DNA of 44,064 nucleotides. It comes from a virus. Below are positions 1 to 44,064 of the stretch, one piece after another. The stretch is from IMG/VR virus record IMGVR_UViG_3300046004_001078, positions 1 through 44,064 of that record; one strand, written 5' to 3'. How positions within the stretch are numbered: position 1 is the stretch's first letter; each line of letters begins with the position of its first letter. The notes under the pieces are model-generated. The model saw only the letters and a list, made by a program, of their open reading frames with translations, did not search any database and had not been told where the DNA came from. Made by a program: the position numbers and the translations under genes.

Positions 1-127
1 TACATGAGTGTATTCATGCAGCCGTACATATTTTAGATTGTGTTGATGTAAAGTTGGATGCAAATAATGACGAGCCATTAACCTATTTAGCTACTTATTT
101 ATTTAGTAAAATAATGGATAAGACTTT
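1..127. repeat. Terminal direct repeat (circular contig overlap)
   Basis: These 127 bases recur exactly as the last 127 bases of the window (43938-44064). The reading frame that enters at 43733 continues through this copy to a stop at 150-152, so the two ends join in the coding sense. A 127-base overlap fits an assembler joining a circle at its k-mer length. It shows a circular or circularly permuted genome and need not be a packaged terminal repeat. Confidence 0.93.
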
Positions 128-152
128 TAGTGACGTAACTTGCAAACTATGA
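1..152 (+). CDS. HExxH metallopeptidase-like protein, C-terminal part (gene spans the contig junction)
   Basis: This is the 3' part of the gene that starts at 43733; across the circle it encodes 118 residues. The piece here carries the end of the HECIH zinc-binding motif region and a C-terminal helix with DEPLTYLATYL, whose glutamate is a plausible third metal ligand. The TGA stop (150-152) overlaps the ATG of the next gene at 149, so the two are probably translationally coupled. It is labelled partial only because of the linear cut. Confidence 0.85.
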   Translation, partial: HECIHAAVHILDCVDVKLDANNDEPLTYLATYLFSKIMDKTFSDVTCKL

Positions 153-2323
153 ACTACCAATTTACACTACTATACAGCGGAAATAGAACCGTATTAACCC
201 GTGACCCAGAAGGATGGGAAGATATTGCATTGACTTTAACACGTGATGAACAATGGCACGGTATAAGCCAAGAAGTTAGCATAGATTTAGGCTTTTGGTG
301 CGATGGTGGGGGCTTTGAAATTATCAATGCAGAATATGAAACCAACGGTGCGGATGTAGAGATAATACTAGAAGTATTGTATTGTGGGCAATTAGTCTTT
401 AATGGTATCTTACAACTCAATAGCTTAATCCGTAAAAGGTGCGTATTGAACGTGCCTGTTGACAATTTTGATGTAGGCGTAAAGATAAGGCGTAGGATAG
501 AAACCCCGATTAACTTAGAGCAACCCACAACATTAGACGGTGGCAATGTAAACAACTACACCTATGGGGGCTACGATGTAAATATGCACAGCCGTACTAT
601 ATTTTTAGCATCTGAATTAAGGCAAGACAATCCTTTTACACGAACTACAACATTAACTGTAGTACAAGGGCTTAACTATAATGCTTGGGTAAATAATGGC
701 ATACTATCGGGCATAAATGATTTAAGTACCATAGTAGATAACCCATCTATATCTGATGTAAGGGTAGGTACATTATTAGCGCAAGACAGCAATATACAAG
801 AGTTTTATGTTGCAAACGACCCAATCGTTCAATACCCTATTGTATTGGATATGATTTGGGATTTTGAAGGGGTATTTACAGATACCATGCCATTGCCACA
901 AACACCACAATCAAGGGGTTTTGCTGGTATATTAGGGCTTAGAATATTTTATGGTCAAGATTTAAGCACAGCAACACTAATTCAATTAGACAACATTGGT
1001 TTTGTTGGGGAATTTGCTAGGGTAGTAAGTTTGCCTTTTTCATCTAGTGGAAACCAACAAATAACGCTAAATGAAGGTGACAGGGTTTGGCTTGCATGGG
1101 GTACGGCTGGCGGTACTGGGTACGGATTAACAACAGGTGCGCCAAGCTTTAATTATACAGTTGAGTGGGCTTGGAATTATACTAAAGCATTCTTACGATT
1201 AGAAACCAATTCACAGTTTGAGCCTACAGAAGCAAAAGCATGGGCAATACACGAATTATTTGCAAGGCTAACACACGCCACCACAAACGAGCCTAGCAGC
1301 TTTAGAAGTGATTACTTTGGACGCACCAACTCGCAGCCAACTAGCTACCCTGTAACGGGGTGTGGGGGTTATACAGCCATAACCAACGGGTTAAAGCTAC
1401 GACAGTACACCGATGAACGCTCCGCTATTATTGTAAGCATACAAGACTTACTAGACAGCATGGATAGCTTACACGGTATCGGTTGGGCGGTGCTAAATAA
1501 CAAAATGATTGTTGAGCCTATTGAATACTTTTACCAAAGTACAATAGTCAAGACCTTAAACAACGTGCCGTCTTTTGAAATGCGTATCGCTCAAAGCAAA
1601 TATTTTAATGAGGTGCAAATAGGATATGAGAAATGGGAAACAGAAGATGTAAACGGTATAGAAGAACCTAACAGCATTCACAGCTACTCATTACCTAAAG
1701 TACAACGCAAAAACAGGATAGATAAGATTAGCCCGTACATAGGTGGCAGCTATGCAATAGAAAGTACACGCAGAAGGCTTGTAAGTACAAAAGATTGGAA
1801 GTTTGATACGGATAACTTTATATTAGCGTTAAAGCACGATGTAAATGAACTTGATACGTGTGAGAAAGACGAAAACTTTAGCAACGTAGCAAATATATTA
1901 GATGCTTCAACAACTTACAATCTAAGGTACTCGCCAGCACGTAATCTATTAAGGCAGTTAAAAGCCTTTACAGGCGGTTTATTTAGGAAACCATTAGAAG
2001 ATGTACGCTTTCAAAGTGGTGAGGGTAATATTACTTTAGAAGCCACAGAATTAACTAACTGCTTGGGCAACTTTGACGGTGCTTTACTTATCGAAAATCA
2101 AGACTTTGTAAGTGGCGACTTTGCTTCATATTGGATTCCTGAAGTTTACAGTTTTGAGTACGTCTTATCGTTTAGCGAGTTTGTAAATATCCGTAACAGT
2201 CCGTATAACTTAATAGGCTTTAGCGAAACGGATACAGACCACATTTACGGCTACATACTGAATTTGGAGTACAACCTGAAAACGGGTGCAGCTAACTTTG
2301 AACTTCTAAGGGCCAATGTTTAA
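149..2323 (+). CDS. Tail-tip / baseplate-like structural protein
   Basis: A 724-residue protein that follows tape measure, a small zinc-site protein and the HExxH protein, which is where distal-tail and baseplate proteins lie in siphoviruses. I see no catalytic motif or signal peptide. The N-terminal 130 residues are beta-rich and the middle is glycine, asparagine and threonine rich, as in tail structural proteins. A TTG at 140 could add three residues, but the ATG at 149 overlaps the previous stop (ATGA) and is preferred. The role is inferred from position and size, not from a recognised domain. Confidence 0.6.
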   Translation: MNYQFTLLYSGNRTVLTRDPEGWEDIALTLTRDEQWHGISQEVSIDLGFWCDGGGFEIINAEYETNGADVEIILEVLYCGQLVFNGILQLNSLIRKRCVLNVPVDNFDVGVKIRRRIETPINLEQPTTLDGGNVNNYTYGGYDVNMHSRTIFLASELRQDNPFTRTTTLTVVQGLNYNAWVNNGILSGINDLSTIVDNPSISDVRVGTLLAQDSNIQEFYVANDPIVQYPIVLDMIWDFEGVFTDTMPLPQTPQSRGFAGILGLRIFYGQDLSTATLIQLDNIGFVGEFARVVSLPFSSSGNQQITLNEGDRVWLAWGTAGGTGYGLTTGAPSFNYTVEWAWNYTKAFLRLETNSQFEPTEAKAWAIHELFARLTHATTNEPSSFRSDYFGRTNSQPTSYPVTGCGGYTAITNGLKLRQYTDERSAIIVSIQDLLDSMDSLHGIGWAVLNNKMIVEPIEYFYQSTIVKTLNNVPSFEMRIAQSKYFNEVQIGYEKWETEDVNGIEEPNSIHSYSLPKVQRKNRIDKISPYIGGSYAIESTRRRLVSTKDWKFDTDNFILALKHDVNELDTCEKDENFSNVANILDASTTYNLRYSPARNLLRQLKAFTGGLFRKPLEDVRFQSGEGNITLEATELTNCLGNFDGALLIENQDFVSGDFASYWIPEVYSFEYVLSFSEFVNIRNSPYNLIGFSETDTDHIYGYILNLEYNLKTGAANFELLRANV

Positions 2324-2324
2324 T

Positions 2325-2375
2325 TTTAGACTACTCTAAAACTATTGTTTGGTAATACTAAAATAGCTATATTTG
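2325..2375 (+). promoter_or_regulatory. Structural-gene promoter with palindrome (leaderless start)
   Basis: A perfect palindrome TTTAGA-CTAC-TCTAAA (2325-2340) is followed by TTGGTAATACTAAAA and the Bacteroidetes -7 box TATATTTG (2368-2375); TTG at 2345-2347 can serve as -33 element with a 20-base gap. The same three parts in the same order occur at 8063-8112. The ATG of the next gene lies only 4 bases after the box, so the transcript should have almost no leader. The palindrome may bind a phage regulator; that is inference. Confidence 0.78.
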
Positions 2376-2379
2376 TAGC

Positions 2380-3171
2380 ATGGCAGTTTTTGCGATAGAT
2401 AATCAAGCGTTGGACTTCACTAGTGAGGAAGCCGTTTATTGTCGTACCACAGGCAGGAACTACTATCAAATATTCCCTAATAGCGAGTGTAGCGAAGTTG
2501 AGTTTACGCTAAGTGCTGAAACGGATATAGAGTTGTTTGGTAATCCTAATTTTGAGGACTTGTTGAATAACCCCGATGGGTGGAGTTGGAATTTAGCCAA
2601 CGTAAGCAATAATGAAGTAGTATTGCCCCCTACAGGCTACATAGAGCAAACGGTAACGGGTTTAACTATCGGTGCTTACTATCGTGTGTGTATTCAGATA
2701 AAAGACATTACACCACCACAATCATTAGGCATATTGGCAAGCGGTTCAGAAGTGTTTAATAATGCAACGGTGTTTAACGATGAAGGTATTTGGTGCAGCT
2801 ATTTTTTAGCAACCGCAACATTTACTACTATTACTTTTGCCCACTTAGGCACGGTAAGGAATATAACTATTGACAGCGCAAGTATTAAAGAAATAAGCGT
2901 CCCGATTGTAGAAATACAAACGTGTGATGGTGATGTAGTTCCCGATACAACGGAAACGATAGACCTTTATGCCGACACAGCAAAGGTTACTTTTTGTTGG
3001 GAGCAACTGAATAACGGGTGTTATAAAATGTGCGTTTCGCCAGCACCCGAAACAGAATTAAATTTATTGGACGGAGTTAATTTAATCACAACGCAAGGCG
3101 GTGGCGGTATTATCTTGGGTGTAAGCACAGCAAGCATTAACGTAACTGGATTGCTAACAAGACAACCATAA
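2380..3171 (+). CDS. Putative tail adhesin with jelly-roll-like domain
   Basis: A 263-residue protein, first gene after a palindrome promoter. Residues about 55-170 (starting NPNFEDL, with alternating strands and ending in ITIDSASIKEI) resemble the carbohydrate-binding jelly rolls frequent in Bacteroidetes phage virion proteins. No enzyme motif is seen. It overlaps the next gene by one base (TAATG) and leads a run of four fibre-region genes, so a role in host surface binding is likely but inferred. Confidence 0.5.
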   Translation: MAVFAIDNQALDFTSEEAVYCRTTGRNYYQIFPNSECSEVEFTLSAETDIELFGNPNFEDLLNNPDGWSWNLANVSNNEVVLPPTGYIEQTVTGLTIGAYYRVCIQIKDITPPQSLGILASGSEVFNNATVFNDEGIWCSYFLATATFTTITFAHLGTVRNITIDSASIKEISVPIVEIQTCDGDVVPDTTETIDLYADTAKVTFCWEQLNNGCYKMCVSPAPETELNLLDGVNLITTQGGGGIILGVSTASINVTGLLTRQP

Positions 3172-3668
3172 TGGCAGACGTAAAAATATCAGACCTTCCA
3201 TCGTTGGGCGTAAATGCCTTAACGGGATTGGAAGCGTTTATAGTGCAAGAGGGCAATACCAATTCAAGGGTGTTACTCGATACATTAGGGGCTTACTTAG
3301 CTGGCAGCATAGTAGGCTATTCAGCAGTCATAACTTTGAACGGTGGTGCAAACAATGGATTAGTAAACAACTACATTGACTTGTTTAGCCCCCGTATAGG
3401 TAACAGGATATACAAAACCTTTATAGATGCTGCTGGATTGCTACCAAGCAACGGAACTACCTACATTAGCGTAGTGTTGACGGACGGAACGCCAGCAAAC
3501 GATATAGTGATAGCAGCCGCCACAAGTACGGAAGAACTAAACATAGGTTTAACAGCATTTGATATTGACACGGCAACCGTAGCTACTGGATTTAGCGTAA
3601 AAGCGTTGGTAACGGGTGCAACGGTAACGGCTGGAACGATTAAAGTAATAACAAACTATTTACCATGA
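3171..3668 (+). CDS. Small tail fibre-associated structural protein
   Basis: A 165-residue protein. Its N-terminus (VKISDLPSLGVNALTGLEAF, then a short helix ending DTLGAYL) is the kind of attachment segment found at the start of phage tail fibre proteins, and the rest is beta-rich and rich in threonine and alanine. It overlaps the next gene by four bases (ATGA). It probably joins or decorates the fibre encoded downstream. No specific family can be named. Confidence 0.5.
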   Translation: MADVKISDLPSLGVNALTGLEAFIVQEGNTNSRVLLDTLGAYLAGSIVGYSAVITLNGGANNGLVNNYIDLFSPRIGNRIYKTFIDAAGLLPSNGTTYISVVLTDGTPANDIVIAAATSTEELNIGLTAFDIDTATVATGFSVKALVTGATVTAGTIKVITNYLP

Positions 3669-4861
3669 GGATAATTGCAATTCTATTATTAGTATTATTG
3701 ACCGTAACGGGCTATGCTCAAAAGCGTCAAAACATTGACCAACTAGTCGTTAAAGACAGTCTAACAATCAAGGCTGGCAACCCTGCGGCAAACAAGATAG
3801 CGGTAAGCGTAGACGGTAACGGGCGGTTTCGTTGGGTTTACTTTAGCGACTTTCAAGACAGCATAAACACGGGTGTTTTTGACACAAGCGATGTAAATGT
3901 ATTAATTGCTAACACAGTAAAAGTAAACCGTGACAGTTTTACCGACCCAGCGGCAACCATAGCAAGTATTGGAGATAGTGGCTTTGTTGTACAATGCGCT
4001 GCAAGTTGCGATGACATACGTTGGACTACTATTAATGGGGCGCAAACGGTTCTAAAAGACAGTACGGATAACGTAGGTATTGGTACAAGTAGCCCACAAA
4101 AAGAATTACACGTAGAGGGCGAAATATATTTTCATAAAAAAGTTAACGATGCCGATTACTATTTTTTCTTAGACGAAAACAATGAAAATATTTTACTTAG
4201 TGTAGTTGATACTATTGGCGACACTGAAAGTAATATTTCCATTTTACCTACAATGGCTCAAATGCTATTTACTGGCGATACTGCTAGTACCAGCATTGCA
4301 GTAGATGATAATGGTATAACTTTTAGACTACTAGGCGATAATCCTAAAAACCTTAAATTTACTATGCCAACTGTAGCCGATGCATACGTACTAACAAGCG
4401 ATGCAAGCGGTAACGCTACATGGCAAGACCACACGGCATACGGTGAAATGGGTTTTGGCGATAGCACCCGTACTTTAGCCCTTACGCAAAACGTGTGGAG
4501 CACAGTAACCAACACCGCAAAGGATTTACTAAGCGAGGGCGCAGTTAGCTTGCACAACGTAACATATCAAGCGGACAGCCTAACAATAGACAGCGCAGGT
4601 ACTTACTTAATAACCGCTAATATTTCAGTTGACGGCACTATCGGTTCAGTAATTGAATTTGGCGTGTTTAAAAACGGGGTTTTAATGTGTACTTGCACGG
4701 GCGAAATGGAACTACTAAACAACCGTGTTTTCCAGCTTAGCTATAATGACATAGCACCGTTAGCTAGTGGCGATGGGTTGCGATTGGTGCTAATGAATAC
4801 CGCTAACAACGATGATGTGGATTTGGTTAGTGGCAAAATAACGATTAACAAGATACGATAA
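3665..4861 (+). CDS. Tail fibre / receptor-binding protein with N-terminal signal-like segment
   Basis: A 398-residue protein. Residues 1-19 are a hydrophobic signal-like stretch (charged start, IIAILLLVLLTV, then GYAQ). Around residues 133-150 is the DNVGIGTSSPQKELHVEG motif typical of Bacteroidetes fibre and chaperone-tailed proteins. The last 130 residues form a beta sandwich that looks like a C1q/TNF-type trimer head, suitable for receptor binding. There is no lipobox cysteine. A secretion signal on a virion fibre is odd, because virion assembly is cytoplasmic; it may instead be a hydrophobic attachment segment. It overlaps both neighbours. Confidence 0.62.
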   Translation: MRIIAILLLVLLTVTGYAQKRQNIDQLVVKDSLTIKAGNPAANKIAVSVDGNGRFRWVYFSDFQDSINTGVFDTSDVNVLIANTVKVNRDSFTDPAATIASIGDSGFVVQCAASCDDIRWTTINGAQTVLKDSTDNVGIGTSSPQKELHVEGEIYFHKKVNDADYYFFLDENNENILLSVVDTIGDTESNISILPTMAQMLFTGDTASTSIAVDDNGITFRLLGDNPKNLKFTMPTVADAYVLTSDASGNATWQDHTAYGEMGFGDSTRTLALTQNVWSTVTNTAKDLLSEGAVSLHNVTYQADSLTIDSAGTYLITANISVDGTIGSVIEFGVFKNGVLMCTCTGEMELLNNRVFQLSYNDIAPLASGDGLRLVLMNTANNDDVDLVSGKITINKIR

Positions 4862-5583
4862 TGGCAGTATTTTCACTTAATGGTAACCAATCTTGCGAGA
4901 AGTGCTACGTATTTAGAATACGGGTATTAGGTTACACTAGTGGAAGTATAACAGTAGAAGTAGGCAATGGAGATTTTACAAGCATAGCAATCGTAGCAAC
5001 CATAACCGCAAACGGGAACTATGATATTGATATTAACTTTGACCCCTACGAATGCGCTACATTTAACGCCATAAGAATAACCCTATCAAGCCCTACAACT
5101 GCGGTTTACAGAGTTAAAGGTTTCTTTGTTGCCGATGCTTGTGCTGACAACTTTTGCTCTCGTTGTTTTGAGGTTACAGACAATGACGATTGCTTATTGG
5201 AATTGAGTTGGACTAATGGGCGCAACTTTGCCGACCTTGAATACAAACAACTTAACTACGTTCAAAAGGTATGGGTAAAAGGCGAAATAAACAACGCTAA
5301 CTACCCTATTGAAAACAGCGTCTTTAGGTTTGGCAATGGTGATACTATCCTAACCTACGCACGAAGGGTAAAAGCCATGCAATTAGCTTTAAAAGAATTG
5401 CCCGAATATATGCACAACGCTATTTCATTAGGGTTAATGCATGATGAATTTTACATTAACGGTGAACAATACCGTTTAGCTGCTGACGGCTACGAACCGA
5501 TATGGAGAAGGACTAGCAAACTTGCACCCGTAATAGTTGATGTGTTTAAGAAACAAGAAAACAGTAGAAACCAACTTTGCTAA
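4861..5583 (+). CDS. Hypothetical virion-region protein, cysteine-rich N-terminal half
   Basis: A 240-residue protein. The first 130 residues are beta-rich and hold many cysteines (C12, C15 near the start, and a CxxC in NFCSRCFEV). The C-terminal half is helical and charged. Family not recognised. It starts on the last base of the fibre gene's stop and ends directly before the first glycosyltransferase gene (TAA then ATG). Position suggests a fibre or baseplate component. Confidence 0.5.
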   Translation: MAVFSLNGNQSCEKCYVFRIRVLGYTSGSITVEVGNGDFTSIAIVATITANGNYDIDINFDPYECATFNAIRITLSSPTTAVYRVKGFFVADACADNFCSRCFEVTDNDDCLLELSWTNGRNFADLEYKQLNYVQKVWVKGEINNANYPIENSVFRFGNGDTILTYARRVKAMQLALKELPEYMHNAISLGLMHDEFYINGEQYRLAADGYEPIWRRTSKLAPVIVDVFKKQENSRNQLC

Positions 5584-6234
5584 ATGATTACACTAATACA
5601 CCCCAGCCGTAACCGCCCCGAAATGGCGTATAATCAATTGCAAAATTGGCTAAAGAAATCAAGCGGTAAGATAACAATACAGCACATTCTAAGTATTGAC
5701 CTAGATGAACCGCAAGCGGATAAGTACAAGGAACTGTTTACAGCTAGTCTAATAGTACAAGATAACACAAGTGAGGGTTATGTAGTAGGTGCGACTAACG
5801 TAGCAGCAAAACACGCTAAAGGCAATATTTTAATTTACCTAAGTGACGACTTTGACTGTCCGCAAGATTGGGATATTGAAGTAACCAATAGGTTAGCTGG
5901 CAGAAGGTTAACAGCCTTGCACGTTAACGATGACTATTCTAATTTCCGCAACCTATTTACTATCCCGATAATCACAAGGGACTTATACGATAAGTGGGGG
6001 TTCTTTTGGCATCCCGACTTTAAGTCAATGTTTTGCGATAACTTTATGTGGGAGCAAGTAAAGCGTGAGGGGTTTATTTTAAAAGCCAAAGACTTAGTTT
6101 TTAGGCATGACCACCACGATTTAAAACGTGCGGAAAAAGATGAAACATACATACGAAGCGGAGCGCAATACGCAGATGGTAGGAAGGTATTTAACACGCT
6201 ATGTAAAAGACTGAAATGGAACTGTCAATATTAA
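5584..6234 (+). CDS. Glycosyltransferase-like protein (GT-A fold) 1
   Basis: A 216-residue protein. The start ITLIHPSRNRPEMA and the acidic SDDFD (residues 87-91), after a hydrophobic strand NILIYL, are the nucleotide-sugar and metal-binding pattern of GT-A family 2 enzymes. HDHHD near residue 146 could supply further metal ligands. It starts right after the previous stop and overlaps the next glycosyltransferase by 19 bases. Acceptor and sugar cannot be read from sequence. Because it lies in the virion gene operon, the target may be a virion protein; this is inference. Confidence 0.7.
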   Translation: MITLIHPSRNRPEMAYNQLQNWLKKSSGKITIQHILSIDLDEPQADKYKELFTASLIVQDNTSEGYVVGATNVAAKHAKGNILIYLSDDFDCPQDWDIEVTNRLAGRRLTALHVNDDYSNFRNLFTIPIITRDLYDKWGFFWHPDFKSMFCDNFMWEQVKREGFILKAKDLVFRHDHHDLKRAEKDETYIRSGAQYADGRKVFNTLCKRLKWNCQY

Positions 6235-6797
6235 TAGCCACCGTAGATAGTAGGGTTAACGAGTTTAACGCACTAAAAGCAGAGTTTGAACGCCAAGCGG
6301 AAGGGAAACCAGTTGAAATAATTAGCCTTTGTGATAACAAAGAAATGCCAATAGGCACTAAACGCCAACGGTTATTGGAAATGGCTAAAGGGCGGTTTAT
6401 TGTGTTCTTTGACGATGACGACACCCCCGTAAGTAATTATGTTGACCTTATCTTACACGCTATTAGCTTTGATGTGGATTGCGTAAGCGTTAAAATTCAG
6501 ATGACTACAAATGGGGGTAACCCTCAACTTTGCATACACCGTTTAAGATGTCCAATGGCAGGCGGTAAACTTGCTAAAAGGTATCATTGTGATTGGATAA
6601 GACCGATAACACATTTTAACCCTGTTTTGCGTACCTTAGCTTTAAAGGCTGGATTTGGCAACGAGCGATACGGTGAAGATGTATTATATTGGAATAGGAT
6701 TAACAAGTTAGTAAAAAAAGACTATTGGTTGCCCGATATTCTATTCCACTACAATTACTCTGACAAAATACCCCACAACGAAAAGTACGGAATATGA
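6216..6797 (+). CDS. Glycosyltransferase family 2-like protein 2
   Basis: A 193-residue protein with the GT2 layout: an N-terminal strand LSILIATVDSR, a conserved GTKRQRLLEMAKG helix and the acidic DDDD at residues 66-69 after FIVFF, which is the DxD metal site. ERYGEDVLYWNRI near residue 150 resembles the ED acceptor-site motif of the family. It is a compact domain without membrane segments and overlaps both neighbours, so it is co-translated with the other transferases. Confidence 0.75.
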   Translation: MELSILIATVDSRVNEFNALKAEFERQAEGKPVEIISLCDNKEMPIGTKRQRLLEMAKGRFIVFFDDDDTPVSNYVDLILHAISFDVDCVSVKIQMTTNGGNPQLCIHRLRCPMAGGKLAKRYHCDWIRPITHFNPVLRTLALKAGFGNERYGEDVLYWNRINKLVKKDYWLPDILFHYNYSDKIPHNEKYGI

Positions 6798-7462
6798 CAA
6801 ACCCATTAGTAATTAACGTAGCATTGGGCAAGTGGTATCCACAAGGGCAAGAACGCTTAATAGAGAGCCTTAACGTACATGGCTGGCAATCCGTTAAAGG
6901 CTGGTTAGATAGACCCGTACAAGGCTTTAATACGCATAACCCGTACACTTGTAAAGCTAGTGCCTTTCAATATGCTTTAGACAACCACCACGATGTAGTG
7001 TTGTGGTGCGATGCTTCTATTTACGCTATCAAGCCTATCAACAAGCTAATGGAGTTGATAGATAAACAAGGTTATTTCTTTTGGGGTAGTGGTGAAAATT
7101 GCGCCCAAACGGTTAGCGATGCCTGTTTAAAGTTATTTGGTTTAACCCGTGACCAAGCTGAACTAATACCCGAATGCGCTAGTAGTGTTTTTGGCATTAA
7201 CCTAAATACTTATATTGGTAGAGAGTTTGCTAAACGATTTATTGAGTACACAAAGCAAGGTGCAGCGGACGGCAGTAGGCAACACGACAACCAATCGCAA
7301 GATGCCAGATTTAAGTACCACAGGCAAGACCAGAGCGTAGCAAGCTTAGTAATGAATGAACTAGGTATGAAGCTAGAGCAAATTCGTTACGTTGGCTATA
7401 AAGCCTATTTGAATGATTATGATAATACTGAAAATATTTGTTTACTAAACGAAGGAATGTAA
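6794..7462 (+). CDS. Glycosyltransferase-like protein 3
   Basis: A 222-residue protein. Strand DVVLWCDAS (D73 with S75 in DxD position) after a helix, and a C-terminal DNQSQDARFKYHRQDQSVASLV segment, look like a nucleotide-sugar transferase that lacks the classic second aspartate. The start overlaps the previous gene by ATGA. Less certain than its two upstream neighbours; it could be a transferase-fold protein with another donor. Confidence 0.55.
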   Translation: MTNPLVINVALGKWYPQGQERLIESLNVHGWQSVKGWLDRPVQGFNTHNPYTCKASAFQYALDNHHDVVLWCDASIYAIKPINKLMELIDKQGYFFWGSGENCAQTVSDACLKLFGLTRDQAELIPECASSVFGINLNTYIGREFAKRFIEYTKQGAADGSRQHDNQSQDARFKYHRQDQSVASLVMNELGMKLEQIRYVGYKAYLNDYDNTENICLLNEGM

Positions 7463-8061
7463 TGAGAGAAGACAATTTAAACAAGCTAGGTTTTGAAGGC
7501 GACCCACACGTATTGCCTGTCATTGAAAAACTAGCTAAGAAAAACAAAGTAGGGGTAATTATTGAAACGGGTACTTTCTTTGGAAACACGACTGCTAAGT
7601 TTGCGGAGTTGGGTTTGCCAGTAGTAACTATTGAAAGCCAAAGCAAACAATTTGCCGCAGCCTACAAAAACCTAAAGGCTAAAGGCTACGATGTTGATAA
7701 ATATCAAGACGGTACTATTTGGATGGTTAATGCTCATTCACAAGATGTGTTAGGGCAAGTAATTGACAACACAGGACAGGACAGCATACTATTCTATCTT
7801 GATGCCCATTGGGAAAGTCACTTACCTTTATTAAACGAACTTGACCACATAGCCAAAAGCGGTGTAAAGGCGGTTATCGTTATCCATGACTTCCAAGTAC
7901 CCAACAAAGATTTTGGTTTTGATGTGTACGGTGGTCAACCTTTGAACTACGAATTTATCAAGGACAAGCTTGATGCAATCTACCCTAAAGGCTACAATTA
8001 TTTTTACAACAAAGTAGCGGAAGGGCATAAACGAGGGTTAATATTTATCGAGCCAAAATAA
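7462..8061 (+). CDS. SAM-dependent methyltransferase-like protein
   Basis: A 199-residue protein. VIIETGTFFGNTT (residues 32-44) matches the SAM-binding motif I of class I methyltransferases, VVTIES (55-60) the acidic end of strand 2, and FYLDAHW with VIVIHDF the later motifs of the small sugar-modifying branch. I chose the ATG at 7462 (TAATG overlap with the previous stop) rather than a TTG at 7438. As last gene of the transferase run it may methylate the sugar they add; that is inference. Confidence 0.65.
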   Translation: MREDNLNKLGFEGDPHVLPVIEKLAKKNKVGVIIETGTFFGNTTAKFAELGLPVVTIESQSKQFAAAYKNLKAKGYDVDKYQDGTIWMVNAHSQDVLGQVIDNTGQDSILFYLDAHWESHLPLLNELDHIAKSGVKAVIVIHDFQVPNKDFGFDVYGGQPLNYEFIKDKLDAIYPKGYNYFYNKVAEGHKRGLIFIEPK

Positions 8062-8062
8062 A

Positions 8063-8112
8063 TTTAGATTAGTCTAAAAAATTTGCTTGGTAATATTAAA
8101 ACATTATCTTTG
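8063..8112 (+). promoter_or_regulatory. Structural-gene promoter with palindrome
   Basis: Palindrome TTTAGA-TTAG-TCTAAA (8063-8078), -33 TTTG (8082-8085), the shared TTGGTAATATTAAAA, and -7 TATCTTTG (8105-8112), 19 bases after TTTG. It is the twin of the promoter at 2325-2375. By the spacing in leaderless genes here, transcription should start near 8117, exactly at the first hairpin of the leader RNA. Confidence 0.8.
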
Positions 8113-8115
8113 TAT

Positions 8116-8190
8116 GGTCGAAGGACTTTAATCTACGTGCCAATTTTACCCCACAGGCATAAATAAGTTGGGGTGTTAACTTTTAACACC
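8116..8190 (+). ncRNA. Structured leader RNA, copy 1 (shared with the major capsid gene)
   Basis: Helix P0: GGTC (8116-8119), loop GAAG, GACT (8124-8127). Helix P1: GTGCC (8137-8141) with GGCAT (8156-8160). The P1 loop holds ACCCCA (8148-8153), complementary to TGGGGT (8169-8174), a possible pseudoknot. Helix P3: GGTGTTAA (8172-8179), loop CTT, TTAACACC (8183-8190), ending 5 bases before the ATG. The pseudoknot and P3 share GG, so they may exclude each other. The second copy at 13564-13639 keeps all helices with different bases. No known RNA family is recognised. Confidence 0.75.
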
Positions 8191-8195
8191 TAATT

Positions 8196-8735
8196 ATGGC
8201 TTTTGATTATTGTAATGCCCCCCTTACCGACCACGAACTAATTGCTTGCGGTAACTGGAAAAAAGGCTCAATTAACGCAGTTGCTATCATTGAAGATACA
8301 ACCCTACTTACTGATTACGAAAGTATTTCCGATTGGAACGCTGCTATTGCTGCTGGCGATGTAAAAATTATCAAGCAAGTAAAAGGCGAACTACCAGAAC
8401 CTAGTGTTATTGAAGGTTCTAATCCTGTTGGTGGTGGTCGTGAGAATATCACAGACGGATATAACTACACTCTTGAAATTCAAGACTATAACGTATCAGC
8501 GGATAACGATACCTTTTACGAAAACCTTAACCCACGTATTGCGGCTATTGCCTACTTCATGCCTAAGACTGGCGAAATTGGTGTAGTATTGCAAGAGGTT
8601 ACGTTTAACGCCCGTCCTGTAGTTCCGATGTCAAGCACCGAAAAGCAACACTACTTGCTTACTTCCAATTGGGACGCGCCAGCTAACGAGTTTCCTTTGC
8701 GTTTTACCGCCCCTGCTGGAATCTTTACCGTGTGA
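8196..8735 (+). CDS. Probable major tail tube protein
   Basis: A 179-residue, mostly beta protein without catalytic motifs. It has its own palindrome promoter and the same structured leader as the major capsid gene, so it is probably made in bulk like the capsid. Length and composition suit a siphovirus tail tube subunit. It stands apart from the tape measure and chaperone genes, with glycosyltransferases on both sides. An alternative is a capsid decoration protein. It overlaps the next gene by GTGA. Confidence 0.5.
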   Translation: MAFDYCNAPLTDHELIACGNWKKGSINAVAIIEDTTLLTDYESISDWNAAIAAGDVKIIKQVKGELPEPSVIEGSNPVGGGRENITDGYNYTLEIQDYNVSADNDTFYENLNPRIAAIAYFMPKTGEIGVVLQEVTFNARPVVPMSSTEKQHYLLTSNWDAPANEFPLRFTAPAGIFTV

Positions 8736-9595
8736 GTAAGGGTGTAATATTGTTAGCACTTGGAAAACCTGCCTACGGGCAGTTTGCCTATCACATGGCT
8801 TTATCTATCCGTGCCTACAATACTACAATTCCTATACACTTAGTTTATGAGCCTAGCATTAAGCTAACGCATGAATTAGATGTATTTACCCACAAAACGG
8901 TAATAGACCCCGTACACGTTTATCAAGACGGTAAATTTACCCCTGCATTGGCTAAACTTAATCTCTATAAATACTTGTTATTTGAGGAGAATATTTACGT
9001 AGATGTGGACGGTATTTGCATAGCTGATATTGAGCGTTGTTTTAATCAAACAAAAGACTATGCAGCGGAAAGTTTAGGATATGAACCGTTAAGCAATAAA
9101 GAATACGGCTGGCGTATGCACTGGGCAACTGGCGAAACAATAATGAAGCATTACGGGTTAAGCCCCGACACAATGATACCGTTTATAAACAGTTCTTTTC
9201 AATTTATACGTAAGGGCAAGTTTGCTGAAAAGTTATACGCACAAGCGTTAATGAACTTCAATAACTGCATACCTTTAAAGGAACTAAAAAACGATTGGGG
9301 TAAAAGCCAACCCGATGAACTGTATATGAATATAGCGTGTGGGCAGTTAAATTACGACCCAACTATTGAGCCACAAGTCTACTTTAGAACTCGGTCAATG
9401 GCTGGCGGTAATGAAACCGTAGAAACGCTTGCAAAGAAATATACTTTTGTAGGCTTGTACGGCACTAAGGTAACTAACCACAGAGTTGTTAAAATGCTTT
9501 ATAATAGTGTGGTGGGAAACATTTTTAAGTCAATGGGTCAACCGCACGTACACAAGATTGAACAATTATTGAACTTTAAATTTATGGGAAGATGA
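8732..9595 (+). CDS. Glycosyltransferase family 8-like protein 4
   Basis: A 287-residue protein that starts with GTG inside the previous stop (GTGA). The strand ENIYVDVDG (D91, D93) is a clear DxD site, preceded by LNLYKYLLFE, the usual GT8-type lead-in. FINSSFQFI and DELYMNIA downstream fit the acceptor side of the same fold. It lies between the probable tail tube and portal genes and so belongs to the virion operon; a virion glycoprotein substrate is the simplest guess. Confidence 0.7.
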   Translation: MSKGVILLALGKPAYGQFAYHMALSIRAYNTTIPIHLVYEPSIKLTHELDVFTHKTVIDPVHVYQDGKFTPALAKLNLYKYLLFEENIYVDVDGICIADIERCFNQTKDYAAESLGYEPLSNKEYGWRMHWATGETIMKHYGLSPDTMIPFINSSFQFIRKGKFAEKLYAQALMNFNNCIPLKELKNDWGKSQPDELYMNIACGQLNYDPTIEPQVYFRTRSMAGGNETVETLAKKYTFVGLYGTKVTNHRVVKMLYNSVVGNIFKSMGQPHVHKIEQLLNFKFMGR

Positions 9596-9648
9596 AAAAA
9601 CCTACAAAACCAAAAAGCGGAAGTTGTTGCGGTGGTACTAAACGATAA
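9592..9648 (+). CDS. Micro-protein with CC motif
   Basis: An 18-residue ORF (MKKPTKPKSGSCCGGTKR) whose ATG overlaps the previous TGA, and whose stop is 3 bases before the portal ATG. The lysine/glycine composition and central CCGG look non-random. It may be a real short peptide or only a coupling ORF that carries ribosomes to the portal start. Nothing about function can be read. Confidence 0.4.
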   Translation: MKKPTKPKSGSCCGGTKR

Positions 9649-9651
9649 GAA

Positions 9652-11487
9652 ATGATTGAATTAACGGATTTAGATAGCATAAGGAAAACAGCGGTAAAGG
9701 CTTACACTTCTAAAGAAGGTGAGCCAAACCCCATTTACTATCAAGCCGTTGATATGCAATACAGGGTAGCGGTGCATTCAGAGGATTTATTCCCCGATAG
9801 GATGTTTAAACAAAAAGCACCTAACGAAACGGATGCGGAATTTGAATACCGCAAAAAGACTTATCGTAACAATACGAAACAAGATTGGAATAGGGCAGTA
9901 GGATTATTAAACAGGCTTTGGAATGAACAAAATTGGAGCTTGAAGTTTAATGATGACGAAGCCCTATACTCCGATAATTCAATGGCTAGTTATGTCTATA
10001 AAGACTATCCACGTGGCGGCAATCTTATAGAGTGGTTTAAGACAACCGTAACTAAAGCTAAAGCTAATCTATTTAACGGTGTGATAGCGGTTAAGCCCGA
10101 ACTTGACTATATAGTAGGTGAAGATGGTGAGTACTTGGTAGATGAAAGTGGAGCGTATGTAATTGACGACACGGTACTACCCGAACCCGTAGCATACGTT
10201 TACACCCCCGAGCAAGTGTTGGACTTTCAAGATGAAAAGTTTGCACTAATCTTACTAACCGAAAAAAGCCCCGTAAAGCTTACCCGTAATTCCAATGTTG
10301 AAAAAATGGAAGGGCTAGTAATGGACTTTTACGATGACACGTATATTTATCGGATTAAACAGTACGGGGTTAAATCGGATTACACTTTTGAAACTACTGT
10401 TTACTTTGAGCACAACTTAGGCTATTTGCCAGTTGATAAGATTAAAGGTATTCCATTAGGGCGTGACGATAACAACGGCTACCAACTTTACAAGTCATTG
10501 TTTTATGATGCGGTGGATTTATTGGACACCGCTCTATACGATTTTAGTACGTTACAATGCAGTAAGGTAGCACACGCATTCTTAGAGCGTTGGGAATATG
10601 TTGATGAATGTAGCGCAGGGTGTAGCGATTATGAACGTGACGGAATCTTTAGAATACCTAGTGGCGATGGTTACGTAGTGTGTTCAACTTGCAACGGCAA
10701 AGGCACAAGTTCTAAAAAGGGAGTATTTAACACCTTCCAAATAAGGTCTAAAGGTTTAACGGTTTCGGGTGACGATGCTATAAGCCCACCGCCAGCAGGG
10801 TACATAAACAAAGATGCTACTATCTTGGAGTTCTTGAAAAAAGAAATACAAGACACGATTGATAAGGCTTTTGTAATGGCTAATATCCCTATATCGGGGC
10901 AAGCCAATGGTAACAGCGCAACGGAAGCCAAAATTGACCGTGATGAATTGATAGTAGCGTTAATGATGGAAGCTACACAACTATTTGGGTTACTTAACAA
11001 CACGCTTTACTACATTGGTGGTATGCGTTACGGTAGTTCTTATACAGGGCACGTTATAACAAAACCTACGGACTTATCTATACTTACTGCTTACGACCTT
11101 ACACAAGAGATAAATACAGCCGTTAATCAGCCTAGTATTGTTAAGTCGGCTTTGCAAAAAGAATACCTTAATGCGAGGTTTAGTGGCGACACAGCCGAAA
11201 TGCAAGAACTTAACAACGTGGTTGAATATAGCGATGCGCTACTGTATATGACAGATGAAAGCATACGGGCTAACTTATTGGCTGGCACTATTGCCAAATG
11301 GCAAGTAATACTTCATAACTCTATTGTGTCTTTTATCAAGCAAAAGACAACCGACAATCCTAGATACTTGGAAAGTGATTTGGCAACGATTAAAACAGAC
11401 CTTGAAACGATGGCAAAAGCAATGGAAGCAAGCATAAGCCCAACAACGGGGGCTAATACGATATTGGACATAGCCGCAGGGTTATAA
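9652..11487 (+). CDS. Portal protein with Cys4 zinc-site insertion
   Basis: A 611-residue protein placed directly before a MuF-like head gene, scaffold and major capsid, the usual portal position, and of portal size. The C-terminal third is helical, as in portal clip and crown regions. Residues 320-347 hold CxxxC and CxxCxGKG (C320, C324, C344, C347), the latter like DnaJ-type zinc loops. It forms the dodecameric DNA channel at the capsid vertex that docks the terminase. Assignment rests on context and length; sequence similarity to distant portals is low. Confidence 0.7.
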   Translation: MIELTDLDSIRKTAVKAYTSKEGEPNPIYYQAVDMQYRVAVHSEDLFPDRMFKQKAPNETDAEFEYRKKTYRNNTKQDWNRAVGLLNRLWNEQNWSLKFNDDEALYSDNSMASYVYKDYPRGGNLIEWFKTTVTKAKANLFNGVIAVKPELDYIVGEDGEYLVDESGAYVIDDTVLPEPVAYVYTPEQVLDFQDEKFALILLTEKSPVKLTRNSNVEKMEGLVMDFYDDTYIYRIKQYGVKSDYTFETTVYFEHNLGYLPVDKIKGIPLGRDDNNGYQLYKSLFYDAVDLLDTALYDFSTLQCSKVAHAFLERWEYVDECSAGCSDYERDGIFRIPSGDGYVVCSTCNGKGTSSKKGVFNTFQIRSKGLTVSGDDAISPPPAGYINKDATILEFLKKEIQDTIDKAFVMANIPISGQANGNSATEAKIDRDELIVALMMEATQLFGLLNNTLYYIGGMRYGSSYTGHVITKPTDLSILTAYDLTQEINTAVNQPSIVKSALQKEYLNARFSGDTAEMQELNNVVEYSDALLYMTDESIRANLLAGTIAKWQVILHNSIVSFIKQKTTDNPRYLESDLATIKTDLETMAKAMEASISPTTGANTILDIAAGL

Positions 11488-11507
11488 AGTTGTCTTTCTT
11501 GTGTTTT

Positions 11508-11545
11508 CCCCTACTGGCGTTATGCGTTAGTGGGGGTTTTTATTA
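11508..11545 (+). terminator. Intrinsic terminator between portal and MuF-like gene
   Basis: CCCCTACT (11508-11515) pairs with AGTGGGGG (11529-11536) with one G-U pair, and TTTTTA follows at once. It sits inside the virion operon, 8 bases before the next ATG, with no evident promoter behind it. It probably acts as an attenuator that lowers expression of the genes after the portal, or is read through. Confidence 0.75.
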
Positions 11546-11552
11546 AAAGATT

Positions 11553-12428
11553 ATGACGGATAAACTACAAAAGATAATCGATGAAATAGCCAATAACATT
11601 GATACATACCCACAGGATTTAGTGGCTGCATCTTTGGAAACGGAAAAACTTTTAACTAAAGTTTATACGCAGCTATTAGACGACATGGATTACACTAACG
11701 GAATGTTAGCCCCTACCCAACGTAATTTTGAATTGATTAACCAAGTAGATGCCACTATTAAAGCGTTGTTTGTAAAGTCGCCATATCTCGCAGGGTTAAC
11801 AGAATACGCACGTGGCATGAAAGCGCAAGTGGGTTTGGTTGGTGAGTATTTTGGCGTATTAGGTAAAGACGTTAGTTTGCCAGCATACCAAACGGTAATA
11901 AGAAACATACAAGCCAATGCAATAGGCAAGCTTACAGAAGATGCCATAAGTAACGCATTTGCAAAACCATTAAAGGACATACTAAATCAAAGCATAACCA
12001 CGGGCACAACCCGAAAAGAAGTAATTGACAGCGTTACCAACTTCGTAAAAGGCACACCCGAACTTGACGGTAAATTAGTAAAATACGTTAAGCAAATAAG
12101 TAACGATGCGTTTGCAGCGGTTGACAGGCAAACAACTAAATATCTAGCTGACCAATTAGGGTTAGGTGATTGGTGGTTATACGCTGGCGGTACGGTAAAG
12201 GATAGTAGGGTGTTTTGTATCGAAAGGCACGGGCGTTACTTCCACAGATTAGAAATTGAAAGTTGGGTAAATCTTACATGGCAAGGTAAAGCACCCGTAA
12301 ATGAAGGTACTATATTTTCGTTATTAGGGGGGTACAATTGCCAACACATAGCGATGCCCGTAAGTATTGAAATAGTGCCACAAGTAGACATAGAAAGAAA
12401 TATTGCAAACGGAAATTATACCCCGTAA
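11553..12428 (+). CDS. MuF-like minor head (head morphogenesis) protein
   Basis: A 291-residue protein. The C-terminal part (about residues 165-285) has the phage MuF / SPP1 gp7 pattern: a DAFAAVDRQTT helix, WWLYAGGTVKDSRVFCIERHGRYF, then GYNCQHIAMPVS, with the cysteine and histidine pair characteristic of the family. The N-terminal half is helical. Such proteins bind the portal and ride in the head; some are injected. Position between portal and scaffold agrees. Confidence 0.8.
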   Translation: MTDKLQKIIDEIANNIDTYPQDLVAASLETEKLLTKVYTQLLDDMDYTNGMLAPTQRNFELINQVDATIKALFVKSPYLAGLTEYARGMKAQVGLVGEYFGVLGKDVSLPAYQTVIRNIQANAIGKLTEDAISNAFAKPLKDILNQSITTGTTRKEVIDSVTNFVKGTPELDGKLVKYVKQISNDAFAAVDRQTTKYLADQLGLGDWWLYAGGTVKDSRVFCIERHGRYFHRLEIESWVNLTWQGKAPVNEGTIFSLLGGYNCQHIAMPVSIEIVPQVDIERNIANGNYTP

Positions 12429-12429
12429 T

Positions 12430-12466
12430 TTTGTGCTATCAAAAATAAAGTTTAGATTTGTCTAAA
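12430..12466 (+). promoter_or_regulatory. Promoter with the -7 box inside the palindrome
   Basis: TTTG (12430-12433), 19 bases, then TAGATTTG (12453-12460). The -7 box is part of the palindrome GTTTAGA-TTTG-TCTAAAC (12450-12467), the same palindrome that lies upstream of the -33 region in the promoters at 2325 and 8063. The next ATG is at 12480. A protein bound here would cover the -7 box, so the site could act the opposite way from the other two. Confidence 0.55.
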
Positions 12467-12479
12467 CTATAATTAAGAC

Positions 12480-12710
12480 ATGGCAAGAATTAAGATAACC
12501 AATGCAAAAACAGGCGAGGTGAGAGAAGTTGAAGAATTTGTTTTAACTAGCCATTTGCACCGCAAAGGGTGGAGTAAAATTGAAAAGTTTGAACCCACAC
12601 CCACAATTAAATTGGAGAAATTTCCAGCGGATGATGAACAAGTAGAAGATGAAAAAGAAGAAGAAAAAATACAAGTAAAAAGAGGTCGTAAACCAAAAGA
12701 CACACAATGA
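12480..12710 (+). CDS. Small charged head-region protein
   Basis: A 76-residue protein with a compact N-terminus (ARIKITNAKTGEVREVEEF), then an acidic run (DDEQVEDEKEEEK) and a basic tail (KRGRKPKD). The family is not recognised. Its stop overlaps the scaffold ATG (ATGA). The composition resembles small capsid assembly helpers or head-tail fillers, but no function is shown. Confidence 0.5.
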   Translation: MARIKITNAKTGEVREVEEFVLTSHLHRKGWSKIEKFEPTPTIKLEKFPADDEQVEDEKEEEKIQVKRGRKPKDTQ

Positions 12711-13543
12711 TAGACAGCATTGAACTACTAAAAGCAATCGGTTTAGAAAGTGCCGAAACAATAGAGGAAGTAAAAGCCCACATTGAAAAAACTTTTATAC
12801 CTACTAACCTTATTCAAGAAAACGAGTTAATTAAAACACACGTTGGTAAGGTTATTGGTAAACGAATTGGTGAAGCGGAAACCCGTGTAAAGGCAAACGC
12901 CAAAGCATTGGGTATTGAGTTGGAAGATATTGGCGGTAAAAAGTTTGAGGAAATACTTGAAGTATATACCGAAAAGCTAACCGCAAAACAAAAAGAATTA
13001 CAGGATTTGGCTGGCAAAGGTGACGATGCAAAAGTAGCTGAACTGCAAAAGGAAACTGATAAGCTAAAAGCAAAACTGGCTGAAAAGGATAACTTTCTAT
13101 TGGCAGCGGTAGCGGAAAAGGAAAACGTAGTAAAGGAGTTTGCAGGGTATAAAACTAACTTGCAAAAAAGCGAACTAACTACTAAGGCGTGGGGTTCTAT
13201 AGCTTATAGCGATAGTGCTACCGACCTAGTTAAAAAAGGTTTCCAATCATTGGTAAATGATAAATACGAAGTTCGTTTGCCTAATGAGGATGAAACGGCA
13301 ACAAAAGACGGTTTAGTAGTGGTTGACAAGCTAACAGGCGAAAGACCCAAAACGGCAACGGACTTTACTAGCTTTGCGGAAATCTTACAGACGGAAGCAA
13401 AAGCGGCAAACATATTAAAAGTTGGGGGACACAAAGATACACCGCCAGCAACTAAAAAACCTACCTTGATTGATGAAGCACCAAAAGTTAACAAGCCAAT
13501 TAACAGGGCTGAACAACATTTGGAGCGACTTAAACAAGGTTAA
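12707..13543 (+). CDS. Capsid scaffolding protein
   Basis: A 278-residue protein directly before the major capsid gene. Residues about 85-160 form a long, highly charged coiled coil (EKLTAKQKELQDL, ELQKETDKLKAKLAEKDN), and the C-terminus is flexible and basic, the usual build of a scaffold that binds coat protein through its tail. No prohead protease is recognised nearby, so the scaffold may leave the prohead without being cut. Assignment rests on position and coiled-coil content. Confidence 0.72.
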   Translation: MIDSIELLKAIGLESAETIEEVKAHIEKTFIPTNLIQENELIKTHVGKVIGKRIGEAETRVKANAKALGIELEDIGGKKFEEILEVYTEKLTAKQKELQDLAGKGDDAKVAELQKETDKLKAKLAEKDNFLLAAVAEKENVVKEFAGYKTNLQKSELTTKAWGSIAYSDSATDLVKKGFQSLVNDKYEVRLPNEDETATKDGLVVVDKLTGERPKTATDFTSFAEILQTEAKAANILKVGGHKDTPPATKKPTLIDEAPKVNKPINRAEQHLERLKQG

Positions 13544-13563
13544 GCCGAAGGGCTAATACTAAG

Positions 13564-13639
13564 TGCCGAGGGGCAATAAACCTACGTGCCATTTTCTTAC
13601 TAGGGCATTACAATTAAGTAGGGATTAACTTTTAATCTC
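13564..13639 (+). ncRNA. Structured leader RNA, copy 2 (major capsid gene)
   Basis: Helix P0: TGCC (13564-13567), loop GAGG, GGCA (13572-13575). Helix P1: GTGCC (13586-13590) with GGCAT (13604-13608). Loop CTTACT (13596-13601) can pair with AGTAGG (13617-13622), with one G-U. Helix P3: GGGATTAA (13621-13628), loop CTT, TTAATCTC (13632-13639), ending 7 bases before the ATG. Compared with copy 1 (8116-8190), P0, pseudoknot and P3 keep pairing while the bases change; CTACGTGCC and TTAACTTTTAA are identical. No clear promoter is seen just upstream, so it may lie inside a longer transcript. Confidence 0.75.
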
Positions 13640-13646
13640 TATAAAA

Positions 13647-14687
13647 ATGAGTTACGAATCTAGTGCTTATGTAAGCTGTCCAGCGATACAGGCACGTCTA
13701 AATGAAATCTTTAACAATGCGGATTTGACGCAAAGGCGTTACATTCCCCCATTCCTAAGTGCGATAATCTCGCCACTTAACACGCAAGGCGTAACACTTC
13801 AACAACGTATTGGCGGCAATGGTCGCAAGCGTGAAGTTCAAGCGGTGTACAGCCCACGACTATGTACTAACAGCGTAAGTTCAAGCCGTTTGGATGCTTG
13901 TACTGGTGGCGACAAAGTTGGCGAACTATCGCAGACTTACGAAGTTGACCCCGATGCAGGTTCATTTATTACCAAGAACTTGGAACTACGTGACCTTATT
14001 GACGTTTGCGAAACTGATAGCTTTTATGTGGCTAACACAATTAACAAAATGATTGATGCGGTTGTACGTGTGATGGGTACTACCACACTAGCTGAAGCTG
14101 CTGTGTTGTTTGGTGTTCATGCTGATACTGGCAGCGATGCAGCGGTAACGGTAAGCACACAAATTGGCAACAATGTAAGCGATGACATCATTACTAAGTT
14201 GTCTTACCTTTTGAAAATTAGCGAGTACTCAAACAACGAGGCTTGGGTAGTTGGTGGTTCATTTGACTTTAACCGCTACTATTCAGCAGTTGGCTTGTCT
14301 TGTTGCACCGATGCTCTAAACTTTGACTTGGCAGCTTACAATGGTCAATATGGCCCTATGCCATTGTTTGACAAAGGCGTTGATACTGCTTGGGGTGACA
14401 ACCACGTTGGTTTGTTGTTGCCTAATGCTTTGCAGTTGATTACTTACAACGAGTACGTAGGTGAGCGTGGTGTACGTGTTATCGACACCGAAACGTACAA
14501 ACAAGGCACAATAGTTGACCCTGCTACTGGCATTATGTTCGACTATTCGGCTAAGTTTGATTGCGGCACTTGGACATTTTCTTTGGGTCTTGCTCACCAA
14601 TTGGTTGCAGCACCTTCTGATATGTTCTATGCTTGTGATGAACTACGTGGAACGAATGGCTTTTGGGATTTTGTTATTGCTAACTAA
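13647..14687 (+). CDS. Major capsid protein
   Basis: A 346-residue protein following the scaffold gene and preceded by the structured leader. Size and order suit an HK97-fold coat protein, though the fold cannot be proven by eye. It has an N-terminal helix-rich arm (AIQARLNEIFNNADLT) and a long mixed alpha/beta body. Several cysteines (C9, and CCTD near residue 216) could form cross-links. No delta-domain or protease site is evident, in line with a separate scaffold. Confidence 0.8.
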   Translation: MSYESSAYVSCPAIQARLNEIFNNADLTQRRYIPPFLSAIISPLNTQGVTLQQRIGGNGRKREVQAVYSPRLCTNSVSSSRLDACTGGDKVGELSQTYEVDPDAGSFITKNLELRDLIDVCETDSFYVANTINKMIDAVVRVMGTTTLAEAAVLFGVHADTGSDAAVTVSTQIGNNVSDDIITKLSYLLKISEYSNNEAWVVGGSFDFNRYYSAVGLSCCTDALNFDLAAYNGQYGPMPLFDKGVDTAWGDNHVGLLLPNALQLITYNEYVGERGVRVIDTETYKQGTIVDPATGIMFDYSAKFDCGTWTFSLGLAHQLVAAPSDMFYACDELRGTNGFWDFVIAN

Positions 14688-14689
14688 GC

Positions 14690-15703
14690 ATGACTTGTCT
14701 TGATAATCTGATTGGAGTTAGTCCACTATTGGGAGATGTTCCCGATAGTGGGCTATTCCTGTCCGATATAGACATAACGCTTCAACAAGCTAACAACCTA
14801 CAAACTACCAACGATACAAGCGGAGTTGATTACTTGCAAAAGAAAATTGAGTTTGCGCAAAAAACGGTAGTAAATGACTTTGTTAACCGTTTGAGGGAAA
14901 GTAAGCCAAACCTAAAAGCGTTTGGGGTTAACACTATTCTCGAAAGCAATACCGTAGGTAAGTACCGCCAAAATAAACCCGTGTTAAACGCTAATGCAGC
15001 GATTGAGCGTGGTTTGTATTTAGACATTAACGATGCCACCTATTTAAGTTTAAAAGTCACTAGCATATCGCTAATGGCACAAACAACGGGCAACGTAACG
15101 GTAAAGGTGTACGACTTAATACAAGCCAAGCAAATAGATAGTATTGTTGTCGCTTGTGTAGCTGGCGAAATAAGCACGGTAAGCGTAAACAAGTCTTATG
15201 ACAACAACGGGCAAAGGTATCAATTAGCATTCTTGTATGATGGTGCGGTTGCAAGTTACATCAATGACTATAATACTTCAAAGTGTTTAGGTTGCACCCC
15301 AAGTTGGAACGTAGGCAATTGTCAATGGAGTGGCGCAACTATCGCAGATGGGGCAACTCGAATACGCTCTAGTTTATCAACGGGTGGCTCAAACGGGGCT
15401 AACGGTCTATCAATTACCTATACAGTTGATTGCGATGTTAATAGCCTTGTTTGTCAATTAAAGTCTAGGTTAGCGTTCCCTTTGTTGTACAAGACAGCGG
15501 TATTGGTTGCGGATAGCTACAAATTGACACCACGCATAAACGCTACGGTAAAGATACCTAACGTTCCTATTGAGGATTGGAGAACTTGGGCGGTTGGTGA
15601 ATACGAGAAAGTAATGGATAACATTATACAAGGCATTCAACTACCAAATACAGCTTGTTTTAGGTGTATTCCAAGAGTTAACCAAGTAGTTGTATTGCCA
15701 TGA
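14690..15703 (+). CDS. Hypothetical head/neck structural protein
   Basis: A 337-residue protein starting 2 bases after the capsid stop and overlapping the next gene by ATGA. The N-terminal 70 residues are helical, the middle is beta-rich, and a cysteine-rich loop (CLGCTPSWNVGNC) sits near residue 198. Position after the capsid gene suggests a head completion or head-tail connector role. I do not recognise the family. Confidence 0.5.
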   Translation: MTCLDNLIGVSPLLGDVPDSGLFLSDIDITLQQANNLQTTNDTSGVDYLQKKIEFAQKTVVNDFVNRLRESKPNLKAFGVNTILESNTVGKYRQNKPVLNANAAIERGLYLDINDATYLSLKVTSISLMAQTTGNVTVKVYDLIQAKQIDSIVVACVAGEISTVSVNKSYDNNGQRYQLAFLYDGAVASYINDYNTSKCLGCTPSWNVGNCQWSGATIADGATRIRSSLSTGGSNGANGLSITYTVDCDVNSLVCQLKSRLAFPLLYKTAVLVADSYKLTPRINATVKIPNVPIEDWRTWAVGEYEKVMDNIIQGIQLPNTACFRCIPRVNQVVVLP

Positions 15704-16227
15704 ATAGCGCACAATGGATAGCCAAACAACGGGCTAAATTTGAAAAGATTGGAGTATGTTTTGGGGTTGCGGTTGCTGATGTTCATGCTTTGCAAACCCA
15801 AAGAATATTTGTAGGGGGTAAAAATAGTCAAGATGCAAACATAGGAAGCTACAATACTAGCAATCCATTGTATGTAAATCCAAAGTACGCACCTAAAAAA
15901 TTTCCAACAAGAGGTAAAAACGGAGCAACTAAATTTAAAAACAAGAAAGCACATAAAACAGGATATTTTACAAGCTATTCAAGTTTTAGGCAAAATCAAG
16001 GCAGACAAACCGCAACAGTTGATTTAAGGTTAAGCGGTGCATTGTTTAGAGATTACGCCAGTAGCTTAATACGGATTGACAATAAATGGTATTCAGGCGT
16101 TAAAAACCTTGACAATGCCAATAAATTAAAAGGCGCAATTGAAAAATACGGAGCAACTGTATTTAGGTTGACCGCAAATGAACGTAAAATATTAAACGAG
16201 AGGGCTGCTAAATGCTTCAATCAATAA
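15700..16227 (+). CDS. Putative neck / head-tail joining protein
   Basis: A 175-residue basic protein. It lies between a head/neck gene and a tail-terminator-like gene, the place of HK97 gp10-type connector proteins, and its length fits. The middle is rich in lysine and glycine (FPTRGKNGATKFKNKK), the end is helical (ANERKILNERAAKCF). It overlaps the next gene by 16 bases. Family assignment is by position only. Confidence 0.45.
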   Translation: MNSAQWIAKQRAKFEKIGVCFGVAVADVHALQTQRIFVGGKNSQDANIGSYNTSNPLYVNPKYAPKKFPTRGKNGATKFKNKKAHKTGYFTSYSSFRQNQGRQTATVDLRLSGALFRDYASSLIRIDNKWYSGVKNLDNANKLKGAIEKYGATVFRLTANERKILNERAAKCFNQ

Positions 16228-18236
16228 TTGATTACCTTACGATTAAACTGCAAGCCCTAAAGATTGCGGAAGTCTACGGATTAGGGGAATTGGTAGTTGA
16301 GCAAGAAAGCGAAAAGCCAGCACTATACGTTGGTAACGGTCAATACCAATCGCTAGTAAACTTTGACAACCACAGCGGTCTAATGTATTTTAGATTGGTT
16401 AGCCCTGTTACTAATGCAGTAGCGGAATCACAAGTAGGTGGTGAAGATGTTTTCCAGAGAACCTACAACCTTAGAATAGTAGCCTATGTAAACAAAGAAG
16501 TCTACAACACCGATAACAATTACATTGATGACAAGATAGCGCACAATATACAATTAGCTATTGACAATGAAGATGACGGAGTGTTAAGTAATTCATTGGG
16601 CGCACAAACCGCCACAATCCAAACCACAAGCTACGAAACCAACAGGCGCAACGTAAGCGATGGAGAAAGTTTAGGATTTGATATACCGTTTAACTACGTG
16701 TTTTTATCATTGGACTTTAACGTAGTTATTATAGGTTCACAGGATTGTTTTAGTACATATGGGTGCAATGATACCCCTATTGACTACCTTCAATTATTGA
16801 TTGCAGAAGTTTGCGAAACTGAATGTTTAGACGGTACAGCAACCGCTACCAACTCACTTAGTACCGTGCTAGGTTCGGTAAGCGTAGAAAGTGGCGGAAC
16901 TGGCAATATACCCATAACCGATAGCCAAGTAAATAGGTCAGACAATACGTTAATAGCCAATGTGCCAGCGGAAACCAACTATACAGTAGCAGATAGCGTG
17001 GTTACCCTTAAAAACACCGCCACAACCACTCTAAGCACCACCAACGTAAAAGCTGATAGTAGTGCTGATATAGTAGCCCCCGATGCCACAGGCACGGCTA
17101 AAAACAGTTTGGGAACTACTATCGGAACTGGCAGCGCACCAAGTGGTGGAAGTGGCAATATAAACGTAGCAGATAGCCTTATCAAGCGTTCCGATAATAG
17201 TACGATAGCAAGCAACCCAGCGGCAGCGGATTACACGGTAGCGGATAGCCCTGTAAGGGTGGAATACGTTAACGGTACTTTAATAAGCAACACCAACGTA
17301 TTAGCAGCGAGTTCAGCAACTATACAAGTGCCAAACCCAGCGACATTACAGGATAACGTAGATGCAAGCACCCCAACTGAAATAGTTACCGCAGTTACCA
17401 ACGCAGGTAAAGACGGGTTAGTGTTGGAAGGGTTAGCAGTTGAATACGGGGGCATATCCAACTTTAACAACTTTGGCGCAACAACTACACCGTATTGCGT
17501 AGGGGTGAATAACAACGAGTTCTATGTAGTGTTGGACGGTGGTAGCGTTCAAGTATTCGATGCAGCCACTAGAACGCTTCAAAGAACCGTTTTAGGCTTT
17601 GGAACGGCTTGCAGGCATATAAGATTTAACGCTACTCAATACTTGGTTACAGCCTTTACAACGGGTCAAGTTAGGATAATGAACACCGCTACCGATACTC
17701 AGGAAGCACTAGTAACCACTACGGGCGTATTTAGTGCGGAATTTAACCCCAATAACGGCAATGTGTTTTGGATAAATAATACAACGGTTGCAGAAGTAAC
17801 ACAAGCCAACGTAGCAGTAGGGGCTACGTTCACAACCGCTAACGTAGGCCGTACAAGAACGCTAAAAAACCAACCTTCAACAAATAGAATTTGGTTAGGT
17901 GGTGATAATAGTGGTTCAGTAGGGCGGTTAAGTTACTTCGATGCCACAACACGGGCGTTTACTTCCATTGTGTTTAGCGGAACGATTACTTTTACTATTA
18001 ACGTAATAACTGGATTGGCTTTTGGGGGTGGTTTTATTTACGTTATCCACCAAACGGGTGGTGCTACTGCAATGTGTATCACTAAAATTAACGACACGGG
18101 CGTAGTGCAAGGTCAAACGCTAATACTAGGCGATGATGCAGGTATCTGTGGTAATTATTACGCAGGATACGGTTGCCCTGTGGTTGTATATCCAATTTCA
18201 ATTTTAAACACCAATGGAATTGCTAAAGCACTTTAG
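16212..18236 (+). CDS. Tail-terminator-like domain fused to tandem repeats and a propeller-like domain
   Basis: A 674-residue multidomain protein. Residues 1-185 are of the size and helix-strand pattern of siphovirus tail terminator proteins. Residues about 208-293 and 294-376 are two copies of a module (NSL-T--G---SGG-GNI-----V-RSDN--IA, then YTVADS). Residues about 400-670 contain repeated strand sets with dataset-like phrases (VFDAATRTLQRTV, RIMNTATDTQ, YFDATTRAF), as in beta-propellers. It would join head and tail and carry an exposed decoration at the neck. The domain names are inferred from pattern. Confidence 0.55.
   Translation: MLQSIIDYLTIKLQALKIAEVYGLGELVVEQESEKPALYVGNGQYQSLVNFDNHSGLMYFRLVSPVTNAVAESQVGGEDVFQRTYNLRIVAYVNKEVYNTDNNYIDDKIAHNIQLAIDNEDDGVLSNSLGAQTATIQTTSYETNRRNVSDGESLGFDIPFNYVFLSLDFNVVIIGSQDCFSTYGCNDTPIDYLQLLIAEVCETECLDGTATATNSLSTVLGSVSVESGGTGNIPITDSQVNRSDNTLIANVPAETNYTVADSVVTLKNTATTTLSTTNVKADSSADIVAPDATGTAKNSLGTTIGTGSAPSGGSGNINVADSLIKRSDNSTIASNPAAADYTVADSPVRVEYVNGTLISNTNVLAASSATIQVPNPATLQDNVDASTPTEIVTAVTNAGKDGLVLEGLAVEYGGISNFNNFGATTTPYCVGVNNNEFYVVLDGGSVQVFDAATRTLQRTVLGFGTACRHIRFNATQYLVTAFTTGQVRIMNTATDTQEALVTTTGVFSAEFNPNNGNVFWINNTTVAEVTQANVAVGATFTTANVGRTRTLKNQPSTNRIWLGGDNSGSVGRLSYFDATTRAFTSIVFSGTITFTINVITGLAFGGGFIYVIHQTGGATAMCITKINDTGVVQGQTLILGDDAGICGNYYAGYGCPVVVYPISILNTNGIAKAL
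16833..17340 (+). repeat. Tandem duplicated module inside the neck protein gene
   Basis: Two successive segments of about 255 bases encode related modules of about 85 residues. Shared are SGG(T/S)GNI, RSDN, a YTVADS element and N-V-A-SSA-I near the end. The copies have diverged strongly at DNA level, so the duplication is old or the module was acquired in tandem. The module looks like those repeated in other Bacteroidetes phage virion proteins. Confidence 0.6.
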
Positions 18237-18405
18237 ACATACAAACGGGTCAATAGACCTTATAAGCGAAACGCCACGCCCCGATTGTGAGCCGTTTGAT
18301 GTATCACATATTGACGACTTTTACAATCGCTTAAATGACCTTTATATTGAGGGTGGCGAACTGAAATTAAGGGACTTAATTGTTAACGAAATAATAGAGG
18401 AATAA
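18214..18405 (+). CDS. Small acidic hypothetical protein
   Basis: A 63-residue protein that overlaps the end of the propeller gene by 23 bases and the next gene by one base. It is acidic, with two predicted helices (HIDDFYNRLNDLY and LKLRDLIVNEIIEE). Family not recognised. Tight coupling on both sides suggests it is translated. Confidence 0.55.
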   Translation: MELLKHFRHTNGSIDLISETPRPDCEPFDVSHIDDFYNRLNDLYIEGGELKLRDLIVNEIIEE

Positions 18406-18806
18406 TGGACACAACGGTACAAGAACTATTGACCCTAAAAGAACTATTAACAGGCGGTTTACCTACTGCTTATTGGATAGCCTTGTTTATATTTTTTAAC
18501 ATTGGTGCAACCATTTATCAAGGCGCAAAAGTAAGACAGGGAATTGTAAGGAAAGAAACAAGCCCCGATAAATTCAGCTTGGTTTATTTTTTTACAGACC
18601 CTCGCAATTACTTTGACTTTGCCATAGCGATGCTGTCCGCTTACGTGTTTATACGCTTTGCAGATAAGTTCATTGGTGAGCAAGGCATAGCAGCTAACAT
18701 TGATTGGATGTTGCTGGTTTGCGTAGGTTTAGGTGCAGGGTGGCAGTTATTAGCAGATAAGTTAATCGACCTACTACAAAAACTTATAAAAAAGATATTA
18801 GGATAA
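18405..18806 (+). CDS. Three-helix membrane protein, holin candidate
   Basis: A 133-residue protein with hydrophobic segments at about residues 21-40 (AYWIALFIFFNIGATIY), 70-90 and 101-118, and a basic C-terminal tail (LLQKLIKKILG). Location just ahead of the amidase and a second small membrane protein suggests a lysis role such as holin. It is not matched to a named holin family. Confidence 0.5.
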   Translation: MDTTVQELLTLKELLTGGLPTAYWIALFIFFNIGATIYQGAKVRQGIVRKETSPDKFSLVYFFTDPRNYFDFAIAMLSAYVFIRFADKFIGEQGIAANIDWMLLVCVGLGAGWQLLADKLIDLLQKLIKKILG

Positions 18807-18817
18807 GTATTTTTACG

Positions 18818-18854
18818 TAACTTTAACCGTGTAGCCGATTGGGGGATTGGCTAC
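18818..18854 (+). promoter_or_regulatory. Possible -7 box and leader hairpin before holin-like gene
   Basis: TAACTTTA (18818-18825) resembles the -7 box. A hairpin GTAGCC (18831-18836) with GGCTAC (18849-18854) begins 5 bases later, where a transcript would start. No good -33 element is visible. The hairpin covers a possible TTG start at 18847, which favours the ATG at 18877. Confidence 0.35.
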
Positions 18855-18876
18855 GGGCAACGATAGGGAAAAACAA

Positions 18877-19107
18877 ATGACTATTAAATTGGAAGATTAC
18901 TTAAAAGAGCACCCGATTATGGGCGTTATCGTTGGATATGGCGCAGCCTTACTTTCGTTGTTAGCGGATATTACCCCCTTGTTTGCAGCGGTATCGGCGG
19001 TGTTTGGTTTGGTTGTGTTGTTCTATACCCTACGGATTAAGCTAGTGGAATACGAGATAAAAAAACGGGAACTTGACCAGTTGAAGAAAAAAGATTTGCA
19101 AGGTTAA
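18877..19107 (+). CDS. Small two-helix membrane protein, holin candidate
   Basis: A 76-residue protein with two hydrophobic segments (about residues 15-32 and 36-52) and a charged C-terminal helix (RIKLVEYEIKKRELDQLKKK), the classic layout of a small phage holin. A TTG at 18847 would add 10 residues but lies inside a hairpin, so the ATG at 18877 is chosen. It precedes the amidase gene by 46 bases. Confidence 0.55.
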   Translation: MTIKLEDYLKEHPIMGVIVGYGAALLSLLADITPLFAAVSAVFGLVVLFYTLRIKLVEYEIKKRELDQLKKKDLQG

Positions 19108-19141
19108 AAATGGGCATATAGTTTTATTGAATATTAACCGC

Positions 19142-19149
19142 TAACTTAG
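19142..19149 (+). promoter_or_regulatory. -7-like box of a leaderless amidase transcript
   Basis: TAACTTAG ends 4 bases before the amidase ATG, the same spacing as TATATTTG before the gene at 2380. The -33 side is weak (TTTT 19122-19125). If active, the mRNA would begin at or next to the start codon. Confidence 0.45.
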
Positions 19150-19153
19150 CAGC

Positions 19154-19630
19154 ATGGAACTAACCTATCTAATAATCCATTGCACCGCCACACAGGAAAA
19201 CGTAGCCGTAACTTCCACAACCATTAGGCGTTGGCATACAAGCCCACCACCACAAGGCAGGGGGTGGAAACAAGTAGGCTATTCAGACATGATACACCTT
19301 GACGGTAAAGTTGAGAACCTTGTACCGTATAACGATAATGACATAGTTGAACCGTGGGAGATAACCAACGGGGCTAAAGGATTTAATGCAATGAGTAGGC
19401 ACGTTGTTTATGTTGGTGGTATTGATAAGAAAGGCAAACCAAAAGACACCCGTACCAATGAGCAAAAACTAGCTTTAACAAAATACGTTAAAGACATGAT
19501 TATAAAGCACCCCACTATAAAGGTTGCAGGGCATAATCAATTTTCAAATAAGGCTTGCCCGTCATTCAATACGGTTAATTGGCTAATGGAAATAGGGGTA
19601 AATTCAAGGAACATTTACAAACCTTTATGA
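19154..19630 (+). CDS. N-acetylmuramoyl-L-alanine amidase endolysin
   Basis: A 158-residue Amidase_2 enzyme of T7 lysozyme type. Zinc ligands H9 (IIHCTAT), H127 (VAGHNQF) and C135 (KACPSF), with Y43 and K133 in the catalytic positions, are all present. It cuts the bond between muramic acid and L-alanine of peptidoglycan for host lysis. There is no signal peptide or cell-wall binding domain, so it needs a holin to reach the wall, in line with the two small membrane proteins upstream. The stop overlaps the next ATG. Confidence 0.92.
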   Translation: MELTYLIIHCTATQENVAVTSTTIRRWHTSPPPQGRGWKQVGYSDMIHLDGKVENLVPYNDNDIVEPWEITNGAKGFNAMSRHVVYVGGIDKKGKPKDTRTNEQKLALTKYVKDMIIKHPTIKVAGHNQFSNKACPSFNTVNWLMEIGVNSRNIYKPL

Positions 19631-19839
19631 GTGATAACGCTACTCGCAGTAATGGCATTTATAAAGCTATGTACGGTGGCGATGAGGCGTTTATTGAATT
19701 ACTTCAGTACCTCAAAGAAAACGAAGGACACATAGGTAAATTAGAAACATACTATAAGTACGCACTAACTGAAACCCAAGCCAAACAACTCGGTAACTGG
19801 CTATGTGGCGGTACTGGCGAGTTTTGGTATAAACACTAA
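19627..19839 (+). CDS. Small hypothetical protein in lysis region
   Basis: A 70-residue, mostly helical protein. The ATG at 19627 overlaps the amidase stop (ATGA) and is preferred over an in-frame TTG at 19579. It ends LGNWLCGGTGEFWYKH. Family not recognised. It is translated from the lysis operon, 3 bases before the phosphoesterase gene. Confidence 0.6.
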   Translation: MSDNATRSNGIYKAMYGGDEAFIELLQYLKENEGHIGKLETYYKYALTETQAKQLGNWLCGGTGEFWYKH

Positions 19840-19842
19840 CCA

Positions 19843-21252
19843 ATGGACTTTAACTTTGAAGAGGGCACACTATCAGAACGAATACGACTAGCATTAAGCC
19901 AATGCGATAACCCTAAGACCCCTGAATTTAAAGAGATAGCCAAACGGCTAGGTGCTACTTACGACTACGTTAAAACAACGTATTATAGAGATAGGGCTAA
20001 AGTAGTGCAAGTAGAAGTTGAAGGTAGCGAAACGTGGGAAGTAAAGAACGGTAAGTACGTATGGCAAACCAAACAAGGGCTAATAAACTTATCGGTTGAA
20101 TTTATTGACCAGCTATTCTTTGAATACTCGGAACACGGGCGCAATTACGACAGCACACGAATAAGAAACAAACACAACCTAAAGCCGTGGGAATGGAATA
20201 GCATCAAGTCCCGTTTGCAGCTTTACAAGAACGCTAACATCTTTTCGCCTTATACTTGGGACAATACCCCACTAAGTGAACGTGAGAGCATGGTGGCGGC
20301 TAAAATAGCCCACAAGCTACAAGATAGTGGACACGTTGTAACCGACCAATATCAAAAGGCAATTCAAAAGGCTTACAAGGTTGAAATTGAAAAGTCGAAT
20401 AAAGCAAAGTTTTTCGGCGATGAGTTAAAAGCAGCACTACTTGACCACCTACCAACGATTGAGAAATACAGAATAGCACGAACCCCCGAACCATATTTAC
20501 AAGATTGCATAGTGGCAACCATTACAGATTTACACATAGGGGCGTTTGTGGAGGGTTTACGGGCTACAAAAGACTACAATAATGAAATACTAAGGGGCTA
20601 TCTTAAACGTGCTGCAGAATTGATTAACGGACACGGGGCAAAAGAGGTACACGTTAATATTTTGGGGGACTTAATCGAAAGCTTTACAGGCTTGAACCAC
20701 CCGAATAGTTGGAAGTCTATGCAATACGGAATGTACGGGGTAACGGTTGTAAAAGAGTCGCACTCGATACTACTGGAATTTCTTTGCTCAATACACAACC
20801 TAGCACAAGTAAACGGTGTAGGTGGCAACCACGACCGCCCGACAGCATCAAACAAAGAAGAAAGCAACGGCGAAATAGCGGAACTAATATTTTGGATATT
20901 GGAAAAGTCTATGCCAACGATTAAATTCACCTACAACCACACGCTAAACGCCCAGGTAATTGACGGGCTAAATTATATCCTGGTGCATGGAGATAAAGCA
21001 CACTCAAAGGATAGCAAGATAGGCACCTTAGTATTTAACCACGGCAAACAAGATATGTTTAACCTAGTGTTGGCTGGGCATTTACATAGCCGGATAACCG
21101 GTTGCGATAGTGGTATGTACCGTAAGCTAACCGCACCTAGCATATTTACAGGCAATTCGTATTCAGACGACTTAGGTTTTAACGGCAACGCTGGGTTTTT
21201 GTTATCTTACCGATTAGGACAGTACCCAGTAACGATAGATTATACTATTTAA
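19843..21252 (+). CDS. Calcineurin-like metallophosphoesterase
   Basis: A 469-residue protein. The C-terminal domain carries all five metal motifs of the family: DLH (D229, H231), GD (276), GNHD (328-331), HGD (382-384) and GHLH (412-414). The first 200 residues are helical with an apparent helix-turn-helix (FKEIAKRLGATYDYVKTTYY) that could bind nucleic acid. Members act on phosphodiesters, including DNA or RNA. Placement between amidase and spanin-like genes is unexpected for a nucleic-acid enzyme. Substrate unknown. Confidence 0.82.
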   Translation: MDFNFEEGTLSERIRLALSQCDNPKTPEFKEIAKRLGATYDYVKTTYYRDRAKVVQVEVEGSETWEVKNGKYVWQTKQGLINLSVEFIDQLFFEYSEHGRNYDSTRIRNKHNLKPWEWNSIKSRLQLYKNANIFSPYTWDNTPLSERESMVAAKIAHKLQDSGHVVTDQYQKAIQKAYKVEIEKSNKAKFFGDELKAALLDHLPTIEKYRIARTPEPYLQDCIVATITDLHIGAFVEGLRATKDYNNEILRGYLKRAAELINGHGAKEVHVNILGDLIESFTGLNHPNSWKSMQYGMYGVTVVKESHSILLEFLCSIHNLAQVNGVGGNHDRPTASNKEESNGEIAELIFWILEKSMPTIKFTYNHTLNAQVIDGLNYILVHGDKAHSKDSKIGTLVFNHGKQDMFNLVLAGHLHSRITGCDSGMYRKLTAPSIFTGNSYSDDLGFNGNAGFLLSYRLGQYPVTIDYTI

Positions 21253-21256
21253 TCCG

Positions 21257-21264
21257 TAACTTTG
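21257..21264 (+). promoter_or_regulatory. -7-like box before spanin-like gene
   Basis: TAACTTTG matches TAnnTTTG and ends 6 bases before the ATG at 21271. No -33 element is evident. It fits the pattern of near-leaderless starts in this genome. Confidence 0.4.
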
Positions 21265-21270
21265 AATGAA

Positions 21271-21639
21271 ATGAAACAACAATATTGGATAGCCATAGCC
21301 GCAGCGATAATACTTGCCCTCGCTATAACAAGTGCAGTATTTTTTTACCGTTTGGGGGTATTAAAGGAAAAGAACAAAACGCTTAATTTAACGATAGCAA
21401 AAGAGCAAGCCGCCATATCCGTCCTAAACAACGAGATAACCGCTAGGAATGCCCGTATTAAAGTCCTAGACGGCAAAATACAGGAACTACAACCACAAGT
21501 AGTTGAATTAGTGGAGCAAGTAGAGCAACGTGAGGTACAAATATTGAAATCTAAAAATTATGGACAGAAAACTATTAATAGGTATCTTGATATGGATATT
21601 GAGCAGCGCAAGCGTGAGTTCGCAAAACTTATCAAGTGA
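21271..21639 (+). CDS. Inner-membrane spanin-like protein
   Basis: A 122-residue protein with one N-terminal membrane helix (about residues 5-26) and a long coiled coil to the end (LGVLKEKNKTLNLTIAKEQ, then heptads with VVELVEQVEQREVQIL). This is the form of an i-spanin (Rz-like), which spans the periplasm to fuse the two membranes in the last step of lysis. The next gene starts inside it in another frame, as Rz1-type genes do. A TTG at 21262 is an alternative start. Confidence 0.6.
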   Translation: MKQQYWIAIAAAIILALAITSAVFFYRLGVLKEKNKTLNLTIAKEQAAISVLNNEITARNARIKVLDGKIQELQPQVVELVEQVEQREVQILKSKNYGQKTINRYLDMDIEQRKREFAKLIK

Positions 21640-21991
21640 TAGCATTGTAATTAGTGTGGCGCAAATGGACACCATAAGCGTTAGGCTGCTGCAATTAGAA
21701 ACGTGCCAGCAATTCGCATCACTCATGCAAATGAACGTGAACGATTTGAAGTTGGCAAAGGTGAAACAGGACACGCTAATAATGGCTTTGCAAGCAAAGA
21801 ATATCGAAAAGGATAAAATTATTACCCTAAAGGATAGCATAATTGCGAAAAAAGACATAATTTTAAACGCTAGCGATGACAGTTGCAATGTAGAAAAGAG
21901 GTCGATTAGGAAAAGACTACTGTTAATTGGTGGCAGCACTACAATAACAGGGTTAATAGTTGGGCTAGTGTTTGGGTTATTATCGAATTGA
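21560..21991 (+). CDS. Spanin-like protein with signal peptide and C-terminal membrane helix
   Basis: A 143-residue protein overlapping the upstream gene by 80 bases in a different frame. Residues 1-22 are a signal sequence (KLLIGILIWILSSASVSSQ). Then comes a helical, heptad-like region and a C-terminal membrane helix (LLLIGGSTTITGLIVGLVFGLL). The topology is that of a one-component spanin, but no lipobox cysteine is present. It may be the outer-membrane partner of the preceding protein, or a second inner-membrane spanin. Confidence 0.55.
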   Translation: MDRKLLIGILIWILSSASVSSQNLSSDSIVISVAQMDTISVRLLQLETCQQFASLMQMNVNDLKLAKVKQDTLIMALQAKNIEKDKIITLKDSIIAKKDIILNASDDSCNVEKRSIRKRLLLIGGSTTITGLIVGLVFGLLSN

Positions 21992-22016
21992 AGTTTTAGT
22001 TTAGTTGGTTAGTTTT

Positions 22017-22050
22017 GCCCGACGGAGTGGTTACCGTCGGGCTTTTTATT
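22017..22050 (+). terminator. Strong intrinsic terminator ending the lysis operon
   Basis: GCCCGACGG (22017-22025) pairs perfectly with CCGTCGGGC (22034-22042) and is followed by TTTTTATTT. It closes the virion and lysis transcription units before the early region. Confidence 0.92.
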
Positions 22051-22142
22051 TGCCCTAACTAAAAATAAACACTTTGATAATCAACAGTTTATAAAAACTT
22101 GCAAAAATAGGCTATAAAATTAGTGCTTTATTTTGTGCTAAC

Positions 22143-22175
22143 TATTGCGCAATAAAAATAACGGTTGTATATTTG
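22143..22175 (+). promoter_or_regulatory. Early-region promoter with overlapping palindrome
   Basis: TTGC (22145-22148), 19 bases, TATATTTG (22168-22175). The perfect palindrome TATTGCGCAATA (22143-22154) covers the -33 box and could be an operator. AT-rich sequence fills 22051-22142, with a weaker TTTATTTTG at about 22122. The first early gene starts at 22205. Confidence 0.75.
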
Positions 22176-22204
22176 AACATCGTTAACAACTAAACAACAA
22201 CACA

Positions 22205-22393
22205 ATGGCAACTCAAACAGTAATTGGAAGCGCAATAATCAACACAAAATCAAACTTTAGAAACCTTAACGGCACGGTCCAACAGGTTGTTGAATATATC
22301 CCAAACAAGAGAGTATCTTGCAAAATTTGGGCCGAAGATGTGCAGAAATTTATAACTGCCGACTTTTCGCCTAATGAGTGTATGTTTTTATAA
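22205..22393 (+). CDS. Small hypothetical early protein
   Basis: A 62-residue protein, first gene after the terminator and the early promoter, thus probably made early in infection. It appears to be a small beta fold (STRANDS around SAIINTKSNFRNLNG and RVSCKIWAEDVQKF). No family recognised. Confidence 0.6.
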   Translation: MATQTVIGSAIINTKSNFRNLNGTVQQVVEYIPNKRVSCKIWAEDVQKFITADFSPNECMFL

Positions 22394-22451
22394 CCAAACA
22401 CGGGGCGCAGCATCCTACACTGCAATAACTTAACCACTAAACAAACCTATT

Positions 22452-22625
22452 ATGAATACCGAAATTGAAAAGCCAAATTATTGCCAAATGGCAACTGATA
22501 AGTTCAGCGAAATATCCAAAATGATATTTTCAGAAAATGTAGATAAAGTAGCCCTAGCCGATGCAATTATAGCGTATGGCAGCTTAAGGTATAGAGATGG
22601 ATTTAAAGACGGATTTACAGGATAA
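22452..22625 (+). CDS. Small hypothetical early protein
   Basis: A 57-residue ORF (starting MNTEIEKPNYCQMATDKF, ending RDGFKDGFTG) in the early region, 58 bases after the previous gene. Helical, acidic. The start is preceded by an A-rich stretch, as for its neighbours. Not recognised. Confidence 0.5.
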   Translation: MNTEIEKPNYCQMATDKFSEISKMIFSENVDKVALADAIIAYGSLRYRDGFKDGFTG

Positions 22626-22646
22626 AAAACCTTACAAGCACGACTA

Positions 22647-22724
22647 ATGGAACTAGCACTAACCCTATTTTTTTACGCCTTTGTTTGCTATAAGCTGGAC
22701 AAGGCAATAAACCAAACCAAATGA
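22647..22724 (+). CDS. Micro-protein with one membrane helix
   Basis: A 25-residue ORF whose first half is a hydrophobic segment (LALTLFFYAFVCY). The TGA overlaps the ATG of the YopX-like gene (ATGA), which supports translation. It may be a membrane peptide that acts on the host or simply a coupling ORF. Confidence 0.42.
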   Translation: MELALTLFFYAFVCYKLDKAINQTK

Positions 22725-23158
22725 GAGAAATATTATTTAAAGCCAAACGCCTTGATAATGGTGAATGGGAAAGTGGTAGAGTTATTCACTCTGAACCAAA
22801 TGTAACAGGCATTATAAACGAATGTTTTATTTGCCGTGGATTTGGTGACCAAGCTGATGTTGTAATGATTCAAGTAGACCCCGAAACAGTTTGCCAGTAC
22901 ACAGGCTTAACCGATAAGAACGGCAATAAGATTTGGGAGGGTGATATTGTAAAGTATATCCCAACTAAAACAATCCTGCAAGTGCTTTACATTAACGGGG
23001 CGTTTGCAGTAACGTATATCCCTAACGGCTATTCACCGATAAATTGGGAGATTGAATACGAGGGCGAAGATTATGACTTTGCCATTAGTAACGACTATTT
23101 AACTCGCCTTGAAGTTATCGGCAACATCTTTGATAACCCCGAACTACTAAGCCAATGA
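22721..23158 (+). CDS. YopX-family phage protein
   Basis: A 145-residue protein with the YopX hallmarks: N-terminal REILFKAKRLDNGEWESG, central VCQYTGLTDKNGNKIWEGDIVKY, and C-terminal EVIGNIFDNPELL. This beta fold is common in phage genomes and has no established function. It overlaps its neighbours on both sides. Confidence 0.9.
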   Translation: MREILFKAKRLDNGEWESGRVIHSEPNVTGIINECFICRGFGDQADVVMIQVDPETVCQYTGLTDKNGNKIWEGDIVKYIPTKTILQVLYINGAFAVTYIPNGYSPINWEIEYEGEDYDFAISNDYLTRLEVIGNIFDNPELLSQ

Positions 23159-23388
23159 TTGAAATATATTCACTCCGAGAAACGATACAAGCCTTTCACG
23201 TTAACTACACGGTTGACGAAGATACCGAACTCAAAAAGGTTATCAAGTTTACAGACCTTAAACAGCACGTTATTGACCACGAATTATGCGATGAAGATTA
23301 TGCAACGTGGTTAGCTGATAACAAAGAATTTGCCATTGAACATTTTTTAACTTATAACCAACTAAATCATGAGTTTTCTAAAGACTGA
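23155..23388 (+). CDS. Small hypothetical protein
   Basis: A 77-residue acidic protein (VDEDTELKKVIKFTDLKQHVIDHELCDEDY). Coupled by ATGA to the YopX-like gene and overlapping the next gene by 20 bases. Family not recognised. Confidence 0.6.
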   Translation: MIEIYSLRETIQAFHVNYTVDEDTELKKVIKFTDLKQHVIDHELCDEDYATWLADNKEFAIEHFLTYNQLNHEFSKD

Positions 23389-23608
23389 CACCTTCAAAAC
23401 GCTTTTAGCCAACGGCAAAGCGGAAACCCCCGAACAAGCTAATACGGTTATGCCTTATTTGTTGAACGCTATCAAAGAACTGCAAGCGCAACAAAACGAA
23501 AGCGTAAGCAAGGCACGGGTGCAACGTGAGATACTTTGGGCTAGTGATGGGGCAACCCCCGAAGTAGCAAAGGCATTACGCAAACTAGCTAAAGAACTAG
23601 CCCTATGA
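23369..23608 (+). CDS. Small helical hypothetical protein
   Basis: A 79-residue helical protein (PEQANTVMPYLLNAIKELQAQQ, EVAKALRKLAKELAL). It overlaps both neighbours. Not recognised. Confidence 0.6.
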   Translation: MSFLKTDTFKTLLANGKAETPEQANTVMPYLLNAIKELQAQQNESVSKARVQREILWASDGATPEVAKALRKLAKELAL

Positions 23609-23919
23609 CCAGCAACGCACTATTCAACATCTTCATTTACGCTTATCTATCCGTATTTGGGAATAGGGGGCGTAGATGGACACCACAAGGCAAGCCTACA
23701 ATATGGCTACCTAGCGATTGTAACGTAACCTTAGCGACTTTTGACAGCCCAACGGTAAAAGCATACATCAAACAAGGAGTAAAGCACGTAGGCTTTCTAA
23801 AACACGGGGCAGTCTATACTGGCACGGTTGACAACCACAAAGTTTTAACTATTATTAAAGACGGATTACGGTACACTTTTCACCAAAAAGACTACGAAAT
23901 AATTTCTTTTATTCAATAA
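23605..23919 (+). CDS. Hypothetical protein
   Basis: A 104-residue protein, basic and beta-rich after a hydrophobic N-terminus (LFNIFIYAYLSVF). The middle resembles a small SH3-like barrel (HVGFLKHGAVYTGTVDNHKV), but I cannot assign a family. Coupled by ATGA to the previous gene. Confidence 0.6.
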   Translation: MTSNALFNIFIYAYLSVFGNRGRRWTPQGKPTIWLPSDCNVTLATFDSPTVKAYIKQGVKHVGFLKHGAVYTGTVDNHKVLTIIKDGLRYTFHQKDYEIISFIQ

Positions 23920-23926
23920 TTTACTT

Positions 23927-23934
23927 TAACTTAG
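23927..23934 (+). promoter_or_regulatory. -7-like box of a leaderless transcript
   Basis: TAACTTAG ends 4 bases before the ATG at 23939; TTTC (23903-23906) lies 20 bases upstream as a weak -33 box. Same box and spacing as before the amidase gene. Confidence 0.5.
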
Positions 23935-23938
23935 CGTT

Positions 23939-24298
23939 ATGGAATACAACACAGGACAGGCAGTAATATATTGGGGTAAAAGAATTGCCTTTTTTTACGA
24001 TAAATATGACCCACATTATGGTTATACTCTTCAAGAACTTAATGGCAAATTAACTTTTTTTCAAAGCATAGACAGACCAGCAACCGAAGCCGAGATATTA
24101 GCGGAAATTCAAAAGCACGGGTGGGAAGAAAATGAGATATTTTTTAGCCCAACTGGTGTAATTAGCATTGGTATTGAAAATGGTATTTGGACTTATCAAT
24201 TTGAGTACTTAGAAAACATTAAAGACCTTACTGTTTTCGGCAACGAGTGCATACAAGCCTCATGCATTATCACAGCCTTAAACCTAGTTAATGTTTAA
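23939..24298 (+). CDS. Hypothetical protein
   Basis: A 119-residue protein of mixed structure. WGKRIAFFYDKYDPHYGYTLQELNGKLTFFQ near the start suggests a beta domain. It has a probable own promoter and is followed by a micro-ORF that overlaps its end. Not recognised. Confidence 0.6.
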   Translation: MEYNTGQAVIYWGKRIAFFYDKYDPHYGYTLQELNGKLTFFQSIDRPATEAEILAEIQKHGWEENEIFFSPTGVISIGIENGIWTYQFEYLENIKDLTVFGNECIQASCIITALNLVNV

Positions 24299-24389
24299 AC
24301 GACCTTACACGCAGATGGATTTAGCACTATTGCTATTTTATCTCTTCATTTTATTCAGCATTTATTTATTCGTAAAAACCCAATTTTAA
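24291..24389 (+). CDS. Micro-protein with one membrane helix
   Basis: A 32-residue ORF (MFKRPYTQMDLALLLFYLF, then LFSIYLFVKTQF) that overlaps the previous stop by 8 bases and ends one base before the DUF3127 gene. A basic start and a long hydrophobic run make a single membrane span. Function unknown. Confidence 0.5.
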   Translation: MFKRPYTQMDLALLLFYLFILFSIYLFVKTQF

Positions 24390-24390
24390 T

Positions 24391-24753
24391 ATGGACTTCC
24401 AACTAAGCGGTAAACTTTTTGAGATTTACCCAACGCAACAAAAAACAGAAAAATTTAAAGCCCGTGAGTTCGTGCTGGTTACTTCCAAAATGATAGCAGA
24501 TAGGGAAGTGGTAGACTACGTAAAGTTTCAAGCCACAGGCGATAAGTGCGATGTACTGAACCGTTACAATACAGGCGACACGGTTACTATCCATTTTAAT
24601 ATACGTGGCAACCGTTGGGAAAAAGACGGCAAAGTTTCTTACTTCACCAATCTTGACGCATGGCGTATTGAGGGCAACCAAGTTACTAACGATACGGCAG
24701 CACCTTATGAAACCGCCAGCAATGACGATTACGATACAAGTCTTCCCTTTTAA
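24391..24753 (+). CDS. DUF3127 OB-fold, SSB-like protein
   Basis: A 120-residue DUF3127 protein: N-terminal GKLFEIYPTQQKTEKFKAREFVL, VDYVKFQATGDKCD, GDTVTIHFNIRG and DAWRIE are the strands of the Bacteroidetes OB fold. The tail DDYDTSLPF mimics the acidic, hydrophobic-tipped tail that SSB proteins use to recruit partners. It probably binds single-stranded DNA in phage replication, working with the Sak4-like ATPase encoded just after. Confidence 0.87.
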   Translation: MDFQLSGKLFEIYPTQQKTEKFKAREFVLVTSKMIADREVVDYVKFQATGDKCDVLNRYNTGDTVTIHFNIRGNRWEKDGKVSYFTNLDAWRIEGNQVTNDTAAPYETASNDDYDTSLPF

Positions 24754-24770
24754 TCAACTAAAAACCATTT

Positions 24771-25013
24771 ATGAAATACCTAAGTGTACAAGACAGCGCA
24801 AACCTATTATTCACCTTATTGGGGGTTCGTGCCGCAAGCCTATCAAGTTGGACAGGCAAGGTAGCTAAAGCCAAACGCAACGGGTTTGAGTTTAAAATTA
24901 CCGATACCAAAAATGTTGGGCGGTCAATTTTCTACGCTGAAAGCGCAATTATAAGATTAGCAACCCATTTAAAGGCTATACCAGCTAAACCAAACAAACG
25001 CAACTCAAAATGA
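24771..25013 (+). CDS. Small basic protein, possible DNA-binding
   Basis: An 80-residue basic protein (KVAKAKRNGFEFKITDTKNVGRSIFY, then PAKPNKRNSK). The pattern of a short N-terminal helix pair and basic wing resembles excisionase-like winged helices, but this is weak. It is coupled by ATGA to the Sak4-like gene. Confidence 0.5.
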   Translation: MKYLSVQDSANLLFTLLGVRAASLSSWTGKVAKAKRNGFEFKITDTKNVGRSIFYAESAIIRLATHLKAIPAKPNKRNSK

Positions 25014-25834
25014 GCAATTTAAGAAAAGCAACGAGAACCAAAGCAAAAATACGGTTAGGCTTATCTGCCGTTAGCGGTGGTGGCAAAACTTATTCAGCTT
25101 TACAGATAGCCTACGGATTGGCTGGCGACTGGAATAAGGTAGCCGTTATTGATACCGAAAATGGAAGTGCCGACCTTTACGCACACCTCGGAGATTATAG
25201 TGTACTATCTCTTAAAGACACTTCGCCCGAAAGCTACATAAAAGCGATTAGCGAGTGCGAAATGGCTGGCATGGAAGTTATCATAGTGGATAGTATTACG
25301 CACGAATGGGAGTTCTGTTTGCAAGAGCAGGAGCGTTTAGGTGGTACTTATCAAGCATGGGGTAAAATTACGCCCCGACACAATGCCTTTATCAAATCAA
25401 TGCTGAATAGCCCAAGCCACATAATCACAACCGTAAGGCGTAAACAGGATTATGAAATGACCAAAGACGGCAACGGTAAAATGAAGGTCGAAAAAGCTGG
25501 ATTGAAGGAAGTAACCCGTGACGGTTGGGAATATGAGTTGACGGTTAACCTTGAAATGGATATGCAGCACAACGCAACCGCATCTAAAGACCGTACAGGG
25601 TTGTTTATGGGTAATCCTTCATTCGTGCCTAGTGTTGCTACTGGCGTAGCTATAAAGGAATGGTGTGATAGTGGATTAGATGTTAACGTAGCGGTAAGCG
25701 AAGCGATTGCCAAACTGGTTAATGTTAAAAACCTAGAGGAGTTAAAAGTGTTTGGCGAAACACAACCCGATTTTGTGCGCCAAAACTTCAACTTTACGAA
25801 TGCCTGTAAAGAACGGTTAAAGACTTTCAAATAG
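25010..25834 (+). CDS. Sak4-like RecA-fold ATPase
   Basis: A 274-residue ATPase. Walker A is SAVSGGGKT (residues 19-27), Walker B VIIVDS (90-95), followed by the conserved ITHEW and a later TTVRRKQDYE block with catalytic arginines. This is the pattern of phage Sak4/AAA_24 single-strand annealing and recombination ATPases. It follows the SSB-like gene, a pairing common in phage recombination modules. Confidence 0.83.
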   Translation: MSNLRKATRTKAKIRLGLSAVSGGGKTYSALQIAYGLAGDWNKVAVIDTENGSADLYAHLGDYSVLSLKDTSPESYIKAISECEMAGMEVIIVDSITHEWEFCLQEQERLGGTYQAWGKITPRHNAFIKSMLNSPSHIITTVRRKQDYEMTKDGNGKMKVEKAGLKEVTRDGWEYELTVNLEMDMQHNATASKDRTGLFMGNPSFVPSVATGVAIKEWCDSGLDVNVAVSEAIAKLVNVKNLEELKVFGETQPDFVRQNFNFTNACKERLKTFK

Positions 25835-25852
25835 CCTAAAACTATTTTTACC

Positions 25853-25888
25853 TTTAGTGTAATAATTCAAATAATAGTAGTACCTTAG
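25853..25888 (+). promoter_or_regulatory. Duplicated early promoter, copy 1
   Basis: ACTATTTTTA, then GTAATAATTCAAATAATA (25859-25876), then TACCTTAG (25881-25888). The 18-base core recurs exactly at 29687-29704, also followed by a -7 box. The gap from TTTA (25853) to the -7 box is 24 bases, longer than usual. It drives the gene at 25917. Confidence 0.6.
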
Positions 25889-25916
25889 CGTTATTATTAA
25901 CCACAATAACCACAAC

Positions 25917-26147
25917 ATGAGTAAATCACTATTTGAACAACAACAGGAAATGTCAATGATTAGCAACTTACCGCCCGACTTTAAAGAGGAACGCTATTAC
26001 AGGGAAGTGAATACCCAGCAAAGTAGGGCGTATAGGGTAACACCTAGCAAGCCGTTAACCGATGCAGAACGCATAGCGCAAGGCGAAGCGTTTGCATTCA
26101 TTGACGAATACGACAAACGTAACAGGGGGCAACAGTTTAACGACTAG
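25917..26147 (+). CDS. Small hypothetical protein
   Basis: A 76-residue charged protein (EQQQEMSMISNLPPDFKEERYYREV). First gene after the duplicated promoter, 3 bases before the next gene. Not recognised. Confidence 0.55.
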   Translation: MSKSLFEQQQEMSMISNLPPDFKEERYYREVNTQQSRAYRVTPSKPLTDAERIAQGEAFAFIDEYDKRNRGQQFND

Positions 26148-26150
26148 GTT

Positions 26151-26477
26151 ATGGAAAACTTTGAAGACAATATCCTATTAAGGTTAAGGCGCAAATACAG
26201 CGAAAATGAAGCCCTTAAATTAGCTTTATTGGAACTTGACAACGCTAAAGTTGAACTATCAAAGGAGCGTATCGAAAATGGCAAACTAAAGGCTGAAATT
26301 GCCTACTTCGAGAATGAGATAATAGAGCTTAAAAAGCTGGTTATTGATGAAGATAAAATCCATTTGCACCCTTTGTATAAAGCCCTACACAAGTCACAGC
26401 AAAAGCTATCCAAAAGAGCGCACGAAGCCGAATACAAGTTGGCAGTTCTGCAAGGTACGGTAAGGCAACGGATATGA
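26151..26477 (+). CDS. Coiled-coil hypothetical protein
   Basis: A 108-residue protein, almost entirely helical with heptad repeats (ALLELDNAKVELSKERIENG, KAEIAYFENEIIELKKLV). It overlaps the next gene by ATGA. A structural or adaptor role in the recombination and replication module is possible; nothing more can be said. Confidence 0.55.
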   Translation: MENFEDNILLRLRRKYSENEALKLALLELDNAKVELSKERIENGKLKAEIAYFENEIIELKKLVIDEDKIHLHPLYKALHKSQQKLSKRAHEAEYKLAVLQGTVRQRI

Positions 26478-26917
26478 AAAAGATTGAAATATATTGCAGC
26501 GTAGTAAAGGGCGTTCTTGATTTGGATAAGAACGCCCTAACACGCCAGCTAAAAGGTTTAAAAGACGGTCAATACCAACTGACTATTAAACCCGAAACCA
26601 ATAACATTAGCCACGCTCAAAGAAAGTATTTTTTTGGGGTGGTGGTTGACAGGATAAGGCTTGGATTTTTAGATAAAGGGATTATAACGAGTGTTGATGA
26701 AATACGGGCACTATTAAACGAACTTTTTATACACCGATTGGAGTATAACCCCGTACTAGATGCTACGTTAAAAGTGCCTATAAGCCTATCCAATAGCAGC
26801 AAGGGAATTGATAAGGCAGAATTTAACACGATTGTTAACCTTATTCAGCAACACGCAATGCAGGAATGGAGTATAGAGATACCCGACCCAAACGAGATTG
26901 ATTACACCACTAAATAA
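26474..26917 (+). CDS. NinB/Orf-like recombination protein candidate
   Basis: A 147-residue protein. DGQYQLTIKPETNNISHAQRKYFFGVVVDRI resembles the start of lambda NinB/Orf-type proteins, which bind single-stranded DNA and help recombination, and the length fits. Its place behind SSB-like and Sak4-like genes supports a recombination role. The similarity is weak by eye. Confidence 0.45.
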   Translation: MKKIEIYCSVVKGVLDLDKNALTRQLKGLKDGQYQLTIKPETNNISHAQRKYFFGVVVDRIRLGFLDKGIITSVDEIRALLNELFIHRLEYNPVLDATLKVPISLSNSSKGIDKAEFNTIVNLIQQHAMQEWSIEIPDPNEIDYTTK

Positions 26918-26924
26918 AAACCAA

Positions 26925-27209
26925 ATGAAAACAGTTAACCAAGCGTTTCAAGAATACAACGAAGCGCACCCCGAAGTTTATAAGACCTTTGAGCAAATGG
27001 CACTAGCGTTAATCAACAAAGGTGTAAAGCATTACGGTTCTAAAGCTATTATCGAAGCTATCCGTTACCACACTTCAGTAAGTGAAGGCAAGGAATTCAA
27101 GATTAACAACAACATTACGCCATTGTTTGCTAGGGTTTTTGAAAATAATAATCCACAGCATAAAGGCTTTTTTGAAAAACGTGCAAGTAAATTAACCAAC
27201 CATGAATGA
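26925..27209 (+). CDS. Hypothetical phage protein
   Basis: A 94-residue protein. FEQMALALINKGVKHYGSKAIIEAIRYHT, then FKINNNITPLFARVF is a pattern common in phage early regions, often beside DNA-modifying genes; its function is not known to me. I use the ATG at 26925, 7 bases after the previous stop, not the TTG at 26898. It overlaps the helicase-methyltransferase gene by 8 bases. Confidence 0.65.
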   Translation: MKTVNQAFQEYNEAHPEVYKTFEQMALALINKGVKHYGSKAIIEAIRYHTSVSEGKEFKINNNITPLFARVFENNNPQHKGFFEKRASKLTNHE

Positions 27210-29352
27210 TTACCTTCAATTTTTAGAAACCAAAGCCAAAACACTAACCATATCGGGTTTTGATGTTGAGGAATTAAACCCGTTGCTATTTCCGTTCCAA
27301 TCGTTCATAGTTCGCAGGGCTTTAAAGGCTGGCAAATATGCGGTGTTTGCGGATTGTGGACTTGGCAAAACGTTCATGCAATTAGAATGGGCGTATAGAG
27401 TAGCTGAATACACGGGCGGCAGGGTATTGATATTAGCACCGTTAGTTGTGGTACGTCAAACAATCGAACAGGCTGCACAATTTGGCATTGATATATCCAA
27501 TATTGATGTAAACAATTATGAGCAACTTGATAATATTGATACGTCAATTTACAAGGGTATTGTATTGGATGAGTCGAGTATCTTAAAAAACTTTGAAGGC
27601 GCAACGAAACAACTAATACTTGATAAGTTTGCCAACACACCATATAAATTAGCTTGCACCGCAACACCCAGCCCTAACGACCCGATGGAAATAGGCAACC
27701 ATGCCGAGTTTTTAGACGTTATGGGGCGCAATGAAATGTTAGCGATGTACTTTGTGCATGATGGTGGAGAAACGGCTAAATGGCGCATTAAAGGGCATGC
27801 AGTCGAAACCTTTTACAAGTGGGTAGGTACTTGGGCGGTAATGCTATCTAAACCTTGCGATATTGGTTTTGATATGGAAGGGTACGATTTACCCCCGTTA
27901 AACTTTGTGGAGCACACCATAACCACCCCAAAGCGTGACAACGGGCAACTATTTAACGATGTTGCGATAAGTGCCACTAACTTTAATGGCGAACTACGTA
28001 TTACTTTGTTGCCCCGTATGGAAATGGCAGCGGAACTCGTTAATAATTCGACAGAAAATTTTATTGTTTGGGTAAAACAAAACGAGGAAGGCGAGCATAT
28101 CCGTAAAATGATACCGCAATCGGTTGAGGTTAAAGGTTCAGACAACCCCGAATATAAAGCAAGCAAGTTGTTAGGGTTTGCAAAGAATGAATTTCGCACC
28201 CTAATTACTAAAGCTAAAATAGCGCAGTTTGGTTTGAACTATCAAAATTGCCATAATCAAATATTCGCTTCGCTTGACTTTAGCTTTGAAAGTTTATACC
28301 AAGCGATAAGGCGTTCATATCGGTTTGGGCAAGAAAACCAAGTTAACATTTACATTATCACAACCGATACAATGACAAACGTATTGGAAGTGATTAAACG
28401 CAAAGAACTTGACTTTAAAAAAATGCAATACGAACTATCCAAAACCATAAACGAAAACCTAAACATGGAAACCAGTATCACACTAATTGATGGAGAGCAA
28501 GAAGTAAAAACCGATTTATACCATATTAAGCGTGGCGACTGCGTACAAAAGATTGCAGAAGTTGAAAGCGAAAGTATTGGATTTTCGGTATTTAGCCCAC
28601 CGTTTGCAGACCTTTACACTTACTCAAACCATATTGAAGATATGGGTAACAGTACCGACTATAACCAATTCTTAATTCAGTTCGGTTATTTGGTACGGGA
28701 ATTACATAGGGTTATAATGAGTGGCAGGAATGTGGCGGTACATTGTATGGACTTGCCAATACAAAAAGGCAAAGAAGGATTTATTGGATTGCGTGACTTT
28801 AGCGGATTGATTATTAAAGCGTTTACCGATGCAGGGTTCGTTTATCATAGCAGGGTAACAATATGGAAAGACCCAGTAGTTGAAATGCAGCGTACAAAGG
28901 CTTTAGGCTTGTTACATAAGCAAGTAAAAAAAGATAGCACTATGAGCCGTGTTGGAATACCCGATTACGTATTGATTTTTCGCAAAGATGGTGAACGTGA
29001 AAACCCTGTAAAATGTACTATTGATGTTGACACGTGGCAAAAATACGCTTCGCCTGTTTGGATGGATATTAAATACGGGAATACTTTACAGTACATGAGT
29101 GCCCGTGACGAGAAAGACGAGAAGCACATTTGCCCGTTGCAGCTTGATACTATTGAACGATTGATACACCTATACACTAACCCTAACGATACGGTATTAA
29201 CTCCGTTTATGGGTATTGGCAGCGAGGTTTACCAAGCGGTAAAGATGGGGCGCAAAGGAATAGGATTTGAACTGAAACAATCGTATTTTGATGTAGCCGT
29301 TAAGAACTGTGATGCAGCAAAACAATCATTATCGCAACTAAGCCTACTTTGA
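27202..29352 (+). CDS. SF2 helicase fused to DNA methyltransferase
   Basis: A 716-residue fusion. Residues 1-430 are a SNF2-like SF2 helicase: Walker A ADCGLGKT (50-57), motif II LDES (122-125, not DEAH), motif III TATPSPND (153-160), motif VI QAIRRSYRFGQ (367-377). Residues 435-716 are a class beta methyltransferase: SPPF (465-468) as catalytic motif IV and FMGIGSE (669-675) as SAM-binding motif I, near the end. SPPF is nearer to the SPPY of N4-cytosine enzymes than to DPPY. It may scan and methylate phage DNA. No partner restriction enzyme is seen, so self-protection is the likely use. Confidence 0.85.
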   Translation: MNDYLQFLETKAKTLTISGFDVEELNPLLFPFQSFIVRRALKAGKYAVFADCGLGKTFMQLEWAYRVAEYTGGRVLILAPLVVVRQTIEQAAQFGIDISNIDVNNYEQLDNIDTSIYKGIVLDESSILKNFEGATKQLILDKFANTPYKLACTATPSPNDPMEIGNHAEFLDVMGRNEMLAMYFVHDGGETAKWRIKGHAVETFYKWVGTWAVMLSKPCDIGFDMEGYDLPPLNFVEHTITTPKRDNGQLFNDVAISATNFNGELRITLLPRMEMAAELVNNSTENFIVWVKQNEEGEHIRKMIPQSVEVKGSDNPEYKASKLLGFAKNEFRTLITKAKIAQFGLNYQNCHNQIFASLDFSFESLYQAIRRSYRFGQENQVNIYIITTDTMTNVLEVIKRKELDFKKMQYELSKTINENLNMETSITLIDGEQEVKTDLYHIKRGDCVQKIAEVESESIGFSVFSPPFADLYTYSNHIEDMGNSTDYNQFLIQFGYLVRELHRVIMSGRNVAVHCMDLPIQKGKEGFIGLRDFSGLIIKAFTDAGFVYHSRVTIWKDPVVEMQRTKALGLLHKQVKKDSTMSRVGIPDYVLIFRKDGERENPVKCTIDVDTWQKYASPVWMDIKYGNTLQYMSARDEKDEKHICPLQLDTIERLIHLYTNPNDTVLTPFMGIGSEVYQAVKMGRKGIGFELKQSYFDVAVKNCDAAKQSLSQLSLL

Positions 29353-29663
29353 AACAAAGCCCACAAATAGCTATCTATTGTTTATATCTGCAATCTAAAG
29401 GCATAGCCTACGAACTGGAATACAAGTTCCACAATACACGAAAATGGAGAGCAGATATAGCAATACCTAGCTTAAACGTGCTTATCGAATATGAAGGCAT
29501 ATCAAGTCGGAAAAGCCGACACACCACTTTAACAGGCTTTACTAACGATTGCGAGAAGTACAACCAAGCGCAAATAGTAGGCTGGATAGTCTTACGCTAC
29601 ACGGTAATTAACAAGGCGCAATTTTATCAAGACATTGACTTATTGAGTAGCTGCAAAAAATAA
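29349..29663 (+). CDS. Small PD-(D/E)xK-type nuclease, VSR/DUF559-like
   Basis: A 104-residue protein starting with TTG inside the previous stop (TTGA), with no better ATG. WRADIAIPSLNVLIEYEG (D36, E47/E49), then H58, D67 and K70, and GWIVLRYT is the core of VSR/DUF559-like endonucleases. Coupling to the methyltransferase suggests it acts on the same DNA, for instance mismatch or branched DNA, or host DNA lacking the methyl mark. That is inference. Confidence 0.65.
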   Translation: MKQSPQIAIYCLYLQSKGIAYELEYKFHNTRKWRADIAIPSLNVLIEYEGISSRKSRHTTLTGFTNDCEKYNQAQIVGWIVLRYTVINKAQFYQDIDLLSSCKK

Positions 29664-29681
29664 TTTCAACTATTTTTATAC

Positions 29682-29716
29682 TTTGCGTAATAATTCAAAT
29701 AATAAGGCTATCTTTG
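29682..29716 (+). promoter_or_regulatory. Duplicated early promoter, copy 2
   Basis: TTTG (29682-29685), the repeated GTAATAATTCAAATAATA (29687-29704) and TATCTTTG (29709-29716). Matches the element at 25853-25888, including ACTATTTTTA on the 5' side. The next ATG is at 29746. Confidence 0.7.
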
Positions 29717-29745
29717 TTTTACACTTAACCACTAAAGCACAGGAA

Positions 29746-29922
29746 ATGAAAGTAGTTATCACAAATCAAGAATTATTTAACGGAACTGACGTAGAATTGA
29801 ACCTTACCCAATCGTTTAATGGAACTCTTAGAGGAGATGTTACAATTAACGGCATTACCCATACAGGTGAACATGGTAAATATTCTTATGAAGATGAATT
29901 TGGTTTTGTTATTGAAGATTAA
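29746..29922 (+). CDS. Small hypothetical protein
   Basis: A 58-residue beta-rich protein (VELNLTQSFNGTLRGDVTIN, then GEHGKYSYEDEFGFVIED). I use the ATG at 29746 because an upstream ATG at 29683 precedes the promoter's -7 box. Family not recognised. Confidence 0.55.
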   Translation: MKVVITNQELFNGTDVELNLTQSFNGTLRGDVTINGITHTGEHGKYSYEDEFGFVIED

Positions 29923-29934
29923 AATTATTATACC

Positions 29935-30129
29935 ATGAGTAATTATAAAATGGAAATTGTTGAAAAGTCTTATTGCTGCGACTATGATGTTGCTTGGGTA
30001 AAAGGCTCTTACATGGGCAGCGGAGAATGGGAGTGTTGTCGTTGCAATAGACCTTGCCAAACATACAAAAAGGAAGTAAAGATTTTTGTTAGACCAAAAG
30101 TGCCAAAAAATTTTAAACCGTATAACTAA
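29935..30129 (+). CDS. Small cysteine-rich protein, zinc-site candidate
   Basis: A 64-residue protein with CC at residues 14-15 and CCRCNRPC near 34-41, which could bind one zinc ion. The C-terminus is basic (VRPKVPKNFKPYN). Not recognised. Confidence 0.55.
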   Translation: MSNYKMEIVEKSYCCDYDVAWVKGSYMGSGEWECCRCNRPCQTYKKEVKIFVRPKVPKNFKPYN

Positions 30130-30143
30130 AAAATACTAATAAA

Positions 30144-30404
30144 ATGAAAGTTTTTATCGAAATAACGGGAAAACCCACTGGCAATCGTATATTATTAAAT
30201 GCTATTAGTACTCATGAAAGCGTTATTACCATTTTGCATTTTGGACAGTTTAGCATACTTTTTCCGAATTATGTTACTGCTATTAAGGCGTTGCAAGATG
30301 CCTTTGAAACCTTGAAAAATGATGAGCCTGATTTTAAGAGGATAGAATTAATGCTTCACCAGAATATCTTAATTTACGATGCCAGTATGGCAAAAATCAA
30401 TTAA
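30144..30404 (+). CDS. Hypothetical protein
   Basis: An 86-residue protein of mixed strands and helices (VFIEITGKPTGNRILLNA, ALQDAFETLKNDEPDFKRIE). No family recognised. In line with neighbours at short spacing. Confidence 0.55.
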   Translation: MKVFIEITGKPTGNRILLNAISTHESVITILHFGQFSILFPNYVTAIKALQDAFETLKNDEPDFKRIELMLHQNILIYDASMAKIN

Positions 30405-30413
30405 CATACGGTT

Positions 30414-30644
30414 ATGAAACAAATAATAGTAGGTGTATCGGAGGCGTTTAGTATGCAGCCAGTTAAGTACACAGTAGGAAGCGAAATTTGGGGACACCTA
30501 AATAATGCTAAAATAGCAAGAATAGAACTTGAATCTATGCAGCCAACAAGTGATATGGTTGTATCTATTTATGTTGCTTACGATAGTGATAATCATAAAA
30601 TAGCCGAATTTATCGCTGCTGCTGTAAATGTTTACTATCAATGA
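30414..30644 (+). CDS. Hypothetical protein
   Basis: A 76-residue protein (KQIIVGVSEAFSMQPVKYTVG). Coupled by ATGA to the HNH-like gene. Not recognised. Confidence 0.55.
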   Translation: MKQIIVGVSEAFSMQPVKYTVGSEIWGHLNNAKIARIELESMQPTSDMVVSIYVAYDSDNHKIAEFIAAAVNVYYQ

Positions 30645-30970
30645 GACCATTTACACCACAGCCCAAACCCGAACCACGGGAAAAGAAACCCAAGACAAAG
30701 ATTAAACCCGTAAGCACTAAGCAAGCTAAAGCACTAACCGAATACTCAAAAGTGCGGAAACAGTTTTTAGCGGAGCATTTATATTGCGAAGCTAATTTAA
30801 CGGGGTGTACAACGGTTGTACAAGATGTGCACCATACTATCGGTAGGGGCGCAAATTTAAGCAACGTAGATACATTTTTAGCCGTTTGCCGTACTTGCCA
30901 TAGGTTCATTGAAGATAACCCAACAGAAGCCTTAAAAATGGGCTTTAGTAAAAAGAGATTACATGGCTAG
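30641..30970 (+). CDS. HNH-like / NinG-type zinc protein
   Basis: A 109-residue protein with a basic, proline-rich start and a zinc-HNH pattern: C49 and C56, then VHH (H64, H65) GRG, then CRTCH (C83, C86, H87) and a short helix. The layout is that of HNH nucleases and the phage NinG-like family. It probably cuts or binds branched DNA during replication. It overlaps both neighbours. Confidence 0.65.
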   Translation: MRPFTPQPKPEPREKKPKTKIKPVSTKQAKALTEYSKVRKQFLAEHLYCEANLTGCTTVVQDVHHTIGRGANLSNVDTFLAVCRTCHRFIEDNPTEALKMGFSKKRLHG

Positions 30971-31340
30971 ACAATTAGGTCAACAAGATGTTAAAGAGGG
31001 TGAAATTTGCCAATGCAATAAATGTAAATTGCCTTTTGTTAAAACGCCCGACAACTTTTACTATCGGTCAAACGGCATAATACGTAGCTACGTTTGCAAA
31101 GGTTGTTATTACCAATACACTAAAGCACGGCTATACGAATGCAGGGCGCAAGTAAAAGAACCCAAACCCGAAAGGAAACAGAACCTATTGGAAGTGGTTA
31201 ATACTCGCACATTTCCAAAAGGACACCCAATGAACCCGACTAAAGAACAACGGGCGGCACTAATTCAACAAATCGAAAACAGAAGGTACTACAAAGATGA
31301 AAATTTGCACCAAGTGCCAACAACCAAAAGCAGCGACTAA
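30963..31340 (+). CDS. Zinc-finger-like protein 1
   Basis: A 125-residue protein with CQCNKC (C16, C18, C21) and CKGC (C45, C48) separated by FYYRSNGIIRSYV. The next gene shows the same plan (CTKC, YYYVYRNGLLRNE, CIKC), so the two seem to be paralogues from a tandem duplication. Basic overall, possibly nucleic-acid binding. Confidence 0.6.
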   Translation: MARQLGQQDVKEGEICQCNKCKLPFVKTPDNFYYRSNGIIRSYVCKGCYYQYTKARLYECRAQVKEPKPERKQNLLEVVNTRTFPKGHPMNPTKEQRAALIQQIENRRYYKDENLHQVPTTKSSD

Positions 31341-31650
31341 GCAATACTATTACGTGTACCGTAACGGCTTACTACGCAACGAGTGTATAAAGTGCATAAG
31401 TGAACGGGCAGCCTATAATTACTCGTTAAGACAGGCACGTAAACTAATTGCTAAAGAACTTTTACCAGAGTGGATAGACCGTCCGAAAGCAAGGGTAATA
31501 GTTGATGCAAAGACCCCTCAAAAGGTTATGCCTAATTACCCCGATAGGTTGTCAGAATATCACAAGGCAATGGAAACGCTGGAGCGCAATCCTAGCTTTT
31601 TTCGGTGGTTGTGTAGTGGTGAAAATTATTACCATAAATTTGCAAAATAG
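31297..31650 (+). CDS. Zinc-finger-like protein 2
   Basis: A 117-residue protein with CTKC (C4, C7) and CIKC (C30, C33) in the same arrangement as the gene before it, which it overlaps by 44 bases in another frame. After the finger, a basic helical segment (LRQARKLIAKELLPEWIDRPK). It could be a small regulator or DNA-binding protein. Confidence 0.6.
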   Translation: MKICTKCQQPKAATKQYYYVYRNGLLRNECIKCISERAAYNYSLRQARKLIAKELLPEWIDRPKARVIVDAKTPQKVMPNYPDRLSEYHKAMETLERNPSFFRWLCSGENYYHKFAK

Positions 31651-31670
31651 CTGAATAACCCGTATATTAG
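31639..31670 (+). promoter_or_regulatory. Promoter of the structured leader
   Basis: TTTG (31639-31642), 20 bases, TATATTAG (31663-31670), which differs by one base from TAnnTTTG. Transcription should start near 31675-31677, just before the first hairpin of the leader. Confidence 0.6.
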
Positions 31671-31676
31671 CGGAAC

Positions 31677-31797
31677 GATATTAAACTAATACTATTGGCT
31701 CGGAAACAATAGCGTTAGATTCAAAAATTAACTTATAGCCCTTTTGTTGCCGTAGCCTATTCCGAGTAGGTGAAAGCGCAAAGGGGCTTTTTATTTT
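31677..31797 (+). ncRNA. Structured leader with complementary hairpin loops and a terminator-like stem
   Basis: Hairpin 1: CTATTG (31692-31697), loop GCTCGGAAA, CAATAG (31707-31712). Outer stem: AGCCCTTTTG (31737-31746) with CAAAGGGGCT (31779-31788), one G-U, then TTTTATTTT and the ATG. Inside it hairpin 2: GCCTA (31755-31759), loop TTCCGAG (31760-31766), TAGGT (31767-31771). CTCGGAA of loop 1 is a perfect complement of loop 2, allowing a 7-bp kissing contact. The stem and T-run look like a terminator or start-blocking element. No known riboswitch is recognised. Confidence 0.72.
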
Positions 31798-32331
31798 ATG
31801 GATAATTCAAATCCTTTTTATTTGTGGAAGCCGAAAGATGCCTTTGCAGATATACAAATGAACGACTTAACTCTTATTGAAGAGGGAGCGTATAGAAGGT
31901 TACTAGACTTTTGCTGTATTAATGGTTGGTTGCCAAACGACAATAAATCTTTGACTAGAATAGTCGGTAAAGGTTGTGATGGAGATGTAATAAATAGGAT
32001 TAAACCACTATTTTATGTAGTTGGCGATAAGCTGTATAGCGATATAATTCAGTGCTATAAAAAAGAAACGTTTTGCTACATAGCTTACAACCCCGATACA
32101 TTGCTTTATAAGATAGGGGCTAGTAGTAATTTAATAAATCGTTCAAGTTCACTAAAGCAGCACGGTAAAAACATTACTATAATTTGCTTTTTTATTGGTG
32201 GCTTTCAAAAAGAAAGGGAGTTGCATACTTTTTATGAAAGTTTAAGAGAGCACGGCGAATGGTTTAATCTTACACAAAAAGACCTTGATATAATAATTTC
32301 TGAAAACCAAGCTCAATACTTTTCAAAATGA
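31798..32331 (+). CDS. DUF1376-like domain fused to GIY-YIG (T5orf172-like) nuclease domain
   Basis: A 177-residue protein. Residues 1-90 (LWKPKDAFADIQMNDLTLIEEGAYRRLLD, LPNDNKSL) are a DUF1376-type replication-initiator domain. Residues 93-165 (CYIAYNPDTLLYKIGASSNLINRSSSL, then GGFQKERELHTFYESLREHGEWF) are a GIY-YIG relative of T5orf172 type. The next gene is a fuller DUF1376 protein, so the first may be a copy into which a nuclease domain was joined. It could promote homing or cleave other phages' DNA. Its start lies at the end of a structured leader. Confidence 0.7.
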   Translation: MDNSNPFYLWKPKDAFADIQMNDLTLIEEGAYRRLLDFCCINGWLPNDNKSLTRIVGKGCDGDVINRIKPLFYVVGDKLYSDIIQCYKKETFCYIAYNPDTLLYKIGASSNLINRSSSLKQHGKNITIICFFIGGFQKERELHTFYESLREHGEWFNLTQKDLDIIISENQAQYFSK

Positions 32332-33068
32332 GTAAATCACCAGCATTTCAATTATATGCAGCCGACTTCTATATGGGTACGGACGAAATGACAGCAGCTC
32401 AAGTTGGTGGTTATATCCGTTTGCTTTGTAAGCAATGGGACAAAAATTACCTTCCTTTTGATAAAAAAGTACTAAAAAAGTGGACAGAATTAAGCAACAA
32501 AGATTTGAATATTGTGCTGGAAAAGTTTGTAAAAAATGAACACGGGTACATAAATGAACGCTTAGAGCAAGAACGACAAAAGCAAGAGCAATACAGGCTT
32601 TCACGAAGCGAAGCAGGTAAGATTGGCAACCAAAAGCGATGGAAGGATGTATCGCATAGCGATGGTAAAAGTATCGCAGACGACTCGCAAAACCATCGCT
32701 CTTCATCTTCATCTTCATCTTCATCTTCATCTTCTAATTCCATAAAAGAAAAAGAAATAGATAAAGAAAAAATCGAAGCGCAATTTCCCGACAACTTTAC
32801 AGACGACCATAAAAAACTTTGGTTTCAATATGAGCAAGTACGGGAGTCAATACCTAAACCACCTTATTCACCAGCAACAAGACAATTAGCCATAAACGAA
32901 TTTGTTGCTAGTGCTAGTTGCGACCCTAAAAAATATACCGAAGGATTAAAGGCAAGTATTCAAGGTGCATGGGTTAGCCCGAAATGGTTTGCACCCAAAC
33001 AAAACAAGTACACACCCGAACCACAAACAACGTCAGTATCAGCACCTAAAAAGATAAAATATGAATGA
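32328..33068 (+). CDS. DUF1376 replication-associated protein with polyserine linker
   Basis: A 246-residue protein. Residues 1-95 form DUF1376 (FQLYAADFYMGTDEMTAAQVGGYIRLLCKQW), residues 125-136 are twelve serines, and the C-terminal part is helical with PYSPATRQLAINEF. Similar proteins precede dnaB in many phages and are thought to be initiators or helicase loaders. It overlaps dnaB by 8 bases, which supports a loader role. Confidence 0.78.
   Translation: MSKSPAFQLYAADFYMGTDEMTAAQVGGYIRLLCKQWDKNYLPFDKKVLKKWTELSNKDLNIVLEKFVKNEHGYINERLEQERQKQEQYRLSRSEAGKIGNQKRWKDVSHSDGKSIADDSQNHRSSSSSSSSSSSSNSIKEKEIDKEKIEAQFPDNFTDDHKKLWFQYEQVRESIPKPPYSPATRQLAINEFVASASCDPKKYTEGLKASIQGAWVSPKWFAPKQNKYTPEPQTTSVSAPKKIKYE
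32701..32734 (+). repeat. Hexanucleotide tandem repeat (CTTCAT)
   Basis: About 5.7 copies of CTTCAT encode the serine run of the DUF1376 protein. Since the unit is six bases, gain or loss changes linker length without shifting the frame. Confidence 0.9.
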
Positions 33069-34455
33069 GTACGGCAAAATACCACCACAGGCAGTTGACC
33101 TTGAAGGTATTGTTTTAGGAACTATATTATTAGACCGTGAAGCCATGCTAAAAGCCATTGGTATAATTACAATGGACACGTTTTATAAAAACGGGCACGG
33201 GGCTATTTTTAATGCCATGCAAACGCTGTTTAATGACAACGAGCCAATAGATACCATGACGGTATTTAATAGGCTTAAAACACAAGGTAGAATAGACGAA
33301 GCTGGCGGTTTAATGTACATAGTCAAATTAACTGATGGTGTGTCAAGTACCGCACATATTGAAAGCCATTGCAGAATACTTCAGCAAAAATTTATCCAAA
33401 GGGAAATAATACGCATTAGTGCGGAGTCAATGAAAAACGCATACAACGATGAGATAGATGTATTTCAGCTACTAGAGGGTGTTTACAGCGATATAATGAA
33501 AATATCCAACACGCTAACGGGCAAAACAAGTTCAATGCTTTATGATGTATCTCAAAAACTAGCCACTAAAATACTAGAGTTAGCGGATAGTACGGACGAA
33601 TTAACGGGTGTACCTTGTGGCATAACTGACTTGGATAGGTTTACGGGCGGTTGGCAAAGCCCTGATTTAGTGATAGTGGCAGCACGGCCAGGAATGGGTA
33701 AAACTGCTTTTAGTTTAGCAGTTGCTAAAGGTGCTGCACAATTTGGTAGGGCAGTTGCATTCTTTAGCCTTGAAATGTCAGAGGAACAATTAGCAGGGCG
33801 GTTGATTAGCGATGAGTTAAACATTAACAGCGATAGAATAAGAACCCCAACAAGACTAGATAGCACGGATAAGAATGCGCTAATAAACGAGTTGCACAGA
33901 TTAAATATACCAATTTACATTGACGACACGGCAGGATTAAGTATAACGCAATTACGAGCCAAAACCACAGCACTAAAGAAAAAACACAATATTGAAATGA
34001 TAATAGTTGATTACCTTCAGCTAATGACAGGCATAAGCAACGGGGGCAATAGGGACACTATAATAGGCGAAATAACGAGGGGGTTAAAACTAGTTGCCAA
34101 AGAACTAAAGATACCAGTAATAGCCCTATCACAGCTTAGTAGAAAGGTTGAGGAACGAGCCGACAAACGCCCTATGTTATCTGACCTAAGAGAAAGCGGA
34201 AACATAGAACAAGATGCGGATGCGGTAATATTTTTATACCGCCCCGAATACTACAATGTAGAAAGTTATGAGGACGGGCGAAGCACTAAAAATGTATGTG
34301 AGATAATATTTGGCAAGCATAGAAACGGTGGATTAGGAACGATTGAGCAAGGGTTTGACGGTGCTCACAGTCGGTTCTATTCACTAGATACCTTTGAGCC
34401 TAGACCACTAAGCAAGATTAACAGACCGAATGAAGATGACTTTAACGTGTTCTAA
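33061..34455 (+). CDS. dnaB: Replicative DNA helicase, DnaB family
   Basis: A 464-residue DnaB helicase. Residues 8-115 are the N-terminal helical domain (PPQAVDLEGIVLGTILLD). The RecA-like domain carries Walker A ARPGMGKT (208-215), FFSLEMS, Walker B IIVDYLQLM (about 319-327), SQLSRKVEERADKRP and the DLRESGNIEQDAD block. It unwinds the phage replication fork as a hexamer. The upstream DUF1376 gene is likely its loader. No primase domain is fused and none is recognised elsewhere, so host primase may be used. Confidence 0.95.
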   Translation: MNEYGKIPPQAVDLEGIVLGTILLDREAMLKAIGIITMDTFYKNGHGAIFNAMQTLFNDNEPIDTMTVFNRLKTQGRIDEAGGLMYIVKLTDGVSSTAHIESHCRILQQKFIQREIIRISAESMKNAYNDEIDVFQLLEGVYSDIMKISNTLTGKTSSMLYDVSQKLATKILELADSTDELTGVPCGITDLDRFTGGWQSPDLVIVAARPGMGKTAFSLAVAKGAAQFGRAVAFFSLEMSEEQLAGRLISDELNINSDRIRTPTRLDSTDKNALINELHRLNIPIYIDDTAGLSITQLRAKTTALKKKHNIEMIIVDYLQLMTGISNGGNRDTIIGEITRGLKLVAKELKIPVIALSQLSRKVEERADKRPMLSDLRESGNIEQDADAVIFLYRPEYYNVESYEDGRSTKNVCEIIFGKHRNGGLGTIEQGFDGAHSRFYSLDTFEPRPLSKINRPNEDDFNVF

Positions 34456-34493
34456 AAAAAGATTGCAAAAGCGTAAAAATAATTACTTAATAA

Positions 34494-34526
34494 TTTGCGT
34501 AATTAAAAAAAGTAATTGTATATTTG
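34494..34526 (+). promoter_or_regulatory. Promoter of the structured RNA region behind dnaB
   Basis: TTTG (34494-34497) in TTTGCGTAAT, 21 bases, TATATTTG (34519-34526). The TTTGCGTAAT box is shared with the promoter at 29682. No start codon with a good ORF follows for 200 bases, so the first product seems to be RNA. Confidence 0.78.
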
Positions 34527-34541
34527 GAGGGTAGTAATTAA

Positions 34542-34695
34542 GTGAAAGTTCTTTGATAATACAGGGGGTAATGGTTAAGAATAAAGCCATTAATTAACTA
34601 AGGTTATTTTTTTTCGTTACTTAGGTATTTAATGTTCCAGCCCTAGCTTATGGTGCTTAAAGAAAGCAGCCATTACCCCCTTATAATACTTTTAC
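34542..34695 (+). ncRNA. Structured non-coding RNA behind dnaB
   Basis: A 12-bp perfect stem AGGGGGTAATGG (34563-34574) with CCATTACCCCCT (34670-34681) closes a region of 95 bases. An outer stem GTGAAAGT (34542-34549) with ACTTTTAC (34688-34695), one G-U, extends it. Inside are weaker hairpins: CTAAG (34598-34602) with CTTAG (34620-34624) and GCTT/AAGC near 34654-34667. It begins about 10-15 bases after a strong promoter. It could be a leader of the gene at 34736, a free small RNA, or part of a replication origin. Confidence 0.6.
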
Positions 34696-34698
34696 CGC

Positions 34699-34719
34699 CC
34701 GTGGGCGTGTTGCTCACGG
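34699..34719 (+). repeat. Repeated 21-base hairpin, copy 1
   Basis: CCGTGGGC, loop GTGTT, GCTCACGG: an 8-bp stem with one G-U pair. The identical 21 bases recur at 35050-35070, so the pair flanks the gene at 34736-35047. This copy is 16 bases before that gene's ATG and is not followed by a T-run. Confidence 0.88.
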
Positions 34720-34735
34720 ATTTAAAATCAATACA

Positions 34736-35047
34736 ATGGCTAACTATTTTCAGACAGACGATAGGGACGATTATTTTGCTCAATTTGAAAGCAAACCTCG
34801 CATTAAGAAACCCAAACCAAAGGGCTGGGCAAAGTCAAGACGAGAGGAAAAATTTGCCAAGCGTGTTGAGTTAGCCGATAAGATTAAAAAAGTATTGCCA
34901 TTGTACAACGGCATTGATAGGGAAAAGCTAGAGCAGATTGCGACAGAGTTAACGACCCAAAAAAACGTAGCAATTCCTGTGGGAATTACTTGGAAGTGCG
35001 CTGAAACAAAAAGTATTTTGGAGCGCATACATCAATACACATTTTGA
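34736..35047 (+). CDS. Small basic hypothetical protein between hairpin repeats
   Basis: A 103-residue basic protein (RIKKPKPKGWAKSRREEKFAKR, then a helical region and AIPVGITWKCAETKSILERIHQY). Basic N-terminal half suggests nucleic-acid binding. It is enclosed by identical hairpins and large structured RNAs. Family not recognised. An ORF at 34650-34874 in another frame is probably spurious. Confidence 0.55.
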   Translation: MANYFQTDDRDDYFAQFESKPRIKKPKPKGWAKSRREEKFAKRVELADKIKKVLPLYNGIDREKLEQIATELTTQKNVAIPVGITWKCAETKSILERIHQYTF

Positions 35048-35049
35048 AA

Positions 35050-35070
35050 CCGTGGGCGTGTTGCTCACGG
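35050..35070 (+). repeat. Repeated 21-base hairpin, copy 2
   Basis: Identical to 34699-34719, and located two bases after the stop of the enclosed gene. TTTTTT follows 5 bases later (about 35076-35081), so this copy might also end transcription, though the T-run is not adjacent to the stem. Confidence 0.88.
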
Positions 35071-35082
35071 GTAAATTTTTTA

Positions 35083-35137
35083 AACAGTTGCCCACTACTC
35101 ACAATTTGTGCAAAGGCTGTTAGGGTAGTGGGCAGCT
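35083..35137 (+). ncRNA. Structured leader element (long stem or pseudoknot)
   Basis: AGTTGCCCACTAC (35086-35098) pairs with GTAGTGGGCAGCT (35125-35137) over 13 bp with one G-U. AACAG (35083-35087) can alternatively pair with CTGTT (35117-35121), which gives an interleaved pseudoknot order with the core stem. A small CACA/TGTG hairpin lies inside. It ends 13 bases before the ATG at 35151, so it probably regulates that gene. Confidence 0.6.
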
Positions 35138-35150
35138 AAAAAACAAGATT

Positions 35151-35537
35151 ATGAAACCAATTAGAGAATACCTACAACAATTACCATCACCGTACAACAC
35201 ACTTGCTTTAAGTGTAGTTGACGAAAAATACGAAAGCTACCAAGCGGAAGTTGAAAATTTACATCAAGCTATTAGCTGTATGTGTAATTGGGAAAAAATA
35301 CCACAACTATCGGATTTTTGGAATAAAGTATATGATTGGTGTATTGACCCTAATAAACACCAACTACCCCCTATACCAGCGGTAGAAGTTTCCCCCGAAG
35401 TTGAGCAACCTAACAAATTAAATGAACTATTTACCATTATAGAGCAAGTACGCAAAGGGTTAATTGACTTAGAGCAAGAAAACACCCAACTAAGAGCGCA
35501 ACTAGCCGAACTATTAAGTAATCCTAAAGAGTTGTAA
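35151..35537 (+). CDS. Hypothetical protein with C-terminal coiled coil
   Basis: A 128-residue protein. N-terminal helices (IREYLQQLPSPYNTLAL), a cysteine pair (SCMCNW), a proline-rich linker and a C-terminal heptad region (GLIDLEQENTQLRAQLAELL). It follows the structured leader. Family not recognised. Confidence 0.55.
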   Translation: MKPIREYLQQLPSPYNTLALSVVDEKYESYQAEVENLHQAISCMCNWEKIPQLSDFWNKVYDWCIDPNKHQLPPIPAVEVSPEVEQPNKLNELFTIIEQVRKGLIDLEQENTQLRAQLAELLSNPKEL

Positions 35538-35580
35538 ATACGGGCAAAAAGTTGTAACTTAACATTCTAAACAACACAGC

Positions 35581-35931
35581 ATGAGCACATTAACCATAAC
35601 AATAGGCATAGTAGCCCCTGTAATTACTTTTTTGATTGGTAGGTACTTTAGGTCTGAAAGCAAACAGAACTTTAAAAGTATGGAGAAAGAACGGGACTAT
35701 TGGGATTTGCAATATAATAAAATTTTGGCTAATTATATGGCACTAAGAGATAATCCACAAATTCAAATAGTACCCAATATAAACCCCCACCACGCAGCCG
35801 ATAAGGAGTACATAGGCATTTACCCTAACAACGGATTAGAACCAGCGCATTTGACCCGTGAGGAATATCAAAAGGGCGTAAAGCGATTGAAAGATAACCC
35901 CGAAGATAACATACTAACCAATAAAAACTAA
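35581..35931 (+). CDS. Membrane-anchored hypothetical protein
   Basis: A 116-residue protein with one N-terminal hydrophobic helix (LTITIGIVAPVITFLIG) and a charged soluble part. TAACTTAA at 35555-35562 may be a weak -7 box. A host membrane target is possible. Not recognised. Confidence 0.55.
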   Translation: MSTLTITIGIVAPVITFLIGRYFRSESKQNFKSMEKERDYWDLQYNKILANYMALRDNPQIQIVPNINPHHAADKEYIGIYPNNGLEPAHLTREEYQKGVKRLKDNPEDNILTNKN

Positions 35932-35935
35932 GCCA

Positions 35936-36034
35936 ATGACATTACTAGGATTACAGATAATCACAATAATTATAGTTGCGATTATTCTTGAAAAGATTAG
36001 GAGTAAAAAGCTAAATCAATTGTTTAACCAATAA
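35936..36034 (+). CDS. Micro-protein with one membrane helix
   Basis: A 32-residue ORF: LLGLQIITIIIVAIIL followed by a basic tail (EKIRSKKLNQLFNQ). It lies 4 bases after the previous stop and 13 bases before the next gene. The short repeated AAGCCAATGAC / TAAACCAATGAC before this and the next ATG shows similar start contexts. Confidence 0.5.
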   Translation: MTLLGLQIITIIIVAIILEKIRSKKLNQLFNQ

Positions 36035-36047
36035 AAAGACTAAACCA

Positions 36048-36380
36048 ATGACACTAGAAGAACTAATACAACAAAACAAAAACCTTAACGCTGAAATAGC
36101 AGTTAAGAAACGAGAAATAGTGAAATGTGAAGCAACTCAAAGAGAACTAAGGCTAAAAGCTAAAGAACTTATCTTGCCGAATGTTAAATATCCCATTGGC
36201 ACCATGTTTGCATATAAATACCGTTCAAGTACGCAAGCTAAAATAGTAGATTTATTTGTACATCTTTACGATAAGCCACACATTTCATATCGTATTGCGC
36301 CAATATTAAAGGATGGTAACTTAGGAAATCAAGTAGCTTATGGTATTTCGGAAGAAGATATTGCCATACTTGTAAAGTAA
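36048..36380 (+). CDS. Hypothetical protein with N-terminal coiled coil
   Basis: A 110-residue protein with a helical first half (LEELIQQNKNLNAEIAVKKREI) and a beta second half (GTMFAYKYRSSTQAKIVDLFVHL). Not recognised. Confidence 0.55.
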   Translation: MTLEELIQQNKNLNAEIAVKKREIVKCEATQRELRLKAKELILPNVKYPIGTMFAYKYRSSTQAKIVDLFVHLYDKPHISYRIAPILKDGNLGNQVAYGISEEDIAILVK

Positions 36381-36399
36381 CATTATCAAAGATTAACAC

Positions 36400-36407
36400 T
36401 AACTTAG
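36400..36407 (+). promoter_or_regulatory. -7-like box before terminase genes
   Basis: TAACTTAG, the same octamer as before the genes at 19154 and 23939, 16 bases before the ATG at 36424. No clear -33 box. It may start the packaging operon. Confidence 0.38.
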
Positions 36408-36423
36408 CTAAACGAAAGTAATT

Positions 36424-36636
36424 ATGCGTAAACCAAGTGAACAAATAAAGCTAGTAAAGGAAATTTGCAATAAAGTATCTAACGGGGCTAGCATAAGGGC
36501 AGTATTGGCACAAAGCCATAAATACCCTAGCTTTAGTACTTGGTGCGAATGGCTGAATGACAACCAAGAATTAGCGAACCTTTACGCTTGTAGTAGAGAA
36601 ATAAGACATAACCTTGTAGTGTATGGCAGTAGGTAG
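36424..36636 (+). CDS. Truncated paralogue of the terminase small subunit DNA-binding domain
   Basis: A 70-residue protein that aligns with the first 65 residues of the next gene: PSE, then EIC--V--G-SIR--L-QS-KYPS--T---W, then N-EL---Y---RE-R. It contains the helix-turn-helix region only and lacks the C-terminal oligomerisation part. It overlaps its paralogue by 14 bases. It could compete for the packaging site or regulate the operon. Confidence 0.65.
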   Translation: MRKPSEQIKLVKEICNKVSNGASIRAVLAQSHKYPSFSTWCEWLNDNQELANLYACSREIRHNLVVYGSR

Positions 36637-37045
36637 ACCAAGTGAATACAACTTTGAGTTATGTGCCGAAATATGCGAGCACGTTGCAGATGGTTTATCT
36701 ATTCGCAAAGCCTTAAAGCAATCAGACAAATACCCATCTTGGGCTACTTTTCGTAAGTGGAAGTTTGAAAACCCCGAATTACTAACACAATACACGCGCG
36801 CGCGAGAAGACAGAGCCGACACCAAAGACGATAAGATAGACGATATACTAGAGCAGTTAATGACAGGCGAAATAGACCCACAAACGGCAAAGGTATTGAT
36901 AGATACACTTAAATGGCAAATGGGTAAGGAGAATAAGAACGTGTACGGAGATAGCAGCAAGGTTGACGTTACTAGTGGGGGTGATAAGATACAAGACAGG
37001 GTAGTACGGATAGAGGTAGTACCGATGGATAGCCCAAAAGAATAG
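36623..37045 (+). CDS. terS: Terminase small subunit
   Basis: A 140-residue protein with N-terminal helix-turn-helix (GLSIRKALKQSDKYPSWATFRKW), a helical middle (KIDDILEQLMTGEIDPQTAKVLIDTLKWQMGK) and a flexible end, as in small terminase subunits that recognise phage DNA for packaging. Located one HNH gene before the large subunit. An unusual run CGCGCGCG sits near 36797-36804. Confidence 0.82.
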   Translation: MAVGRPSEYNFELCAEICEHVADGLSIRKALKQSDKYPSWATFRKWKFENPELLTQYTRAREDRADTKDDKIDDILEQLMTGEIDPQTAKVLIDTLKWQMGKENKNVYGDSSKVDVTSGGDKIQDRVVRIEVVPMDSPKE

Positions 37046-37070
37046 CATTGCACAATAAATACGTTTATAG

Positions 37071-37101
37071 TTTGTTCATTTGGATAAATAATCGTATTTT
37101 G
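37071..37101 (+). promoter_or_regulatory. Promoter of a near-leaderless transcript
   Basis: TTTG (37071-37074), 20 bases, TATTTTG (37095-37101), then 5 bases to the ATG at 37107. It matches the host promoter pattern except for one base less in the -7 box. Confidence 0.55.
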
Positions 37102-37106
37102 TACGC

Positions 37107-37298
37107 ATGAAAGGACAAATAATACTAATACCGAAAAGCGAAAAGGATATTTTAGCTTACAATACCTTAAAGTCGGCTTGTATAAAAAGTGGAATAAGCT
37201 ACAATACGGTAACGGCATATTTTAGGCGCAACCCTACCGAAACAAGCTATTTCAATAAGGCAACTGGTTTAACTCTTACTAAAACTAGCTTATTATGA
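37107..37298 (+). CDS. Small basic hypothetical protein
   Basis: A 63-residue protein (ILIPKSEKDILAYNTLKSACIKSGISYNTVTAYFRR). The pattern of two helices with SGISYNTV resembles a small DNA-binding homeo-like domain, but not clearly. Coupled by ATGA to the HNH gene. Confidence 0.55.
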   Translation: MKGQIILIPKSEKDILAYNTLKSACIKSGISYNTVTAYFRRNPTETSYFNKATGLTLTKTSLL

Positions 37299-37822
37299 AA
37301 AAGGCTAGTAAGTATCCGCCTAATTGGAAAGAAATTAGAAGTTACATAAAGCAAAGGGATAATAATGTTTGTCAGCATTGCAACGCTAATCAAGGCGATT
37401 TAAGAACATCAAGGTCAGGTAGTGTTTATGAAACACATTTATCGGTTGCCCATTTAGACCATGATGCCGAAAATTGGAATGTAGAGATGGATAGATTATT
37501 ATTGTTATGCCAGCCGTGTCATTTAAAATATGACAAGAAAAGTAATTTAGTAAAATCTCAAATAGCCAGTGCACATAGTCAGAAAATCAGAGTAAAAAAA
37601 GAAAAAACAAATAATGAAAATGATTTAAAACGAATTATAGTTGAGCAAGAGCGTATTATTGATAGAATTATGGGAGGGGGATATGTACCAAGTGGCTCTT
37701 TAGTTTTAGAGAAAAACGATAGTGCTACTAGCTTAACTAAAAAACTAAGAGCAATTGGGATTAGAAAAAATAGGCAAAATTTAATAGAATTAGCCCTATT
37801 AATTACGAGTAAGCTAATTTAA
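37295..37822 (+). CDS. HNH endonuclease
   Basis: A 175-residue protein. The HNH/zinc core is complete: C26xxC29, AHLDHD (H53, H56), an ENWNVEMDRLLLLC stretch and C72xxC75H76. The C-terminal 90 residues form a coiled coil and helices. In many tailed phages an HNH protein beside the terminase is needed for DNA cutting during packaging; otherwise it is a homing nuclease. The place between small and large subunit favours packaging. Confidence 0.82.
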   Translation: MKKASKYPPNWKEIRSYIKQRDNNVCQHCNANQGDLRTSRSGSVYETHLSVAHLDHDAENWNVEMDRLLLLCQPCHLKYDKKSNLVKSQIASAHSQKIRVKKEKTNNENDLKRIIVEQERIIDRIMGGGYVPSGSLVLEKNDSATSLTKKLRAIGIRKNRQNLIELALLITSKLI

Positions 37823-37841
37823 CTATCTTAGTAGCAAAAAG

Positions 37842-37985
37842 ATGACCGACAAGATAGAATATGCCACAGAAGATGAAATAGATGCAGCTATTGACAATTG
37901 CTACCCAACACCACTAGCAAAAATAAGCGCAAGCCTACACTACGACCTTTATGGGTATTTCCCGTTTAATGCCCAACAGAATTGA
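37842..37985 (+). CDS. Small protein coupled to the large terminase
   Basis: A 47-residue ORF (starting MTDKIEYATEDEIDAAIDN) whose TGA overlaps the TTG start of the large terminase. TATCTTAG at 37824-37831 is a possible -7 box. The ORF may be an N-terminal portion split from the terminase or a translational coupler. Confidence 0.5.
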   Translation: MTDKIEYATEDEIDAAIDNCYPTPLAKISASLHYDLYGYFPFNAQQN

Positions 37986-39262
37986 AGATAAACGAAACAT
38001 ACCTACCCTACCTATACGACACCACTCCTTACTTGGTATTTAAGGGAACGGCTGGCAGCGGCAAAAGCGTGTTTTGTGCTCAAAAGATAGTGATTAGAAC
38101 CATATCCGAGCAAGGGCATAGGTTTTTGTGTTTGCGTAAAGTAGGTAGAACCGTACAAGATAGTATTTGGAAGGAAATACTAAGCGCAATAAATGAAAGC
38201 GGTTTCAGTAGTGAGTTTAACCTAAACAAAACTACCCACACCATACTACACATACCCACAGGCAATGAAATAATTTGCATGGGTTTGGATGACAGCGAAA
38301 AGATTAAGTCTATCCACAAACCAACAGGGGTATGGTTAGAGGAAGCCACCGAGTTTACAGTTGACGACTTCAACCAAATAGATACCCGTGTACGGGGTGG
38401 GTTAAACCACTACAAACAAATGCTATTGAGTTTTAACCCTACTGACCACCGTAGTTGGATAAAGTCTTATTTCTTTGATGGAGAGTGGGCAAAAACAACC
38501 GAAATAGATGGAGAGTTAATAACCATTGACCGTAAGATAATTGAAACAAGCTGGCGCAATAACCCATTTTTAAGCATTGAGGATATTGCTAAAATTAAGA
38601 TTAAGGGCGCATCTTCACCAAACTTTCATAGGGTATATTTTTTGGGTGAGTGGGGTACACCAGAAGTATCTAATCCATTTCTTTATATGTGGAAAGATAG
38701 CTTTATAGACGACACAATAGAAGTCAACCCCAAACTAACATTATACGTTAGCTTTGACTTTAACGTAAGCCCTGCAACCGCAACCGTCCATCAGTTTGGG
38801 CATGATTTTTACTACACACTAGATGAATTTAGACTAATAAGCGCAAAGGACAGGCAAGTAGAAGAAAGCTATACAGAGGAGTTATGTAAATACATCAAGA
38901 CAAAGTACGGGGGTATGCACATAAGAGTAACAGGCGATGCAACCGCCATGAGCCGTAAAGCCAATAGTAGGTTAACGGACTTCCAAATAATCCAAAACGT
39001 ATTGAACCCTGCAAAGATGGATTTCCTACGTAAGAACCCAAGCCATGCAGAAAGCAGCGCACTAAGCAACGCCATATTTTCAAGACACCCGAATAGGAAG
39101 GTACACCCCCGTTGTGAATACTTGATAGAGGACTTTAGAACGATAGAATATGCGGACAGTTCAATAGTCAAGCCAAAGGATAGAATGGTGGGTCACTTGC
39201 TTGATACACAACGCTACATGGATAACACCTACTTTGGTAACTACTTGCAAAGTTTACGTTAA
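37982..39262 (+). CDS. terL: Terminase large subunit
   Basis: A 426-residue packaging motor of the PBSX/terminase_3 type. ATPase: Walker A GTAGSGKS (residues 22-29), Walker B VWLEEATE (117-124), coupling motif SFNPT (150-154). Nuclease: D259 (SFDFN), D319 (TGDATA) and D408 (HLLDTQRYMD) as metal ligands. It starts with TTG overlapping the previous stop. It pumps DNA through the portal and cuts the concatemer. Confidence 0.94.
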   Translation: MKINETYLPYLYDTTPYLVFKGTAGSGKSVFCAQKIVIRTISEQGHRFLCLRKVGRTVQDSIWKEILSAINESGFSSEFNLNKTTHTILHIPTGNEIICMGLDDSEKIKSIHKPTGVWLEEATEFTVDDFNQIDTRVRGGLNHYKQMLLSFNPTDHRSWIKSYFFDGEWAKTTEIDGELITIDRKIIETSWRNNPFLSIEDIAKIKIKGASSPNFHRVYFLGEWGTPEVSNPFLYMWKDSFIDDTIEVNPKLTLYVSFDFNVSPATATVHQFGHDFYYTLDEFRLISAKDRQVEESYTEELCKYIKTKYGGMHIRVTGDATAMSRKANSRLTDFQIIQNVLNPAKMDFLRKNPSHAESSALSNAIFSRHPNRKVHPRCEYLIEDFRTIEYADSSIVKPKDRMVGHLLDTQRYMDNTYFGNYLQSLR

Positions 39263-39275
39263 AATATTATCTTTA
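39245..39275 (+). promoter_or_regulatory. Promoter of tail operon (near-leaderless)
   Basis: TTGC (39245-39248), 19 bases, TATCTTTA (39268-39275), 5 bases before the ATG at 39281. It lies over the end of the large terminase gene and probably starts the tail gene transcript. Confidence 0.58.
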
Positions 39276-39280
39276 CACCT

Positions 39281-39652
39281 ATGAACTGTTTAAATTGCAC
39301 CCCCATATCCAAACTAATAAGCCCTTCCGTTGGCTTTACTTTTGGCGATAGCTTTACCGTTGGTAGCGACTATCGAATATACATTGAAAACACTGCAATC
39401 AACCAACTACATTTTGAAGATGTTGAAGCCGATGCCGATGGTGCGGTAACTTTAGACATGGAGTTCCCCGATGAACATTTTTACCACCCTAACGCAACCT
39501 ATAAGATATGGGTAACGGAGTTAGGTGGGTTATTGTACGACACGGTGGACATAACCAAAGGGGCGTTAACTTACGTATGCCTATCGGTTAAATTTGATAA
39601 CATCATTGGCACTACTAACGTACTTACTAACCAACCAACTCAAACGCTATGA
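39281..39652 (+). CDS. Hypothetical tail-region protein
   Basis: A 123-residue beta-rich protein with CxxC at the start (MNCLNCTP). VGFTFGDSFTVGSDYRIYIEN and VTLDMEFPDEHF suggest an immunoglobulin-like or similar beta sandwich. First gene of the tail operon. Not recognised. Confidence 0.55.
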   Translation: MNCLNCTPISKLISPSVGFTFGDSFTVGSDYRIYIENTAINQLHFEDVEADADGAVTLDMEFPDEHFYHPNATYKIWVTELGGLLYDTVDITKGALTYVCLSVKFDNIIGTTNVLTNQPTQTL

Positions 39653-39924
39653 TAGCAGCATTAATTGTAAACGCTTTGTACATCTTTGGGCTAAAGGCTG
39701 CAATGGGTGACGGCATGATACTAGGGTTTGTACCTACCAAGCTACAAAGTTTACCAGAGTGGCTAAAAATGCCCTTGTTTAGCTGTCCTATTTGCATGGC
39801 TAGTATTCATAGTTATGTAGGTTTTGCTTACATAGGTGCAAGTATTGAAACCTTGTTAATTATGCCTTTTTACATTGTTATGCTGGCAGGGTTAAACTTT
39901 ATTGTAATAAATTTATTAGATTAA
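39649..39924 (+). CDS. Membrane protein with CPIC motif
   Basis: A 91-residue protein with hydrophobic segments at the N-terminus (IAALIVNALYIFGLKAAM) and at about residues 54-88, and FSCPICMAS between them. Similar small CPxC membrane proteins occur in Bacteroidetes phages; function unknown. It does not look virion-associated despite its place in the tail operon. Confidence 0.6.
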   Translation: MIAALIVNALYIFGLKAAMGDGMILGFVPTKLQSLPEWLKMPLFSCPICMASIHSYVGFAYIGASIETLLIMPFYIVMLAGLNFIVINLLD

Positions 39925-39935
39925 ACACTAAGACA

Positions 39936-40133
39936 ATGATGGACTTTAAACCAATATCACAATACGAACCAAAAGAAGGTGATATAATACTTGGAAAAAA
40001 TAGCGAAACATCTTTTAATGTGCTTTACGTTAAAAGTGGCTATTCAAAAAATCAATTAAATTTGGTGGGGTACGATGGCAATTTATACCTAGCCCCAAAG
40101 CAATATTTAATGATTAAAGAATCTACCCAATGA
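39936..40133 (+). CDS. Small hypothetical protein
   Basis: A 65-residue protein (FKPISQYEPKEGDIILGKN, NVLYVKSGY), probably a small beta barrel. Starts ATGATG, so the first methionine may be at 39936 or 39939. Coupled by ATGA to the chaperone gene. Not recognised. Confidence 0.55.
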   Translation: MMDFKPISQYEPKEGDIILGKNSETSFNVLYVKSGYSKNQLNLVGYDGNLYLAPKQYLMIKESTQ

Positions 40134-40807
40134 TAGCCTACCTATACAAAAACAACGAATGGTTTAGAGCCAAAGTAAATAAGCTATGGCATTATAAAGG
40201 CGATACCCTTAAAGGCACGGAGTTTGCGTTTGTAGACGCACAAGGGCGCAAGTATTTTAAGTTTATTGATGACATGGATATTCCTGTTATCCGTAAAGGT
40301 CAAATACAACTATTCCTAACCGAACTATCAAGGGGGCTAGACAGCAACGAAACGGCTATGTTCTTAGATAACATGGAGAAACAAATTGAAGCAGCTTTGG
40401 CAATGCCTAAGAACGTAGCAGGGGTATCTAAGTACCTTGCAAGCCTATCGCATATAGTAGGGGAAATGAAACTACGCAAAGACAATATTTTGCACCCTAC
40501 CTTGTTAATGGATATGGCTGCAATAATGTTTATTCGTGAGGATGAAAACCCGTTTGAGTTTGACCGCAAGATACACAACGAAAAGGTAGAAACATTCACC
40601 AACGATGTAAGCGAAAGGATAGGGCTATACGATTTTTTCGTGCAAGCCAAGTTGAACGCATACATACCGTATTTAGAACAGTTGACGCAAGACTTCAAGG
40701 GCTTGTATCAGTATCTGAAAATGAAGATAGAAGCGGAGAACTTGGCAATCGAGACATACTATGGTACAGAGCCGAACTATACACACAAGGAAACAACCAA
40801 GAAATAG
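40130..40807 (+). CDS. Tail assembly chaperone, zero-frame product
   Basis: A 225-residue helical protein directly before the tape measure, the usual place of the tail assembly chaperone (lambda gpG type). The zero-frame gene contains the canonical slippery heptamer T TTT TTC at 40633-40639, and the -1 frame stays open from 40564 to 40959. The chaperone keeps the tape measure soluble while tail tube subunits are recruited. Confidence 0.65.
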   Translation: MIAYLYKNNEWFRAKVNKLWHYKGDTLKGTEFAFVDAQGRKYFKFIDDMDIPVIRKGQIQLFLTELSRGLDSNETAMFLDNMEKQIEAALAMPKNVAGVSKYLASLSHIVGEMKLRKDNILHPTLLMDMAAIMFIREDENPFEFDRKIHNEKVETFTNDVSERIGLYDFFVQAKLNAYIPYLEQLTQDFKGLYQYLKMKIEAENLAIETYYGTEPNYTHKETTKK

Positions 40808-40959
40808 AATTACTATCACTAGCCAATGGCGACCCGTTGGTATTTGATAGGATTAAACGAATGACAGTAAACGAGTGGCTAAACTTAGTGATATATGGCT
40901 TTAGAACAAGTAACAGTAGAGTACAACCTAGCGTTGGAGAAAGCAAAAGCCCAGTTTGA
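40639..40959 (+). CDS. Tail assembly chaperone, -1 frameshift extension
   Basis: In the -1 frame relative to the gene at 40130 the sequence is open from 40564 to a TGA at 40957-40959, past the zero-frame stop. It encodes WYRAELYTQGNNQEIELLSL, then FDRIKRMTVNEWLNLVIYGF, a protein-like segment that lacks its own early start codon. A slip at T TTT TTC (40633-40639) would give a fusion of about 276 residues (lambda gpGT type). The slip could occur later at a non-canonical site, since the zero frame also looks coding up to its end. It overlaps the tape measure start by 65 bases. Confidence 0.62.
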   Translation, partial: RASQVERIHTVFRTVDARLQGLVSVSENEDRSGELGNRDILWYRAELYTQGNNQEIELLSLANGDPLVFDRIKRMTVNEWLNLVIYGFRTSNSRVQPSVGESKSPV

Positions 40960-43528
40960 GGCGTTTGTTAAAACCGTACAGCAGGGTGAAAAGAAAGTAG
41001 TGGAAGGTGCAGTTACCACAAGCAAAACCATTACGGCAGAGGAAGAAAAAGCACATAGTAAGCGCAAAGCCATTAGAGCGCAAGAAGAACAACAATTAAC
41101 CGAAATCCAAAAGAAACGAAAGAAAGCATATTCACCCGATGAAATAGTACAATACAACAAAACAATAGAAGAAACTAGCAAGCGTGTAAAAGCGGTAACA
41201 TCTGAAACGCAAAATCTTGAAAAGGGCAACGGCAACCTAATTACAAGTTTTAGAAGTATTGCAGGTGCGGTGGGTATTGCTTTTGGTATTCAAGAATTAT
41301 TAGCGTTTGGTAAAGAACTTGTGCAATTAGGATATAAATCACAAGGCGTAACAAAAGCCTTTAATGCTATTGCAAGTTCGCAGGATTTGGGGGCATTAAG
41401 AGCATCAACAGGATTTGCGGTAAGTGACCTGCAACTAAAGCAGTTAGCGGTTAAGGCAAACACTTTTAAAATATCACTTGAAACATTACCTACCTTATTA
41501 AAGTTTGCTACAATTAGGGCATCGGAAACAGGACAAGAAGTTGATTATTTGGTTGACTCAATTATTACTGGCATTGGTAGACAATCACCATTGATATTGG
41601 ATAACTTAGGTATTTCGGCTATTGAGTTACAACAAGAATTTAGGGCAACAGGAGATTTTGCATTAGCAGCGGCAAATATTATTGACCGTGAATTGGCTAA
41701 CTCAGTCACAAGTATAGACGATGCAACTAACGCAATGCAAAGGTTAAACGCAAAGTTTGAAAACTTTAAGGAAACCGCTGGCAATGCACTTGTTAAGCAG
41801 CTAGATGAAATAAGCACTATATTTGGCAGTAACATTTCATTGATTGATAAATACGGGGCTTCGCTTAATTATTTGGGGCAAGCAGTACCTTCATTGGCGT
41901 TCCTGCAATTTATAGGGGACAATGAAAAGCTATATAAGTCAATATTAGAAACAGAAGCGGCACTAGCAAAGTACAATCAAGAAATACAAAACACTTTAAC
42001 CGTAACGGGCGACACCGAAACAAAAATACAGCAGTTAGTTCAGATATTGACTATGCTGGATAAGTTGGTAGCGTCTAATGCGGAAGCTTTTGGATTTGCA
42101 GCGTTAGCCGTTCAACACTACGAAAAGCAATTAAATGAGTTGCAAAACCAAGCCCCCGTAGAAGTTACCGAAACGCTAAAATCTTTAAATGAAGAATTAT
42201 CTTTGTTAAAAGACCAATTTGAAAACACCGATATTAATAGCCCGTTATTTAGAACTTTACAAGCGGAAATTAAAGACCTTGAAGCAAGGATAGAAAGCAT
42301 TACCAACCCAACCAATAAAGGCAGTATTGCGTACTTTGAAGCGCAACTAGCCAAACTAGAGGAACGCTTAAAGAACGCCACAGGCATTGAAAAGATAAAA
42401 GACCTAGAGCATGAAATTTACTTACTAGGTGTTAGGATTGCATCAATGAAAAACCTTGACACGGTATTAGGTTCGGAAATAATAGACAACAGCGTACCAA
42501 CTGACATTGATGCAGCCAACGCAGCAGCCATAAGGTTAATTGAAAGTTTGCAGCTACTTAACGATGTTCAGTTAAACGAACTTAACAAAGAACTTGACAA
42601 GACTAGCAAAGAGTTAACTGACTTAGCTACCCAAGTTACAGATGACTTATGGGATGAGTTTAAAGCTGGCATAGACAGCGCACGGCAAAAGCAAGAAGAG
42701 TTTAACTCTATACTAACGAGTAGCGTAACTACCTTAGTAGGGGACTTAACAGGCTTATTTAGTGCTATTGGAGCGCAACAAGATGAAGCAATTAACCGCC
42801 AACTAGAAGGTGAAAAAACAAGAGCACAAGAGCACTACGATATTATGCGTGGCATTTGGCAAGCGCAACTCGAAAACGGGCAAATAACAAAAGAGGAATT
42901 ATTTAATCAAGAAACTGCATACAACGAAAAGATTAACGCACTTGAAGCAAGGCAAGCGGAAGTAAGACGCCAGCAGTTAAGGAAACAAGCCATTGCGGAA
43001 AAAGCAAACGCTTCGTTTCAGTTGATTATTGGTACTACAACAGCCGTAGCAAAGAACTTAGCGAACCCCCCTGCTATTATTGCTATCTTAGCATTGGCAG
43101 CGGCACAACTAGCGGTAATTGCAGCTACACCGATACCAGAATTTGCAAAGGGTGTGGTAGGTTTGCAAGGTGCTGGAACGGAAACAAGCGATAGCATACA
43201 CGCCAAACTATCCAAAGGTGAAAGCGTAATAACCGCCAAAGCAACACGGGCTAACAAAGATGCGTTAACCGCAATGAACAATGGAGAGTACGAGAAGTTC
43301 GTAACGCAAAAATACATTATGCCAGCGTTGGAAGTAAGACGGGAAAAGCAACGTAATAGCTTTGCCGAAAACATATCAAGGTCAATGCAATCCAGTACTT
43401 ATGACGACAGCCTGTTAATACACGAAACACGTAAAAACAAAGCTGTTAGCATTAGGAATGCAGACCAAATAGGCAAAGCCACCGCACGGGAAATGAATAA
43501 ACAAAGCTACTTTAAAAACAGGGTATGA
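40895..43528 (+). CDS. Tail tape measure protein
   Basis: An 877-residue, helix-rich protein with coiled coils (residues 35-110, 410-510, 660-700), a hydrophobic region near 118-138 (SFRSIAGAVGIAFGIQELLAF) and a second near 705-745 (AIIAILALAAAQLAVIAATPIPEFAKG). AKLSKGESVITAKATRANKDAL at the end is typical of tape measures. It sets tail length and may form the channel in the host membrane. By the usual 1.5 angstrom per residue rule the tail would be near 130 nm; this is only an estimate. Confidence 0.9.
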   Translation: MALEQVTVEYNLALEKAKAQFEAFVKTVQQGEKKVVEGAVTTSKTITAEEEKAHSKRKAIRAQEEQQLTEIQKKRKKAYSPDEIVQYNKTIEETSKRVKAVTSETQNLEKGNGNLITSFRSIAGAVGIAFGIQELLAFGKELVQLGYKSQGVTKAFNAIASSQDLGALRASTGFAVSDLQLKQLAVKANTFKISLETLPTLLKFATIRASETGQEVDYLVDSIITGIGRQSPLILDNLGISAIELQQEFRATGDFALAAANIIDRELANSVTSIDDATNAMQRLNAKFENFKETAGNALVKQLDEISTIFGSNISLIDKYGASLNYLGQAVPSLAFLQFIGDNEKLYKSILETEAALAKYNQEIQNTLTVTGDTETKIQQLVQILTMLDKLVASNAEAFGFAALAVQHYEKQLNELQNQAPVEVTETLKSLNEELSLLKDQFENTDINSPLFRTLQAEIKDLEARIESITNPTNKGSIAYFEAQLAKLEERLKNATGIEKIKDLEHEIYLLGVRIASMKNLDTVLGSEIIDNSVPTDIDAANAAAIRLIESLQLLNDVQLNELNKELDKTSKELTDLATQVTDDLWDEFKAGIDSARQKQEEFNSILTSSVTTLVGDLTGLFSAIGAQQDEAINRQLEGEKTRAQEHYDIMRGIWQAQLENGQITKEELFNQETAYNEKINALEARQAEVRRQQLRKQAIAEKANASFQLIIGTTTAVAKNLANPPAIIAILALAAAQLAVIAATPIPEFAKGVVGLQGAGTETSDSIHAKLSKGESVITAKATRANKDALTAMNNGEYEKFVTQKYIMPALEVRREKQRNSFAENISRSMQSSTYDDSLLIHETRKNKAVSIRNADQIGKATAREMNKQSYFKNRV

Positions 43529-43728
43529 ACTGGATAAAGAAAAAGTTTCACCAATGGTTTATGTGTAAGCACAATTGGCAGGCAATAGGTAAAGAAAGAC
43601 TATGCCATTACGATGACTTTATGTTTGTTTTTCAAAAACATAAATGTTTAAATTGTGGACTAACTAAAGATAGGCACATGACTCAATCGGAATGGAACAA
43701 GGAATGTAATAAAAGATTTGGGCTATAA
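43525..43728 (+). CDS. Small zinc-site protein behind tape measure
   Basis: A 67-residue basic protein: WFMCKHNW, then LCHYDD, then KHKCLNCGLTKDRH. C14, H16, C53 and C56 could hold zinc. It overlaps the tape measure stop by ATGA. Short proteins of this type are often found at this place in Bacteroidetes phages; function unknown. Confidence 0.6.
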   Translation: MNWIKKKFHQWFMCKHNWQAIGKERLCHYDDFMFVFQKHKCLNCGLTKDRHMTQSEWNKECNKRFGL

Positions 43729-43732
43729 AATT

Positions 43733-44064
43733 ATGCCAGCAATAGAATTTTTGATACCAGTAGATGTATACGCCTGCAAGGTTAGGGTAGTTGTTACTGA
43801 CGACAGAGAAAAGACATACAAAAAGCACAATTTAACACCTAGAAATGGGTTAGCCGTTTGCTATTTTAAGCAAAGCCCAAATGAAGAATTATGTTTAATT
43901 TTGTTTGATAATGATAAAATTGAGCCTAACCATATTGTACATGAGTGTATTCATGCAGCCGTACATATTTTAGATTGTGTTGATGTAAAGTTGGATGCAA
44001 ATAATGACGAGCCATTAACCTATTTAGCTACTTATTTATTTAGTAAAATAATGGATAAGACTTT
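43733..44064 (+). CDS. HExxH metallopeptidase-like protein, N-terminal part (continues at 1-152)
   Basis: This is the first 110 residues of a 118-residue protein that crosses the contig junction. HIVHECIHAAVHIL (H70, E71, H74) is an HExxH zinc motif, and NDEPLTYLATYL further on may give the third ligand, as in small phage proteins with HE--H and E-AYL--YL. The catalytic role is unproven. It lies between the tape measure and tail-tip genes, so it may process or be part of the tail tip. Start ATG at 43733, 4 bases after the previous stop. Confidence 0.75.
   Translation, partial: MPAIEFLIPVDVYACKVRVVVTDDREKTYKKHNLTPRNGLAVCYFKQSPNEELCLILFDNDKIEPNHIVHECIHAAVHILDCVDVKLDANNDEPLTYLATYLFSKIMDKT
43938..44064. 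repeat. Terminal direct repeat (second copy)
   Basis: Exact copy of bases 1-127; see that entry. For any count of genome length or genes this copy should be dropped. Confidence 0.93.

What the first reader, a model, noticed from the sequence alone, without database searches (positions are those of the whole stretch)
5584..9595. Four glycosyltransferase-like genes and a methyltransferase inside the virion operon
Three transferase genes overlap each other between fibre genes and the probable tail tube gene, followed by a SAM methyltransferase-like gene; a fourth, GT8-like, follows the tail tube gene. No dCTP hydroxymethylase or thymidylate synthase homologue is seen, which argues against DNA base glycosylation. 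Glycosylated and methyl-capped virion proteins, or changes to host surface sugars to block rival phages, are the likely outcomes.
Basis: partly seen in the sequence, partly recalled or inferred. Interest (0 to 1): 0.7.

Follow-up and report, generated by a model that had tools for sequence, protein, structure and literature searches.

The report
Virion-sugar gene cassette beside portal
An uncultivated phage, probably of a Bacteroidota bacterium, carries sugar-attaching enzymes and a methylating enzyme among the genes for its own particle, most likely to coat the particle with a capped sugar; one of these genes is fixed next to the portal gene throughout a group of related phages while its version is repeatedly swapped.

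Summary
The genes are real. GT1 (5584-6234), GT2 (6216-6797), GT3 (6794-7462) and a methyltransferase, MT (7462-8061), overlap in series; GT4 (8732-9595) follows a conserved 179-aa gene, C8196, and precedes the portal. GT1 and GT2 match phage glycosyltransferase families; GT4 has a glycogenin (GT8) fold. GT3's fold is only weakly glycosyltransferase-like. The genome looks complete and has no thymidylate synthase.

GT4 is no loose moron: 63 of 63 testable portal-seeded contigs carry C8196-GT4 directly upstream of the portal, 61 with a methyltransferase too. These enzymes' alleles appear swapped between genomes whose virion genes are at least 90% identical. GT1-3/MT is a second cassette, with relatives in unrelated phages, mostly near virion genes.

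GT2 is homologous to Che8 gp108, a glycosyltransferase-methyltransferase fusion beside gp110, which published work names as essential for capsid glycosylation. Methyl-capped virion glycosylation is therefore the best explanation; host-surface modification is less likely, DNA glycosylation unlikely. The tail-tube identity of C8196 is not supported. Acceptor and sugar are unknown. New variant of a known kind.

The parts
4861..5583 (+). C4861: conserved virion-region protein, left neighbour of the cassette
   Evidence: homologues in 77 of 91 loci (five of them one contig); the cassette lies between it and C8196
5584..6234 (+). GT1: GT-A type glycosyltransferase (family-2-like)
   Evidence: phrog_14945 1.2e-14; invariant SDDF motif in 6 of 6; tblastn to Arthrobacter, Streptomyces and Pelagibacter phage records
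6216..6797 (+). GT2: family-2-like glycosyltransferase, homologue of LittleE gp15 and of the N-terminal half of Che8 gp108
   Evidence: phrog_14775 2.4e-31; DDDD and ED columns invariant in 6 of 6; 34% to LittleE gp15, 31% to Che8 gp108
6794..7462 (+). GT3: possible GT-A-like transferase, family unknown
   Evidence: 5-member alignment; model pLDDT 68.4; first Foldseek rows COLGALT1 and the PBCV-1 capsid glycosyltransferase, E 0.002-0.08 only
7462..8061 (+). MT: class I SAM methyltransferase, distant relative of the clade's Methyltransf_24 enzyme
   Evidence: a relative in L088 lies beside a GT2-family gene and near a portal gene
8196..8735 (+). C8196: conserved 179-aa protein of unknown role; possible acceptor; tail-tube identity not supported
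   Evidence: 63 of 63 testable portal-seeded loci; no useful family or solved-structure match
8732..9595 (+). GT4: GT8/glycogenin-fold glycosyltransferase, core gene of the clade
   Evidence: invariant DVD and QPDELYMN motifs; AF2 pLDDT 90.4; glycogenin Z 17.5, rmsd 3.1, 209 aligned
9652..11487 (+). portal protein
   Evidence: phrog_7376 portal 1.6e-20 for its homologue in L023; hhalign 99.2% to the Polaribacter phage P12002L portal
1..127 (.). direct terminal repeat, left copy; genome probably complete
43938..44064 (.). direct terminal repeat, right copy

Best explanation
These are two linked virion-glycosylation loci. The core locus (C8196-GT4, with a methyltransferase in most relatives) and the accessory cassette (GT1-GT2-GT3-MT) are expressed with the head and tail proteins. 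Using the host's nucleotide sugars, a first transferase puts a sugar on a virion protein (C8196, a capsid or a tail/fibre protein is the inferred acceptor), the others extend the glycan, and the MT caps it by O-methylation. The glycotype of the particle changes by exchange of GT and MT alleles. Shown: the genes, the GT8 fold of GT4, the families of GT1 and GT2, the fixed position beside the portal, replacement of GT/MT alleles between near-identical flanks, homology of GT2 to an enzyme of Che8's glycosylation island. Inferred: that the acceptor is a virion protein, the order of enzymes, the sugars, that the MT acts on the glycan, late expression, and the advantage gained (surface charge, adhesion, or shielding).
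For: GT4 has the glycogenin (GT8) fold with invariant DVD and QPDELYMN motifs. C8196-GT4 is directly upstream of the portal in 63 of 63 portal-seeded loci with enough upstream sequence (63 of 80 fetched), with a methyltransferase in 61; the other two have a second GT there. The methyltransferases of relatives are clear Methyltransf_24/O-methyltransferase or FkbM members. GT2 is homologous to LittleE gp15, which follows the major capsid gene among further GTs, and to Che8 gp108, a GT fused to a Methyltransf_24/TylF domain two genes from gp110, named essential for capsid glycosylation in PMC12363180 (passages). GT2-GT3-FkbM lies just upstream of a head maturation protease gene in L006, with the portal gene further on; a GT1 homologue is one gene away from a tail sheath gene in L004; an MT relative, a GT2-family gene and then a portal gene are neighbours in L088. 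Among 162 locus pairs with portal and C8196 both at least 90% identical, GT4 falls below 70% in 34 and the methyltransferase in 32, against 0 for two control virion-region genes. No enzyme has a membrane-like stretch.
Against: No glycan or acceptor is known. GT3, GT4 and the window MT showed no homology to the 14 Che8, LittleE, Mimi and EGole proteins tested; the link to a proven system runs through GT2 only, and Che8 gp110, the GT named essential, matches none of GT1-4. Relatives of GT1 in Mimi and EGole lie outside an evident head module, beside nucleotidyltransferase, tRNA or endolysin genes. Gene neighbourhood does not prove the substrate. GT3's fold evidence is weak.
Confidence: 0.72

Rival explanations
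1. The enzymes alter host surface polysaccharide during infection to block rival phages or re-adsorption.
For: Phage GTs with that role exist in temperate phages (PMC12619734 passages). GT2 weakly resembles polysaccharide and lipid-linked GTs. Allele replacement would also fit a surface arms race.
Against: No GtrA homologue (control rang in 7 of 14), no membrane-like stretches in the enzymes, fixed place beside the portal, homology of GT2 to an enzyme of a virion-glycosylation island.
Confidence: 0.14
2. The enzymes glycosylate modified phage DNA bases.
For: Phage GTs with this role are known (PMC12619734 passages). The genome has a helicase-DNA methyltransferase fusion.
Against: No thymidylate synthase or hydroxymethylase homologue of either family in a probably complete genome; the GTs lie with virion genes, not replication genes. 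The T4 AGT family search is uninformative because no control rang.
Confidence: 0.04
3. GT4 is a virion glycosyltransferase, but the GT1-GT2-GT3-MT insert is a travelling moron with another function, such as surface or small-molecule glycosylation.
For: The insert occurs in only 3 records of the clade seen here (window, 3300009474_000008, the L008 contig) and wholly or partly in the unrelated L003, L004 and L006.
Against: Its neighbours are mostly virion genes where sequence allows, and GT2 is the one with the Che8 link.
Confidence: 0.1

Closest known systems
Mycobacteriophage Che8 gp108-gp109-gp110 virion-glycosylation island (Freeman 2023, not held; known here from citing papers)
   Same: A run of overlapping GT genes including a GT2 homologue and a methyltransferase domain; gp108 is a GT-MTase fusion.
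   Different: Che8's island is near the right end of its genome, not beside the portal; gp109 and gp110 match none of GT1-4 by the profiles used; the host is a mycobacterium.
Mycobacteriophage LittleE (Omegavirus) gp15-gp21
   Same: A GT2 homologue and three more annotated GTs between the major capsid and head-tail connector genes.
   Different: None of the LittleE GTs tested matches GT4; no methyltransferase is annotated there; a kinase is.
Glycogenin / GT8 family
   Same: GT4 fold and DXD-type motif.
   Different: 13-15% identity; self-glucosylation is not implied.
PBCV-1 capsid glycosyltransferase (2p72) and COLGALT1
   Same: Among the first Foldseek rows for GT3.
   Different: E 0.002-0.08 and a model of pLDDT 68.4: a lead only.

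Membership tests
GT8 / glycogenin-fold glycosyltransferases (GT4) | GT-A fold of the GT8 kind | tested here: met
   Z 17.5, rmsd 3.1, 209 aligned to 3rmv; 309 Foldseek matches at E <= 0.001
GT8 / glycogenin-fold glycosyltransferases (GT4) | DXD metal-binding motif conserved | tested here: met
   DVD at 91-93 invariant in 28 of 28 aligned sequences
GT8 / glycogenin-fold glycosyltransferases (GT4) | sugar transfer from a nucleotide sugar | not testable with these tools
   needs an enzyme assay
Family-2-type glycosyltransferases (GT1, GT2) | Pfam Glycos_transf_2 over its cut-off | tested here: not met
   14.0 and 20.1 bits against 23.3; whole-genome scan also below the cut-off
Family-2-type glycosyltransferases (GT1, GT2) | match to phage glycosyltransferase families and conserved Asp motifs | tested here: met
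   phrog_14945, phrog_14775; SDDF, DDDD and ED columns invariant in 6 of 6
GT-A fold transferase (GT3) | GT-A fold | tested here: inconclusive
   pLDDT 68.4; best Foldseek E 0.0019; best Z 8.1, tied with cytidylyltransferases
SAM methyltransferase (MT) | class I methyltransferase profile | tested here: inconclusive
   0.087 by Pfam alone; profile-profile 89% with the clade's clear methyltransferases
Phage virion-glycosylation island (Che8 type) | homologous GT | tested here: met
   GT2 to Che8 gp108: 31% over 186 aa, 135 bits by profile
Phage virion-glycosylation island (Che8 type) | homologue of gp110, the GT named essential for capsid glycosylation | tested here: not met
   no significant match of GT1-4 to gp110
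Phage virion-glycosylation island (Che8 type) | glycan covalently on a virion protein | not testable with these tools
   needs mass spectrometry
DNA-base glycosylation system | supply of hydroxymethylated bases (thymidylate synthase homologue) | tested here: not met
   controls rang in 9 and 6 of 14
Serotype-conversion (Gtr-type) system | GtrA-like flippase with a membrane GT (definition recalled) | tested here: not met

The most novel reading that the evidence does not exclude
A clade of uncultivated phages carries an obligatory glycotype locus: a GT8-fold transferase and a methyltransferase fixed between two virion-region genes, whose alleles are exchanged between near-identical phages much like a serotype locus, so that particles of one lineage wear different methyl-capped glycans; the 179-aa neighbour C8196 is the dedicated acceptor.
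Probability: 0.3. Interest if true: 0.75.

Novelty: new variant of a known kind. Interest (0 to 1): 0.55.

Why it matters
In the papers read here, virion glycosylation by phage-encoded enzymes is documented for a few mycobacteriophages (Che8, Corndog, Myrna), where it was studied for antibody evasion. A fixed but allele-swapping GT-methyltransferase locus in metagenomic phages of another host group would suggest that particle glycans serve another, perhaps ecological, purpose, and it gives a defined locus with which to ask what that is.

Tried and rejected
Tail-tube identity of C8196: Pfam, PHROG, NCBIfam, PDB-profile and tblastn searches gave nothing useful; hhalign against 23 proteins of Polaribacter phage P12002L and Tenacibaculum phage JQ gave no match for it, nor did the L006 neighbour gene. 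No structure was predicted for it because both jobs went to GT4 and GT3.

Coevolution of GT4 with C8196 as a sign of the acceptor: GT4 distances correlate with C8196 (0.75) no better than with the portal (0.78) in 39 loci, so no support. Loci lacking any of the eight genes, and L008, were left out of that count.

Host: genome-contig scans with GT4 and portal alignments found no relative. Bacteroidota is inferred from weak relatives in Polaribacter, Tenacibaculum and Leeuwenhoekiella phages; Rhodobacteraceae and Pseudanabaena phages also appear. A Bacteroidota-type promoter pattern (consensus recalled) at 8082-8112 was not above chance for the window (5 against 2.1 expected; 12 of 100 shuffles reach 5). 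A hairpin just before C8196 is shared with contig 3300009474_000008 but was not seen, by eye, in the 15 other loci listed.

The T4 AGT search is uninformative. The single-sequence portal scan found only the closest relative, so an alignment was used. Script 117 prints means under the word 'median'; true medians are. Sample types of the contigs were not checked.
Full report
What is there. The window is a virus record of 44,064 bases with a 127-bp direct terminal repeat, so it is probably a complete genome. GT1 5584-6234, GT2 6216-6797, GT3 6794-7462 and MT 7462-8061 are chained by overlaps of 19, 4 and 1 nt; after a 134-nt gap come C8196 (8196-8735), GT4 (8732-9595, GTG start, 4-nt overlap) and the portal (9652-11487). 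All are 90-96% identical in the same order in contig 3300009474_000008. G+C of GT1-3 and MT (0.39-0.41) is close to the genome's 0.394.

What the proteins are. GT1 and GT2 match PHROG glycosyltransferase families and keep Asp-rich motifs across relatives, although both are below the Pfam cut-off. GT4 was modelled from 28 aligned sequences (pLDDT 90.4); glycogenin is its closest solved fold (Foldseek 1.2e-9; Z 17.5, rmsd 3.1, 209 aligned), and DVD, NSS and QPDELYMN are invariant. GT3 is uncertain: model pLDDT 68.4 from 5 sequences; the first Foldseek rows include COLGALT1 and the PBCV-1 capsid glycosyltransferase, E 0.0019-0.08, and the best Z is 8.1, tied with cytidylyltransferases. The MT is weak alone but aligns with the clade's clear Methyltransf_24 enzyme by profile (probability 89%).

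The core locus. A GT4-seeded scan kept 80 of 102 loci; nearly all show C8196-GT4-(x)-portal, with C4861 before C8196 where the contig reaches, and of 88 genes found between GT4 and portal 74 form one methyltransferase family, 12 a second GT family, 2 another (Pfam of examples). As that scan was seeded by GT4, I repeated it from the portal: the best 80 of 191 loci were kept. Of these, 63 have at least 2,900 bases upstream of the portal; C8196 and GT4 are present in 63 of 63, the methyltransferase in 61, the second GT in 11 including the two without methyltransferase. The 17 shorter loci were not scored, and many contigs are shared with the first scan. The clade has no close relative in 50,697 phage records; the nearest portal is that of Polaribacter phage P12002L, whose genome has TerL, not a GT, before the portal.

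Allele swapping. In 57 of 80 portal-seeded loci with six scorable genes there are 162 pairs (of 1,596) with portal and C8196 both at least 90% identical. GT4 is below 70% identity in 34 of them and the methyltransferase in 32, while the two control genes downstream of the portal are below 70% in 0. Pairs are not independent; grouped by flanks, the three large groups (13, 12 and 12 loci) hold 1, 2 and 3 GT4 classes and 3, 1 and 3 methyltransferase classes but 1 class of each control; the seven groups of 2-3 loci hold one class of each. That is at least 3 GT4 and 4 methyltransferase replacements. Very fast divergence instead of exchange cannot be wholly excluded.

The accessory cassette. GT1-GT2-GT3 occurs as a unit in the window, 3300009474_000008, L008 (33-46% identity, followed by an FkbM methyltransferase) and in the unrelated contig L003 (63-74%); GT2-GT3-FkbM precedes a head maturation protease gene, with a portal gene further on, in L006; GT1 and GT2 homologues occur in L004, where one GT1 homologue is one gene away from a tail sheath gene. 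In L088 a relative of the window MT is followed by a GT2-family gene and, after a small gene, a portal gene. L089, another MT relative, has a UDP-sugar dehydrogenase and an FkbM-like gene (below cut-off) beside it.

Link to a characterised system. GT2 hits LittleE gp15, which follows the major capsid gene and is one of four annotated GTs there, and Che8 gp108 (31% over 186 aa; 135 bits by profile among 14 proteins). Che8 gp108 carries PF00535 and Methyltransf_24/TylF domains and sits in gp108-110. PMC12363180 (passages read) states that Che8 gp110 and Corndog gp38 are essential for capsid glycosylation; PMC12619734 (passages) reports glycans at the C-termini of capsid and tail tube subunits in Mycobacterium phages, citing Freeman 2023, which I could not read. 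gp110 itself matches none of GT1-4. GT1 relatives in Mimi and EGole lie beside nucleotidyltransferase genes outside an evident head module, which speaks against a strict virion link for that family.

Alternatives. DNA glycosylation lacks its base-modifying partner (PF00303 and PF02511 absent). Host-surface modification lacks a GtrA match and membrane-like stretches. No sugar-nucleotide pathway genes of families PF00483 or PF01370 are present, so host sugars would probably be used.

Verdict. Observation confirmed with corrections; interpretation partly supported. The system probably works like the mycobacteriophage virion-glycosylation islands and shares a homologous GT with one, but the essential Che8 enzyme has no homologue among GT1-4 and no glycan has been shown, so it is filed as a new variant of a known kind, with the fixed and swapping GT4-methyltransferase locus as the notable part.

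Noticed in passing
window 27202-29352: A 716-aa protein joins a DEAD/Helicase_C region to an N6/N4 DNA methyltransferase domain.
   Followed up: no
window 25840-25904 and 29668-29732: Two 65-nt direct repeats, 75% identical, outside the virion region; possibly promoter copies.
   Followed up: no
window 34699-34746 and 35050-35097: Two 48-nt repeats that share a GC-rich hairpin-like start.
   Followed up: no
window 8171-8191: A perfect short hairpin just before the C8196 start codon, similar in contig 3300009474_000008 but not seen in 15 other loci.
   Followed up: partly
window 9652-11487: The portal carries a Cys/Gly-rich insertion; three Cys and three Gly columns of it are invariant in 11 of 11 aligned portals.
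   Followed up: no
L089 (contig 3300031857_000010) 6887-9416: A 216-kb viral contig has an MT relative beside a UDP-sugar dehydrogenase and an FkbM-like gene in a long run of genes.
   Followed up: partly

Follow-up and report, generated by a model that had tools for sequence, protein, structure and literature searches.

How tailed phages make virion proteins in large and well-balanced amounts is poorly known where the ribosomes of their hosts ignore Shine-Dalgarno signals. A directly testable handle on this problem is offered by a stretch of DNA from a marine virus, of 44,064 nucleotides (IMG/VR record IMGVR_UViG_3300046004_001078, positions 1 to 44,064; here called the window), in which a compact RNA element with compensatory evolution stands before two genes, one of them a probable capsid gene. 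The promoter boxes of the window, a tape-measure protein resembling those of Porphyromonas phages and a tail protein distantly related to those of marine flavobacteria phages all point to the genome of a Bacteroidota siphophage. What a structured leader, present twice in such a genome, does for the genes that follow it is the question addressed here. The leader probably controls the amount of virion protein; the means by which it would do so are weighed below.

Two Copies of One Leader Element

One RNA element, in two diverged copies, makes up the 75-76 nt directly 5' of the ATG codons at 8196 and 13647. Copy 1 (8116-8190) precedes a 179-aa ORF (8196-8735) and copy 2 (13564-13639) precedes the probable capsid ORF of 346 aa (13647-14687), all on the plus strand. 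A first-pass annotation, made from the letters of the window, had aligned the two stretches end to end, and the strands of P0, the pseudoknot and P3 that it named are all present. The order in both leaders is hairpin P0, hairpin P1, an H-type pseudoknot helix P2 that starts from the P1 loop, and hairpin P3.

P0 is a 4-bp hairpin with a C(GARG)G loop, namely GGTC(GAAG)GACT at 8116-8127 in copy 1 and TGCC(GAGG)GGCA at 13564-13575 in copy 2. A spacer of 9-10 nt, ending in CTAC (CCAC in one copy), leads to P1, whose strands GTGCC and GGCAT do not differ between the two window copies (8137-8141 with 8156-8160, spanning 8137-8160, and 13586-13590 with 13604-13608, spanning 13586-13608). The six pairs of P2 join the P1 loop to a stretch 8 nt past P1: ACCCCA (8148-8153) with TGGGGT (8169-8174) in copy 1, spanning 8148-8174, and CTTACT (13596-13601) with AGTAGG (13617-13622) in copy 2, spanning 13596-13622. 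Together P1 and P2 make an H-type pseudoknot; its three loops measure 5-6, 2 and 8 nt, and the first of them is U-rich. P3 consists of eight pairs and a CTT loop, GGTGTTAA(CTT)TTAACACC at 8172-8190 and GGGATTAA(CTT)TTAATCTC at 13621-13639, with double changes between the copies; its 3' end lies 5 or 7 nt from the ATG, in agreement with the distance reported earlier for both leaders.

A further P0-like hairpin, AGCC(GAAG)GGCT, is located at 13543-13554 on the plus strand, where it overlaps the stop codon of the upstream gene; with the P0 hairpin of copy 2 it makes a tandem pair. The pattern SNCGARGGNS has three matches in the window, and these are the two P0 hairpins and this extra one.

Compensatory Change and Selection on RNA Structure

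In the first-pass annotation, selected RNA structure was argued from changes on both sides of helices between the two window copies. This argument was right but thin, and it was made firm by a relative, L120, which was found by scanning IMG/VR with the capsid protein; its capsid protein is 97% identical and its DNA about 86.5% identical to that of the window. The capsid leaders of the two genomes differ by nine substitutions, six of which make up three clean double changes (C-G to U-A in P0, C-G to U-A in P1, and U-A to C-G in P2), and not one pair is broken. If the nine substitutions were placed randomly, at least three double-changed pairs would arise with P = 2.6e-4, and at least three double changes with every pair intact occurred in 0 of 200,000 random trials. 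The L120 capsid leader is thus a further compensatory example before a homologous gene. The extra hairpin at 13543-13554 is unchanged in L120. Leader 1 differs between the genomes at 2 of 75 nt, where about 10 differences would be expected at the genome-wide level of about 13.5% (binomial P 0.0015).

A four-row alignment of the two leader copies in the two genomes was made by hand. Standard pairs occupy 79 of its 80 helix cells and 8 of the 20 pairs covary; pairs of P0 in copy 1 differ from those of copy 2 and of L120. Four of the six P2 pairs covary, a number within one helix that none of 500 column shuffles reached (all gave 3 or fewer). The base for these figures is one phage lineage with two genomes and four copies, and the covariation statistics are thin because there are two genomes only. 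When only the capsid leaders of the two genomes went into a covariance model, it recovered the other leader in both genomes with E of about 1e-5 (2-3e-5, a rough value from a shortened calibration), and it detected no third copy in either genome.

The strand that carries the function can also be read from the pairs. The closing pair of P1 is G-U in all four copies and P2 contains a U-G pair in both capsid copies; these would be C-A on the opposite strand, which argues that plus-strand RNA, in the sense of the mRNA, is the functional form. All four copies lie on the same strand and just 5' of an AUG. The energy of single-sequence folding is only mildly unusual (z from -0.9 to -2.1), and 4% of the 86-nt stretches drawn at random from the window hold a pseudoknot of such geometry, so the case stands on compensatory change and not on stability. 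A chance match of the capsid P2 strand to some 6-mer is expected in 53% of cases in any register and in 0.9% in the correct register. The competing fold CCUAC/GUAGG, which RNAfold chooses for the capsid leader of the window, was rejected: it is broken in L120, where P2 is repaired.

Compensatory change between these aligned copies shows that selection acts on the sense RNA to keep the fold P0-P1-P2(pseudoknot)-P3, with the weakest case for P3. This helix is the most doubtful of the four: it is identical in the window and L120 capsid leaders, and its innermost pair is absent from the other leader of L120; the remaining P3 and P2 pairing is kept across the four copies.

Distribution of the Element

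It had been proposed that the leader belongs to no named RNA family, and this was borne out at both thresholds used: the whole window gave 0 matches at gathering score against the 4227 models of Rfam 15, and the two leaders, searched at E up to 10, gave only unrelated matches far below the cut-off. No published description of the element was found in the literature searched, a body in which subscription papers are mostly outside coverage.

The wider family that was anticipated before capsid and tail genes of related phages did not appear, as L120 is the single carrier in IMG/VR and there is none among isolate phages or in the scans of GTDB genomes. The IMG/VR scans used RNA patterns and the capsid protein, the 179-aa product, the terminase and the portal-like protein. 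Other matches to the RNA patterns were discarded, being, as judged by eye, either without the downstream pairing or in coding-like sequence. Another contig, L148, has the terminase and tail region in common with the window and stops before the leaders. In isolate phages, tblastn gave no match for the capsid, 179-aa, portal-like or minor-head-like protein, and the blastn matches to the leaders were attributed to chance. Covariance model R1 detected nothing significant in L148, Tenacibaculum phage JQ, Leeuwenhoekiella phage Arctus_1 or Rhodobacteraceae phage MD05. The leader stretch CTACGTGCCA resembles the 530-loop stretch of 16S rRNA in some bacteria; this likeness is lost in the capsid copy of L120 and was treated as a coincidence.

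Genes Downstream of the Leaders

The first-pass annotation had assigned the ORF at 13647 to the major capsid protein and that at 8196 to a probable major tail protein. The former assignment holds as probable by gene context, since a 611-aa portal-like, a minor-head-like and a coiled-coil scaffold-like protein are encoded upstream (their likenesses are read from sequence and are confirmed by no family search); the product of 13647 itself has no family or structure match. The latter found no support: the 179-aa product, which is possibly a tail tube protein, has no match in Pfam, PHROGs or PDB. The AlphaFold models of both products (pLDDT 36 for 8196 and 34 for 13647) are too poor for structure searching. 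A phage-encoded bS21 was looked for and is absent.

Competition Between P2 and P3 and the Proposed Mechanism

GGT (8172-8174) in copy 1 and GG (13621-13622) in copy 2 are common to P2 and P3. When P2 is fully formed, the residual P3 amounts to +0.6 (copy 1) or -0.7 (capsid) kcal/mol; when P3 is fully formed, the residual P2 amounts to -0.8 (copy 1) or -0.5 (capsid) kcal/mol, and to -2.2 in the capsid leader of L120. The full helices P2 and P3 are comparable in strength, with -9.1 versus -7.0 kcal/mol in copy 1, -3.7 versus -4.3 in the capsid leader and -5.4 versus -4.3 in the L120 capsid leader, all being nearest-neighbour energies with the loop cost of the pseudoknot outside the calculation. 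The 2-3 shared nucleotides and these exclusive energies mean that P2 and P3 cannot both form fully and that there are two exclusive states, which supports the competition for a common GG noted in the first pass.

A selected structure, on the same strand in several copies and at a fixed place before start codons, has the general features of a cis-acting structured leader. Our preferred reading, held tentatively with a probability of about 0.42, is a leader RNA that acts in cis and after transcription, was duplicated inside a single phage lineage and sets how strongly two late virion genes are translated, the pseudoknot opening and P3 closing the ribosome site. The P1/P2 pseudoknot could form first during transcription, as the 3' strand of P2 emerges ahead of the 3' arm of P3. 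Once it had formed, P3 would lose its base and melt, and the 21-24 nt ahead of the AUG, A/U-rich and now single-stranded, would become an open landing site for the ribosome. If P3 formed instead, the region from about -6 to -26 would be closed and initiation would be expected to drop. P0 stands at or near the 5' end of the mRNA in copy 1 and occurs twice at the intercistronic copy 2; its role is probably to protect the message end or to define it.

The assignment of the two states draws on the host. Bacteroidota ribosomes do without Shine-Dalgarno pairing and favour an unpaired start region. In Flavobacterium johnsoniae, start regions tend to be free of pairing between -20 and +20, a trend that is stronger in highly translated genes (PMC6847099). 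A hairpin that spans -6 to -26 is therefore out of the ordinary for a late gene, and the pseudoknot is proposed as the open state and P3 as the closed one. A more specific version, in which the two copies act as a two-state switch that coordinates the translation of the capsid gene and the second virion gene through one shared signal, such as free virion protein, is considered doubtful. If it were true, the element would be a device for late-gene translation control in a tailed phage with non-Shine-Dalgarno host ribosomes; should the element raise output, it would also be of use as a part for gene expression in Bacteroidota. Protection of the mRNA end and binding of a protein operator are serious rivals, and the present evidence appears to separate them poorly from the open/closed reading, against which it counts that a pure stabiliser or a protein operator would give much the same sequence signature.

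Predicted Promoter, Message Ends and Possible Protection of the Transcript

Upstream of copy 1, a Bacteroidota-type -7 box, TATCTTTG, occurs at 8105-8112 on the plus strand, with a TTTG element at 8081-8084. In F. johnsoniae promoters the G of the -7 box maps to -5, and with this spacing the transcription start of leader 1 is predicted at 8117 (PMC6847099). That position is the base of P0, so the message would open with a hairpin and without a 5' single strand. The palindrome TTTAGATTAGTCTAAA (8063-8078), located 26 nt before the -7 box and kept in L120, is likely a site for a phage late-gene regulator, a putative role.

The palindrome TTTAGANNNNTCTAAA has three copies in the window (2325-2340, 8063-8078 and 12451-12466), the first two of which lie 27 and 26 nt before TAHHTTTG boxes (2368 and 8105). 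The arrangement of palindrome and box seen at leader 1 is thus also present 5' of the gene at 2380. There, the box TATATTTG at 2368 ends 4 nt from the ATG at 2380, and the F. johnsoniae spacing would put the start at the A of this ATG; the transcript so predicted would be leaderless, unlike the one from the similar promoter at 8105 with its long structured leader.

No promoter box was found near copy 2, which is intercistronic, between the scaffold-like gene (end 13543) and the probable capsid gene. From these two facts, copy 2 would act inside a longer message or at a processed end. Neither leader contains a terminator-like site: P3 is A/U-rich and is followed by TAATTATG or TATAAAAATG, instead of the G+C-rich stem and U run of an intrinsic terminator or attenuator. 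A leader-peptide attenuator was also rejected, as its sole candidate ATG, at 8114, is absent from L120 (TAAGG) and lies before the predicted start.

These ends are what would be expected if the leader were a protector of mRNA ends and a processing element, with P0 and the compact pseudoknot shielding the message from 5'-dependent decay. At copy 1 the predicted start falls on the base of P0, and at copy 2, between two genes, two tandem P0 hairpins occur, the first at a stop codon; there the upstream scaffold part would be cleaved and decay while the capsid part persists, giving more capsid than scaffold. A parallel is provided by T4 gene 32 mRNA, which is cut at -71 beside its pseudoknot and is unusually stable (PMC3014915). 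The 5'-terminal stabilising hairpins of bacterial and phage mRNAs resemble P0 in their place at the (here predicted) 5' end, but the leader adds a conserved pseudoknot and an AUG-proximal hairpin. A simple hairpin would be enough for protection, and the pseudoknot, the mutual exclusion of P2 and P3 and the fixed 5-7 nt to the AUG are left unexplained, so that we regard this reading as unlikely.

Comparison With Translational Operators and Other Pseudoknots

By analogy, the nearest system in function appears to be the gene 32 leader of T4-type phages. In T4, T2 and RB69, this leader likewise has an H-type pseudoknot in a phage mRNA tens of nucleotides 5' of the AUG, with an A/U-rich start region after it, on polycistronic and processed messages (PMC3014915). 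The H-type pseudoknot upstream of the AUG is found here with P1 and P2 covariation in four copies, but the downstream single-strand-binding protein is not, as the ORFs behind the leaders have no family matches and lie in or beside head genes. Unlike the gene 32 leader, the present one precedes virion genes, occurs twice per genome, carries a tetraloop hairpin in front and has P3 as a competitor; the start region of T4 gene 32 is unstructured. Between pseudoknot and start, the gene 32 type has an A/U-rich stretch with UUAA repeats; the present leader has UUAAC..UUUUAA there, and this can form P3. The rpsO (S15) operator of E. coli is similar in having a pseudoknot in a translational operator (PMC3014915), but it serves a bacterial gene with a ribosomal protein as binder, and the start region here is of the non-Shine-Dalgarno kind.

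These comparisons lead to an autogenous or cross-regulatory operator, in which a virion protein or another phage protein would bind the pseudoknot and stop translation when in excess. Its topology and place are those of the T4 gene 32 operator (PMC3014915), and a protein could make contact with the unpaired letters that no copy has changed (AC ahead of P1, UUU in loop 1 and the GARG loop of the hairpin). A single element at two genes would also suit one shared binder. Against it, a review of 2010 held T4-type gene 32 to be perhaps the only case of a viral leader pseudoknot in translational autocontrol and knew no other viral pseudoknot so used (PMC3014915). In the literature searched, no case came up of a tailed-phage capsid gene under translational autocontrol through an operator of this kind, and no candidate binder was identified here. 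On balance an operator seems quite unlikely.

Some riboswitches and the pistol ribozymes also have, in outline, an H-type pseudoknot with a hairpin after it, and the leaders resemble them in this. A ligand-sensing riboswitch or a self-cleaving ribozyme with a pseudoknot is nevertheless very improbable, as the Rfam 15 models of pseudoknotted riboswitches and the pistol ribozyme do not match the leaders even at permissive thresholds, virion genes are not a metabolic target and the core has only a short unpaired stretch. Although the predicted promoter lies directly 5' of copy 1, the idea that the repeat works as DNA, as a promoter or an operator, or that the copies are alike by chance, is almost certainly wrong given the double changes that keep pairing, the G-U pairs, the plus-strand placement before an ATG and the lack of a promoter box at copy 2.

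Genome Context

The 179-aa ORF and leader 1 sit inside a block of glycosyltransferase-like genes (5584-8061 and 8732-9595; one PHROG match, at 5584-6234), which is located between the tail region and the head genes. The tape-measure protein (40895-43528) shows 31-35% identity, over part of its length, to proteins of Porphyromonas gingivalis phages. The terminase large subunit (Pfam Terminase_3; 37982-39262) is nearly identical to that of L148 in its C-terminal part and clearly more diverged in its N-terminal part, and this uneven divergence suggests mosaic exchange.

Follow-up and report, generated by a model that had tools for sequence, protein, structure and literature searches.

A candidate moron-like unit with a structured leader behind dnaB in a probable phage of Bacteroidota

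Results

The window analysed here is IMG/VR record IMGVR_UViG_3300046004_001078 at its full length of 44,064 bases. Its first and last 127 bases (1-127 and 43938-44064) are identical, forming a 127-bp terminal direct repeat, and so the genome is probably complete and either circular or circularly permuted. In the relatives L119 and L121, sequence like that at 43524 gives way within 4 bases to sequence like that at 149, and this near-continuity suggests that the phage carries additional DNA at its end junction (43525-44064 plus 1-148) compared with both. Every larger gene that was examined is on the + strand, and 7.4% of the sequence is non-coding. The locus of interest begins where a gene for a DnaB-type helicase ends, near a DUF1376/primosomal-like gene, and consists of a non-coding gap followed by a gene for a basic protein of 103 aa (Table 1). 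Downstream come several small genes, then a pair of small-terminase-like ORFs and terL, which places the unit between the replication module and the packaging module. The two adjoining Sf6-like ORFs look like a small terminase that has been duplicated or split. The DnaB protein is 39.4% identical to that of a Cellulophaga phage, and this similarity, together with promoters of the Bacteroidota type, suggests that the host probably belongs to Bacteroidota.

Table 1. Features of the locus and of related leaders, in window coordinates except where another contig is named.
Feature	Position	Strand	Basis or remark
Pseudoknot leader, copies	8108-8198 and 13555-13649; L096 4909-5003; L121 11653-11745		before ORFs 8196 and 13647
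dnaB, DnaB-type helicase gene	33061-34455	+	profile matches
Non-coding gap	34456-34735		280 bases, from dnaB end 34455 to ATG 34736
Promoter, Bacteroidota sigma-A type	34494-34526	+	-33 TTTG 34494-34497, 21-base spacer, -7 TATATTTG 34519-34526
Proposed 5' leader of the 103-aa ORF mRNA, ~205 nt	34531-34735	+	no convincing ORF, promoter upstream, no terminator tail before ATG
Two-tier stem	34542-34695	+	outer 8-pair and inner 12-pair tiers; predicted by folding of one sequence
Inner stem	AGGGGGTAATGG 34563-34574 with CCATTACCCCCT 34670-34681	+	12 Watson-Crick pairs, extra G-U inside
Internal helix, interrupted	34588-34602/34620-34634	+	loop contains T8
Hairpin CCGTGGGCGTGTTGCTCACGG, 8 pairs	34699-34719	+	16 bases 5' of ATG; tail ATTTAAAATC
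103-aa basic protein gene, proposed cargo	34736-35047	+	start supported by L003 match
Second 21-nt hairpin copy, exact	35050-35070	+	2 bases after stop; then GTAAATTTTTT, terminator-like
Strong hairpin, leader of next gene	35086-35137	+	13 bases 5' of ORF 35151 (128 aa)
Small-terminase-like ORFs, Sf6-like family	36424-36636 and 36623-37045		adjacent ORFs, both match
terL	37982-39262

The initial annotation had described a gap without a convincing gene, placed just behind dnaB and opening with a TTTG-N21-TATATTTG promoter, and each of these descriptions holds. The ORFs of at least 20 aa that touch the gap are just 34, 35, 36 and 74 aa long, on which ground I rejected it as coding DNA, and pattern scans locate the promoter where it had been placed. 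The promoter is an exact match to the sigma-ABfr consensus, a -7 element TAHHTTTG with TTTG about 20 bases upstream; TAHHTTTG with a TTTG at -33 is the form given for Bacteroides and Flavobacterium (PMC6847099, PMC7366714). Transcription would start near 34531 if the G-5 numbering used in PMC6847099 is followed, and the mRNA would then have a leader of 205 nt. Across both strands of the window TTTG-N19-22-TANNTTTG has five matches where 1.97 are expected, and three of the four two-element matches on the + strand begin in intergenic gaps (8082, 12430 and 34494). The -7 element by itself is enriched in non-coding DNA, which holds or touches 7 of the 24 occurrences of TAHHTTTG on the + strand. 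Another promoter-like pair at 29683-29716 (TTTG, 23 bases, TATCTTTG) stands about 30 bases 5' of an in-frame ATG at 29746 and has TTTGCGTAAT in common with the promoter at 34494.

The 103-aa ORF and its ATG are real: phage L003 has a protein with the same 13 N-terminal residues, and the codon differences are mainly silent. Identity amounts to 80% over the first 20 residues (34736-34795; L003 3001-3060), with eight silent codon differences and four residue-changing ones in this stretch, and the two proteins diverge beyond it. The pair thus presents a conserved N-terminal segment joined to variable bodies, in phages that are otherwise different. The protein has no match in Pfam, PHROGs or NCBIfam, and its AlphaFold model was poor (mean pLDDT 63.8) and was left out of the analysis. 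Upstream of the ATG, positions -3, -6 and -12 are all A, and A at these positions is listed as a positive determinant in PMC6847099.

The gene is bracketed by one hairpin, CCGTGGGCGTGTTGCTCACGG, which is found exactly twice in the window, before the ATG and just after the stop codon. The two copies differ in what follows them. The copy at 35050-35070 looks like a terminator, and a scan for T-tailed hairpins returned it as 35048-35072 with a later T-run, next to sites at 11508-11536 and 22017-22042 that both carry TTTTTATT; a hairpin near 31786, before 31798, is also T-tailed (TTTTTATTTT). The copy at 34699-34719 appears in neither of two terminator scans, and its tail is not terminator-like. 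Since it has no TTTTTATT tail, transcription from the promoter should run on into the 103-aa ORF, and since the second copy is terminator-like, promoter, leader, gene and terminator would form one unit. The next gene, ORF 35151, repeats this plan with a strong stem that ends 13 bases 5' of its ATG, and the stretch 35045-35155 folds with a z of -4.90.

As for the structure of the leader, the initial annotation had reported a perfect 12-bp stem enclosing a 95-base interior, extended by an outer 8-bp stem. All 12 inner pairs are present; the outer stem likewise has its eight pairs (34542-34549/34688-34695), one of which is a G-U pair. In the ensemble computed for the leader alone, pair probabilities are 0.83-1.0 in the inner stem and 0.96-0.99 in the outer one, and the 16 bases 5' of the ATG are unpaired. 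Against shuffled sequences the folding energy has a z of -3.67 for 34542-34719, of -2.63 for 34530-34735 and of -3.18 with 30 shuffles. The fold is thus present in the model and moderately unusual, not overwhelmingly so, and the fold itself may or may not matter for function.

It is unlikely that the fold is mostly incidental, a chance 12-bp repeat within the promoter region and spacer ahead of a small gene, where only the promoter and hairpins would matter. Apart from the inner stem the 44,064 bases contain no perfect 12-mer inverted repeat with a loop up to 200, but 1.16 are expected by chance under a first-order Markov model; when 5000 sequences were drawn from such a model of the gap, 99 of them contained a perfect 12-bp repeat with a loop of up to 150. 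Among same-size windows tiled over both strands of the phage, 16 of 988 have a lower z and 4 of 988 a lower energy, and a coding stretch, 29353-29560, reaches a z of -4.72, beyond that of the leader. However, the repeat is GC-rich (a run of five G against five C) within an AT-rich gap, it lies directly behind the promoter and is lengthened by the outer stem, and 280 non-coding bases are costly where so little of the DNA is non-coding. The strongest folding signal of the tiled scan lies elsewhere, at 14597-14863 (z -5.6 and -4.8), where ORF 13647 ends and the next ORF starts. An alternative pairing of the 5' arm with a nearby AGCCATTA (direct repeat D6) shows as a transient hairpin in growing-chain folds; I dropped it as a candidate, an 8-pair partner being expected by chance about 0.3 times by hand reckoning.

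The same features could be read as a free small RNA some 190 nt long, with its 5' end near 34531 and its 3' end at the hairpin 34699-34719, perhaps 6S-like in outline and acting on functions of the host or the phage. It would have its own promoter and a single long hairpin (z -3.67), and a further hairpin would close its 3' end. 6S RNA folds into one long irregular hairpin with a side bubble, about 180 nt in length, and the long interrupted hairpin of the leader resembles this outline. A 6S RNA has been validated in Bacteroides thetaiotaomicron (PMC7366714), and the 6S-flavo family is Rfam RF01685 (PMC2864571). Nevertheless, the leader matches neither 6S nor any other Rfam family: the whole sequence has no Rfam match at the gathering score, which led me to reject a known RNA family, and at E values up to 5 the stretch 34400-35200 has no match to 6S or a bacterial sRNA family, only three unrelated weak matches on the opposite strand. 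Furthermore, the intrinsic terminator expected of an intergenic sRNA is absent at 34699-34719, where the 3' hairpin has no T-tail, unlike the other terminator-like sites of the phage, and so a free RNA would need processing; a homologue is also absent from 50 virus records. I therefore regard a free RNA as unlikely. A literature search found no publication on a phage-encoded 6S RNA in Bacteroidetes; leaders like the present one may nevertheless have been described in print. A tRNA or tmRNA was rejected too, ARAGORN finding 0 genes in the 44,064 bases.

That the locus forms part of a replication origin downstream of dnaB, in which the inverted repeat would work at the DNA level, is highly improbable, and I rejected it. 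The DnaB-type helicase and DUF1376/primosomal-like genes do adjoin, and the AT-rich flank contains a 12-bp inverted repeat, but the promoter accounts for the AT-richness. The cumulative GC skew, a minimum of which the initial annotation had proposed as a check, climbs almost steadily from 1 to 44 kb, through nearly the whole sequence, and has neither minimum nor reversal at the region. All 12 direct-repeat families in 34400-35200 have two copies, with no family of at least three and no iterons.

The two hairpin copies suggest one further model. The 21-nt hairpin is self-complementary, so its two copies are able to pair with each other, and in the predicted fold of an mRNA running from 34532 past the gene they do so (probability 1.0) and do not form local hairpins. 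Eight of the nine bases of the landing site 34720-34728 are able to pair with 35041-35049 around the stop codon, although this flank complementarity alone was equalled in 395 of 10,000 shuffles. In the energy model the long-range form is some 6 to 10 kcal/mol better than two local hairpins, and the landing site is predicted to be open until the transcript passes about 35058 and closed afterwards. The hairpins might then act as a translation timer, with the mRNA open only during its own synthesis and then closed by pairing of the copies, so that each mRNA would be translated mainly while being made. This would resemble in outline the maturation gene of MS2, which is reportedly controlled by delayed folding. 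I consider the timer very unlikely, because energy models are unreliable over 300 bases and these calculations ignore ribosomes.

Alignment of leader homologues comes down to one distinct sequence. The leader RNA had no blastn match in phage records and plasmids. In IMG/VR, DnaB as a single query found no relative, the 103-aa protein found L003 alone, matching over 20 residues, the hairpin core as an exact pattern hit eight stretches, none with a leader-like context, and a degenerate stem pattern hit eleven, all judged unrelated by eye. With the 346-aa putative capsid protein as query the match was L096, 97% identical on a 26-kb contig, and TerL found L119, with an 82% identical TerL on a contig that begins about 1.5 kb before its terL; neither of these near relatives (L096/G001 and L119) has dnaB and its surroundings on its contig. 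L119 stops short of dnaB and has nothing similar in the roughly 1 kb before its small-terminase match, and thus the stretch before the small terminase appears to be variable between relatives. No GTDB genome was found with the 103-aa protein or with a TerL alignment as query.

An alignment search with DnaB gave 80 loci, at no more than 48% identity. A covariance model built from the phage sequence alone found nothing credible in these loci and L003, L096 and L119 (best E 3.1). A scan of 50 complete records, which represent 47 of the 80 loci plus the same three, brought up nothing credible either (best E 0.17). Inside the phage it also matched 35007-35070, which contains the second hairpin copy (E 2.5e-5). 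A survey of dnaB-downstream gaps covered 45 of the 80 loci, L016-L060: 11 of the 45 have at least 190 bases before the next ORF, and two (L038 and L045) have a promoter match within the gap. A gap behind dnaB is thus no special feature of this phage.

Some of the loci deserve remark in their own right. The phage-collection DnaB matches L012, L013 and L014 (MT837557, MT835658 and MT837181), filed as 'Bacteriophage sp.', entered the DnaB alignment only; they look like bacterial chromosome around dnaB, with an ORF near dnaB in L014 that I take to be IspE-like, which raises the possibility of contamination in the phage collection. IMG/VR contig L020 has an Rfam permuted tmRNA match above the gathering score at 1330-1600 (-), and contig L022 matches the DUF805b cis-regulatory RNA family at 5453-5485 (+).

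Discussion

The initial annotation had offered three readings of the gap, a free small RNA, a regulatory leader and part of the origin. The leader of the downstream gene is the best supported, a free RNA is possible, and the origin finds no support in skew or repeats. What lies here is most likely the fairly ordinary but real promoter and leader of a small accessory gene. The fuller proposal, to which I give about even chances, is a self-contained moron-like unit composed of a promoter, a structured 5' leader of about 205 nt, the 103-aa gene and a terminator-like hairpin. Host-type RNA polymerase would initiate near 34531, ahead of leader and gene, and the leader would pack upon itself into one long two-tier stem and one hairpin. 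The 16-nt A-rich unpaired stretch ATTTAAAATCAATACA would stay 5' of the ATG of the small basic protein, and the transcript would probably end at the second hairpin copy 3' of the stop codon, at 35050-35080. The fold would most likely shield the 5' end and leave the ribosome landing site accessible in hosts that, like the Bacteroidota, translate without Shine-Dalgarno pairing. Against the leader reading, however, folds as good or better exist in coding DNA, and against a simple open landing site, the fold of the whole mRNA pairs most of that site and the local hairpin is not its best state.

Phage morons are self-contained promoter-gene-terminator units. The present locus resembles them in having its own promoter, a small accessory gene, a terminator-like hairpin (35050-35070 plus GTAAATTTTTT) and an apparently variable site between modules, with promoter and terminator assigned here by consensus matches only. 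It differs in that a structured leader of about 205 nt lies outside the definition of a moron, and in its base composition, which is unremarkable and does not set the region apart from the genome.

Long leaders do have precedent. The initial annotation held that the gap has more structure than a leader needs, which is a weak argument, since 5' UTRs of more than 100 nt are found on 13.5% of the mRNAs of Bacteroides thetaiotaomicron (PMC7366714). Those UTRs and the present leader share the sigma-ABfr promoter consensus as well as the length above 100 nt, but the former belong to host genes and are mapped by dRNA-seq in that account, whereas here the gene is a phage gene and the start is predicted only. 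Structured RNA 5' of a phage start codon is also seen in the leader pseudoknot of T4 gene 32 and the operator hairpin of gene 43, each of which is described as controlling translation of its phage gene (PMC3014915). In these T4 cases the gene product binds the RNA (PMC3014915), whereas 34542-34719 has no established pseudoknot or known binding partner.

If the unit is transcribed, it would provide a defined promoter and a structured leader in a phage whose probable host phylum has been little studied, and a starting point for asking how translation is controlled without Shine-Dalgarno pairing in such phages. With one hairpin repeated on either side of a gene, co-transcriptional control could be tested in a simple model. 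As a single sequence without conservation, the unit carries small general weight.

The phage has other structured leaders, and the pseudoknot leader that precedes ORFs 8196 (179 aa) and 13647 (346 aa) is a better-supported RNA than the leader in the dnaB gap. ORF 13647 is a probable capsid gene, by gene order and position only, and its product has no match in Pfam, PHROGs or NCBIfam. Each is a copy of the same element, made up of a small hairpin, a pseudoknotted stem and, 5' of the ATG, another hairpin. The 13647 leader differs from that of L096 by nine substitutions in 95 bases. Six of these make up three double changes, one in each of three helices, and every double change preserves a base pair; the remaining three substitutions fall at unpaired positions. 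The shuffle control for compensatory change is weak (54 of 500, with two sequences only), and structures slid along the sequence reach at most 55% pairing. A two-sequence model, R2, recovers the 8196 leader (E 4.4e-4) and the L121 counterpart (E 1e-4), and among the 50 records it matches in G001 alone. Neither the whole sequence nor 8050-8210 yields an Rfam match for this leader, and its nearest precedent in the literature consulted is the T4 gene 32 leader as described in PMC3014915.

Finally, a further structured leader at 31655-31797 precedes ORF 31798, likewise with no credible Rfam match. The loop of its first hairpin, CTCGGAA, is complementary to TTCCGAG in the second, and it ends in a terminator-like hairpin followed by TTTTTATTTT immediately 5' of the ATG.

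Follow-up and report, generated by a model that had tools for sequence, protein, structure and literature searches.

Why should one small phage gene be flanked by two identical hairpins? The window analyzed here is a whole IMG/VR phage record of 44,064 bases, and all coordinates are given in its numbering unless another record is named.

The hairpin pair

The 21-base hairpin CCGTGGGCGTGTTGCTCACGG is made of the arms CCGTGGGC and GCTCACGG and the loop GTGTT. It occurs twice on the + strand, at 34699-34719 (copy 1) and at 35050-35070 (copy 2), 351 bases apart from start to start. The preliminary description had placed the same 21 bases just before the ATG and just after the stop of the gene at 34736-35047, and this holds exactly: both copies are identical (21/21), copy 1 lies 16 nt before the ATG of this 103-residue gene, and the stop lies 2 nt before copy 2. 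The identity ends with the hairpin, as the copies have different flanks ('atttaaaatc' 3' of copy 1, 'gtaaattttttaaac' 3' of copy 2). The 44,064-base record contains no third place with three mismatches or fewer, and none of 100 dinucleotide shuffles contained any match to the hairpin. The arms form 8 bp with one G.U wobble, so that the hairpin works for + strand RNA only (folding energy of −12.8 kcal/mol on the + strand and −8.9 kcal/mol on the − strand).

A search of IMG/VR for the exact hairpin gave no further record. The arms with any 5-base loop are found in 75 stretches, most of which look coding or unrelated according to their context and G+C, and only one of these, in the record L025, shares the flanks. 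Five matches in bacteria are, by context, coding-like or resemble unrelated terminators.

The hairpin in related phages

Starting from an alignment of a neighbouring nuclease-like gene, a search identified a related record of 37,641 bases, L246 (full record G107). It aligns to the window piecewise, with 76–100% identity (96.6% over 88 bases that include the promoter described below). At the corresponding site, L246 has the left flank, one hairpin and the right flank, and no gene. When the flanks of the window are joined with one hairpin and compared with L246, 117 of 127 aligned bases are identical, with five 1-base gaps. The whole L246 record contains a single hairpin, with one base changed (GCTAACGG), and no match to the 103-residue protein. 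Because L246 has one hairpin and no gene, the gene and one hairpin copy behave as a 351-bp cassette (34720-35070, + strand; 330 bp with the gene, plus copy 2). This supports the proposal that the hairpins bound a small mobile cassette: between the window and L246, the presence of the second hairpin goes along with that of the gene.

The other relative, L025, is a record of 24,798 bases whose helicase gene is 76% identical in DNA to that of the window. It has two hairpins, 1,160 bases apart, upstream of early genes at a different genome position, and lacks the 103-residue gene. The first is at the end of a corresponding leader with the motif AAAGTTCTTTGA; it has the same left flank (TTTTACCGC), which copy 1 of the window also shares with L246, and a T-rich tail. 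The second follows directly the stop of another small ORF. Two of the five hairpin copies have a stem mismatch and fold with about −7 kcal/mol, against −12.8 kcal/mol for the other three.

The preliminary description had regarded relatives in which hairpin and gene come apart as evidence against its reading. Half of this is observed: the hairpin occurs without the gene once in L246 and twice, at another position, in L025. Since the hairpin occurs without the gene and two of the five copies have a stem mismatch, it does not serve this gene exclusively. The hairpin belongs to a leader found in a small group of phages and is independent of the gene, whereas the gene is tied to a second hairpin copy in the sole genome that carries it.

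The relatives L004 and L005/L006 keep the neighbouring genes without the leader, the hairpin or the gene. The replicative helicase of L004 (8221-10641) and that of L005 (5780-8128) appear to contain an intein-like insert behind GMGK, which is absent from the helicase of the window.

The leader RNA

A promoter of the Bacteroidota type, TTTG-N21-TATATTTG, lies at 34494-34526 on the + strand and is conserved in L246. Matches to the consensus of this promoter type, TTTG-N19-22-TANNTTTG, number five on both strands of the window, versus 1.79 expected by chance; the core TTTGCGTAAT of the leader promoter occurs in the window no more often than chance predicts. The phage is of the Bacteroidota type, and its promoter-like sites point to a host in that phylum.

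The motif AAAGTTCTTTGA follows at 34545-34556 (+ strand). Two longer stem-loops, which were not part of the preliminary description, frame the unit. S2 (34563-34681, + strand) has a perfect 12-bp stem AGGGGGTAATGG/CCATTACCCCCT, with arms at 34563-34574 and 34670-34681, and an interior unlike that of L246. S4 (35086-35137, + strand) has arms at 35086-35098 and 35125-35137 and the loop CAATTTGTGCAAA. Copy 2 is followed by a T-rich stretch, then by S4 and by a gene that starts at 35151. The leader precedes a long run of co-directional genes, since, among the ATG ORFs of the window with 150 residues or more, 29 of 30 are on the + strand. A DnaB-like helicase, terminase subunits and an HNH nuclease are encoded near the unit.

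The stem of S4 keeps 10/10 pairs in the window, L246 and L025, in the last case via compensatory changes: compared with the window, three pairs are changed on both sides and three on one side. The comparison comprises only three sequences, and the L025 stem was aligned by eye. The wobbles of S4 fit + strand RNA only, and its loop CAATTTGTGCAA is shared. Compared with shuffled sequences, the fold has z-scores of −2.0 for the leader of the window, −4.5 for S4 of the window and −4.4 in L246. An Rfam search of the window gave no credible match, and no tRNA or tmRNA was found in it; the leader DNA has no match in annotated phages.

In L246 the order is promoter, 58-residue ORF, boxA-like motif, an extra stem-loop S1, S2 with a different interior, hairpin and S4. 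When L246 15390-15915 is compared with window 34541-35150, arms or linkers of S1 and S2 (TATAATAC) are kept while the interiors are different or missing. The S1/S2 region appears to be a hot spot for small insertions; in L246, a 58-residue ORF is found there instead.

The boxA-like motif

We call AAAGTTCTTTGA boxA-like because of its place in the leader and its likeness to the boxA of E. coli; it matches a motif of Bacteroidota rRNA leaders. Among 99 Bacteroidota genomes, 38 had a match, and 30 16S loci were taken. Five of these 30 loci had less than 130 nt of leader. In 13 of the 30, TTCTTTGA lies in the 300 nt that precede the 16S start. It occurs 15 times in 7,940 nt of 16S leader, versus 3 times in 24,902 nt further upstream.

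In all three phages that have the hairpin, AAAGTTCTTTGA precedes it, and 127–195 nt separate the end of the motif from the leader copy (3/3); in the window, the hairpin starts 142 nt after the motif. The 12-mer AAAGTTCTTTGA is also found in four further loci (of 80) from relatives of the nuclease, where it looks coding by context. At least 120 viral contig stretches, some of them coding, have a promoter followed by AAGTTCTTTGA; leaders of tRNA and tmRNA genes are among them. Examination of 80 of these loci gave 47 distinct phage leaders, 14 of which precede tRNA or tmRNA genes, compared with 5 of 78 random segments. In the viral stretches, the distance from promoter to motif varies broadly, with no peak. 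These loci (L126-L205) suggest that leaders with the promoter and AAGTTCTTTGA are widespread among phages of the Bacteroidota type, where they precede tRNA, tmRNA and numerous unidentified RNA-like leaders.

Searches of openly licensed papers listed none that describes boxA or nut sites for Bacteroidota phages. For processive antitermination in this phylum, passages of PMC12691694 name only the NusG-like factor UpxY.

Is the hairpin a terminator?

A T-rich tail (at least six T among the next 12 nt) follows four of the five hairpin copies, against a background of 8.5% of the window positions. Copy 1 of the window is the one without a tail; copy 2 is followed by GTAAATTTTTT and is terminator-like. 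In a terminator scan of window 30000-44064, copy 2 ranks first among 13 sites, a number which is no excess over the shuffle mean of 11.9. In the same kind of scan of the record L095, an L025 hairpin copy ranks first among 14 sites, and the L246 copy is not among the listed sites. The window also has a clear intrinsic terminator at 22017-22042, between the late and early regions, with a 9-bp G+C-rich stem followed at once by TTTTT. The hairpin is weaker as a terminator than this one, and its T-run begins some nt past the stem, unlike that at 22017-22042. In form, the hairpin and its T-rich tail resemble a terminator that closes the leader or a small gene; with the boxA-like motif ahead, the layout would be like that of a leader in which antitermination overcomes the terminator.

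The 103-residue protein

The gene at 34736-35047 (+ strand, ATG to TGA) encodes a protein that is basic, as previously described, with a pI of 9.6. The first 20 residues are acidic (MANYFQTDDRDDY), and residues 21-58, with a net charge of +10, are rich in K and R (KPKGWAKSRREEKFAKR). A helix is predicted at 35-58 with low confidence. The AlphaFold model is poor (pLDDT 63.8, pTM 0.23) and gave no Foldseek match at E ≤ 0.001. The G+C of the gene is 0.40 (versus 0.39), and its frame is open.

Homologs, in L003/L008 and L009, match the N-terminal 18–21 residues only, with 61–76% identity. The stretch NYFQTDDRDDY (KYFQTDDRDDY in L009) is found in L003 5001-5237, L009 127-378 (− strand) and window 34736-34795, and the remaining parts of the proteins differ; it appears to be a swapped N-terminal module. 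Two weak matches to the protein in 395 Bacteroidota genomes were judged to be due to chance. A comparison with annotated phages at E ≤ 10 gave only E values of 2 to 8 among the matches listed.

The Pfam family N_peptide (PF25694) matches residues 25-78 with an E value of 0.048 and 14.6 bits, the cut-off being 27.9 bits, and WYL_3 outscores it (E 0.013). In six records of this phage group, the 103-residue protein is the only match to N_peptide at E ≤ 10. Among 41 other phage records, which are part of the 80 loci with promoter and AAGTTCTTTGA, a single match reaches E ≤ 1, and its frame contains a stop; matches are found in three to four of 14 control genomes. The alignment to the N protein of P22 pairs GNAKTRRHERR with GWAKSRREEKF, and 20 of 1000 shuffles align as well; for lambda N it is 191 of 1000. 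When the 66 ORFs of the window are ranked by this alignment, the protein comes 2nd for P22 N and 10th for lambda N. The likeness to N_peptide is taken as a lead, not as evidence of membership. The protein could possibly regulate its own expression via the hairpin.

Origin of the hairpin pair

We give an even chance to the reading that the hairpin pair was left by a one-gene cassette at the terminator-like hairpin of a boxA-containing leader RNA. The leader of the phage (promoter, boxA-like motif and stem-loops) would end in this hairpin, and a promoterless unit (16 nt, the gene, 2 nt and one hairpin copy) would sit at it, which leaves a hairpin on both sides. The hairpin would have been duplicated when the gene was inserted here, or the gene deleted in L246. 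The gene would be read from the leader promoter, with transcription ending at the terminator-like right copy, and homologous recombination between identical hairpins would put the gene in or take it out. The boxA-like motif may recruit the host antitermination complex. The element is found in three phages only and the gene in one only, hence gain and loss are indistinguishable.

The cassette resembles several known systems. In T4-type phages, terminator-like intergenic stem-loops (PeSL, promoter early stem-loop) reportedly mediate the shuffling of small genes. Terminator-like intergenic stem-loops and shuffled small genes are common to both cases, but in T4-type phages promoter and stem-loop are repeated together at many intergenic sites, whereas here the repeat consists of a single 21-nt hairpin at two places only, with differing flanks, the promoter lies outside it, and the phages are Bacteroidota-type. 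The morons and boundary sequences of lambdoid phages consist of a single gene between conserved neighbours, with a terminator-like hairpin. These traits are shared, but here the gene has no promoter of its own and a hairpin copy is on both sides. The likeness to antitermination leaders of the rrn type lies in the motif, as AAAGTTCTTTGA equals that of Bacteroidota rRNA leaders, but here it precedes phage protein genes.

Four other explanations were weighed against the cassette. The hairpin might be a processing signal, or it might form the end of the structure of a stable noncoding RNA, namely the leader at about 34530-34720, with the gene merely behind it. The frequency of tRNA and tmRNA genes behind similar viral leaders (14/47 versus 5/78), the folding of the leader and S4 beyond shuffles, and the 10/10 conserved pairs of S4 with three double changes are consistent with this; but the window has no tRNA, tmRNA or credible Rfam match, and the interior of S2 differs between the window and L246, unlike a conserved RNA. 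We consider it unlikely. It is still less probable, and quite doubtful, that the locus is a lambda-N-like unit, in which the protein would be an antiterminator that binds a boxB-like hairpin behind boxA and modifies RNA polymerase for the downstream genes, and may also repress its own translation via the first hairpin. With the same low probability, this would be a lambda-N-like cassette of Bacteroidota phages, with a host rRNA-type boxA, a 21-nt boxB-like hairpin and a small Arg/Lys-rich protein that has an acidic N-terminal module and whose gene lies in its own leader, the cassette being bounded by the RNA target of the protein. The order of promoter, boxA, hairpin and small basic protein is indeed that of lambda pL-nutL-N and P22 pL-nutL-24, the idea was noted before the Pfam scan returned N_peptide, and the P22 N alignment and the predicted helix agree with it. 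However, the N_peptide score is far under the cut-off, WYL_3 scores better, other small ORFs of the window give similar chance matches, and the control genomes and the lambda N shuffles argue in the same direction. Of the features of lambda nut sites, the leader has a boxA-like motif (by motif likeness), but the hairpin is 142 nt from it rather than close behind, has a loop, GTGTT, that is not GNRA-like, and is repeated after the gene. L246 and L025 have boxA and hairpin but neither the gene nor an N_peptide match, although both records may be incomplete, and the late intergenic regions have promoter-like sites of their own.

Integron gene cassettes consist of a promoterless gene and a hairpin, and their empty site has one hairpin. 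Both traits are shared here, and the L025 copy behind another small ORF also fits a site-specific recombination site with the gene as its cassette. Nevertheless, no integrase or other recombinase was found among the 28 window proteins scanned (Pfam or PHROGs), the 21 bases lack the attC core GTTRRRY, and a 21-base homology may suffice for ordinary recombination, which makes this explanation very unlikely. The slimmest chance is given to an assembly artefact, a mixed population joined via the 21-base repeat: the two-copy state is seen in one genome only and the data are metagenome contigs, but L246 has a hairpin base and leader content of its own, and the gene has a normal G+C and an open frame.

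The filled site and the empty site together are a natural experiment on the entry of small genes into phage operons at regulatory hairpins. They also link a Bacteroidota-type phage leader to a boxA-like motif of the rRNA operons of the host phylum. If the protein were an N-type antiterminator, processive antitermination of the lambda kind would extend to Bacteroidota.

Other repeats in the window

Repeats dispersed in early intergenic regions (25840-25915 and 29668-29751 in the window; 4625, 8203 and 10320 in L246) are probably early promoters. In the late region, the palindrome TTTAGAnnnnTCTAAA occurs at three intergenic places (2325-2340, 8063-8078 and 12451-12466), where 0.18 are expected. 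Two of these palindromes adjoin promoter-like sites, at 8082 and 12430, and they are likely operators of a phage regulator.
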